In this document: in pieces, positions 1 through 36,320 of the stretch
How positions within the stretch are numbered: position 1 is the stretch's first letter
Layout of the letters: every line of letters starts with the position of its first letter
From: Candidatus Abyssobacteria bacterium SURF_5
GTDB lineage: Bacteria > Abyssobacteria > SURF-5
NCBI GenBank assembly: GCA_003598085.1
Contig: QZKU01000061.1
Span: 1-36,320 of the forward strand
Direction of reading: 5' to 3'
Length of the DNA stretch: 36,320 bases
Position numbers and translations under genes: made by a program
The notes under the pieces: model-generated
What the model was told of the DNA's origin: nothing
Databases searched by the model: none
The model's input: the letters and a program-made list of their open reading frames with translations, nothing else

Positions 1-14
1 TGTCCTCCTCTCTT
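1..14 (-). promoter_or_regulatory. Ribosome-binding site of a leftward gene beginning just outside the window
   Basis: Read on the minus strand, the first bases give AGAGAGGAGGACA, a strong Shine-Dalgarno core (GAGGAGG). The start codon would lie a few bases beyond position 1. This suggests that a leftward gene starts just outside the window and that 15-120 is its upstream region. No coding sequence of that gene is visible. Confidence 0.4.
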
Positions 15-48
15 TGATTTCCCTACAACTACAACCAAAGATTGGAGC

Positions 49-67
49 ACAAAGCTGGCCGCTTTGT
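49..67. other. Perfect 7-bp hairpin
   Basis: ACAAAGC (49-55) pairs perfectly with GCTTTGT (61-67) around a TGGCC loop. It sits about 35 bp upstream of the putative leftward ribosome-binding site at the window edge, so it could be a leader hairpin or an operator of that gene. No T-run follows on either strand, which argues against a terminator. Confidence 0.35.
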
Positions 68-121
68 CTACTTTTACAGAAATTAGCCTACACTACCATT
101 TGCGGCGAATTCATAAGTTAC

Positions 122-195
122 GGTAGGGCCGAATTCATTCGGCCTCTTTTCCGGGCCCGGTTAAAAGCAACTGTGCGAATGAATTCGCACCTACC
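122..195. repeat. Composite palindromic element (REP/MITE-like) with three internal hairpins
   Basis: The element is bounded by GGTAGG (122-127) and CCTACC (190-195), which are reverse complements. Inside are GGCCGAAT/ATTCGGCC (127-134, 137-144), a central palindrome CCGGGCCCGG (151-160) flanked by CTTTT (146-150) and AAAAG (163-167), and GTGCGAAT/ATTCGCAC (173-180, 183-190). The two side hairpins share the core CGAAT/ATTCG. This nested architecture is typical of mobile or dispersed palindromic repeats and could fold as a cruciform or a branched RNA. A partial relative (GCGGCGAATTC) occurs at 102-112. No coding capacity is seen. Confidence 0.6.
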
Positions 196-255
196 ATAAA
201 GAAAGCGGATCTCCGCTATTTCAGTTTCCGTTTTTGTGAGCCTTCTTCTATCCCA

Positions 256-344
256 CTCCTTCTTTGTATGCCGCTCCTTCTTTGTCATCGCCTATCCTTC
301 TCTGTACCCCTGCCCCTTCTTTATCGTCCCTCCTCCTTCCTTGT
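256..344. repeat. Degenerate tandem repeat, five units of about 18-20 bp
   Basis: Five variants of the core CTCCTTCTTTGT start at 256, 274, 294, 313 and 333 (spacings 18, 20, 19 and 20). The spacers are pyrimidine-rich. The stretch is non-coding and strongly strand-asymmetric, with very few purines on the plus strand. It lies between the composite palindromic element and the promoter of the gene at 500. No function is apparent. It could be an eroded short tandem repeat. Confidence 0.45.
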
Positions 345-426
345 CATTCTCGTGAAAGCAGGAATCCATCTTCAAAGCCAGATTAGAGGCTAAGATGCCC
401 CTGAAGGTTTCGAGCAAATGACTCCA

Positions 427-455
427 TTGCACGGTCTTCTCACAAAGAATATAAT
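427..455 (+). promoter_or_regulatory. Sigma-70-type promoter for the gene at 500
   Basis: TTGCAC (427-432) is followed after exactly 17 bp by a consensus TATAAT (450-455). Transcription would begin near 462, giving a short leader of about 38 nt before the ATG at 500. This is one of the clearest promoter matches in the window. Confidence 0.65.
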
Positions 456-499
456 TTATTGTAAGAGAGCAAATCCAAAGAGGATTTCGAGCGGGGATT

Positions 500-1411
500 A
501 TGGCGAAACGCTTTCACATGGTAACCGGAGCGTTCGGGTACACGGGCAAGTACATCGCGCGCCGCCTGCTCTCCGAAGGCGAGACGGTGAAGTCTTTAAC
601 CGGCCACGCTGAATCCAATACCTTCTCCTCGCGAGTGCAGGCGTTTCCATATGACTTTGATAAGCCGGACCGTCTGAAAAAGAATCTGGAGGAGGCGAAA
701 GTCCTCTATAACACCTACTGGATTCGATTTCCGCGAGGCAAAATGACATACGAAAAAGCCGTCCGCAACACCGCTGCTCTACTGGAGGCCGCGGCCGAAG
801 CGCAAGTCGAGCGCCTGGTCCACATCAGCATATCGAATCCGTGCGAGGCGCCGCACCTGCCGTATTTCCAGGGGAAATGCAAAGTCGAAAAACTTGTCAA
901 ACAGTCGGGCCTCTCATACGCGATTCTTCGGCCGGCCGTTATTTTCGGGCGTGAGGATATCTTGATCAACAACATCGCATATCTGCTACGGACTGTCCCC
1001 GCTTTTGGAGTAATCGGATTCGGCGGCTATCGGATCCGCCCGATTTACGTTGATGACCTGGCCAAACTGGCCGTCGAGTTTGCGAAGCAGAGCGAAAACA
1101 GAGTCATCAACGCGATTGGCCCCGAGTCCTTCACCTTCAAGCAGTTGCTTCGCCTTATCAAGAACAAAGTTGATAGCAAGGCGCTTCTCGTTCCGATGCC
1201 CGCACGCTTGGCCTTTCTTGCTTCTCGCATTATTGGGCTGGGGGTGCGCGATGTCCTTCTTACGTGGGACGAAGTCGAGGGACTGACTGCCGGCCTGCTT
1301 GATGTCGACGATGCTCCGGTGGGCGAGACTCGGCTCAGCCGGTGGTTGGAGGAAAACGCCGATACGGTGGGGCGCAAATACTCATCCGAACTCGCGCGGC
1401 ATTATCGCTAA
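500..1411 (+). CDS. NAD(P)-binding NmrA/epimerase-like protein (atypical SDR)
   Basis: This 303-residue protein belongs to the NAD(P)-binding Rossmann family of atypical short-chain dehydrogenases (NmrA/NDUFA9-like). The N-terminus carries the dinucleotide-binding motif TGAFGYTG (residues 9-16, GxxGxxG). Mid-protein features fit the family: an AAAEAQVERLVHIS strand near residue 100 and the ILRPAVIFG motif near 150. The substrate cannot be read from the sequence. Such proteins act as oxidoreductases, redox sensors or quinone/flavin-linked factors. The ATG at 500 begins right at the Rossmann strand, as expected. The gene appears monocistronic, with its own promoter at 427-455, and is convergent with the zinc-ribbon genes downstream. 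Family is fairly certain; function is unknown. Confidence 0.85.
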   Translation: MAKRFHMVTGAFGYTGKYIARRLLSEGETVKSLTGHAESNTFSSRVQAFPYDFDKPDRLKKNLEEAKVLYNTYWIRFPRGKMTYEKAVRNTAALLEAAAEAQVERLVHISISNPCEAPHLPYFQGKCKVEKLVKQSGLSYAILRPAVIFGREDILINNIAYLLRTVPAFGVIGFGGYRIRPIYVDDLAKLAVEFAKQSENRVINAIGPESFTFKQLLRLIKNKVDSKALLVPMPARLAFLASRIIGLGVRDVLLTWDEVEGLTAGLLDVDDAPVGETRLSRWLEENADTVGRKYSSELARHYR

Positions 1412-1555
1412 TACGCTCGCGTTCTTAACCCCTCTCTTGTTCCTGAGTTTCTTCCCCCCCGGCATCCCGAAACGCAGGTGCATGGCCCTGGCGTGCTCTC
1501 TTCACGTCCGCCAGGTCCGCCGCGTCCATCATTCCTGTCTTCCGCTCAGGAGCGC

Positions 1556-1762
1556 TCAGCCGGGCTGCTTGTACTTTGTCCAGCGATAGACGGTCACCAT
1601 CGTTGGGGTTCGGCACTTGGCGCACAGGGTTGTTCCCGTGGGATACACTTTATCGCCGGGCGCGATTACCTCTTCCTCAAGCACGAGGGTCTCGGTCCCG
1701 CCGCAGTTTGAACATTCGACCGTTTTTTGAAGATAAGCGGTATTATCCTTCTTCTCGTTCAT
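1556..1762 (-). CDS. Small zinc-ribbon protein
   Basis: This 68-residue protein has two CxxC knuckles, C17/C20 (CSNC) and C47/C50 (CAKC), spaced as in a zinc ribbon. The region between them (GDKVYPTGTTLC) is a beta-rich ribbon loop. It has no membrane segment and no recognisable catalytic motif. Its start lies inside the last 20 bases of the upstream membrane zinc-ribbon gene (1743-2105), so the two genes are probably translated together. A role as a small metal-binding, nucleic-acid-binding or assembly protein is plausible but not shown. The short length lowers confidence slightly, but the paired cysteines make a chance reading frame unlikely. Confidence 0.7.
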   Translation of the reverse strand: MNEKKDNTAYLQKTVECSNCGGTETLVLEEEVIAPGDKVYPTGTTLCAKCRTPTMVTVYRWTKYKQPG

Positions 1763-2105
1763 TCTTGATGTATTTTCTCATCGAGCGGCCCACCAGAAAA
1801 AGCGAGATCGAGCCGATCACGATAAGAATTCCTATCCCGCTCCCGCCGCCTCCGCTTATCACAATTGCTGCCCCAGCCGCAAATACGCCAATCGAGCTGA
1901 TAATGTAGATTGTCGAAAAAGTCTTGATTCTGCTCTTTCCTGCGTAGGGCATGCTGGTCCTTTCAGGAAAGCCGGTGCGCCCGGGGTGGCTTTGGGACCA
2001 GCGGTTGCATCGGTAGCAGAGGATCATTTCGCCTTTGCCCGGCAATTTCTGCCGGTAAAAGCTGTAATCTCCGACATAGGCGCCGCATCCTTGACAATAG
2101 GCCAT
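1743..2105 (-). CDS. Zinc-ribbon membrane protein, uncharacterised
   Basis: Starting at MAYCQGC, this is a 120-residue protein. It has an N-terminal zinc ribbon (C4, C7 and C30, C33), a polar linker, and two hydrophobic segments near residues 69-90 and 92-110 separated by a Gly-rich turn (SGGGGSGIG). A positively charged tail follows the membrane hairpin. An in-frame ATG nine codons upstream (2132) is possible, but the chosen start places the first CxxC at residue 4, as is common for such proteins. The layout resembles bacterial 'zinc ribbon plus two-TM' proteins of unknown role. It overlaps the next small zinc-ribbon gene by 20 bp, indicating a two-gene operon. Confidence 0.65.
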   Translation of the reverse strand: MAYCQGCGAYVGDYSFYRQKLPGKGEMILCYRCNRWSQSHPGRTGFPERTSMPYAGKSRIKTFSTIYIISSIGVFAAGAAIVISGGGGSGIGILIVIGSISLFLVGRSMRKYIKNEREEG

Positions 2106-2243
2106 GTGCTCGTTTTGTCTCCTGAAAGGCAAACGAAATAGGCGAGCTTATTCTAGTTAAAAATGACGCCCAAGTCAAAAATGCGCTACAGCCTTGGTCT
2201 CCGCCTCGACTTCCTCCCTTCGGTTAACACATATTGAAATAAA

Positions 2244-2266
2244 AAGTGGCATAGATTTTGCCACTT
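2244..2266. promoter_or_regulatory. 8-bp inverted repeat resembling a sigma-54 site in both orientations
   Basis: AAGTGGCA (2244-2251) and TGCCACTT (2259-2266) are perfect reverse complements around TAGATTT. On the plus strand TGGCATAGATTTTGCC (2247-2262) has the GG-N10-GC spacing of a sigma-54 promoter. Because the dyad is symmetric, the minus strand also fits. It lies between divergent genes (2105 minus, 2482 plus). It may be an operator or RNA hairpin rather than a promoter. Confidence 0.35.
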
Positions 2267-2344
2267 AACTCGGCGGTCTCTTGTCTGCGAAAGAGGGTTT
2301 GCGAAAAACCGATAGAAATTCGGGGAAAAAGCGTCCAAATAAGA

Positions 2345-2374
2345 TATAATTCCTTTGAAACAACGTCTGTTTCA
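2345..2374 (+). promoter_or_regulatory. -10-like TATAAT with an overlapping inverted-repeat operator candidate
   Basis: TATAAT at 2345-2350 is followed by the perfect inverted repeat TGAAACA (2356-2362) / TGTTTCA (2368-2374) with a 5-bp spacer. An operator in this position would cover the expected transcription start (about 2357). No convincing -35 hexamer is present 16-18 bp upstream, so promoter strength or sigma type is unclear. The target would be the gene at 2482, about 125 nt downstream. Confidence 0.3.
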
Positions 2375-2435
2375 TTCTGCAAAATCCGCGTCTGTTCGGT
2401 ATAGGACAACATCTGCACAAAAAGAGGACGAACTA

Positions 2436-2472
2436 TTTCCCCGTGCGCCACTTTTGTGGGTGAAAGGGGAAA
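2436..2472 (+). promoter_or_regulatory. Leader hairpin that sequesters the ribosome-binding site of the gene at 2482
   Basis: TTTCCCC (2436-2442) is the exact complement of GGGGAAA (2466-2472), which holds the Shine-Dalgarno region of the gene starting at 2482. An inner stem CCAC/GTGG (2448-2451, 2456-2459) closes a TTTT loop. In the folded form the ribosome-binding site is paired, which suggests translational control. The ligand or trigger is unknown, and the hairpin is modest in stability. Confidence 0.4.
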
Positions 2473-2481
2473 AGTAAATAC

Positions 2482-3522
2482 ATGGCAAACCCGTTGATGC
2501 TTCTCATCGGCTGTGACTGCGACCCGGACCGGCCACGGTACGGCGGCAGCCGTTATGATGTCCGTCATTCCGCGCAGAAGTGGAGGGGCATCAGCGAAGG
2601 CATTGAGCGTCTCATACAAGCGCTCGATCGGGTGGAGCGGGCATTTGATTTAAAGCCGAAGATTGTTTTCTGCGTCAGGTCGGATTCACAAATGCAAGAG
2701 ATGCACGGGACTGCCGGTTGGATGCTGACTGAATATGGAACGCTCTGGCGCGCGCTCGAGGGGCGCGGCCACGAGATAGCCTGGCATCCGCATCTCTGGC
2801 GATGGAGCGACAAGTGGGGCTGCTGGTTTCAGGAAAACGAGGACAGCGATTGGATTTCAGAGAGTCTGACGAACGGGTTCACCGAATTTGGCCGGACATG
2901 GGGCAAAAATCCGTTCACGTGTCACATGGGCTGGACTTTCCACAATGACACCTCGATGCAGACCGTAGCGAAGCTCGGCGTGAGATTGGATTTCTCTGCG
3001 AGTCCCGGCGTTTTTTTTAAAGGAGGACCCGGCGCGGCGGGCACAAGATTCGACAACCGAATCGACTGGCGGGGCACCCCCCAGCAATGGTATCATCCCT
3101 CAACCCACGATTATCGCAGGCCAAACCGCAATGATGAACCGCAATTGGACCTCGTGGAGATTCCCAAATTCACATCGAAATCCGGCCTTTTGAAAACGGC
3201 CAAGCATTTCTCGCTTCTGAGGAAAGGAAAATCGCTTGAACCGGCGCAAGCTGTTTTCCTTCAGATTACGGCCCTTCCTTTGCTCTATGGTCAGGTCATC
3301 CGGGAGCGCCTCCATACAGACGAGGCAGAGCCTTTTTTTGCCACCTATTTTCATCCGGATGAGCTTTTGGAAAAGAAGGACGTTTCGGCCGCACGCTTTC
3401 TTTACTCGGCGAAACATCTTGAAGAGAACATCGCCTCGATCATTCGAAAGACACGGATGAGAGGGAGGGAAATCAAGTTTGTTATCGGACCGGAAGCCTT
3501 GCATTCAATAGGGAAGGGGTAA
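2482..3522 (+). CDS. Polysaccharide-deacetylase-like (NodB-fold) protein
   Basis: This 346-residue cytoplasmic protein has features of the glycoside hydrolase/deacetylase barrel. It has an N-terminal aspartate motif GCDCDPD (residues 10-16), a strand with KPKIVFCVRSD (58-68), and the motif GHEIAWHPHLW (96-106) where NodB-fold enzymes carry metal-binding histidines. No signal peptide is present, which is unusual for a peptidoglycan or chitin deacetylase and fits sugar-modifying enzymes acting on nucleotide- or lipid-linked precursors. The gene stands alone with a long leader containing an operator-like repeat and a ribosome-binding-site-masking hairpin. It is divergent from the zinc-ribbon pair. 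The fold assignment is moderately sure; the substrate is unknown. Confidence 0.65.
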   Translation: MANPLMLLIGCDCDPDRPRYGGSRYDVRHSAQKWRGISEGIERLIQALDRVERAFDLKPKIVFCVRSDSQMQEMHGTAGWMLTEYGTLWRALEGRGHEIAWHPHLWRWSDKWGCWFQENEDSDWISESLTNGFTEFGRTWGKNPFTCHMGWTFHNDTSMQTVAKLGVRLDFSASPGVFFKGGPGAAGTRFDNRIDWRGTPQQWYHPSTHDYRRPNRNDEPQLDLVEIPKFTSKSGLLKTAKHFSLLRKGKSLEPAQAVFLQITALPLLYGQVIRERLHTDEAEPFFATYFHPDELLEKKDVSAARFLYSAKHLEENIASIIRKTRMRGREIKFVIGPEALHSIGKG

Positions 3523-3670
3523 CCAATTCGTCCGACGGTCGCGAAGGGGACTGATCCAATTACGAAGGTGCGAAGGGCACTTTCCCCGGAGCAAGAACCG
3601 GCTAATCAGCCCGGCCGGTCTTACCAGCCGCGTCCTTGCGGCGAATGTGGAGCGCAAACAGGAACATCGT

Positions 3671-4681
3671 ATGCCGGAACCCAAGATTCTCGTGGTCGAC
3701 GACGAGAAGACCGTCGTTGAAATCCACAAAAAGCTTTTAGAGAAAAGGGGCTATCACGTTATCGTGGCGTACAATGGCGCAGAGGCGCTTACGAAAGTGG
3801 CCTCTGAGGAGCCGGACCTTGTTCTCACCGACGTGTCAATGCCGGAAATGGACGGCCTCCAGCTTTGCGAACGCCTGAAGGGAACGAAGACGACCAGGCT
3901 GATCCCCATCATCATGCTGACCGCAATGGATGATTTCGATAACAAGATCCGCGGCATCGAAACAGGCGCTGACGATTTTCTGGCAAAGCCCGTTCGGCCC
4001 CGTGAACTATATGCGCGAGTGCAGTCGCTTCTCCGCATCAAGAATCTCACCGACAACCTCGAGAGCGCTGAAACGGTCATTTTCTCGCTCGCGAATGCCA
4101 TTGAGGCGAAGGATGTGTTTACGAAGGGACACACCGATCGCGTGTCGTCACTGGCCCGTCGTATCGGCGAATATATCGGAATGAGTGAAACCGAAACCGA
4201 GAACCTCGAGAAGGGCGGCATCCTGCACGATATCGGCAAGATCGGCATCAGGGACACCATCCTGAACAAGCCGGGCAAATTAACCGATGAGGAGTTTGAG
4301 GAGATCAAAAAACACCCGGAGACGGGAGAAAAAATCTGCCGGCCGTTGCGCTCGCTCGAGCCGGTTCTCCCGATCATAAAATGCCACCACGAACGATTCG
4401 ACGGCAGCGGGTATCCTCTCGGGCTTGCAGGCGAACAGATACCGCTCCCCGCGAGAATTGTCGCATTGGTGGACGTCTATGAGGCGCTTCGGTCCAAGCG
4501 CGCCTACCGGGACGCCATGCCTCATGCCGAGGCAATGGCCATCCTCCTGCGGGAGACGGCCGAAAGCAAATTCGATCCGGAGGTTCTTAAGAAATTCGAA
4601 GAGATGATGAACTTCGAACCCGAGTTGCGGCAGACTTTCGGAAAGCTCCGAAAGAAGCCTCATACCCCGGTCTTCCCGTGA
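3671..4681 (+). CDS. Response regulator with HD-GYP cyclic-di-GMP phosphodiesterase domain
   Basis: This 336-residue two-domain signalling protein has a receiver domain (residues 5-120) with acidic pocket D10/D11, phospho-acceptor D54, T84 and K106. After a short helix comes an HD-GYP domain (about 132-325) with HDIGK (186-190) and HHERFDGSGYP (239-249), so the full catalytic signature is present. HD-GYP proteins hydrolyse cyclic di-GMP to pGpG or GMP. Phosphorylation of the receiver probably sets the activity. The start at 3671 places the receiver strand at residue 5; an upstream in-frame GTG (3647) is possible. No kinase is adjacent, so the partner is orphan or distant. A common, well-conserved family. 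Confidence 0.93.
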   Translation: MPEPKILVVDDEKTVVEIHKKLLEKRGYHVIVAYNGAEALTKVASEEPDLVLTDVSMPEMDGLQLCERLKGTKTTRLIPIIMLTAMDDFDNKIRGIETGADDFLAKPVRPRELYARVQSLLRIKNLTDNLESAETVIFSLANAIEAKDVFTKGHTDRVSSLARRIGEYIGMSETETENLEKGGILHDIGKIGIRDTILNKPGKLTDEEFEEIKKHPETGEKICRPLRSLEPVLPIIKCHHERFDGSGYPLGLAGEQIPLPARIVALVDVYEALRSKRAYRDAMPHAEAMAILLRETAESKFDPEVLKKFEEMMNFEPELRQTFGKLRKKPHTPVFP

Positions 4682-4691
4682 TTAACGCACC

Positions 4692-4751
4692 AAAAAACAT
4701 TCGGGGACGCCTCTTTCCTCGAGAAGATCTTTGGAAAAAAGTGCCCCCGAA
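4692..4751 (-). terminator. Candidate terminator between convergent genes
   Basis: TTCGGGG (4700-4706) pairs with CCCCGAA (4745-4751). An inner stem TTTCC/GGAAA (4714-4718, 4733-4737) shortens the loop. On the minus strand the stem is followed two bases later by T6 (A6 at 4692-4697), as expected for an intrinsic terminator of the gene ending at 4768. The plus strand lacks a T-run. Confidence 0.4.
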
Positions 4752-4767
4752 ATCCTGACCGCTCTCT

Positions 4768-5631
4768 TTACAGTTTTTCTTTCGACTCACGCTTCGCGAA
4801 TTCAGCCGTGTCTTTTGCTACTGTTTTCGCCTTCTCAAATGACTCCTGTGCTTTCTCTTTCAATCTGCCGGTTATGGCCTCTTTCTGCTCGCCCATCAGT
4901 TCATGTTCTTTCCTTGATTCGGGAATCAACGAACCGAGAAACGCGCCCAAGCCCAGAGCCGCGGCGACTACGACCAACGGCCGTTCGTTCAGCATTCTGT
5001 TGAAGGTGCCCTGAATGCGTTCCCTTTGCAGGCCCACCTTCTCGCGCGTTTTGCCGGCATATTCTGAGGCTTTCTCTCCCGCCCGCTCGCGATACCGCCC
5101 TGCCTTCAGCCGCACTTCTTCTGCTTTTTCAGCCGCGCGTTCGCGCGCCTCTTCGAATCGCTCTCCAACTTCACCTCGGGCTTCCGGGATTTCGCCTTCC
5201 ATGCCCGGCTCTCCTGCTATTCCTTCTTCTTCATAGGGGAGTCTGCCGCCATATCCGTAACGTCCAGGAACATACTCTTCCTCGAATTCGCCGTCTCCGC
5301 CCCTCGCGGATTTGATGCCTTCTTTCAACAGCCAGAACGTGCTAAACCCGAAAATTGCGGCCGTAAGAGGATGTTCCCGTACCGTGTTGCGCATTCGCCT
5401 ATTCATCCGTTTGGCCCTGCGGACCGAAGCCTGTTTCACCCGCATTTTCGCCTGTTCGCGCAGGCGCGAGGGTGCGAGCTGCCCTCTGATTTCATCCAGT
5501 GTGCGGCTCATTTCCAGCCGGGTCTGTTCGATCTCTGCACGCAGGCGCTCGGTATCCGACAGCCCTTCGGTCTGAACGGATGTCGTAGCCGAATGTTCAT
5601 GAATCCTTATTTCGCCTGTCTTTTCGCCCAT
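4768..5631 (-). CDS. DUF3618-type envelope protein with long amphipathic helices
   Basis: This 287-residue protein begins with a charged DUF3618-like segment (LRAEIEQTRLEMSRTLDEI, residues 29-47). It continues through a basic stretch to a short hydrophobic segment near 87-105 (HPLTAAIFGFSTFWLLK). A Glu/Gly-rich region (110-160), long Glu/Lys/Arg/Ala helices, a second hydrophobic segment near 217-240 (RPLVVVAAALGLGAFLGSLI) and a charged helical tail follow. These features resemble the YqjD/ElaB-DUF3618 group of inner-membrane-anchored stress proteins. It is the last gene of a three-gene minus-strand cluster, overlaps the preceding holin-like gene by 25 bp and is followed by a candidate terminator. 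Its role is likely structural or stress-related but undefined. Confidence 0.75.
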   Translation of the reverse strand: MGEKTGEIRIHEHSATTSVQTEGLSDTERLRAEIEQTRLEMSRTLDEIRGQLAPSRLREQAKMRVKQASVRRAKRMNRRMRNTVREHPLTAAIFGFSTFWLLKEGIKSARGGDGEFEEEYVPGRYGYGGRLPYEEEGIAGEPGMEGEIPEARGEVGERFEEARERAAEKAEEVRLKAGRYRERAGEKASEYAGKTREKVGLQRERIQGTFNRMLNERPLVVVAAALGLGAFLGSLIPESRKEHELMGEQKEAITGRLKEKAQESFEKAKTVAKDTAEFAKRESKEKL

Positions 5632-6002
5632 TGTATATCCTCCTTTATACTTTCAAATGTATGACGCGGTTTAAGGCTTCTGTTCTTCAGCATACTTCTG
5701 CCGATCGCCACAAGCACGAGCCCCACGATCAACGTGGCGCCGCCGATGATGAGCGCCGACGCCCACCAGGGCAGCGCAGTGCCCAAGCCGTAAACCGCGG
5801 CCCCTAACAACACCAGAAAACCCGCGTATGCTATCAACGCTCCACTTGCAGCCAGCGCCGAATCTCTCAGCATTTTCGAGATCAATTCCGATGTCTCGAC
5901 CCTGGCTAATTCCATCTCCTGCCGCAACAGGAGGCTCGTTTCTCGGGAAAGATCGGAAAAGAGATCGCCAAGCGAGCGTTCCTCTATTGTTCTTACCTCC
6001 AT
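5607..6002 (-). CDS. Holin-X/YqjE-like (DUF1469-type) membrane protein
   Basis: The start at MEVRTIE gives 131 residues. An N-terminal amphipathic helix (SLGDLFSDLSRETSLLLRQ, near residues 10-28) is followed by two strong membrane segments (about 48-72 and 77-100) separated by a short turn with WW, and a basic tail. This is the pattern of the 'phage holin family / superfamily III' (Actinobacterial Holin-X, YqjE), which despite the name is usually chromosomal and not lytic. It is flanked by DUF883-like and DUF3618-like genes, the usual neighbours of this family. An upstream in-frame ATG at 6044 exists, but the chosen start matches family length. A role in envelope stress is inferred. Confidence 0.8.
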   Translation of the reverse strand: MEVRTIEERSLGDLFSDLSRETSLLLRQEMELARVETSELISKMLRDSALAASGALIAYAGFLVLLGAAVYGLGTALPWWASALIIGGATLIVGLVLVAIGRSMLKNRSLKPRHTFESIKEDIQWAKRQAK

Positions 6003-6086
6003 ATGAGTTGCTCCTTTCTTTGCCGCTCCGGAAGACAGCATCACCTCAGATCGCTGCCTCCCCTTTCGACTCCGTGCGAAAACAAA

Positions 6087-6536
6087 TCATTCAGCCTGCT
6101 CGCCCGAAGCCTTCAAGAAACGCGACAGCATTGCGCCGGCAAGGAAGGCGCCTCCAACCACCACCCATGGCTGCCTCCGAACAAATCCCTCCACCTCGCC
6201 AATGAGCTCGTCAATATCCTTCTCGCGAAGGTAATGCGACAAGTCGTCAGTCCGTTCGGCCGCCTTTTCTGCGTAATCCGCCAGCGAGGCCTTGTTCTTC
6301 TCGCGAAGGGATTGTCCGGCCTGACGAAGAGCTTCCGCTGTCTCCTCCAGTCCGTGCGCCGCTTTCGACCTTTGTGTGGCCGCCTGCGCCTTCATTTTTT
6401 CCTGCGCCTGCGCCTTCCACTGCTGCGCTCTCTGCTTGCCCTTCACTTGCACTTCCTCAGCAGCTCCCCTTGTCGTTTCAGCGCCGCCTTCAGTTGCAGG
6501 AGGTTCAGGATATCCCATTCTATGTTCCACCGGCAT
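6087..6536 (-). CDS. DUF883/ElaB-YqjD-like ribosome- or membrane-associated protein
   Basis: This 149-residue protein consists of a Gln/Ala/Lys/Glu-rich amphipathic helical region (about residues 25-110) followed by one C-terminal transmembrane segment (RRQPWVVVGGAFLAGAMLSRFL, near 118-139). That is the hallmark of the DUF883 family (ElaB/YqjD), whose E. coli members are stationary-phase inner-membrane proteins that bind ribosomes. A good Shine-Dalgarno (GAGAGGAGATGG on the minus strand) precedes the ATG. It is the first gene of the three-gene envelope cluster. The AT-rich 6537-6816 stretch separates it from the divergent PEP-synthase-like gene and must carry both promoters, though I could not assign hexamers there with confidence. 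Confidence 0.8.
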   Translation of the reverse strand: MPVEHRMGYPEPPATEGGAETTRGAAEEVQVKGKQRAQQWKAQAQEKMKAQAATQRSKAAHGLEETAEALRQAGQSLREKNKASLADYAEKAAERTDDLSHYLREKDIDELIGEVEGFVRRQPWVVVGGAFLAGAMLSRFLKASGEQAE

Positions 6537-6816
6537 AGTTCCATCTCCTCTCTCTATAAATGTGTGTTTTTTGCTTTTGTTCTAATATTAGTATGTAGCT
6601 TTTTTAAACAATGTTAAATACAGTATACCTTGGATGCGGAATGGGGGAGACGGTTTAGAAGCAGGAACTCGACTACCCTGTGCCGCTTCGATCGCGGGCC
6701 CTCAAGAGGACATCGCTTGACATCATGGATACACGGAAGTAAAATTCAACTGGAACTGCAAATGATTGAGAAATTCTCTAATAGCAGGATTTCACAATCG
6801 TCTGAAAGGATTCTTG

Positions 6817-9372
6817 ATGTTATTCGAAAAACTGCGCGCGCTGCTGCGCGCTTCCTCAGATACGTATCAGCCCGACTTCTCGGTTCTTTTCTCCAAGTTT
6901 CAGCAGATACTTAACGGAAATAATATCGTTCTGGACATCATAGCCCAGATGGAGGACAAGCTGAGCGGTGAATACGTCTTTGACATGAATTACATCCGCT
7001 CGAGCACCCGAATGATGTCTGAGGCTGTTTACAAGATTATTTATGCTCTCGCAGTGCTTTCCAACAATGCCTATCCGGAACTCTTCTCGCGATACGAAGC
7101 CATCGGGCTCGAGATAGATCGCATCATCGAAGGAGAAAGCGGTCTTCCTTCCGATATTCTCGTCCTTCCTCTGGATTCCGTCCGCGGGGACATGGAGGAA
7201 CTCGTGGGAAGTAAGGCCGCGAGACTGGGGGAAATACGGAATCAGCTCGATCTGCCTGTCCCCGACGGTTTCATTATCACCACGGCCGCGTACCGGCTTT
7301 TTCTGCAATCCAATAATCTGTGGCCGCAAATCCGCGCCTCATTTGCGCGCCGCATGAAAGGAGAAATTTCAGCCGTCGAGTATCATGAATCAATCGAGAA
7401 ATTAATCGGCGGCGCCGCGATGCCTCCAAAACTGGAGAAGGATATCGCTCATGTCCTCAGTTCTTTTTTCAAAAAGAAGGGGAAGAAATTTTCGCTTGCG
7501 GTTCGAAGCAGCGCGTGGGGGGAGGACAGTGAGGTTAAAAGTTTCGCCGGCCAATTCAAGACGCTGCTCAGCCAGGACCCCGCACATCTCCTGAGCGCCT
7601 ACAGAAAAGTGATTTCAAGTCGTTTCTCCGAGAGAGCTCTGGCATATGAGGGAGAAGACAGTATCCGCGAAGAGGCGCTCCCGATGGCGGTCATCTGCCA
7701 GGAGATGGTTTCCGCAAAGGTGTCCGGAATCATCTACAGCATTGATCCTCGAGACGGACACTCGCACAAGGTACTCATTTCCTCCCTGTACGGTCTGGGC
7801 GAGCCCGCAGTATCCGGTCGCGCCGAAATGGACCAGTTTATTGTTTCGCGTATTCATCCCTACGAGATTTGTGAGCGAAAAATTGCACGCAAGCAGCGGC
7901 GGCTGGTCCTTTTACCGAACCAGGAGATTCGCGATCAGGAGGTCCCGAAACACGAACAAGAACGCCCATCTCTTGGAGATAGCGAGATCATCTCCCTTGC
8001 TGAACATGCCCTCGCGCTCGAGCGTTTCCTGAGACAGCCGCAAGATGTGGAGTGGGCAATCGACACAGAAGGAAAATGCTGCATCCTGCAAACTCGTCCT
8101 TTGAGCCTGCACAGGCAGCGCCCCGGCAGGGGGAAAAGTCTGAACGAGAGCCTTAAGAAGTATCCCGTGCTCCTGGCCGACTCCGGACAGGTTGTACAGC
8201 GCGGCGTGGCCGCCGGAAAAGTGGTCAAAGTCTTTGAAGATGCTGATCCGAGCTCTTTTCCCCAAGGCGCGATCGCGGTAACACACTTCACGACTCCTCG
8301 ACTCACGAAAATAATCCGGAAAACGTCCGCCATAATCACCGACGTTGGCAGCCCGACCGGCCATATGGCAACCATTGCCCGCGAGTTCGGCGTGCCTACC
8401 ATCGTGGGCACCAAGGAAGCCACACGACTCCTGCAAGACGGCATGGAGATCACGGTGGACGCCGAGGAAAACAGAATTTATTCAGGAATTGTGCCCGAAG
8501 TCCTCGAATACCAGATTGAAGGCAGAGACCAATTTGCCAATCTGCCGGAGTTCAAGATTTTGCGAAAAGTGCTTAATAAGGTCGCTCCGCTGAATATGAT
8601 CGATCCGGCAAGCCCGCAATTTGCTCCCAGGAATTGCCACACTTTTCATGATATCCTGCGATTCTGTCATGAAAAAGCGGTCTGGGAGCTGATCAACCTT
8701 CATGCCTCTCAAAGACGTTTCCGCAACATCAGGTCGAGGGAATTGAAAATGGCGATTCCTCTCGGACTCCACCTTATCGATCTCGGAAACGGGCTTTCGC
8801 ATGATGTGGGATCGCATTCGGTTGACTCGGTCGATCAGGTGACTTCACTGCCAATGCGGGCGCTCCTCGATGGGCTGGCCTCTCCCGGCGCCTGGAGCAC
8901 TGAGCCACGGCCGTTGCGATTTAACGACTTCATGTCCAGCCTCACCCGTTTTTCACTCGGCGAAGCCCAGCCGCGTTATGTGGGAAAAAATCTCGCTGTC
9001 ATTTCCGACCATTATACGAACCTCAGCCTGCGACTTGGGTACCACTTCAATGTAATCGACACATACACGTCTGAGAATATCAACGACAACTACATCTATT
9101 TCCGTTTTGTCGGTGGAGTGACCGACCCGGAACGCCGGCACCGGAGAGGACTGCTGATCGAGACGATTCTCGAAAAGTATGACTTCAAAGTCATCGTTCG
9201 AAACGATCTGGTTGTGGCCAGGCTCAAAAAACGAAACCAGAGGGAGCTCCTTGAGACCCTTGTCATGCTGGGAAAGCTCATCGGCTTCACGCGTCAGCTC
9301 GATACCGAAATGGTTTCGGACAAGAGCATAGAACGATTCGCAGCCGCTTTCCTGCAGGATGTCTCCCACTAG
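6817..9372 (+). CDS. PEP synthase-like protein with a non-canonical C-terminal domain (paralogue 1)
   Basis: This 851-residue protein has four parts. An N-terminal helical region spans about residues 1-110. A PPDK/PpsA-type ATP-grasp domain (about 115-445) has AVRSSAWGED at 228-237 and GLGE. A swivelling phosphohistidine domain (about 455-565) has TGHMATIAREFGVP, with candidate phospho-His H516 and the regulatory-type Thr T514 two residues earlier. The last 280 residues are unfamiliar and replace the PEP/pyruvate TIM barrel. This C-terminus carries C607, H611, D612, R615, C617, H618 and E619, all shared with the next gene. The protein could form a phosphohistidine from ATP, but without the barrel its acceptor is unlikely to be pyruvate in the usual way. 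The start at 6817 follows a GAAAGGA site; an upstream TTG (6766) lacks one. Confidence 0.82.
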   Translation: MLFEKLRALLRASSDTYQPDFSVLFSKFQQILNGNNIVLDIIAQMEDKLSGEYVFDMNYIRSSTRMMSEAVYKIIYALAVLSNNAYPELFSRYEAIGLEIDRIIEGESGLPSDILVLPLDSVRGDMEELVGSKAARLGEIRNQLDLPVPDGFIITTAAYRLFLQSNNLWPQIRASFARRMKGEISAVEYHESIEKLIGGAAMPPKLEKDIAHVLSSFFKKKGKKFSLAVRSSAWGEDSEVKSFAGQFKTLLSQDPAHLLSAYRKVISSRFSERALAYEGEDSIREEALPMAVICQEMVSAKVSGIIYSIDPRDGHSHKVLISSLYGLGEPAVSGRAEMDQFIVSRIHPYEICERKIARKQRRLVLLPNQEIRDQEVPKHEQERPSLGDSEIISLAEHALALERFLRQPQDVEWAIDTEGKCCILQTRPLSLHRQRPGRGKSLNESLKKYPVLLADSGQVVQRGVAAGKVVKVFEDADPSSFPQGAIAVTHFTTPRLTKIIRKTSAIITDVGSPTGHMATIAREFGVPTIVGTKEATRLLQDGMEITVDAEENRIYSGIVPEVLEYQIEGRDQFANLPEFKILRKVLNKVAPLNMIDPASPQFAPRNCHTFHDILRFCHEKAVWELINLHASQRRFRNIRSRELKMAIPLGLHLIDLGNGLSHDVGSHSVDSVDQVTSLPMRALLDGLASPGAWSTEPRPLRFNDFMSSLTRFSLGEAQPRYVGKNLAVISDHYTNLSLRLGYHFNVIDTYTSENINDNYIYFRFVGGVTDPERRHRRGLLIETILEKYDFKVIVRNDLVVARLKKRNQRELLETLVMLGKLIGFTRQLDTEMVSDKSIERFAAAFLQDVSH

Positions 9373-9437
9373 CGGAAAAATCCGAGAAAAAAACCGCAGC
9401 CTCATATCTCAGGGGGAGGTTTTCCTGGTAAAATCCC

Positions 9438-12044
9438 ATGTTCCAGTGGTATAAGAAATACATTCGGGAACGGGCGAAGGAACACGAACAGCGGGCAGAA
9501 CGGCAGCTCGATGGCCTTCGTTTCCGTTATCACGCTTTCAAGAACCTGCTTATCTGCAACAATGAATTGCTCGAGCAGATGACGCGCCTCGAGATGTACC
9601 TGCGGGATTGTCGGCGGATGTTTCCCGGCCTGGCGGCCCGCACCGATCTCCTCCTGAAGCTCTGCCGTGAACTCGTCCAAAACCTGAACCAGGTGTCTGA
9701 AGGCGCGTATGGAGAACTACCACCGATCCTGCGGGCAATTGCTGTAAGGGCCTCCACACTTGCGTGCAAATTGGACCCGGGCGAACAAGTCCCGTTGATC
9801 ATCCCATTGTGCGATATTCACCTCGACCTGATCGACACAGTCGGAGGAAAAGCGGCTCCGCTGGGAACTTTTGCGAATCAATTACGTTTGCCCGTGCCGG
9901 ATGGATTTGTCGTCACCACCGAGGCGTGCAACTTGCTCCTGAAAAAAAATAAGCTGTTGCTCCGCATCCGCGACCTTCTGAGAAATCTGAACAGCGAAAA
10001 TTTTCGCCAGGTTGAAGCGGTCTCTCTCGAAGTGCAAGATATGATCCTTAAAGCGGAAATACCCGAAGAGTTGCGAGACCCCCTGGAAAGGAGCTTTCAA
10101 CAATTGCTGCAGGCCTCCAGTTCGAAGGCAATCGCCGTTCGAAGCAGCGCTGTTCCCGAAGATGGCCAACATTCCTTTGCCGGCCAGTTCACCACTGTTT
10201 TAAACGTCATTTCGGTCGAGGCCGCCCTCACAGCATATAAGGAAGTTATTGCCAGCAACTTCAACGCCACGAGTCTCATGTATCGTCTCCACAGACAAAT
10301 GGGGTTGCGGGAAGCGGACATGGCGGTTCTTTGCCTGGCTATGGCGCCTGCCCGTTCCGCCGGGATACTGTACACAGTTGACCCGAATGACCCCGACGGT
10401 GAACGCATGGTACTGTGCTCGGCTTGGGGACTGGGCGAATATCTGGTCAATGGAAGGCTTCCGGCGGATATCCTCCATGTCTCACGGCTGGACCTGAAAC
10501 GTTTCGAGCCGGTTCAACTCGCCCGCAAAGAGTTAAAGCTGGTCTGTGATCCCGATCGCGGCGGCACACGGGAAGAGCCTGTCCCGACCTGCGACTCGCT
10601 TCGCCTATCAATCAATGAAAACGAAATGAGGACCCTTTGTGAATACGGACTGAAAATAGAAAAGTATCTCGGCTATCCGGTGGACATCGAATGGGCGATT
10701 ACGCAGGTTGGAGACATTATCGTTCTCCAAGGGCGGAGGCTGCAGCTCAGGAGCGGCGGCAGGGAATATTCTCAAACGGCATTGGAGCGCCTCAAACCGC
10801 TCGTCGCAAAGGGAATCACGGCCTCCAAAGGCCAATGCAGCGGCAAGACCGCAATCATCGCTCATCAGAGGGAAATTGACTCGATCGAACCCGGCAGTAT
10901 AGTTGTTGCTCGCGAGAGCTTCCTCAGTCTGGCCAATCGCGTCAGCTTCATTCGCGGAATAGTTCTCGAAAAGGGGAATCCTCTGGAACATCTTGCCTGT
11001 ATCGCTCGTGAATACCGGATTCCGATGATCGTCGGAGCGGCAAATATTACCGAGATGCTCGCGAACGGTCAGTCGATCACTCTCGATGCGGATGAATGCA
11101 CCATCTACGAGGGAGAAGCAGACCTTCTGAACCAATCAGCCGCCGTTTTTCCCGCCACTCGAGAAGAAGCCGAAGCCTCGATCCCGGACCTGAAGGAATT
11201 CAGACATCTGATTTTTTCATTGAACCTTCTTGATGTGAGGGATCCAAATTTTCAGATGTCCTCCTGCAGGTCCGTTCATGACGTCGTCCGGTTCTGTCAC
11301 GAGCAAGGCATCCAAACCATGTTTCAGGTGAATGACGGGGAATATGTAAAAAATAAATCCTACGTCTCCCGGCTCGATAACCCTATCCCATTCCACGTCG
11401 ATATCATTAATCTCGGCGGGGGTTTTGCCGTTTCCGGACACCCCCGGAAAGTAAAAATTGAAGAGATCACCTCGATTCCTTTCCTTGCTCTATGGAAAGG
11501 AATAAGCCATAAAGGCATCAAGTGGAGCGGCCCTCCGCCGCGGGTAAATCTCGGCGCCTTCAGTTCCGTTCTCGGGAATACGGCCATTGATGCGGCACGG
11601 TCGGGGCGCCCGCTCGGAAGCAGAAATTATGCGATGATTTCTCGCGATTACATGAATCTCAACTCGCGCCTTGCATACCATTTTGCTTTGGTCGATGCTT
11701 TGTGCAGTTATAATTCCGCGGAAAATTACATCAACTTCCGGTTCAAGGGGGGAGGCACAAATCTCCAGAGGCGAAGACGCCGCGTGATCTTTCTGGCGAG
11801 GGTCCTGGAGTCGCTCGGGTTCTTTGCGCACGTCGACGACGACCTGCTCAATGCCTTCATCAAAGATCTTCAACTGCGGCAAATGGAAGAAAAACTGGAT
11901 ATGGTCGGCCGGCTTCTCGGCTGCGCCCGTCTTCTCGATATGGCCATGGAGGACGAAGCTTCAATGGAATGGTTCATCCACGCCTTTTTGAGTGGGAATT
12001 ATGCCTTCGCGCCTGAGTTCGAGGGAGAAGAATCCAAGACGTAA
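9438..12044 (+). CDS. PEP synthase-like protein with a non-canonical C-terminal domain (paralogue 2)
   Basis: This 868-residue protein has the same architecture as the preceding gene. It has an N-terminal helical region, an ATP-grasp domain with AVRSSAVPED (233-242) and GLGE, a swivelling domain with H518 in LEHLACIAREYRIP, and the same unfamiliar C-terminal domain (C610, H614, D615, R618, C620, H621, E622, then NYINFRFKGGGT). It differs in key places. The position of the regulatory Thr is Leu516, and the ATP-grasp end motif reads LQGRRL instead of the usual LQTRP. The two copies are clearly diverged, so the duplication is old. The gap of 65 bp to the upstream gene suggests one operon. The Shine-Dalgarno (GGGGGAGG) is unusually far from the ATG. 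Confidence 0.82.
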   Translation: MFQWYKKYIRERAKEHEQRAERQLDGLRFRYHAFKNLLICNNELLEQMTRLEMYLRDCRRMFPGLAARTDLLLKLCRELVQNLNQVSEGAYGELPPILRAIAVRASTLACKLDPGEQVPLIIPLCDIHLDLIDTVGGKAAPLGTFANQLRLPVPDGFVVTTEACNLLLKKNKLLLRIRDLLRNLNSENFRQVEAVSLEVQDMILKAEIPEELRDPLERSFQQLLQASSSKAIAVRSSAVPEDGQHSFAGQFTTVLNVISVEAALTAYKEVIASNFNATSLMYRLHRQMGLREADMAVLCLAMAPARSAGILYTVDPNDPDGERMVLCSAWGLGEYLVNGRLPADILHVSRLDLKRFEPVQLARKELKLVCDPDRGGTREEPVPTCDSLRLSINENEMRTLCEYGLKIEKYLGYPVDIEWAITQVGDIIVLQGRRLQLRSGGREYSQTALERLKPLVAKGITASKGQCSGKTAIIAHQREIDSIEPGSIVVARESFLSLANRVSFIRGIVLEKGNPLEHLACIAREYRIPMIVGAANITEMLANGQSITLDADECTIYEGEADLLNQSAAVFPATREEAEASIPDLKEFRHLIFSLNLLDVRDPNFQMSSCRSVHDVVRFCHEQGIQTMFQVNDGEYVKNKSYVSRLDNPIPFHVDIINLGGGFAVSGHPRKVKIEEITSIPFLALWKGISHKGIKWSGPPPRVNLGAFSSVLGNTAIDAARSGRPLGSRNYAMISRDYMNLNSRLAYHFALVDALCSYNSAENYINFRFKGGGTNLQRRRRRVIFLARVLESLGFFAHVDDDLLNAFIKDLQLRQMEEKLDMVGRLLGCARLLDMAMEDEASMEWFIHAFLSGNYAFAPEFEGEESKT

Positions 12045-12083
12045 TTCAGAGGGCCGGCATGGGAAGCAGCCGATTTTCTCAAA

Positions 12084-12767
12084 ATGGATGATATACTCGC
12101 CAAAACAGACAATGTCTGCGGAAAAAAAATTTTTGCCGTGGGCGATATCCACGGCCAATATGAGAAACTCATCAACCTCATGTCTGTCTTGCCATGGAAC
12201 CGGGAGCAAGACATCCTGGTATTCCTCGGAGATTATATCGACCGAGGAAAGAAATCAAAAGAAGTGGTCGAGTACCTGATCGAACTGGAGAAAAAAGGCG
12301 GCAAAATCGTCTTTCTTCTGGGAAACCATGAAAAACTGCTTACCGATTATTATTATTCCGGAAGCGACTACGATTTGAAACTCTGGCGCTCCTTCGGCGG
12401 ATGGCAAACCATTCAAAGCTACACTCGCGGCGCCGGGGTGTGGGGAAGACCTTCGTTCCTCCCGCATGCCCACCTCGATTTCTTCAGGAGATTGCTCCCC
12501 TACTACGAAACTGACGATTATATCTTTGTTCACGCGGGCCTTCGGGAGGGGATTCCTCTGGACGAGCAAAAACTGGATGACCTGCTCTGGATTCGAAGGA
12601 GCTTCGTTGAGGGCAATCACTCGTTCTCGAAAACGATCATCTTTGGCCATACTCCCGTGAGGACTCCCTACGTCTCATCCGATAAAATCGGCATTGACAC
12701 CGGAGCAGGCCAGGGAAACGTACTGACGGCGGTCGAGCTGCCTTCTCTCAAGTTCTACCAGGCGTGA
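12084..12767 (+). CDS. PPP-family serine/threonine protein phosphatase (PrpA/PrpB-like)
   Basis: This 227-residue metallophosphoesterase has the complete PPP signature set: GDIHG (20-24), GDYIDRG (49-55), GNHE (80-83), a VHAGL motif near 151 and FGHTP near 188. These residues bind the two metal ions and the phosphate. The size matches bacterial and lambda-type phosphoprotein phosphatases. It lies 39 bp after the second PEP-synthase-like gene and is convergent with the next gene, so it is probably the last gene of that operon. The context raises the possibility that it dephosphorylates one of the PEP-synthase-like proteins. That link is inference only. Ser/Thr, Tyr or diadenosine-tetraphosphate specificity cannot be decided from sequence. 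Confidence 0.88.
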   Translation: MDDILAKTDNVCGKKIFAVGDIHGQYEKLINLMSVLPWNREQDILVFLGDYIDRGKKSKEVVEYLIELEKKGGKIVFLLGNHEKLLTDYYYSGSDYDLKLWRSFGGWQTIQSYTRGAGVWGRPSFLPHAHLDFFRRLLPYYETDDYIFVHAGLREGIPLDEQKLDDLLWIRRSFVEGNHSFSKTIIFGHTPVRTPYVSSDKIGIDTGAGQGNVLTAVELPSLKFYQA

Positions 12768-12789
12768 TGTCTCCTGAATATCCTGACCG

Positions 12790-13614
12790 TCACGTTTCCA
12801 CATTTTGATAGCGATAGTTCAGTCCCACCTCATTCTTGACTTCTTTCACGCCGGCCGTCGAACGTGCTATTTCGCCGATCCTGTCTATCACTTGCTGAGT
12901 AAGCGCCTTTCCGAAAACCGTAACCGCGCCGTCCTTTGCCTTGACGATAACGTCAATATTCTGCGTGGCGGAATCGGAGGCAATAGCCGCTCTCACCAGA
13001 CTGCTCAGAGCGAGATCGTCCATTATCCTCTGAGACTCGGGCGTTGTCTTGAACGGCTCCCGCTGAACGGCATATTGAATCATATTGCTGATAAAGTGGA
13101 TGTTTTCCGTCTCGAGATTAAAGACGATATCATACAGCTCCGGCGATCTCCAGTCCACGCGGTAAAGAAATTTCGTCCACTTGAATCGCTCCTTATCGAT
13201 CTTCTCAATATATTTGACGGCTTCATCATGGAGCACCTGCTGGCGCTCCATGACAAACTTCACTCGCAGTTGCATGGGCGCGACGATGCGTACTCTCAGA
13301 ACGTGAGGAACCCCCTTCAGCAGAAAATGGCCGGCATTCCCGTGATAGATGATGTTGTCGCCGCCTGCGTACTCGCAAAGAACCGCCTGAAAGAAAGCCA
13401 GATACCGCTCACGCTCATAGGTGAATCGTTTCAAGCCCGACGGCCGCTTCAGAATCGCGTTACGCAGCTTTTCCTCTACCACGCCGTATTTCTTTGACGA
13501 CATTTCAACAATCTCTTCCCGGCCGACGCACCGATAATTCAGTTTCTGCGACAATTCCTCCGCCAGCATCATGCCGCCGCTGAATGTTCCCCGAGAAATT
13601 GTTATGATCGCCAT
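12790..13614 (-). CDS. Cytidylate-kinase-like protein fused to a BON domain
   Basis: This 274-residue protein has two parts. The first 195 residues resemble the cytidylate-kinase-like family: the N-terminal strand and loop ITISRGTFSGG (4-14), an LNYRCVGREEIVE segment, and an R-rich lid region with LRVRIVAPMQLRVKFVMERQ. The loop SRGTFSGG departs from the strict GxxxxGKS/T P-loop, as is usual for this subfamily. Residues about 205-270 form a BON domain (DVIVKAKDGAVTVFGKALT ... GVKEVKNEV), normally a phospholipid- or envelope-associated module. No signal peptide is present, so the BON part would be cytoplasmic. It follows the response regulator gene on the same strand and is probably the operon's last gene. 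Substrate unknown. Confidence 0.75.
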   Translation of the reverse strand: MAIITISRGTFSGGMMLAEELSQKLNYRCVGREEIVEMSSKKYGVVEEKLRNAILKRPSGLKRFTYERERYLAFFQAVLCEYAGGDNIIYHGNAGHFLLKGVPHVLRVRIVAPMQLRVKFVMERQQVLHDEAVKYIEKIDKERFKWTKFLYRVDWRSPELYDIVFNLETENIHFISNMIQYAVQREPFKTTPESQRIMDDLALSSLVRAAIASDSATQNIDVIVKAKDGAVTVFGKALTQQVIDRIGEIARSTAGVKEVKNEVGLNYRYQNVET

Positions 13615-13693
13615 TTTCCCCTCTCCATTTACTGAAATCGCATAGTCAGTCCATCAGCCGGTTCGAGCCTGTCGCCCTGGTGAGGAGCGTCCC

Positions 13694-14095
13694 TCAGGAA
13701 CCGGGCTCTTTTCTTGCTGCTTGTTCGATGCTGCTTGCGGCTTTTTCTATGACTTCTCGAAGATGGCTGATTTTGAATGGCTTCGCGATGAAGTCGAATA
13801 CTCCGCTCTGAAGGGCTTCCCGGGCGGTTTCAACAGTGGCGAATCCGGTGATAATGACGACGACGGTATCCGGCCACCGCTGTTTGGCGAACCGGTGGAT
13901 TTCCATCCCGTCGACGTTCGCCATTTTCAAATCGGTCACCACAATGTCAAACCGCTTTTCCTGCAGTCTCTTGAGCGCCTGTCTACTGTCGATAAAGCTT
14001 TCGACCGCGTACCCCGCTTTTTCCAGAGACGGCTGCAAGCGAGCCCCCACTATCGCCTCATCATCCAGAACCATTATTTCCAATTGTCTTGCCAT
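13694..14095 (-). CDS. Single-domain response regulator (CheY-like)
   Basis: Starting at MARQLEIM, this is a 133-residue receiver domain with a short C-terminal helix. The acidic pair in VLDDE, the phospho-acceptor Asp in IVVTDLKM, Thr in VIITGFA and Lys in IAKPF are all present. No DNA-binding or enzymatic output domain follows, so it would act through protein-protein contact or as a phosphorelay intermediate. The TDLKMANVDGMEI and TVETAREALQSGVFDFIAKPF segments resemble receivers of NtrC-type regulators that have lost the rest. It shares strand and likely operon with the histidine kinase at 15952-17547. A longer in-frame start (14158) is possible, but the chosen one fits the receiver fold. 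Confidence 0.88.
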   Translation of the reverse strand: MARQLEIMVLDDEAIVGARLQPSLEKAGYAVESFIDSRQALKRLQEKRFDIVVTDLKMANVDGMEIHRFAKQRWPDTVVVIITGFATVETAREALQSGVFDFIAKPFKISHLREVIEKAASSIEQAARKEPGS

Positions 14096-14167
14096 GATAC
14101 ATACCCCGCATCCCTTCTTCCAAGCAATTAACGCTGCACTGCCCTCACGATCAGTCATCTCTCGGCA

Positions 14168-14944
14168 TCAATGCGGCTCCTTTTTTTTCGAACCGAAGAT
14201 CAAGCCCATGAAGATGCCGGCAGCCATGGCGATGAGGATCGACAAGATGCCGTACACGGCCGGATGCTCAAATGCAAGCGCCGAGACTTTCTCCGGCAAG
14301 CCCACCTTGACGACAGTGAGTTTGCTGGATGAGTTGGATGAAAATTCCCGATCGTTGAAACAGAATAGTTGTACCCGATATTCTCCCGCTGGAATGTTTG
14401 CAGGTATCGGGATCTCTGCCAATAAATGCTTTTCACCGGTTTCGGTCGGCTCCAAATTGATGGAACTCGGAGAAGTCCTGTAAAGACCGGCCTCCTCCTT
14501 GAGCTTGAGGAATTCCGGGAACAGCTCGTCCAACTGAGACTGAGCATGCTCCACCGTGACACCCGCGCGCAAGGCCTCATAGCCGAGGCCATGCTTCTCA
14601 AGAACCTCTCCGGGCGCCAGGCTATCGAGCGGATCGACGGAAGAAAAAAGAAAATATGTTTCCGGCGCGCCTTTTATTGTCGCGGTGCCGATGTTCATCC
14701 ATAGCGGGCCGACTTTTCCCTTCTGATTCAAGGGATGATCTTTTCTCTCACTCGATACCACCAGAGCCGCCTGGCAACCGGCAGGAATAAACGCCTCGGC
14801 GGTTATAGTGGTCCCATGGTAAAAAGAAGAAATCTCGATCCGGTCCTTCGAAATCGCCACCTCCGGCTCGGCGGCCATGACATGACCGGCATTCCACCAG
14901 CAAGCGAGGGCAGCCGCCATAACCAGAGAGATCGTGCTTTTCAT
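14168..14944 (-). CDS. TIGR02186/Alph_Pro_TM-like membrane-anchored protein
   Basis: This 258-residue protein has an N-terminal signal peptide (STISLVMAAALACWWNAGHVMAA), a periplasmic beta-rich domain with a SFYHGTTITAEAFIPAG segment near residue 40, and a C-terminal transmembrane helix (about 228-250) ending in KKKEPH. The arrangement and the YHGTT motif match the TIGR02186 family, which is regularly encoded next to TauE/SafE permeases, as here. The family is thought to be an accessory subunit of the sulfite/sulfonate exporter, but a mechanism is not established. The first ATG at 14959 overlaps the TauE stop; MKST at 14944 is the more natural signal-peptide start. Confidence 0.8.
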   Translation of the reverse strand: MKSTISLVMAAALACWWNAGHVMAAEPEVAISKDRIEISSFYHGTTITAEAFIPAGCQAALVVSSERKDHPLNQKGKVGPLWMNIGTATIKGAPETYFLFSSVDPLDSLAPGEVLEKHGLGYEALRAGVTVEHAQSQLDELFPEFLKLKEEAGLYRTSPSSINLEPTETGEKHLLAEIPIPANIPAGEYRVQLFCFNDREFSSNSSSKLTVVKVGLPEKVSALAFEHPAVYGILSILIAMAAGIFMGLIFGSKKKEPH

Positions 14945-14958
14945 GAGTGAGCCCGGCA

Positions 14959-15891
14959 TCAGTGGCCCCCTTTCACGGAAAGCAGAATCGACGGTTGCAT
15001 AAGCAACTCTCCCAGCATCTTCAGCATAACCACGAGTACAATGCTGGCAAGCAGAATCTTTAACTGGTCCGCTTTCAGTCTCTTGCTGATCCGGGCGCCC
15101 AACTGCGCTCCCAGAGTCGAGCCGATCAAAAGAAGAAGAGCAAGCATCAGATCAACCGTCTGATTGACGTAGGCTTGCATGAAGGTCACGTTGATGCAGG
15201 TAAAAAGTATCTGGAACAGGCTGGTGCCCACTACAACGTGCATCGGCATCCGCAGCATGTATACCATTACCGGTACCATAATGAAGCCGCCGCCCACCCC
15301 CATGATGGCCGCCAAAATTCCCACAAGTGCGCCGAGGCCGACAGGCATCAGAAGCGACATCGTAACGCCCGATTTGACGAACTGCGTCCGCCATGGCAGC
15401 GACTGATTCAATCTCGTAAACCACGACACTTGATCCGACGCCTTCGTCTCTATATCCTTGAGACGCCCGCCGCGCAGGCTGCGCAGACTCTCCTGAAACA
15501 TGTAACTGCCGACAACACCCAGCATCACCACGTACGTTATCTTGATGACGAAATCGGCGTTCCCCAGGGCTCTCAGGATTTTGATCAACTGCACCCCGAG
15601 TGTTCCCCCCGCGACGCCGCCGACAAGCAGATAGATTCCCATTTTGAAATCCACATTGCCCATTCGCCAGTGCGCGTAGGTGCCGGAAGAGGAGGCCGCC
15701 ACAATCTGATTCGAATCAGAAGCGGCGGCAACCGTGGGAGGAATACCAATCATGATAAGCAGCGGAGTCAGGAGAAAACCGCCGCCCACTCCGAAAAGAC
15801 CTGAAAGAAAACCAACCAGCCCGCCAAGGCCGACCAGCAAGAAGAGGTTGATGCTGGCGCCCGCGATTGGAAGATACAGAAAAGCGCTCAT
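14959..15891 (-). CDS. TauE/SafE-family anion permease
   Basis: This 310-residue integral membrane protein has about eight hydrophobic segments and the two Gly-rich repeats typical of the TauE/SafE (DUF81) family: LVGFLSGLFGVGGGFLLTPLL near residues 24-44 and LVGILAAIMGVGGGFIMVPVM near 188-208. Members export sulfite, sulfoacetate or other organosulfur anions, or take up related anions. The direction here cannot be read from sequence. The next gene encodes the usual TIGR02186-like partner, with start and stop overlapping. A histidine kinase gene lies 60 bp upstream on the same strand, which suggests that the exporter may be controlled by, or be part of, a signalling operon. Confidence 0.9.
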   Translation of the reverse strand: MSAFLYLPIAGASINLFLLVGLGGLVGFLSGLFGVGGGFLLTPLLIMIGIPPTVAAASDSNQIVAASSSGTYAHWRMGNVDFKMGIYLLVGGVAGGTLGVQLIKILRALGNADFVIKITYVVMLGVVGSYMFQESLRSLRGGRLKDIETKASDQVSWFTRLNQSLPWRTQFVKSGVTMSLLMPVGLGALVGILAAIMGVGGGFIMVPVMVYMLRMPMHVVVGTSLFQILFTCINVTFMQAYVNQTVDLMLALLLLIGSTLGAQLGARISKRLKADQLKILLASIVLVVMLKMLGELLMQPSILLSVKGGH

Positions 15892-15951
15892 TGCCCCTCC
15901 AATTCACCGTTCAATCATTATTATACTCGAATCAGCGCGCAAACCATCATC

Positions 15952-17547
15952 TTATCGACTGATCTCCTGTATTCCTCCTGCACCCGTTTCAGCCCCGCGG
16001 CTCGAATCCGGGCTGAAGCAGGGCAGGTAAACACTGAATGTTGAACCCTTTCCAACCTCGCTCGAAACCATAATTTTCCCGGTGTGCTTCTTGATAATGC
16101 CGAAGCACACCGAAAGCCCCAGGCCCGTCCCTTCATTGATGTTCTTGGTGGTGAAATACGGGTCGAAAATCAACTGGAGATGTTCTTGCTTGATGCCGAC
16201 CCCCGTGTCGATTACGTCGATCTTCAAAAGTCCTACATGCGTGTCGCTTATGACCAGGCGTAGCTTGCCTCCCGAAGGCATGGCTTGTATGGCGTTGGTC
16301 AACAGATTCAAGAACACCTGCTGCAAATTATTCCTGTTGCCGTTTACCACCGGAACGACCGGAGGATAATCCTTTTCCACCGTGATCCCGTTCAGGTTCA
16401 TCTGATTTTGGAGCAGGCGCAAGATGTCCTCGATTACCGAAGTAATGTCCAACTGCTCGAATGCGTCCGGCTTCACACGGGTGAAATGCAGAAGCTCCTT
16501 TACCGTGCTGCTCGCCCGGTCCCCTTGCTGCATGATCTCTCCCAGAAGACGCCTCTTCTCTTGATTGTCAAGGCCGTCATAGTTCTCCAGGATGTATTCC
16601 GCGGTAATATTTATGTTGTTTATGGGATTGTTAAGCTCATGCGCAACACCGGAAGTGAGAAGGCCTATGGCAGCCACTTTGTGAGATTGAATTAACTGGT
16701 CCTGTTTGATCTCGATTTCCCTGATCATCTTGTTGATAGCGACGGCAAGATTCGAAAACTCATCGCGGTAGCGACGCGCAGGGGTGATAGGGGAGTAATC
16801 GCCCGTCGCTATGCGTTCCGCATACGCAACAAAACGCCAGAGAGGCCTGAGCACTCTCCGTCCCAAAAAATAGGTGTTAAACGCAAAAAAACAAAATAAG
16901 AACACGAACGAATAAATATGCACTTTCCGCGAGAGAAGGATCATCTTGTCGAGAGCCCTTTTTTCCTCCTGCATCAGGTGCTCGGCGAAATTCACTATCT
17001 CCTGCCCATTTCTGCGAACTTCCGCTTCGGCCTGCTTCTTCAGCGGAGAAGAATCGCCGCCGGATGAAAGTTCCGATTGCCGAAGCTTCAGCAGTGAATC
17101 TTCATACTCCTTCAGGCGGGGCAAAATGATTGAAAACCCCTTTTCCCCCATCACTCCCTCCAGACCCTCCGCATTCTCCAAAAGCACCTGTCTGGCGTTC
17201 GCAATATTCTCCAATGCCTCGTCCATGTTAGTTCCATAAAGAAAGAAATTCTTCTCGAAGCGACGGGCCTGCTGTATCTCAAAAAGATAACTGTTGGAAA
17301 TCTCCAGAAAACGAACCTTGTGCTCTATGAGGTATGTGGTAATGAGGAGTGACATCGCAACGCCGAAAAAAATGACAAAGGATACGGCCACGGCGACATA
17401 AATCTGCATCCGGATCGAGAACTTTGGACGCTTTTGAAGCGCCTTTAAAGCGACATCCGTGGGCGTCTCTTTTCGATCGGCGCCGCTGGCCCACAAGGCA
17501 GGATTGGACAATTGAGCCTCGGCAACTCTGTCAGGACTGTTCTGCAT
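15952..17547 (-). CDS. Membrane sensor histidine kinase (HAMP, HisKA, HATPase)
   Basis: This 531-residue kinase has two membrane segments (about residues 49-73 and 208-228) flanking an extracytoplasmic helical sensor domain of about 135 residues. A HAMP region (229-282), a HisKA domain with phospho-acceptor H303 in GVAHELNNPINN, and a HATPase domain follow, with N box near N418, DTGVGI (447-452) and GTGLGLS (473-479). The coiled-coil-like sensor region contains YGTNMDEA and lacks a recognised ligand-binding fold. It heads a minus-strand run with TauE, the TIGR02186-like gene, a lone receiver gene and the kinase-BON gene. The receiver at 13694-14095 is a plausible partner. Sensing of a sulfur compound is inferred only from the TauE neighbour. 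Confidence 0.93.
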   Translation of the reverse strand: MQNSPDRVAEAQLSNPALWASGADRKETPTDVALKALQKRPKFSIRMQIYVAVAVSFVIFFGVAMSLLITTYLIEHKVRFLEISNSYLFEIQQARRFEKNFFLYGTNMDEALENIANARQVLLENAEGLEGVMGEKGFSIILPRLKEYEDSLLKLRQSELSSGGDSSPLKKQAEAEVRRNGQEIVNFAEHLMQEEKRALDKMILLSRKVHIYSFVFLFCFFAFNTYFLGRRVLRPLWRFVAYAERIATGDYSPITPARRYRDEFSNLAVAINKMIREIEIKQDQLIQSHKVAAIGLLTSGVAHELNNPINNINITAEYILENYDGLDNQEKRRLLGEIMQQGDRASSTVKELLHFTRVKPDAFEQLDITSVIEDILRLLQNQMNLNGITVEKDYPPVVPVVNGNRNNLQQVFLNLLTNAIQAMPSGGKLRLVISDTHVGLLKIDVIDTGVGIKQEHLQLIFDPYFTTKNINEGTGLGLSVCFGIIKKHTGKIMVSSEVGKGSTFSVYLPCFSPDSSRGAETGAGGIQEISR

Positions 17548-17781
17548 AGTTGTCCCTAGTTTATCGCTAACACGAGGAAGGCTTTGGCGGCTTAAGGGGG
17601 TTCACCTGCCAAAACTTGATAATGCGCGCAGTCTTGCAAGCTGGGATCAGCCTGGGCGGCGGACTTCTCCGCCAACATTTGAGAGAGAGCGCGTTATGAA
17701 TTCTATCAAAAACTCGGACTTAAAGGCAAATATCACGGTGAAGGGGGTTTTTGCGGAAACTGGAGATGCGCCTTAACCCGC

Positions 17782-19128
17782 TTACTCCGGCAGATCGATT
17801 CCCAGCCGTTTCATCTTGCGCCAGAGCGTAGTCTTGTGAATCCCGAGCTCATGGGCGGCGGCGGTGCGATTCCAGTTGTTGCGCTGGAGGCAGTTGCGGA
17901 TGAATTGCGCCTCGATCTCGCGGAAATTGAGATCCAATGGACTCGCGATGGCCTTCTCCAATTCCGGTCGCAGGTATTGCGGCAAGTGTGCCGGCAAAAT
18001 CATGTTGCCGCGGCACAACACGAAAGCGTGCTCGATGATATTTTCCAGTTCGCGCACGTTTCCCTGAAAGTCGTGATTCATGAGGATCGCGAGCGTATCG
18101 GGTGAGACGCCCGCGATCTCCTTCCCGCGAAGCCGGTTAAAGCGGGCGACAAGGTGGTCCACCAGGAGCGGAACGTCTTCCATCCTTTTTCGCAAGGGCG
18201 GCAAGGAGAGTTTCACCACATTGATGCGGTAGTACAAGTCCTGGCGGAACCGGCCGCTTGCCACCAACTGAGTCAGGTCCTTGTTCGTTGCGGTGACGAC
18301 CCGCACGTTTGCGGATACAGACTGAGTCGAGCCAAGCGGCTCATAAATCCGCTCCTGCAGCACGCGCAGCAATCTCACCTGCAGCGCAGGCGAAACATCC
18401 CCGATCTCGTCAAGAAAGATTGTGCCGCTGTCGGCAAGTGCAAACCTGCCCGGCTTGTCCTTCTTGGCGTCTGTAAACGCGCCCGCCTTATAGCCGAACA
18501 GCTCCGACTCGAGCAGCGTGTCCGGCAGGGCGCCGCAGTTGACCGTGATCATTGGTTTCTTGCGGCGGTGGCTCAAGCTATGAATCGCCCGCGCAAAAAG
18601 CTCCTTTCCCGTTCCACTCTCCCCCTCGAGAAGGACAGTGCTGTCGCTTTCCGCAATTTCGGGCATGATGTCGAACAACTCCTGCATTTTGTGATTCTTG
18701 CTGATTATATCGGCGAACGTGTATTTGCGGCCGATCTCCTTTCGAAGATCCTCGACAACACTCAGATCCCGGAAAGTCTCCACTCCGCCAATCGTTCGCC
18801 CGTCGGCGCCCTTGAGTAAGGCGGTTGAAATGCTTATGGGAATGCGCTCGCCTTCCGCCGTAATGATAAACACCGCCTTGTTGACGATTTGCTGGCCGCT
18901 CTCCAGCGTGTGGCGCAAGGCGCAACTGCCCTCGCAAATGCTGGCCTTGAATACGTCGCAGCATTTCCGCCCAATGGCTTCCTGACGAGGAATGCCGGTT
19001 ATCTCCTCGGCGGCTCGATTGAATGAGGTAATCTTCCACTCACCGTCAACCGTAAAAACGCCGTCAGCAATGCTGTCAAGAATGATGTCGCGCTCTTCGC
19101 TTCGCTTTATATGATTCTTGTATTCCAT
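17782..19128 (-). CDS. Sigma-54-dependent activator with cysteine-containing PAS domain (Orp-cluster regulator type)
   Basis: This 448-residue enhancer-binding protein has three parts. An N-terminal PAS domain (about 10-125) contains C56, C57, C65 and C69. The AAA+ domain (140-375) has Walker A GESGTGKE (169-176), Walker [11 protein letters not shown] (235-244) and arginine-rich [11 protein letters not shown] Fis-type helix-turn-helix lies at 405-445. The sigma-54 contact loop reads GAFTDA (216-221) instead of GAFTGA, a variant seen in other activators of this kind. There is no receiver domain, so the signal probably enters through the PAS cysteines (redox, metal or Fe-S). It is divergent from the NifX/Orp operon, whose sigma-54 promoter and upstream dyad lie in the shared intergenic region. 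The relation resembles DVU2106 in Desulfovibrio. Confidence 0.9.
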
Positions 19129-19157
19129 AAGACCACATCCGTAAATCCCATAACGCT

Positions 19158-19186
19158 ATTTTATAGCAAAGGCGGAAGGATGTCAA
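19158..19186 (-). promoter_or_regulatory. Sigma-70-type promoter of the sigma-54 activator gene
   Basis: On the minus strand, consensus TTGACA (19181-19186 as TGTCAA) is followed after 17 bp by TAAAAT (19158-19163). Transcription would start near 19151, about 23 nt before the ATG at 19128. The activator thus appears to be made from a sigma-70-type promoter while its target operon uses sigma-54. Confidence 0.65.
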
Positions 19187-19218
19187 TGCAAATCTGCAAC
19201 GACAGGCGGCGTCTCCAT

Positions 19219-19232
19219 TTGCGAATGCGCAA
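19219..19232. promoter_or_regulatory. Candidate upstream activator site (dyad TTGCG-N4-CGCAA)
   Basis: TTGCG (19219-19223) and CGCAA (19228-19232) form a perfect inverted repeat about 108 bp upstream of the -24 element. That is the usual distance for an enhancer bound by a sigma-54 activator. Related half-sites TGCAA occur twice at 19187-19191 and 19195-19199, close to the -35 of the activator's own promoter, so autoregulation is possible. Confidence 0.5.
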
Positions 19233-19331
19233 TACTGGTCGTATCTGCCGCCCAAGATTCAGATGCTCGTTTTGGTGATAACACCTTGCAATTAAGATAT
19301 TTACGATCAAGATGACGGCTTCTTATTCTTT

Positions 19332-19347
19332 TGGCATAATGGATGCT
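19332..19347 (+). promoter_or_regulatory. Sigma-54 (-24/-12) promoter of the NifX/Orp operon
   Basis: TGGCATAATGGATGCT matches the sigma-54 consensus at TGGCA (-24) and TGCT (-12), with the required 10 bp between GG (19333-19334) and GC (19345-19346). Transcription would start near 19358, about 15 nt before the ATG at 19373. The divergent gene encodes a sigma-54 activator, which makes the assignment strong. Confidence 0.72.
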
Positions 19348-19372
19348 CTTTAGGGAAACTGAGGAACAAAAA

Positions 19373-19774
19373 ATGAAAGTAGCTTTTCCCGTATGGCAAT
19401 CAAGAATATCGCCGGTCTTCGATACTGCCGAGCATCTGGTGATTCTTGAGGTTGAGGAGGGCCACGAAGTTGCTCGGATGGAGTATCCCATCATCGGTTT
19501 GCCGCCCGCTCAGCGCGCCAAACGTCTGGAGGAGCTCGAGGTGGACTCGCTGATATGCGGGGCCGTATCAAGGCATTTGGCGAATATGTTGAAGGCAAAC
19601 GGCATCGAGGTCATTCCGTGGATATCGGGTGCGGTCGACGATGTTTTGCCGAGATACCTGAACGGACTCCCGCTGGACGGACCGTTTCTGATGCCGGGAT
19701 GCAACCGGCAGAACCGAAGACAATGCAGGCGAGCCCGCCGACATATGACCAAATATCCGGAGGAAACGTTATGA
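19373..19774 (+). CDS. NifX/NifB-type (Orp-like) protein with Arg/Cys-rich tail
   Basis: This 133-residue protein has a dinitrogenase iron-molybdenum-cofactor (NifX/NafY) fold: MKVAFPV start, RISPVFDTAEH (11-21), LICGAVSRHLANML near 65 and GIEVIPWISG near 82. The last 25 residues form a basic tail with CNRQNRRQCRRARRH, which is not part of the fold. The start at 19373 lies 15 nt after the predicted sigma-54 transcription start; an ATG at 19343 would be upstream of transcription. The stop overlaps the next start (ATGA at 19771-19774). In orp clusters such proteins carry or deliver Mo/Cu or Fe-S cofactors. The exact cargo here is unknown. Confidence 0.85.
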   Translation: MKVAFPVWQSRISPVFDTAEHLVILEVEEGHEVARMEYPIIGLPPAQRAKRLEELEVDSLICGAVSRHLANMLKANGIEVIPWISGAVDDVLPRYLNGLPLDGPFLMPGCNRQNRRQCRRARRHMTKYPEETL

Positions 19775-20133
19775 AAATTGCGATAACATCTCAGGGAGAC
19801 GCGATGCAGAGCCCGGTTGATCCACGCTTTGGGCGCGCGAAATTTTTTCTTGTAATCGATTCCGAGACCGGCGAATTCAAAGCCGTTGATAATGCAGTGA
19901 ACCTGCAGGCGGCGCAGGGGGCGGGCATTCAGGCCGGCCGCGCAGTGGCGGAATTAGGCGTGAAAGCGATTGTCACCGGAAATGTGGGCCCAAAGGCTTT
20001 CTCGATATTGAATGCGGCGGGGATACAGATATATTTGGGCGCCTCGGGCACTGTCGAGCACGCTCTTCGGCAATTCAAAGAAGGTGCTTTACAGTCGACC
20101 GACGGCGCCAATGTCGAAGGACATTGGATTTGA
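19771..20133 (+). CDS. NifX/Orp-like cofactor-binding protein
   Basis: This 120-residue single-domain NifX-family protein has MKIAITSQG at the start, the SPVDPRFGRAKFFLVID segment near residues 15-31, and the GAGIQAGRAVAELGVKAIVTG stretch near 50-71. This is the classical sequence style of the orange protein group (a Mo-Cu cluster protein in Desulfovibrio). The cofactor is held non-covalently in that group, and no cysteine is present here, which fits. It is translationally coupled to the upstream NifX gene by an ATGA overlap and is followed 34 bp later by a DUF5320 gene. Family assignment is firm. Which metal it binds is inference. Confidence 0.9.
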   Translation: MKIAITSQGDAMQSPVDPRFGRAKFFLVIDSETGEFKAVDNAVNLQAAQGAGIQAGRAVAELGVKAIVTGNVGPKAFSILNAAGIQIYLGASGTVEHALRQFKEGALQSTDGANVEGHWI

Positions 20134-20167
20134 CGGCAGGAGGTTTTTGCCGAAGGAGGTGAGCAGC

Positions 20168-20539
20168 ATGCCACGCGGTGATGGAACTGGACCGATGGGC
20201 GCCGGCCCAATGACGGGTAGAGCCGCCGGCTACTGTGCCGGTTATGGAGTGCCAGGATCGATGAATCCAGCGTTTCCCGGTGCCGGGCGCGGACGCGGCG
20301 GTTTCTGGGGACGCGGCGGCGGCGGACGCGGCCGGCGTAATTGGTTCTATGCAACCGGCGTACCAGGCTGGGCGCGGTTTGGCTCGGTCTGGCCGCAAGC
20401 GGGCTGGGGTCCGTCCCCCGTCGGGCCGACGCGCGAGCAGGAATTGGAGGCGCTCCAGCAGCAGGCGAGCTACTTCAATGAAGCTCTTGAGGACATCAAA
20501 CAGCGGATCGACGAACTGAGCAAGGAGAAAAAAAGCTAA
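20168..20539 (+). CDS. DUF5320 protein, Gly/Arg-rich
   Basis: This 123-residue protein starts with the DUF5320 signature PRGDGTGPMGAGPMTGRAAG (residues 2-21), followed by a Gly/Arg/Phe-rich low-complexity segment (about 35-60), an aromatic stretch and a C-terminal coiled coil (about 84-120). DUF5320 proteins are frequent partners of NifX and Mrp genes in anaerobes, and their function is unknown. A near-perfect Shine-Dalgarno (AAGGAGGTG, from 20153) precedes the ATG. Low-complexity composition suggests a flexible scaffold or assembly protein. It lies 34 bp after a NifX/Orp gene and 178 bp before the first ferredoxin ATPase. Confidence 0.8.
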   Translation: MPRGDGTGPMGAGPMTGRAAGYCAGYGVPGSMNPAFPGAGRGRGGFWGRGGGGRGRRNWFYATGVPGWARFGSVWPQAGWGPSPVGPTREQELEALQQQASYFNEALEDIKQRIDELSKEKKS

Positions 20540-20547
20540 TCCAGCTT

Positions 20548-20563
20548 GACAGGTTCTCCTGTC
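20548..20563 (+). other. Hairpin after the DUF5320 gene
   Basis: GACAGG (20548-20553) pairs with CCTGTC (20558-20563) around a TTCT loop, nine bases after the stop codon. No T-run follows, so it is more likely an mRNA-stabilising or processing hairpin than a terminator. It sits in the 178-bp gap inside the operon. Confidence 0.3.
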
Positions 20564-20596
20564 CGAAGGGGGATGGCCTGTGGCAACGGATGGCGC

Positions 20597-20621
20597 CAAC
20601 CAGACGGTTCGGCCGTGGTTG
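20597..20621 (+). other. Hairpin in the intra-operon gap before the ferredoxin ATPase
   Basis: CAACC (20597-20601) and ACGG (20604-20607) pair with CCGT (20613-20616) and GGTTG (20617-20621), leaving an AG bulge and a TTCGG loop. It lies in the longest gap of the operon. Possible roles are RNA processing or partial attenuation that sets the ratio of upstream to downstream genes. Confidence 0.3.
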
Positions 20622-20717
20622 ATTGACAGAGAAAGGTTGCCCCCCCATAGCAGCCTTAAGTCATAGCCGCAGGCTATTCCCCCGATTTTTCAAACGAACA
20701 ACTGATAGACCGATAGG

Positions 20718-21653
20718 GTGGACCCGAGGAAGGCCACCTGTGGAACCGGCGAAGGAAAGGGAAGGCTTCTGAATATTCTGGAGAAAAAAGGTGTCAGGGT
20801 TGCGGTTGCCAGCGGCAAAGGCGGGACCGGGAAGACCACTATCGCGACAAACCTTGCCGCCTGCCTGGCTCAGCAATGGCTGCCCGTGTTCTACGTTGAT
20901 TGCGACGTCGAAGAGCCGAACGGACACATATTTTTGCTGCCCGAGATCACCAAGACGCATGCCGTGGGTGTACCCGTGCCCGAAGTACATGAAGAATTGT
21001 GCAGCGGCTGTGGACTGTGCGGAAAAACATGCCAGTTCAGCGCGATTATCGTCATCGACAAGCAAGTGCTGACGTTCCCCGAGCTTTGCCATGGCTGCGG
21101 CGGATGCGCTCTCGTGTGCCCGGAGAAGGCAATCGAGGAGAAGCAGCGGGAAGTCGGTCAGATTCGCATGGGCATATCAGGATCCCTCGGATTTCTCGAC
21201 GGAAAGATGCGAGTGGGCGAGGCGATGTCGGCTCCGCTCATTCGGGCCGTGAAGGAGAACATACCGGTAAAGAGCATCGCTATTATCGATGCGCCGCCAG
21301 GAACGTCCTGTCCCGTCATCGAGGCTGTAAAGGACACCGATTTCGTGCTCCTGGTAACGGAGCCGACCCCGTTCGGTTTGAACGATCTTGTTCTGGCGGT
21401 CGAGATGGTTCGCGAGATCGGGTTGCCGCTCGGCGTAATCATAAACCAAAGCGACATCGGAACCGATGAGACGCTGAAATATTGCGAGGCCGAACAGATT
21501 GCTGTGCTTCTCCAACTCCCTCACGACCGCCAAATCGCCCAAGCGTATTCACAAGGGCATCTGGCCGTGCAAGCACTGCCATGGTTCAGAGGCCGCATGG
21601 CGGAAATAGCGAATTACATTTTATCACTGGATAAAGCGGAAAATCTCAGATGA
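20718..21653 (+). CDS. MinD/Mrp-type P-loop ATPase with inserted ferredoxin domain (1)
   Basis: This protein of about 311 residues has Walker A SGKGGTGKTT (32-41), a deviant-Walker D motif VDCDVEEPN (60-68), then two 4Fe-4S motifs (C95, C98, C101, C105 and C124, C127, C130, C134), followed by IIDAPPGTSCPVIEA. This is the COG1149-type 'MinD superfamily ATPase containing an inserted ferredoxin domain'. In orp clusters these ATPases likely load or position the metal cofactor. The GTG start at 20718 is tentative: the P-loop strand is at residue 26, so a shorter protein is possible, but no better start codon with a ribosome-binding site is evident. The stop overlaps the next gene (ATGA). Confidence 0.88.
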   Translation: MDPRKATCGTGEGKGRLLNILEKKGVRVAVASGKGGTGKTTIATNLAACLAQQWLPVFYVDCDVEEPNGHIFLLPEITKTHAVGVPVPEVHEELCSGCGLCGKTCQFSAIIVIDKQVLTFPELCHGCGGCALVCPEKAIEEKQREVGQIRMGISGSLGFLDGKMRVGEAMSAPLIRAVKENIPVKSIAIIDAPPGTSCPVIEAVKDTDFVLLVTEPTPFGLNDLVLAVEMVREIGLPLGVIINQSDIGTDETLKYCEAEQIAVLLQLPHDRQIAQAYSQGHLAVQALPWFRGRMAEIANYILSLDKAENLR

Positions 21654-22579
21654 AACAACTCGTGGTTCTCAGCGGCAAAGGAGGGACGGGCAAGACCAGC
21701 CTCGTCGCTTCCTTTGCCGCGCTGGCGCAAAGAAAAATATTCGCCGATTGCGACGTCGATGCGGCCGACCTGCATCTGGTGGTAGGCGCCCGCATCCGGC
21801 ATCGGGAGCTCTTCCGCAGCGGGAAGAAGGCCCGGATTCTGTCTGTAAAATGCACCGAATGCGGCGAATGCGAGCGCGTGTGCAGGTTCGACGCGGTCAA
21901 AAAGAACGGCGTGGTGCCGGCCTGTTTCCATATAGACCGAATAAGTTGTGAGGGCTGCGGCGTTTGCCTGCAGGTTTGTCCTGCCGATGCCATTGTTCTG
22001 GAGGAGGTAGTCAGCGGAGAGTGGTTTGTCTCCGAGACCCGTTATGGGCCAATGACGCACGCGAAGCTCGGAATAGCCGAAGGAAATTCCGGAAAACTGG
22101 TCTCGCTGGTGCGAAGCCAGGCGCGCGGTATCGCCCTCAAAGAAGGGCTTAATCTGATAATCATTGATGGGCCGCCGGGTATCGGATGTCCGGTAATTGC
22201 ATCTATCACCGGGACTGATTTGGTTCTGGTTGTGACCGAGCCGACGCTCTCAGGATTGCATGATCTCCGCCGGGTGCACCAGCTCGCGAATCATTTCAAA
22301 ATCAGAACCGTCGTCTGCATTAACAAATTCGACCTGAATCCGGAGATGTCGACCACAATTGAAGATGCCTGTCGAGCCGACGGAATCGAAGTGATCGGGC
22401 GCATCCCCTACGATCGCATCGTAACGGAAGCGCAGGTTCATTTCACGAGTGTGATCGAATATTCCAACGGCTCCGTATCGGAAGAAATCAAGAGGATCTG
22501 GAAGAGAGTTGCTCAGATACTTGACGCAGACGAGGGCCAGAAAAAACTTTCCGGCCCCCTTGTTCAGCACGGAGAATAA
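21650..22579 (+). CDS. MinD/Mrp-type P-loop ATPase with inserted ferredoxin domain (2)
   Basis: This 309-residue paralogue of the preceding ATPase has Walker A SGKGGTGKTS (8-17), DCDVDAAD (33-40) and two 4Fe-4S motifs (C68, C71, C74, C78 and C100, C103, C106, C110), then IIDGPPGIGCPVIAS and LVVTEPTLSGLHDL. The start is clear: ATG overlaps the stop of the upstream gene, and the P-loop strand begins at residue 4. Paired ferredoxin-MinD genes are a hallmark of orp-type operons, and the two proteins may form a heterodimer. Electron transfer to or from the bound clusters is inferred from the domain. Identity of the assembled cofactor is not visible. Confidence 0.92.
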   Translation: MKQLVVLSGKGGTGKTSLVASFAALAQRKIFADCDVDAADLHLVVGARIRHRELFRSGKKARILSVKCTECGECERVCRFDAVKKNGVVPACFHIDRISCEGCGVCLQVCPADAIVLEEVVSGEWFVSETRYGPMTHAKLGIAEGNSGKLVSLVRSQARGIALKEGLNLIIIDGPPGIGCPVIASITGTDLVLVVTEPTLSGLHDLRRVHQLANHFKIRTVVCINKFDLNPEMSTTIEDACRADGIEVIGRIPYDRIVTEAQVHFTSVIEYSNGSVSEEIKRIWKRVAQILDADEGQKKLSGPLVQHGE

Positions 22580-22597
22580 ATTTTCAGGAGGAAAAGA

Positions 22598-23491
22598 ATG
22601 GAAGCAACTGAGTGCGGAACATGTGGAAAAGACGACTGCTCCGCAAAGACGCAGAAAAAAGATGAGGACACCAAGGATTTCCTTGACCGCCAGGCGCTCC
22701 AAAAACGGATGTGCAAAATCAAACACAAAGTGGTCGTTCTTTCGGGCAAAGGAGGCGTCGGCAAAAGCACCGTCGCCGTCAATATGGCGATGTCGCTGGC
22801 GCTCGCCAAAAGGAAGGTCGGCCTGCTGGATGTCGATGTGCACGGACCAAGCGTCCCGACGCTGCTCGGACTCGAGGGCTACCGGCCGAACGTTGTTGAT
22901 GGCACAATCTATCCGACGCTCTTCGAAGATAAACTCAAGGTCATGTCGCTTGGCTTTTTCCTTCCGCGGCACGATGACGCCGTTATCTGGCGAGGGCCGG
23001 TGAAGATGGGACTGATCAAGCAGTTCCTGCGGGACGTCGAGTGGGGGACTCTGGACTACCTGGTGATAGATTGCCCGCCCGGAACGGGCGACGAGCCGCT
23101 CTCGGTGGTGCAATTGATCGAGGACGCCTCCGGCGCCGTTATCGTGACCACCCCACAGCAGGTTGCGCTTGCGGACGTCAGAAAATCCATCTCGTTCTGC
23201 CGGACCGTGAATCTGCGCGTGATCGGCGTCATCGAGAACATGAGCGGATTCATCTGCCCCACCTGCGGCAGCCGCCATGAGATATTCAAGTCGGGTGGCG
23301 GTCAAAAAATGGCTGCCGAGATGGGCGTCCCGTTCCTCGGAAAAATTCCGATCGACCCGCTAGTGGTGACGGCGAGCGACGACGGCCAACCCTTCTGCCG
23401 CAGGTTTGCCGGGACGCAGACCGCTAAAGCGTTTGAGGAGGTAATTCATCCCATATTGGCTATGGGGGATGTGCAGAGCGTCAAAGCTTGA
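22598..23491 (+). CDS. Mrp/NBP35-type Fe-S carrier ATPase
   Basis: This 297-residue Mrp/ApbC-family ATPase has Walker A SGKGGVGKST (49-58), LLDVDVHGPSVPTLLG (76-91), VIDCPPGTGDEPLS (156-169) and a C-terminal CPTC (C220, C223) that binds a bridging Fe-S cluster in the dimer. An N-terminal extension contains C6, C9 and C14, as in NBP35-like members that carry a second cluster. A strong Shine-Dalgarno (AGGAGG) precedes the ATG, 18 bp after the upstream stop. It has no inserted ferredoxin, unlike the two previous ATPases. It probably transfers Fe-S or Mo/Cu-type clusters to client proteins of this operon. Confidence 0.93.
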   Translation: MEATECGTCGKDDCSAKTQKKDEDTKDFLDRQALQKRMCKIKHKVVVLSGKGGVGKSTVAVNMAMSLALAKRKVGLLDVDVHGPSVPTLLGLEGYRPNVVDGTIYPTLFEDKLKVMSLGFFLPRHDDAVIWRGPVKMGLIKQFLRDVEWGTLDYLVIDCPPGTGDEPLSVVQLIEDASGAVIVTTPQQVALADVRKSISFCRTVNLRVIGVIENMSGFICPTCGSRHEIFKSGGGQKMAAEMGVPFLGKIPIDPLVVTASDDGQPFCRRFAGTQTAKAFEEVIHPILAMGDVQSVKA

Positions 23492-23512
23492 TATCATGAA
23501 AAGGAGAAATTA

Positions 23513-23851
23513 ATGAGAATCGCAATACCCGTCATCGATGGAAGACTGTGCCCGCATTTCGGTCATTGCGCGAACTTCGCGCTTATCGATGTGGACATGG
23601 AAACCAGGCAAGTCATTAAAAAAGAAACTATTCCGGCGCCGGAGCATCAGCCGGGGCTGCTGCCGCGCTGGCTGCATGAACTCGGAGCCACGGTAATTAT
23701 CGCGGGCGGTATGGGACAAAGAGCCTTGCAGCTTTTCGCGCAGAATGGAATAGAGGTGATCATCGGCGCCCCGTCCAGCGAGCCTGATGCCATAGTAGAA
23801 GCCTACATGCAAAATTCGTTGGCGCTCGGCGAAAATGTCTGCGACCATTAA
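23513..23851 (+). CDS. NifX/Orp-like protein (third copy)
   Basis: This 112-residue NifX-family protein has MRIAIPVIDGRLCPHFGHCANFALIDVD at the N-terminal end, GATVIIAGGMGQRALQLF near 62-79 and GIEVIIGAP near 83-91. Unlike the cysteine-free second NifX protein, it has cysteines at 13 and 19, bracketing PHFGH, a potential metal site. It follows the Mrp gene by 21 bp with an AAGGAG ribosome-binding site. The three NifX-like proteins of this operon are clearly distinct and probably play different roles (storage, transfer, scaffold). Confidence 0.9.
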   Translation: MRIAIPVIDGRLCPHFGHCANFALIDVDMETRQVIKKETIPAPEHQPGLLPRWLHELGATVIIAGGMGQRALQLFAQNGIEVIIGAPSSEPDAIVEAYMQNSLALGENVCDH

Positions 23852-23864
23852 ACTGCGCGCACGA

Positions 23865-23886
23865 CCCGGCATCGCGTGATGCCGGG
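23865..23886 (+). other. Strong 9-bp hairpin downstream of the third NifX gene
   Basis: CCCGGCATC (23865-23873) and GATGCCGGG (23878-23886) form a perfect stem with a GCGT loop. No T-run follows within 10 bases, so it is not a standard intrinsic terminator. It may stabilise the upstream mRNA, act with Rho, or mark partial separation of the FmdB and ABC genes from the Orp operon. Confidence 0.45.
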
Positions 23887-23967
23887 GAGCGCACGGGATC
23901 ATGATGCAATTGACATGCGGCCCCCTGCCGCGCTGGGATGTAAGATATTGAAGAAAGGACGCGAGCA

Positions 23968-24204
23968 ATGCCCCTCTACGATTTCAAATGCAACGACTGC
24001 GGCGAGAAGAGCGAGGTATTGATCCGGACTTCGCTCGAACGAGAATCGCCTTCTTGCTCAAGATGCGGCTCAACCAACCTCGAGCGCCTCATATCGGCGC
24101 CGAATATTGCAAGAGAACACGCGGCGACCGCGAAAACCAGATGCGGCAAAGGAAGCACCTGCTGCGGGAGCACCACTCCATGCGAGCATCCGCCTTGTTC
24201 GTGA
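23968..24204 (+). CDS. FmdB-family zinc-ribbon protein with Cys-rich tail
   Basis: This 78-residue protein has an N-terminal zinc ribbon of the FmdB/CxxC_CxxC_SSSS type, MPLYDFKCNDCG (C8, C11) and CSRCG (C30, C33). The tail, residues 55-78, has six more cysteines in RCGKGSTCCGS and PCEHPPCS, which could bind additional metal. FmdB was named from a formamidase gene neighbourhood and has no defined activity. A gap of 116 bp with a stable hairpin separates it from the NifX gene. It stands just before the ABC transporter, so it could belong to either the Orp-type operon or the metal region. Confidence 0.85.
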   Translation: MPLYDFKCNDCGEKSEVLIRTSLERESPSCSRCGSTNLERLISAPNIAREHAATAKTRCGKGSTCCGSTTPCEHPPCS

Positions 24205-24245
24205 CAAGCGGATCGTCCTGAACCGCCTCCTCATGGGACATAAAG

Positions 24246-24929
24246 ATGCAAGATGTCATCACACTGCGTGACCTGAGTATGATCCTGTCGGCCGCGGGTA
24301 ATTCGTTCCCAGTGCTTTCCATCCCGGAATGGAGGCTCGAGGCAGGCCGGCAGGTGGCTCTATCGGGCCCTTCCGGATGCGGCAAGACAACTTTCCTGCA
24401 CATTCTGGCCGGGCTGCTTTCGCCGACAGGAGGCTCGGTCGAAATATGCGGTCGCAGACTCGATCAGATGACCGAAGCCGAACTTGACAGTTTCCGCGCC
24501 GGCCACATTGGATATATCTTCCAGTCGCTCAATCTGCTGCAGGGATTTACCGCCCTGGAGAACGTATTGCTTGGAATCAGCTTTTCCGGAAAGAAGGTGG
24601 ATAAGGAGGCGGCAAAGCTTCTGCTCGAGCGAGTCGGTCTCGCCGACCGGATGCGCCACTGTCCGGCTCAACTCTCCATGGGTCAACAGCAGCGGGTTGC
24701 CGTGGCCCGCTCGCTCGTGAACAAACCGGCGCTGATTCTGGCCGACGAGCCTACCGGCTCGCTCGATCCCGTAAATTCCAGCGCGGTCATCGACCTCATT
24801 CGCGAGGTCTGCTCGGAAGAAAAGTGCTCCCTTGTTCTGGTGAGCCATGAGCAAGATGTGGTCGCGCGGTTTGAAGAAGCAGTCCCCTTCCTCGAATTGA
24901 ATATCGCTTTCGCGGGAGCACCACGGTGA
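24246..24929 (+). CDS. LolD/MacB-type ABC transporter ATP-binding protein
   Basis: This 227-residue ABC ATPase has Walker A GPSGCGKTT (41-49), a Q-loop with GYIFQSLNLL, a signature motif LSMGQQQR (143-150; the usual LSGGQ has M for G) and Walker B LILADEPTGSLD (163-174). Its length and sequence style match LolD/MacB/FtsE-type ATPases that pair with FtsX-fold permeases. The permease follows with a GTGA overlap at 24926. Such transporters use mechanotransmission rather than import of a small solute through the membrane domain. The DUF3299-like gene downstream suggests a metal-related function. Confidence 0.93.
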   Translation: MQDVITLRDLSMILSAAGNSFPVLSIPEWRLEAGRQVALSGPSGCGKTTFLHILAGLLSPTGGSVEICGRRLDQMTEAELDSFRAGHIGYIFQSLNLLQGFTALENVLLGISFSGKKVDKEAAKLLLERVGLADRMRHCPAQLSMGQQQRVAVARSLVNKPALILADEPTGSLDPVNSSAVIDLIREVCSEEKCSLVLVSHEQDVVARFEEAVPFLELNIAFAGAPR

Positions 24930-26176
24930 GTTTCTGGAAAATAGTTTTGAAAAGCCTCCGGCAGCACTGGCTATCATCCTCGCTTGCGATTGTGGCTATC
25001 GCATTGGGAATCTCGCTGCTGGTGTGTGTCTCCTCGCTGCGCGAGCAAACGTACCGCAATTTTACCCGCGTCGGCCTCGGCGTCGACGCCATCCTCGGAC
25101 CGAAAGGGTCCCCTTTGCAGGTAGTGCTGAATGGGCTTTACCATCTTGAAGATATGCCCGGCAAGATCAGGTGGAATTATTATGAGGCGGTCGCGCAGCA
25201 TCCGCTGGTGACGCAGGCTATCCCTTTCTGCGTTGGCCATTCCTACGGCGGCTTCAGGGTTAATGCGATCGACGACAGATTCTTTACCGAATTCGAGTAC
25301 GAAGACGGCAAACGTTTTTCGTTTTCCCCTTCTCGCGGCGGGTGGGGGCGCCCGTTTTCCTCAAGCATGGAAGCCGTGGCCGGCGCCGAAGCCGCACGTG
25401 AACTGGGTATCCGGCCAGGGGATCAATTCAACCCGGTCTGCGGCATCAGCGAAAACGATCCCGTTCATGTGCATGATTTCATCACGTTCGTTGGCGCCAT
25501 GGCGCCGACGGGGACGCCGTATGACCGGGCGGTCTACATCCCGTTGCTCACGTTTTACGGGCTCGCCGGACATCCTGAGGAAACTGCGGTGATGGGCGAA
25601 GATGAAACCCACCGCGAAATCAGCGGCGCGTATCTAAAAATGAAACGCATCCGGAGCGGGATCATTCATCCGGGCATCCAGGATTTGAAATTTGAGATCA
25701 ATCAGGGCAAAGAGGCGCAATTTGTCGTTCCGAACGAGATTCTCCCCCGTCTCTTTAAGATCATCGGCTGGGTCGACAAGGTACTCGCTGCGATCGCCGT
25801 ACTAGTCACGGTAATGGCCTCGGCGTTCCTTTTCGTTTCGCTTTATAATGCGCTTCAACAGAGGCGCCGCGATATCGCCCTGATGCGCTCGCTGGGAGCG
25901 CACCGCCGCACGGTCTTCGGGTTGGTTATCACCGAGGCTGCCGTCATCACGCTGATCGCGGCCGTGGCCGGCATGATCGCAGGGCACGGCCTGGTCGCTA
26001 TTGGCGCTCATTTCATCAAAGTCGAAACGGGTGTCCGGCTAAGCGGCCTCTATGTCTCGAGCGCAGAGGCCTGGATTCTGCCGGTTGGACTGCTCTTGGG
26101 AGCGCTAACCGGTTTGGTGCCCGCACTCCAGGCTTATGCGGTGAATGCCGCAAAGAACCTGTCGCCGATATCGTAA
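24926..26176 (+). CDS. FtsX/MacB-type ABC transporter permease
   Basis: This 416-residue permease has one N-terminal membrane helix (about 17-37), a large periplasmic domain (about 40-280, MacB-PCD-like) and three C-terminal helices (about 288-312, 335-360, 385-405) forming the FtsX domain. The cytosolic coupling motif LQQRRRDIALMRSLGAHRRTV lies near 310-330. It starts at GTG, overlapping the ATPase stop by four bases. The partner ATPase upstream and DUF3299-like protein downstream form a three-gene unit that resembles the zinc-regulated Zrg-type systems of Vibrio as I recall them. The substrate is unknown. Lipoprotein release is the alternative function. Confidence 0.9.
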   Translation: MSFWKIVLKSLRQHWLSSSLAIVAIALGISLLVCVSSLREQTYRNFTRVGLGVDAILGPKGSPLQVVLNGLYHLEDMPGKIRWNYYEAVAQHPLVTQAIPFCVGHSYGGFRVNAIDDRFFTEFEYEDGKRFSFSPSRGGWGRPFSSSMEAVAGAEAARELGIRPGDQFNPVCGISENDPVHVHDFITFVGAMAPTGTPYDRAVYIPLLTFYGLAGHPEETAVMGEDETHREISGAYLKMKRIRSGIIHPGIQDLKFEINQGKEAQFVVPNEILPRLFKIIGWVDKVLAAIAVLVTVMASAFLFVSLYNALQQRRRDIALMRSLGAHRRTVFGLVITEAAVITLIAAVAGMIAGHGLVAIGAHFIKVETGVRLSGLYVSSAEAWILPVGLLLGALTGLVPALQAYAVNAAKNLSPIS

Positions 26177-26211
26177 AGAATGTTCGCCGGCAAACAGCCT
26201 GCAGGGAATCA

Positions 26212-26787
26212 ATGAGCGCTACCGTAAACATGGGCGTTACCTTCTTGAAGAGATTGTACGGGCTGTCTTTGAAGATAGCCGTTGCTCTCGGTATCATCGT
26301 TGCGATAAAATTCATCCCATCCCTTCTGTGGCCGGACCAGAAGAAATCGCTGGTCCGGGACGAGGGCTACCAGGCCGGGCATTACACCATCGGCATCAAC
26401 GAACGCATGATCCGCAAGGAAGCGGACGCTCTCTTGTTTTCAACCCTCAAGAAGTGGCGTTATGAGCGAGAACGGCCGACACCGGCGCCGAAAGATGTCA
26501 TGGAGGCGGACAACGCGTTTGTCCAGATCACCGGCTTTATGTACCCGCTCGAGTCCGGCCCTAAAATCAAGCAGTTTTGCCTGCTGCGAAGCACGCAAAC
26601 CTGTTGCTATGGTCCCAGGCCGCAATACAATCAGTACGTGCTGGTGGAAATGGATGAACCCACTGCGTTCGTGCGACTCGAACCGGTCCAGGTGGCAGGC
26701 GTTTTTCACGTCGAGCCGAAACCGGAAGACGGCTACATCTATCGGTTAGAGGGCAAGACCGCGGGAGTCATCACGCGAAAGAAGTAG
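26212..26787 (+). CDS. DUF3299-like membrane-anchored protein
   Basis: This 191-residue protein has an N-terminal transmembrane helix (about 17-36) and an extracytoplasmic domain with FVQITGFMYPLESG (99-112), KIKQFCLLRSTQTCCYGPRP (114-133) and YVLVEM. The pattern of a conserved CxxL-type strand and a CC pair next to YGPRPQYN is typical of DUF3299, found next to LolC/D-like ABC genes in metal-regulated operons. The cysteines would be periplasmic and could bind metal or form a disulfide. It follows the permease by 35 bp. Function in the complex is unknown, but the association with the transporter is strong by context. Confidence 0.75.
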   Translation: MSATVNMGVTFLKRLYGLSLKIAVALGIIVAIKFIPSLLWPDQKKSLVRDEGYQAGHYTIGINERMIRKEADALLFSTLKKWRYERERPTPAPKDVMEADNAFVQITGFMYPLESGPKIKQFCLLRSTQTCCYGPRPQYNQYVLVEMDEPTAFVRLEPVQVAGVFHVEPKPEDGYIYRLEGKTAGVITRKK

Positions 26788-26795
26788 TTTCGCCG

Positions 26796-26812
26796 GGTAT
26801 TCCATGAATACC
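26796..26812 (+). other. 7-bp perfect hairpin between the DUF3299 and CGGC genes
   Basis: GGTATTC (26796-26802) and GAATACC (26806-26812) pair around CAT. It begins just after the DUF3299-like stop (26787) and precedes the duplicated Shine-Dalgarno segment. No T-run follows. It could shield mRNA ends or be an operator for a new transcript starting here. Confidence 0.35.
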
Positions 26813-26840
26813 ATCGATAAGCTCCGGAAACCTCATGGGC

Positions 26841-26870
26841 AAAAGGAGGACGATAAAAAGGAGGACGATA
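26841..26870 (+). repeat. Exact 15-bp tandem duplication carrying a Shine-Dalgarno sequence
   Basis: AAAAGGAGGACGATA occurs twice in perfect tandem (26841-26855 and 26856-26870). Each copy holds a full AAGGAGG. The second copy lies 10 bp before the GTG start at 26875, which is workable; the first is too distant for that start. A polymerase slip or selection for stronger ribosome loading are both possible. Confidence 0.75.
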
Positions 26871-26874
26871 AACT

Positions 26875-27231
26875 GTGGCAAAAAAAATCGGGATTATCTT
26901 TTGTGAAAAAATTCAGGATCAAACCTGTATTGGATGCGCCAAATGTTTTAAAGCCGTCAACAACAAGGCCTTTGTCTTCGAGGGGGGTGACGACCGGCAG
27001 GTGGTCTTCAATACAAGCTGCGGCGACTGCCCCGGCCTGGTGCTCCCAAAGCTGCAACTGCAGAAGATGGTGCTTGATGCCCTCGACGAGAAAGTCGACG
27101 AAATCTATTTCGGTACGTGCGTCAAGAAAGCTACCGCCATAATGAACTGTCCCATGAACATCGACGCCATAAAAAAGAAAATAGAAGAGATGTTCAAGGT
27201 CCCGGTTGCAGTGGGAACGCACGATTACTGA
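26875..27231 (+). CDS. CGGC-domain-like cysteine-rich protein
   Basis: This 118-residue protein resembles the CGGC domain family: KKIGIIFCEKIQDQTCIGCAKCFKA at the start (C9, C17, C20, C23), a core SCGDCPGLVLPKLQL (the CGGC position reads CGDC) and GTCVKKATAIMNCPM. Cysteine pairs of this kind bind metal or Fe-S clusters; the family's function is not known. The GTG start at 26875 follows a duplicated Shine-Dalgarno. The gene leads a block with two DUF364 (heavy-metal chelation) genes, which supports a metal-handling role. A reading frame from 26804 in another phase covers the same DNA, but its protein lacks these conserved features. Confidence 0.8.
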   Translation: MAKKIGIIFCEKIQDQTCIGCAKCFKAVNNKAFVFEGGDDRQVVFNTSCGDCPGLVLPKLQLQKMVLDALDEKVDEIYFGTCVKKATAIMNCPMNIDAIKKKIEEMFKVPVAVGTHDY

Positions 27232-27282
27232 GATCCTATGGGGTCTCTTGCATCATAACCGCGCAGCCTGTTATTTTGCATG

Positions 27283-27343
27283 GTTTCGGGGAAACGTCAC
27301 CGCTGAAAGGAAATCGACATCGGCAGACAAGAGGGCATGTGAC
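27283..27343 (+). promoter_or_regulatory. Potentially structured leader before the first DUF364 gene
   Basis: A hairpin GTTTC/GAAAC (27283-27287, 27291-27295) is followed directly by GTCAC (27296-27300), which can pair with GTGAC (27339-27343) ten bases before the ATG at 27353. The intervening 38 bases contain further short complementary pieces. The conserved motifs of cobalamin, molybdenum-cofactor or other riboswitches that I know are not visible. A metal-responsive leader is speculative. Confidence 0.2.
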
Positions 27344-27352
27344 GAAAGTAAA

Positions 27353-28087
27353 ATGAATAACACCGGCATTTATATACAACTGCAAAAAGCCTTTGCTCGA
27401 TTGGCTGACGAGAATTCCCTTCAGCTCGAGCGGCTTGAGATACAGGCGCGAAGCCTTTCGCCGCGGGAGGCGATCGGGAATCCCGGCGGTGAGGATTATC
27501 CCATCCTGAAGGGGAAAGAGCGGATGATGGAGGCAACGTTCCGTTCAGCCAAGGGGCACGCCTTCAGCGATATGACCGGCCAGTGGAGCGGCAGCATCGA
27601 GGATGTTCTTCAGATCAAGATGGCTTATAATTTTCATCGCGCCATCTTTGTTGCCTCCCTGAACGCGGTCATGCGATCGCTGGGACTCATCGAGGGAACC
27701 GTCCACTGCCGCGATGACGGTCCCGCTCGCTGCGGCATCGAGTGCGCCAGGACACTCGCGAAAGAATATCCCAACGCCCGCATTCTCCTGGTCGGCCATC
27801 AGCCGAGATTGCTCGAGCAACTCAGCAAGAGGTTCACCGTCGCTGCTGTGGATATGGACGAAGACAATATCGGCAAAACATTTAGTGGGGTCAGCATAGA
27901 TGGGCCGGAAGAGACGGAGCGTCTTGCCGCCCGCTCCGACTTGCTGCTCGTAACAGGGACCGCGCTGGTAAATGACACGATACAAACGTTTCTTGAACAG
28001 AAAAAACCTGTCATCTTTTACGGAGTCAGTATCGCCGGCGCCGCGCAAATACTGGGACTCCGCCGCTTTTGCCCCTTTGGTCTCTGA
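27353..28087 (+). CDS. DUF4213/DUF364-type (heavy-metal chelation) protein
   Basis: Starting at MNNTGIY, this 244-residue protein has an N-terminal DUF4213-like region (about 1-110) with FHRAIFVASLNAVMRSLGL, then a Rossmann-like DUF364 region with ARILLVGHQPRLLEQL near 145-160, VAAVDMDEDNIG near 166-177, SDLLLVTGTALVNDTI near 200-215 and PVIFYGVSIAGAAQILGL near 224-241. Structure-based annotation of this family suggests heavy-metal or siderophore-like chelation and PLP-fold-like architecture; biochemical proof is lacking. A longer frame reaches 27206, but 27353 is the first ATG that begins at the family's usual N-terminus. The adjacent gene is a second DUF364 protein, so the two may form a heteromeric unit. 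Confidence 0.75.
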   Translation: MNNTGIYIQLQKAFARLADENSLQLERLEIQARSLSPREAIGNPGGEDYPILKGKERMMEATFRSAKGHAFSDMTGQWSGSIEDVLQIKMAYNFHRAIFVASLNAVMRSLGLIEGTVHCRDDGPARCGIECARTLAKEYPNARILLVGHQPRLLEQLSKRFTVAAVDMDEDNIGKTFSGVSIDGPEETERLAARSDLLLVTGTALVNDTIQTFLEQKKPVIFYGVSIAGAAQILGLRRFCPFGL

Positions 28088-28101
28088 GGATGTTGCCACC
28101 A

Positions 28102-28833
28102 ATGAAAGTGATCGATGATCTCATATCCACTATCCGGGAGGACAGCGCGGTAAGGCAAGTTAACACGTGCATCTTCTGGACGTCCGTCATCAGCAGGCAT
28201 TGCGGTCTTGCCTCCACGATCCGCGAGGCAGGATCGCACCACGGATCATATCCGGTCAAAGAGGCCGGTTCGCTTACGGCGAAAACAGCGCTCGAGCTTG
28301 CGCAAATGGCCTATTCGTCGAGTGTCGCCGAGGCCTCGATCGGAATGGCCGCAATCAACTCATTAATAGACATCGACCTGAGCCGGTGTGAAGAAAAAAA
28401 TGCCTTCGAGATTTTGAGAAGAAGAGGAACCGGAAAAAAGATCGTAATCGTCGGCCATTTCCCGTTCGTCTCAAAGCTGAAGGAGACGGCTGAAAGGCTC
28501 TGGGTCTTGGAAAAGCAGCCGCAAGAGGGTGACCTGGCCGAGGAGGAGGCGGAACGCATCCTTCCGCAAGCGGATGTTGTCGGCATGAGTGGAACGGTCT
28601 TGATAAACCATTCTTTCGAGCGCCTCATGCCGCTTTGCAGGGGTAGATTCGTCGTGATGCTCGGACCTTCCACTCCGCTCGCGCCTGTCCTGTTCGAGCA
28701 CGGTGTCGATGTTGTTTCCGGCGTCAAGGTCACGGAGCCGGATACCGTAATCAGAATGATTTCCGAGGGAGCAAGTTTCAAGCAGCTTCAGGGTGTTCAA
28801 CTCCTTACAATGACGCGCGGGACCACGGGTTGA
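28102..28833 (+). CDS. DUF364-domain protein
   Basis: From MKVIDDL, this 243-residue protein has an N-terminal part with GLASTIREAGSHHG (near 37-50) and SVAEASIGMAAINSLID (near 75-91), and a C-terminal DUF364 part with KKIVIVGHFPFVSKLKETA (113-131), DVVGMSGTVLINHSFERLM and MLGPSTPLAPVLFEHG. GHFPF and GPSTPL are typical of the family. It is better conserved with known DUF364 proteins than the preceding gene. The preceding stop is 14 bp upstream; alternative starts are ATG 28090 and TTG 28069, the latter within the previous gene. A cytoplasmic metal-chelating or metallophore-related role is suggested by family naming only. Confidence 0.8.
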   Translation: MKVIDDLISTIREDSAVRQVNTCIFWTSVISRHCGLASTIREAGSHHGSYPVKEAGSLTAKTALELAQMAYSSSVAEASIGMAAINSLIDIDLSRCEEKNAFEILRRRGTGKKIVIVGHFPFVSKLKETAERLWVLEKQPQEGDLAEEEAERILPQADVVGMSGTVLINHSFERLMPLCRGRFVVMLGPSTPLAPVLFEHGVDVVSGVKVTEPDTVIRMISEGASFKQLQGVQLLTMTRGTTG

Positions 28834-28876
28834 TCTTCACGAGGTTGCTTCAACTGCGTCGGCGTTAACCGTGAAA

Positions 28877-28905
28877 TTGCGATTTTCGAAGAAATATGAT
28901 ATAAG
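28877..28905 (+). promoter_or_regulatory. Candidate promoter of the zinc-transport operon
   Basis: TTGCGA (28877-28882) is followed after 17 bp by TATAAG (28900-28905). It is the only reasonable pair in the 114-bp gap before the small membrane protein. The AT-rich interval contains the palindrome TTCGAA (28885-28890), which could be part of a regulator site, but I see no convincing Zur-like dyad. Confidence 0.4.
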
Positions 28906-28947
28906 GGTGTTCGTTGTGAGATCACGGCAGGATTGATCGATTCAAGC

Positions 28948-29244
28948 ATGCGAGACGTTTTTGCCCCTCGAAAATCTCCGTTCAGCCGGCGCAATCTGAC
29001 CCCTTGGTTGATTCTCCTTCTCATATCTGCGTTTCTTCTCGGCAATCTTCATCTCATTTTCGACCATACATCACATAAGAAGGAAACCTGCCCCTTCTGC
29101 AGCTTTCAGAGTTGTTCCGCCGCGATCAGCCCCGATCATTCAGATGAATGTCCGGTTGCTGCCGTTTTCTATCCAGTTCAAACGCGAGATTCCGTTCGAT
29201 CCGGTTTTCTGCCGAGCGAAGCCTCCCGAAGCCCGCCGCTCTAA
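28948..29244 (+). CDS. Small membrane protein with CPFC motif
   Basis: This 98-residue protein has one hydrophobic helix (about 19-40, WLILLLISAFLLGNLHLIF) followed by HTSHKKETCPFCSFQSCSAAIS. The cluster of two histidines and three cysteines just after the membrane segment could bind zinc or copper. I cannot assign a family with certainty; it recalls small DUF2946-like proteins that accompany metal genes. A TTG start five codons upstream is possible. It precedes the porin gene by 89 bp and shares its strand. It may act in periplasmic metal capture or sensing. Confidence 0.5.
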   Translation: MRDVFAPRKSPFSRRNLTPWLILLLISAFLLGNLHLIFDHTSHKKETCPFCSFQSCSAAISPDHSDECPVAAVFYPVQTRDSVRSGFLPSEASRSPPL

Positions 29245-29333
29245 TTTTCTCTTCCCTTAACCTCTTTTTTCAGACGCAGTGGCCAATCATCTCCCAATTC
29301 ATGCGGGTGATGTTTCTGAGACAGGAGCCAGAT

Positions 29334-30704
29334 ATGAGGACCGGCATTCTCTTTCTTCTCGTGATGATACTCTTTTTGCCTCCTGCCCGGACGCTTGAGG
29401 CGGCACAAGATTCTGATCTCGAGGCGCTCAGGGGTCAGGTGCAGGAACTCCGGAATGCGCTGGAACAGTTTCGGCGCCAACACGACCAGGAGGTCGATAC
29501 GCTTGAACAGAAGATTCAGGATTTGACGGGACAACTGGAAGCCGAGCGGGCGGTGCGGGCGGAGGAGCCCGACATCGTATATGAGGAATTTTACGAGCCG
29601 CCGCCCGTTTATTCGCCGACCGCGTCGGCCCAGAGTCTTTCCCTGCAAAGTTTCAACCCCGACATCTCGGTTATAGGAGATTTCCTCGCCCAGTACACAA
29701 GCCATGAAAACGAAGGGGACCGGCCGGATGATGAGTTCATCTTCAGAGAACTCGAGGTTAATTTCTCCGGAGTGCTCGATCCATTCGCCCGCGCCGATGT
29801 TACCATTGCGGTCGAGAAGGAATTCGAGGAGCATTCCCATGAGGAAGAATCTCACGAACACGATACCCCTGGGGCCGCGGCCCACGAGCACGGATTTGCG
29901 ATCGACCTTGAAGAGGCGTATCTGACCGCGCTCACGCTTCCCTACGGCCTGCAGGCGCGGGCAGGCAGGATGCGGGAGGAATTCGGCAAGGTGAACCCGC
30001 TCCATCTCCACGCGCTGCCGTGGGTCGACTATCCACTGATGATCCAAAACTACTTCGGCGGCCACGGCCTCATCGGCGACGGATTCGAAGTGAGCTGGCT
30101 TGCGCCCACCGACCATTACCTTGAGTTGGTGTACGGTGTATTCAATAATAGCAACCAGTCCTCATTCGCCGGCGAGGACTACGACGATTTCGCTCATCTC
30201 GTCCACATGAAGAATCTTTTCGAGATCAACGAGTCGACCACATTCGAACTGGGGGCGACTGCGGCGACCGCCCCGAATGACGAAGGGCACGGCGGCAGCA
30301 GGACGTGGCTCGAGGGGATCGATCTCACGCTCAGGTGGCTTCCGCCGCAACGGGCGCTCTATCACGGCCTGACCTGGCAGACCGAGTTCCTGTTGTCGCA
30401 AAAGGATAATGAAGAGCGCGGAGAGCAAGACACGTGGGGCATGTATTCTTCGCTCGGATACCGGTTTGCTCGTCGATGGGAGGGCGCGCTGCGGTATGAC
30501 TATTCCGAATTCCCCGATTTCGAAGAGTTCCACGAGAAAGGATATTCCGCCTATCTGACGTTTCTGCAAAGTGAATACGTGTTCTGGCGATTGGGCTACA
30601 TGTTCATCGATCGCAATTTCGCCGATCCGCTGGATGAAGATGAGCATCTGCTCTGGGTCCAGTTGAATTTCGGGCTCGGGCCGCATCGCGCCCATGAATA
30701 TTAA
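29334..30704 (+). CDS. Outer-membrane porin-like protein with His-rich loop
   Basis: From MRTGILF, this 456-residue protein has a signal peptide (1-23), a coiled-coil region (27-75), and a beta-barrel domain ending in an aromatic-rich strand. Residues 167-186 are a His/Glu-rich loop (seven histidines, e.g. HSHEEESHEHD), which is typical of zinc- or nickel-binding surface loops. No TonB box or plug domain is seen, so this is a diffusion-type porin rather than a TonB-dependent receptor. The start has an AGGAG site at 29323. It is cotranscribed with the ZnuA- and ZnuB-like genes, so zinc passage across the outer membrane is the best guess. Confidence 0.72.
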   Translation: MRTGILFLLVMILFLPPARTLEAAQDSDLEALRGQVQELRNALEQFRRQHDQEVDTLEQKIQDLTGQLEAERAVRAEEPDIVYEEFYEPPPVYSPTASAQSLSLQSFNPDISVIGDFLAQYTSHENEGDRPDDEFIFRELEVNFSGVLDPFARADVTIAVEKEFEEHSHEEESHEHDTPGAAAHEHGFAIDLEEAYLTALTLPYGLQARAGRMREEFGKVNPLHLHALPWVDYPLMIQNYFGGHGLIGDGFEVSWLAPTDHYLELVYGVFNNSNQSSFAGEDYDDFAHLVHMKNLFEINESTTFELGATAATAPNDEGHGGSRTWLEGIDLTLRWLPPQRALYHGLTWQTEFLLSQKDNEERGEQDTWGMYSSLGYRFARRWEGALRYDYSEFPDFEEFHEKGYSAYLTFLQSEYVFWRLGYMFIDRNFADPLDEDEHLLWVQLNFGLGPHRAHEY

Positions 30705-30723
30705 GAGAGGGGAGTGAAAAACC

Positions 30724-31809
30724 ATGTGCCGGAGAAGACTTTTTTCGACTTTGACCGCAGTCGTGGTGGCGCTCTGTTTCATGAGGCCGGCCGAATGCGA
30801 GGCCAAATTGAGGATACTCACAACGCATACCGTGCTGAAATCGCTCGCCGGGGAAGTCGGCGGCGAACACGTCTCGGTCACTTCGCTTGCCACCGGCAAG
30901 GAAGACCCGCATGCGATAACGGCCAAACCAAGCTATATGGTCGACGCGCGCAAAGCCGATCTGTTCATCAAACTTGGCATGGAAATGGAGATAGGATACG
31001 AGCAGCTTGTCATCGACGGCTCGCGCAACTCGAAGATCCGGTTTCAGCAGCCGGGCTACCTCGACGCCTCACTCGAGGCGCTCAGACTCGAAGTCCCGCA
31101 GACAAAGGTGGATCGCTCGATGGGCGACGTGCATCCGCTGGGAAATCCGCATTACTGGCTCGATCCGTATAATGGTCGCAGGATTGCAAAATCGATAGCG
31201 GACAAACTCGAGGAACTCGATCCCGCGCATGCCTCCGATTACCAGCGGCGCTGCGCGGATTTCGAGAAGCGGCTCGATTTGGCGATGTTTGGCGAGGACC
31301 TCGTCAATCGGGTCGGCGGCGACCGCCTGTGGTCGCTCGAAGCGGCCGGGCAACTGGAAGCGTTTCTGCAGAAGGAAGGCCTTCAGGATTCCGCCGGCGG
31401 GTGGTACCGGCAAATGAGACCATTGAGGAACACGGAGATGATCACGTATCATCGCAGTTGGACGTATTTCGCGAACCGGTTCGGCCTGAAAATTGTCGGC
31501 GAGCTCGAGCCCAAACCGGGCATCCCGCCGAGTCCGGGACATCTGCGCCACATCATCGCTACCGCGCAGAGCGGCGACGCCGAGATGATCCTGATGGAGC
31601 CGTACTACGATCGTAAAGCCGCGGATTTCGTAGCGCAGAAGACAGGACTGCGCGTGGTGGAAGTGGCTAACGCGGTCGGCGGCCAACCCGGCGTGACCGA
31701 TTACTTCACGCTCATCGGCAACGTGATCCACAAACTGCAGGAAGTGAAAGGGCGTGAGGCGGCGCAGGCCGCGCAGTCGGCTCGACAAGGCAGCGGAGAA
31801 AACTTATGA
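30724..31809 (+). CDS. ZnuA-like zinc/metal ABC transporter substrate-binding protein
   Basis: This 361-residue periplasmic protein has a signal peptide (about 1-27) and the metal-binding residues expected in cluster A-I proteins: H63 (EDPHAI), H143 (GNPHYWLDP), H243 (YHRSW) and an acidic ligand near E292/D296 (EPYYDRK). The His-rich loop of classical ZnuA between the first two ligands is absent. The N-terminus is not a lipobox, so the protein is probably soluble. It follows the porin gene by 19 bp and overlaps the permease start by four bases (ATGA). Zinc is the likely ligand, with manganese or iron possible. Confidence 0.9.
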   Translation: MCRRRLFSTLTAVVVALCFMRPAECEAKLRILTTHTVLKSLAGEVGGEHVSVTSLATGKEDPHAITAKPSYMVDARKADLFIKLGMEMEIGYEQLVIDGSRNSKIRFQQPGYLDASLEALRLEVPQTKVDRSMGDVHPLGNPHYWLDPYNGRRIAKSIADKLEELDPAHASDYQRRCADFEKRLDLAMFGEDLVNRVGGDRLWSLEAAGQLEAFLQKEGLQDSAGGWYRQMRPLRNTEMITYHRSWTYFANRFGLKIVGELEPKPGIPPSPGHLRHIIATAQSGDAEMILMEPYYDRKAADFVAQKTGLRVVEVANAVGGQPGVTDYFTLIGNVIHKLQEVKGREAAQAAQSARQGSGENL

Positions 31810-32672
31810 ACGACACGCTTATCTTTATGGCGGCCCCGTTCGCCGCATGTCTCATTCTCACCGGCATCCATTGCTATCTGGGGCTCCACGTCGTCAGTCG
31901 CGGCGTCATCTTTGTCGATCTCGCGCTGGCGCAGGTGGCGGCGCTCGGAACTACGCTGGCGCTCCTGCTCGGATATGAGTTGAGGAGTCCGCAGGCATAC
32001 TGCTGCTCGCTCGGATTCACCTTTGTCGGGGCCGCGATTTTTTCGGTCGGGCGGTTCCGTGACGAGAAAGTGCCGCAGGAGGCGATTATCGGGATCGTCT
32101 ATGCCGTCTGTTCGGCCGCAGCTATCCTTGTGCTCGATCGGGCGCCGCACGGACACGAGGCGATAACCGCGATGCTCGTGGGCAGCATTCTCTATGTCAC
32201 GTGGCCCGGCATATTGAAGACTTTCATTATTTACGCGCTGGTCGGCGTGGTGCATTATCTTTTGCGGCACAAGTTCCTGCAGATATCGCTGGATGCGGAG
32301 GAGGCTTGGCGCAAAGGGCTGTCCGTCAGATGGTGGGATTTCGTTTTCTATGTGACGTTCGGATTTGTCGTGACCAGTTCCGTGCAGATTGCGGGCGTGC
32401 TGCTCGTCTTCAGTTATCTCGTTGTGCCCGCCGTCTGCGCAATGTTGTTCGCGCAAAGGATTCTGAGCCGCCTGCTGATCGGGTGGACGCTCGGCTTCGT
32501 AGCGAGCGCGTTTGGCATGTTCGCGTCCGTCCAATGGGATCTGCCCACGGGCGCGTCCGTTGTGACGGCGTTCGGGATCGTGTTGCTCATCTGCGCCGCA
32601 GTCGCCTGGCTCATGTCTCTCGGACGAGCCAGGTGCTTTGCTTCGCTCGATATATCAAAAGCCCCGGATTAA
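31806..32672 (+). CDS. ZnuB-like metal ABC transporter permease (ABC-3 family)
   Basis: This 288-residue protein has about eight membrane helices with ABC-3 family features: GLHVVSRGVIFVDLALAQVAALG near 26-48, the EAITAMLVGSILYVTW stretch near 118-133 and the AGVLLVFSYLVVPAVCAMLF segment near 197-216. It would form the channel for the ZnuA-like protein. No ATP-binding ZnuC gene is found between, before or immediately after these genes. The following DNA leads into a convergent MscS gene, so the required ATPase must be encoded elsewhere, or be the LolD-like one at 24246, which is less likely by subfamily. Confidence 0.9.
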   Translation: MNDTLIFMAAPFAACLILTGIHCYLGLHVVSRGVIFVDLALAQVAALGTTLALLLGYELRSPQAYCCSLGFTFVGAAIFSVGRFRDEKVPQEAIIGIVYAVCSAAAILVLDRAPHGHEAITAMLVGSILYVTWPGILKTFIIYALVGVVHYLLRHKFLQISLDAEEAWRKGLSVRWWDFVFYVTFGFVVTSSVQIAGVLLVFSYLVVPAVCAMLFAQRILSRLLIGWTLGFVASAFGMFASVQWDLPTGASVVTAFGIVLLICAAVAWLMSLGRARCFASLDISKAPD

Positions 32673-32801
32673 GACGCATTGAAGGAATTAACGATCACGA
32701 ATTACTTGAAGGAGACGAACCGGGCGCGTACCCGGGTCAACTCATCGCAGAGCTCCGGCGCCGTAAACGGACTGTGAACTTGATGCTCTTCCGGTCTCCG
32801 T

Positions 32802-34334
32802 CTATGGCCTGTCTTTCCTTGTTGTATCCATCGGTTTCAGGAGATTTTCCCCTCCTTCCGGCGTTCGGGAATGACGCGCCTGCTCCCGGATCTCTCCTTC
32901 TTCACTGCGCAATCCCCCTTCGGCGCCGGTGGTTACCGTTGCGGGCTCTTCAGGTATCTGATACTCCGGGTGCGGCGCCGCTGCCTCTTCTTTCTTCACG
33001 GCCTCGGGCTCAACTAATCGGACAGGCACGCCGCGGGGAAAAATCAATTCCCGCGCCTCGTCCGGCATGGAGATGCCCGCCGATTGAAACGCGCGTTTCA
33101 CCAGGCGAATGACAGACGATTTTACCTTGAGCCAACTGTGCCGGCTTCCATCCAGCCAAAAGTAAACTCGCAGATTTACCGTGGACTTGCCCAGGCCGTC
33201 CACGAGGACCCATGGCTCCGGGGACTTCAGAACCGCCGGATGTTCCGCCAAGACTCTCAGGGCCACTTCCTGTGCGGCTGGAATCGCGTCATCATAGCCG
33301 ATTCCCACAGTGAAGTCTTCACGGCGATTGGGGTTGCTCGAGAAATTGCGAATAGTGCTCTTATAAACAGTGGCATTGGGTATTTGCACATGATTGCCGT
33401 CCAGCGTCATGAGGATCGTAGTGCGTATGGTCATCCGCTGAACATATCCGGTAACTCCTGCAATTTCGATGAGGTCGCCGTCACCGAATGGGTTCTGAAT
33501 ACTCAGGAAGACGCTGGCCAGCAGGTTCTCTGTTATGTCGCGAAAGGCAATGCCCAGAATGATTCCCAGCAAGCCTGTTCCGCCAATAACCGTCAGAGCG
33601 ATGGTGGTCAGTCCCGCCACCCGAAACACGACGTACAGGCCTGCGAGGAGGACAACCAATCCGGCTCCGCGCGCTATGACGTCGCGCAGCAAGGGGGCGA
33701 CCTGCCGGCGGCCCAAAGACCTCCGGGTCGTAATGGCAATCAGCCGGGCCATTCCCCATGCGACAGCCAAAATGAGTAAGCCGAAGGCGACAAAGGGAAG
33801 TCCTCGCATTACATCGCGCCACTGTTCGCGCAACCCAGCCAATGCCGGCTCAAAATCCCAGACAGATGGTTCCACCACCTCGATTTTGTTGACCACCGCT
33901 GTGACATCCTGCGTGCGGCGCGCCAGGTCCGCGGCCCATTCTTTGTGGTCATCAGTCTCCGTCCCGCCCTCAAGGAAAACCACCCCATCCTCTACCCGCA
34001 CCTCGAGATCCATAAACCAGCCGGTCGCCTCCAGGATGTCATTAAGCCGCTCGCGTATCTCGTGGTCGCGGGTGACGGGTTTCACCTCTACTCTCTCCGG
34101 AACCTCGGGTGACGGTTCCTCCCGGGGAGCGGCAGGTCCCTTTTCTTCCGGAGTCTTTACTTCCGGTCCCACCTGCGCGAAACTGGCTCCGGAGAAGACT
34201 GCAAGGCAGGCAAACATGCCGAGAAACAGACAAACGAGTATCCAGCTTCTGTGCTGAATCGATATGTTTTTTCCCGCAAAACTGGTTCCGAGACAGTCCG
34301 CTCCAATCCGGGAGAGACCCATGGCCCTCTTCAT
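32802..34334 (-). CDS. Mechanosensitive channel (MscS family) with N-terminal BON domain
   Basis: From MKRAMGL, this 510-residue protein has an N-terminal membrane/signal segment (about 30-52), a Pro/Glu-rich linker, a BON domain (about 86-145), and the MscS core: helices near 165-235, the pore-lining region around TVIGGTGLLGIILGIAFRD and a cytoplasmic beta domain with FGDGDLIEI and QIPNATVYKSTIRNF. A disordered acidic tail of about 80 residues ends the protein. The chosen start follows AAGGAG at proper distance; a longer frame would continue through the hairpin at 34382-34419. BON-MscS fusions suggest linkage of channel gating to the envelope. It is convergent with the zinc operon. Confidence 0.88.
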   Translation of the reverse strand: MKRAMGLSRIGADCLGTSFAGKNISIQHRSWILVCLFLGMFACLAVFSGASFAQVGPEVKTPEEKGPAAPREEPSPEVPERVEVKPVTRDHEIRERLNDILEATGWFMDLEVRVEDGVVFLEGGTETDDHKEWAADLARRTQDVTAVVNKIEVVEPSVWDFEPALAGLREQWRDVMRGLPFVAFGLLILAVAWGMARLIAITTRRSLGRRQVAPLLRDVIARGAGLVVLLAGLYVVFRVAGLTTIALTVIGGTGLLGIILGIAFRDITENLLASVFLSIQNPFGDGDLIEIAGVTGYVQRMTIRTTILMTLDGNHVQIPNATVYKSTIRNFSSNPNRREDFTVGIGYDDAIPAAQEVALRVLAEHPAVLKSPEPWVLVDGLGKSTVNLRVYFWLDGSRHSWLKVKSSVIRLVKRAFQSAGISMPDEARELIFPRGVPVRLVEPEAVKKEEAAAPHPEYQIPEEPATVTTGAEGGLRSEEGEIREQARHSRTPEGGENLLKPMDTTRKDRP

Positions 34335-34381
34335 AATGAGGATCTCCTTGCAAACGCACAAGGAATAATCAACTTCGGCAA

Positions 34382-34419
34382 GCCCATCTCCCGGCGTCTC
34401 AACGCGACGCTGGATGGGC
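34382..34419 (-). promoter_or_regulatory. Stable hairpin in the 5' leader of the MscS gene
   Basis: GCCCATC (34382-34388) pairs with GATGGGC (34413-34419), and GCGTC (34394-34398) pairs with GACGC (34406-34410) inside. It lies 48-85 nt upstream of the MscS start. Twelve base pairs make it among the stronger foldbacks here. It may influence transcription or mRNA stability. Confidence 0.4.
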
Positions 34420-34434
34420 GCCCTCAAATTCACT

Positions 34435-34922
34435 TGCCGTTTCGGTTCAAGCCTTTAGTCAGATGACCGGCGACTCATTCTGGATGAGCATCTTAATACT
34501 GTATAGGAGCAATGCGAAGAGCAAGTTATCCTTCTGCGGGAAGAGAAAGATGAGCCATCAGGATTCACGGGGACACCAGGAGGGAACCGTGGAAAGCAGG
34601 CAAAAAGCGCCGTGTATCGGCGTTCGTCGGCGGTGCAAATACGAAGATCGATTTCCGGCGGCAGCGCCGCCGGCGGAGCGGGAACGCAAAGCAGGGAATG
34701 AAGACAGGCGACTGTCAGCGAGACACCGGACTGGAAAGGGACCCGCACCTTTCATTTGGTGTCTATTTCAGTACAAAGTGACGACCTGTCGAATTAATCC
34801 GCACCCAAAGAGACGACAAAGGTACTTTCCTCTCTCCCGATTTTGGATATCGGGCTTAGGGCTCGGGGCTCTTCTTCCCTTCGGCCTACGGACCGCGAAG
34901 TGTTGTCTCTTTTATCAGGCGA
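34435..34922. other. Non-coding stretch with one strong hairpin and a GGGCT repeat
   Basis: I find no convincing gene in this interval; the longest open frame (plus, 34463-34999) has an unnatural Arg/Lys/Ser-rich composition and enters the aminotransferase gene. Visible items are a GC-rich hairpin CCGGCGGC/GCCGCCGG (34655-34662, 34666-34673) and three near-tandem GGGCT copies at 34852-34871. The region lies downstream of the aminotransferase and upstream of the MscS gene, both minus strand. A small RNA is possible but unsupported. Confidence 0.4.
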
Positions 34923-36104
34923 TCAACTGTAGTTTACCGGCGTCGAATATTCGGGCCTTTCATGCGCTTTCCAGAAAGCCTCGTGCAGCTTCATTGTGAT
35001 CGGGCCGGGCCTGCCGCCGCTGAGAGGGATGTCGTCGATCGATTTTACGGGCATGATCCCGCCTGCCGTGGTACACATGAATATTTCATCGGCCGCGCGC
35101 ACCATCTCTGCAGAAATCTTGCACGCTGTCGCCTCGATATTCATTTCCCTGGCAAGATCAAACACGGTGAGTCGCGTGATGCCCAACAGGCAGCCCGAAT
35201 CCGGAGTTAGCAACCTGCCGTCTTTGATTATGAATATGTTGAATCCCACGCCCTCGGTCAGATTGCCGTCGTGATCGAGAAGGAAAGCGGTTTTCGCGCC
35301 CTTCGCATGGGCTTCCTTTTCGGCGCGGGTCAGATCGCCCCAGTGGTGGTTCTTTATCGTGGGGTCCACGCATTCCTTCGGTATCCGCGGAACTGAGCTG
35401 ATGATCACATCGGTCCCGATTTTCTGCTCGTCCGGGCTGACGAGCCAGATGAACGGCACGGCGAACGCGTAAAACATTTGGTGGTATCTGTCCATATCGC
35501 GCGGGTCTTCCATATCCGGCAAGCCGCGTGTGGCGCACATGAAGACGTAGGCATCCTTAAGCTTCGCCCGCGCGATCATGTCTATCAGTATCTGCCTCAT
35601 CTCTTCTTTGGTGTACGACAGCTTGAAGCCGAGGCCCTGGTAGCTTCTCTCGAAACGGTCCATATGCTCATTCAGCCTGAAAAAGCTCCCGTTCCAGACG
35701 CTCACGACATCATAGCAGACATCGCTGTGGAGGAATCCCATGTCGACCATTGAGATGCGCGCCTCTGTTATGGGAACGATCCCGCTTCCGTCGAATGCGA
35801 TGCCGAGCGAATAAAGAGCCGCGTCCTCCTGCTCCTTGATTTTTTGCGCAGCCGCGCGCTTCTTCTCCTGCTCCTTAATCTTCTGTGCCGCGGCCCGCTT
35901 CTTCCTGGCTTTTTCCGCCGCAGCCAGCTTCGATTTGATCAAAGACGCCCGAGTGGCCGGTTGTTTCTTTCGGGCGGTCTGCTTCGTCTTGACGCTCTTT
36001 TGGGCGACCTGCTTCTTCTTGGTGGTCTTCGGGGCAGCCTTTTTCTTCGCCGCGGCCTTTCGTGGACTCTGCTTCTCCGTGGCACCTTTTCTCTTGGCGA
36101 CCAT
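34923..36104 (-). CDS. Class IV aminotransferase with lysine-rich histone-H1-like N-terminal tail
   Basis: This 393-residue protein has two distinct parts. Residues 1-93 are Lys/Ala/Gln-rich and low-complexity (AAAKKK, TTKKK, and a 13-residue unit KKRAAAQKIKEQE repeated exactly at 68-80 and 81-93), like histone-H1-type bacterial tails. Residues 97-393 form a fold-type IV PLP enzyme (branched-chain or D-amino-acid aminotransferase type) with catalytic K251 in PTIKNHHWGDL, E284 in LTEG and the phosphate-binding TTAGGIMPV. The start follows an AGGAGGAGAAGAGG segment; the frame upstream to 36236 looks non-coding. The tail could bind nucleic acid or acidic surfaces. The amino-acid substrate is unknown. 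Confidence 0.87.
   Translation of the reverse strand: MVAKRKGATEKQSPRKAAAKKKAAPKTTKKKQVAQKSVKTKQTARKKQPATRASLIKSKLAAAEKARKKRAAAQKIKEQEKKRAAAQKIKEQEDAALYSLGIAFDGSGIVPITEARISMVDMGFLHSDVCYDVVSVWNGSFFRLNEHMDRFERSYQGLGFKLSYTKEEMRQILIDMIARAKLKDAYVFMCATRGLPDMEDPRDMDRYHQMFYAFAVPFIWLVSPDEQKIGTDVIISSVPRIPKECVDPTIKNHHWGDLTRAEKEAHAKGAKTAFLLDHDGNLTEGVGFNIFIIKDGRLLTPDSGCLLGITRLTVFDLAREMNIEATACKISAEMVRAADEIFMCTTAGGIMPVKSIDDIPLSGGRPGPITMKLHEAFWKAHERPEYSTPVNYS
35826..35903 (-). repeat. 39-bp tandem duplication inside the aminotransferase gene
   Basis: Units 35826-35864 and 35865-35903 encode the identical 13-residue peptide KKRAAAQKIKEQE twice, while the DNA copies differ at several third positions. Synonymous divergence with no amino-acid change suggests an old duplication kept by selection on the peptide. 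Confidence 0.75.
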
Positions 36105-36174
36105 ACCTCTTCTCCTCCTCTTTTCGCTGTATAGGAAATCCTGGGAGATGAATGCTTGAATCCTGTTGGACCAA

Positions 36175-36204
36175 ATTGTATCACATGTGCCGGCTGAATG
36201 TCTT
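36175..36204 (-). promoter_or_regulatory. Candidate promoter of the aminotransferase gene
   Basis: On the minus strand, AAGACA (36199-36204) lies 18 bp before TACAAT (36175-36180), with TG one base upstream of the -10 (extended -10 form). Transcription would begin near 36168, about 64 nt before the ATG at 36104. The -35 match is only moderate. Confidence 0.45.
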
Positions 36205-36320
36205 CTTTCATTATTTTCCGGATAGGGCTTACGCATCTAAATCGGCCCTTGGGGGCGGATTTTTGCTGACTGCTCCTTCTTATTGGCTCTGTTGGGTTTC
36301 CTTTGTGGTTTTGGAGATGA

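Follow-up and report, generated by a model that had tools for sequence, protein, structure and literature searches.

Replacement of the acceptor domain is already known among dikinases that carry a swiveling phosphohistidine domain, as in rifampin phosphotransferase (RPH), HpeHI and PpsAB. Rifampin phosphotransferase (PDB 5HV1, 5FBS) combines an ATP-grasp and a swivel module of the kind found in PEP synthase with a domain for a non-pyruvate acceptor. In the aryl dikinases HpeHI, CreHI and PpsAB, the modules are split over two chains (PMC12167813). In Desulfovibrio, Korte et al. (2014) described a gene cluster (DVU0251-0245 and Dde_0597-0605) in which insertions cause nitrate resistance (PMC4001038). 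The cluster encodes a TauE protein, a hypothetical protein, a PtxB-like protein, a histidine kinase, a receiver (REC) protein, a protein with PPDK_N and mobile domains, and a phosphatase. Individual insertions in the TauE, hypothetical, REC and PPDK-like genes were each confirmed to give nitrate resistance, and the authors proposed leaky thiosulfate transport (PMC4001038).

We analyzed a 36,320-nucleotide stretch of DNA (the window) from Candidatus Abyssobacteria bacterium SURF_5. It contains two adjacent genes for PEP-synthase-like proteins, P1 and P2. Like the gene for the PPDK_N and mobile-domain protein in the Desulfovibrio cluster, they are accompanied by genes for TauE, a histidine kinase, a receiver and a phosphatase. 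Both proteins keep the front half of a dikinase and end in a domain that we could not match to any characterized family.

Domain organization of P1 and P2

P1 (851 amino acids) is encoded on the forward strand at 6817..9372, from an ATG at 6817, preceded by an AGGA-type ribosome site, to a stop at 9372. An in-frame TTG at 6766 is an alternative start that would add 17 amino acids, and a candidate sigma70-like promoter (TTGACA-17-TAAAAT, an 11/12 match to consensus only) lies at 6717..6745 on the same strand. P2 (868 amino acids) follows on the forward strand at 9438..12044. Both frames are intact, and the proteins are 33% identical over their full length. P1 begins with a helical domain without a Pfam match (residues 1-112; 6817..7152, forward strand), followed by Pfam-defined ATP-grasp (PPDK_N; residues 128-436; 7198..8124) and phosphohistidine swivel domains (PEP-utilizers, PF00391; residues 481-551; 8257..8469), both on the forward strand. 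The corresponding Pfam domains of P2 span residues 133-440 (9834..10757, forward strand) and 483-553 (10884..11096, forward strand). The PPDK_N matches of the two proteins had E values of 7.5e-81 and 9.2e-75. The preliminary description of this DNA, which had read the genes as tandem PEP-synthase-like paralogs with ATP-grasp and swivel domains, was correct in this respect.

The residues expected for phosphoryl transfer are present. P1 retains K133, R230, E236, D237, E412, Q425 and R427 of the ATP-grasp domain, and their equivalents are retained in P2. H516 of P1 (codon at 8362..8364, forward strand) aligns with the catalytic histidine of PEP synthase, and the phosphohistidine of P2 is H518 (10989-10991, forward strand). 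The PEP/pyruvate barrel does occur elsewhere in the source genome, in an ordinary PPDK and in an EI-like protein. The genome also encodes a 1123-residue protein (locus L115, 2987-6355, reverse strand) that combines PPDK_N with a swivel domain at its C-terminus and lacks the novel domain. PADLOC gave no defense-system match for P1 or P2, and a search for plasmid-borne spread gave no match.

Beyond about residue 555, the Pfam search found no domain in either protein. The novel C-terminal domain, about 285 residues long, comprises residues 570-851 of P1 (8524..9369, forward strand; alignment A7) and 11157..12041 of P2 (forward strand). Single-sequence and profile searches of this part against PDB sequences, Pfam and NCBIfam gave only chance-level matches. 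An AlphaFold2 model built from 79 sequences (mean pLDDT 84.8) shows mixed alpha/beta structure rather than a barrel. Foldseek comparison of this model with the PDB and with viral models gave no match below E 0.001; the best PDB fold match (E 0.028; Tll0839 and DR_1245, with low TM-scores) was not counted as evidence. The full-length model (pLDDT 83.9) resembles PEP synthase and related dikinases, as the front part predicts. The domain that the preliminary description could not place remains without a match in Pfam, NCBIfam or the PDB, whether by sequence or by predicted fold.

The possibility that P1 and P2 are ordinary PEP synthases with a diverged C-terminal barrel is hardly credible. It is true that the top whole-protein matches are PEP synthases. 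However, the scores against the PEP synthase equivalog model TIGR01418 (331.4 and 280.2 bits) are far below its cut-off of 739.75, and coverage stops at residue 570. There is no match to PF02896 (PEP/pyruvate barrel) in either protein, the predicted fold differs from a (beta/alpha)8 structure, and hhalign of the C-terminal profile against the barrel of the source genome's own PPDK gave a probability of 0.7%. These results rule out a degenerate PEP/pyruvate barrel. Scores against the models for rifampin phosphotransferase (NF041857; 228.4 and 201.5 bits, cut-off 999) and pyruvate phosphate dikinase (TIGR01828; 50.4 and 35.8 bits, cut-off 843.45) were also below threshold.

All three C-terminal motifs reported previously were found in both proteins; in P1 they include C-x3-HD-x2-RFCHE (residues 607-619; 8635..8673, forward strand) and the stretch NYIYFRFVGG...RRHRR (residues 758-777; 9088..9147, forward strand). 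Ten residues are invariant in 72 full-length proteins: H611, D612, H618, E619, H743, D748, R763, R777, D797 and D829. In a diverse set of 23 sequences (A3), the invariant polar residues are Asp612, His618, Tyr733, His743, Arg777, Asp797 and Asp829; Cys607 and His611 come close to invariance, and several sequences have Gln in place of Glu619. The suggestion that a Cys/His/Asp/Glu set forms a metal or catalytic center is therefore only partly supported, since the cysteine and the glutamate vary in the wider family. The conserved set is as rich in Arg and Tyr, and could just as well bind a ligand that is anionic or phosphorylated. The results do support the absence of the barrel, its replacement by an unrelated domain, and the intactness of the ATP-grasp and swivel catalytic residues in P1, P2 and most relatives.

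Conservation and pairing within the family

The C-terminal domain was confirmed at 209 places in public genomes. Among the matches listed it lay in long open frames, and shorter frames were also present. The 79 loci that were retained are mostly of Desulfobacterota type, with others from Zixibacteria, Latescibacterota, Ignavibacteria and further groups. The family is large, with up to 12 copies per genome.

Compared with the nearest relative, the C-terminal part is under purifying selection (pN 0.13 and 0.17, with pS about 0.8). Between P1 and its relative at locus L026 (Ca. Abyssobacteria SURF_17), pN was 0.13 in the C-terminal domain, 0.12 in the swivel domain and 0.30 in the ATP-grasp domain, so that the C-terminal and swivel domains are the least changed. 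Because of the 209 places and the purifying selection, the observation exceeds chance.

In a tree of the family, the P2-type proteins (second of a pair) separate from those of P1 type. Most of the 114 family proteins examined have a complete set of catalytic positions: 104 keep all 11 in the ATP-grasp domain and 110 keep all 13 in the swivel and C-terminal domains. In five first-of-pair proteins (L073_8, L077_5, L081_8, L092_3 and L094_9), 6-10 of the 11 ATP-grasp residues are gone, but 13/13 of the swivel and C-terminal positions are retained. This pattern indicates that the unit of swivel and C-terminal domains is what selection keeps. For four of the five (L073_8, L077_5, L081_8 and L094_9), a P2-type gene with an intact ATP-grasp lies directly 3'; for L092_3, the set contains no P2-type gene. 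Two other genes are altered. L077_10, which shares its locus with a tandem pair, has Pro in place of the phosphohistidine as well as ATP-grasp changes, and at L159 (5218-7789, reverse strand) a family gene that adjoins TauE and Usp genes is split across two open frames.

Gene neighborhoods and sulfate respiration

Genes for anion transport and signaling lie beside the pair in the window. A PPP-type metallophosphatase gene, which recurs after the tandem pair, follows P2 on the forward strand (12084..12767). On the reverse strand are genes for a Cytidylate_kin2-BON fusion protein (12790..13614), a recurrent neighbor in several lineages; a single-domain response regulator (13694..14158) that keeps its phosphorylation residues; an Alph_Pro_TM/TIGR02186 membrane protein (14168..14959); a TauE/SafE (TSUP) anion transporter (14959..15891); a histidine kinase with HAMP, HisKA and HATPase domains (15952..17547); and, next to the kinase, a PAS-sigma54 activator without a receiver (17782..19128). 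No receiver gene lies directly downstream of the P1-P2 pair in the window; the closest one is on the opposite strand, at a distance of 1.6 kb. Further along the forward strand are three consecutive ParA/MinD-type ATPase genes, two of them with ferredoxin-type 4Fe-4S domains (20718-23491), a gene for a 518-residue protein in which Pfam recognized no domain at E 1e-5 (29148-30704), and zinc-type uptake genes for a ZnuA-like binding protein and an ABC-3 permease (30724-32672).

Similar neighbors recur in other genomes. TauE genes were found within 10 kb of 37 of 59 family copies in 14 genomes, compared to 3.0 expected if genes are assumed to be placed uniformly along each genome. Counting neighbors within 1.5 kb, among related and hence non-independent loci, 64 of the 72 P1-like proteins (those outside the P2-type and tandem-first clades) had a receiver, 57 had TIGR02186 and 54 had TauE. 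By the same count, tandem-first genes had a histidine kinase in 12 of 20 cases and P2-type genes a PPP phosphatase in 14 of 22. A single-domain receiver gene is directly 3' of 60/154 family genes, and this receiver keeps its phosphorylation residues (D32, D33, D76, T104 and K126). Usp genes, genes for CBS proteins and genes for symporters of the sulfate or citrate type also occur nearby. The literature searched for TIGR02186 and for PEP-synthase-like proteins yielded nothing of use.

As far as sampled, the family is confined almost entirely to dissimilatory sulfate or sulfite reducers. Among 148 genomes of one phylum, 56 had both the domain and dsrA, 4 had the domain only (all 62-80% complete), 18 had dsrA only and 70 had neither (Fisher p = 1e-19, ignoring relatedness). 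In a broad sample of other phyla, outside the window's own family, the domain was present in 3 of 6 genomes with dsrA and in 0 of 51 others. Sulfate or sulfite reduction does not depend on the domain, since 18 dsrA genomes lack it. The source genome contains aprA, and its dsrA start is cut off at two contig ends (L162 and L163, with 97 identical bases), with the remainder missing from the assembly. Two related genomes likewise have the dsrA start at contig ends and the rest missing. With qmo genes assigned by domain content and gene order, one genome (G022) has the order sat, an aprB-sized open reading frame, aprA, qmoA-, qmoB- and qmoC-like genes, TauE and a family gene; in another (G041), aprA and qmo-like genes are followed by a family gene. 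The context of sulfate reducers, transporters and two-component proteins was not part of the preliminary reading, and the literature searched held no description of the domain or its tie to sulfate respiration.

The Desulfovibrio nitrate-resistance cluster probably contains a member of the family, DVU0246 (2235 bp), which we liken to it by size and context and whose C-terminal domain we infer from these. DVU0542-0545, considered as another Desulfovibrio counterpart, was ruled out because its transporter is of the PSE family (PMC10102598).

Proposed activity and comparison with known dikinases

Since the barrel is absent and the catalytic residues are intact, the natural inference is ATP-dependent phosphorylation of the histidine followed by transfer to a non-pyruvate acceptor at the novel domain. 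We consider this core, which was also the gist of the preliminary interpretation, quite probable. ATP would phosphorylate H516 or H518; as with PEP synthase, the products would be AMP and Pi. The swivel domain would then carry the phosphoryl group to the C-terminal domain, where it would pass to an acceptor other than pyruvate. The acceptor would most likely be a protein partner, either a single-domain receiver or a TauE-type transporter assembly, and P1 and P2 would probably function as a pair. Such an enzyme could switch or energize sulfur-oxyanion transport under two-component control. We give a probability of roughly 0.4 to this whole reading, a dikinase family that phosphorylates a protein partner of a signaling or transport system and thereby controls sulfur-oxyanion transport. 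A more far-reaching version appears rather unlikely: a phosphotransfer system of sulfate respiration, with swivel dikinases working partly as catalytic and acceptor pairs, that phosphorylates receivers or TauE-type transporters and gates or drives sulfur-oxyanion uptake and release. Several points weigh against this reading. The receiver and histidine kinase may do no more than regulate operon expression, the pair in the window has no receiver immediately 3' of it, the neighbor counts come from related loci, and 18 dsrA genomes lack the domain. The nitrate phenotype, too, may be that of another relative, as DVU0246 was matched by size and context and not by sequence.

The chief alternative has a small molecule as acceptor, as for rifampin phosphotransferase and phenylphosphate synthase, with the C-terminal domain phosphorylating a soluble metabolite, perhaps an imported organic or sulfur anion. 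This is a serious contender, although we would bet against it. Small molecules are the substrates of relatives that combine the same modules with another acceptor domain (PMC4844700, PMC12167813), the conserved Arg, His and Tyr residues suit anion binding, and the genes are tightly linked to anion transporters. Yet the neighbors are signaling and transport genes, with no recurrent dedicated downstream catabolic enzyme, and up to 12 copies per genome is a number more in keeping with a set of regulators than with a single metabolic step. It seems improbable that catalysis is beside the point and that the proteins are regulators or scaffolds with the ATP-grasp as a nucleotide sensor only. The ruined ATP-grasp of some first-of-pair copies would be in keeping with such a role, but these copies retain the phosphohistidine, most adjoin an intact second copy, and the catalytic residues are complete in the great majority of family members. 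The enzymes might also work in reverse and make ATP from AMP, with Pi or PPi supplied by sulfate activation (Sat, Apr) and with the C-terminal domain serving a phosphorylated donor. PPDK is reversible, and the near-confinement to sulfate reducers and the sat-apr-qmo adjacency in one lineage point the same way. This is nonetheless very improbable, as it leaves the transporter, receiver, kinase and Usp neighbors unexplained.

The near-confinement of the domain to sulfate-respiring bacteria, usually near anion-transporter and signaling genes, suggests that it may be an overlooked part of the control of sulfur-anion use. It is large, conserved and multi-copy, and because it is missing from Pfam and NCBIfam, family proteins score as relatives of PEP synthase and may well be annotated accordingly. 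The genome paper of one sulfate reducer lists four pyruvate-water-dikinase genes (PMC4046663), which may include family members. If the family controls sulfur-anion transport, it would help to explain the nitrate resistance caused by insertions in a Desulfovibrio PPDK-like gene, would be relevant to souring control, and would open the regulation of electron-acceptor uptake in sulfate reducers to testing.

P1 and P2 represent a further case of acceptor-domain replacement within the swivel-dikinase group. They share with PEP synthase (EC 2.7.9.2; PDB 2OLS) the order of ATP-grasp domain and swivel histidine, with 28% identity over about 470 aligned columns, and differ from it in the missing PEP/pyruvate barrel, the extra N-terminal helical domain and the other C-terminal fold. 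In rifampin phosphotransferase, the swivel histidine is C-terminal and the acceptor domain is in the middle (PMC4844700), whereas the swivel domain of P1 and P2 is central; the rifampin-binding domain was not among the best 50 Foldseek PDB matches of the novel domain. HpeHI, CreHI and PpsAB differ from P1 and P2 in chain layout, acceptor domain and their aromatic substrates. Their two-chain organization may nevertheless serve as a precedent for a P2-type protein that feeds a P1 partner with a dead ATP-grasp.
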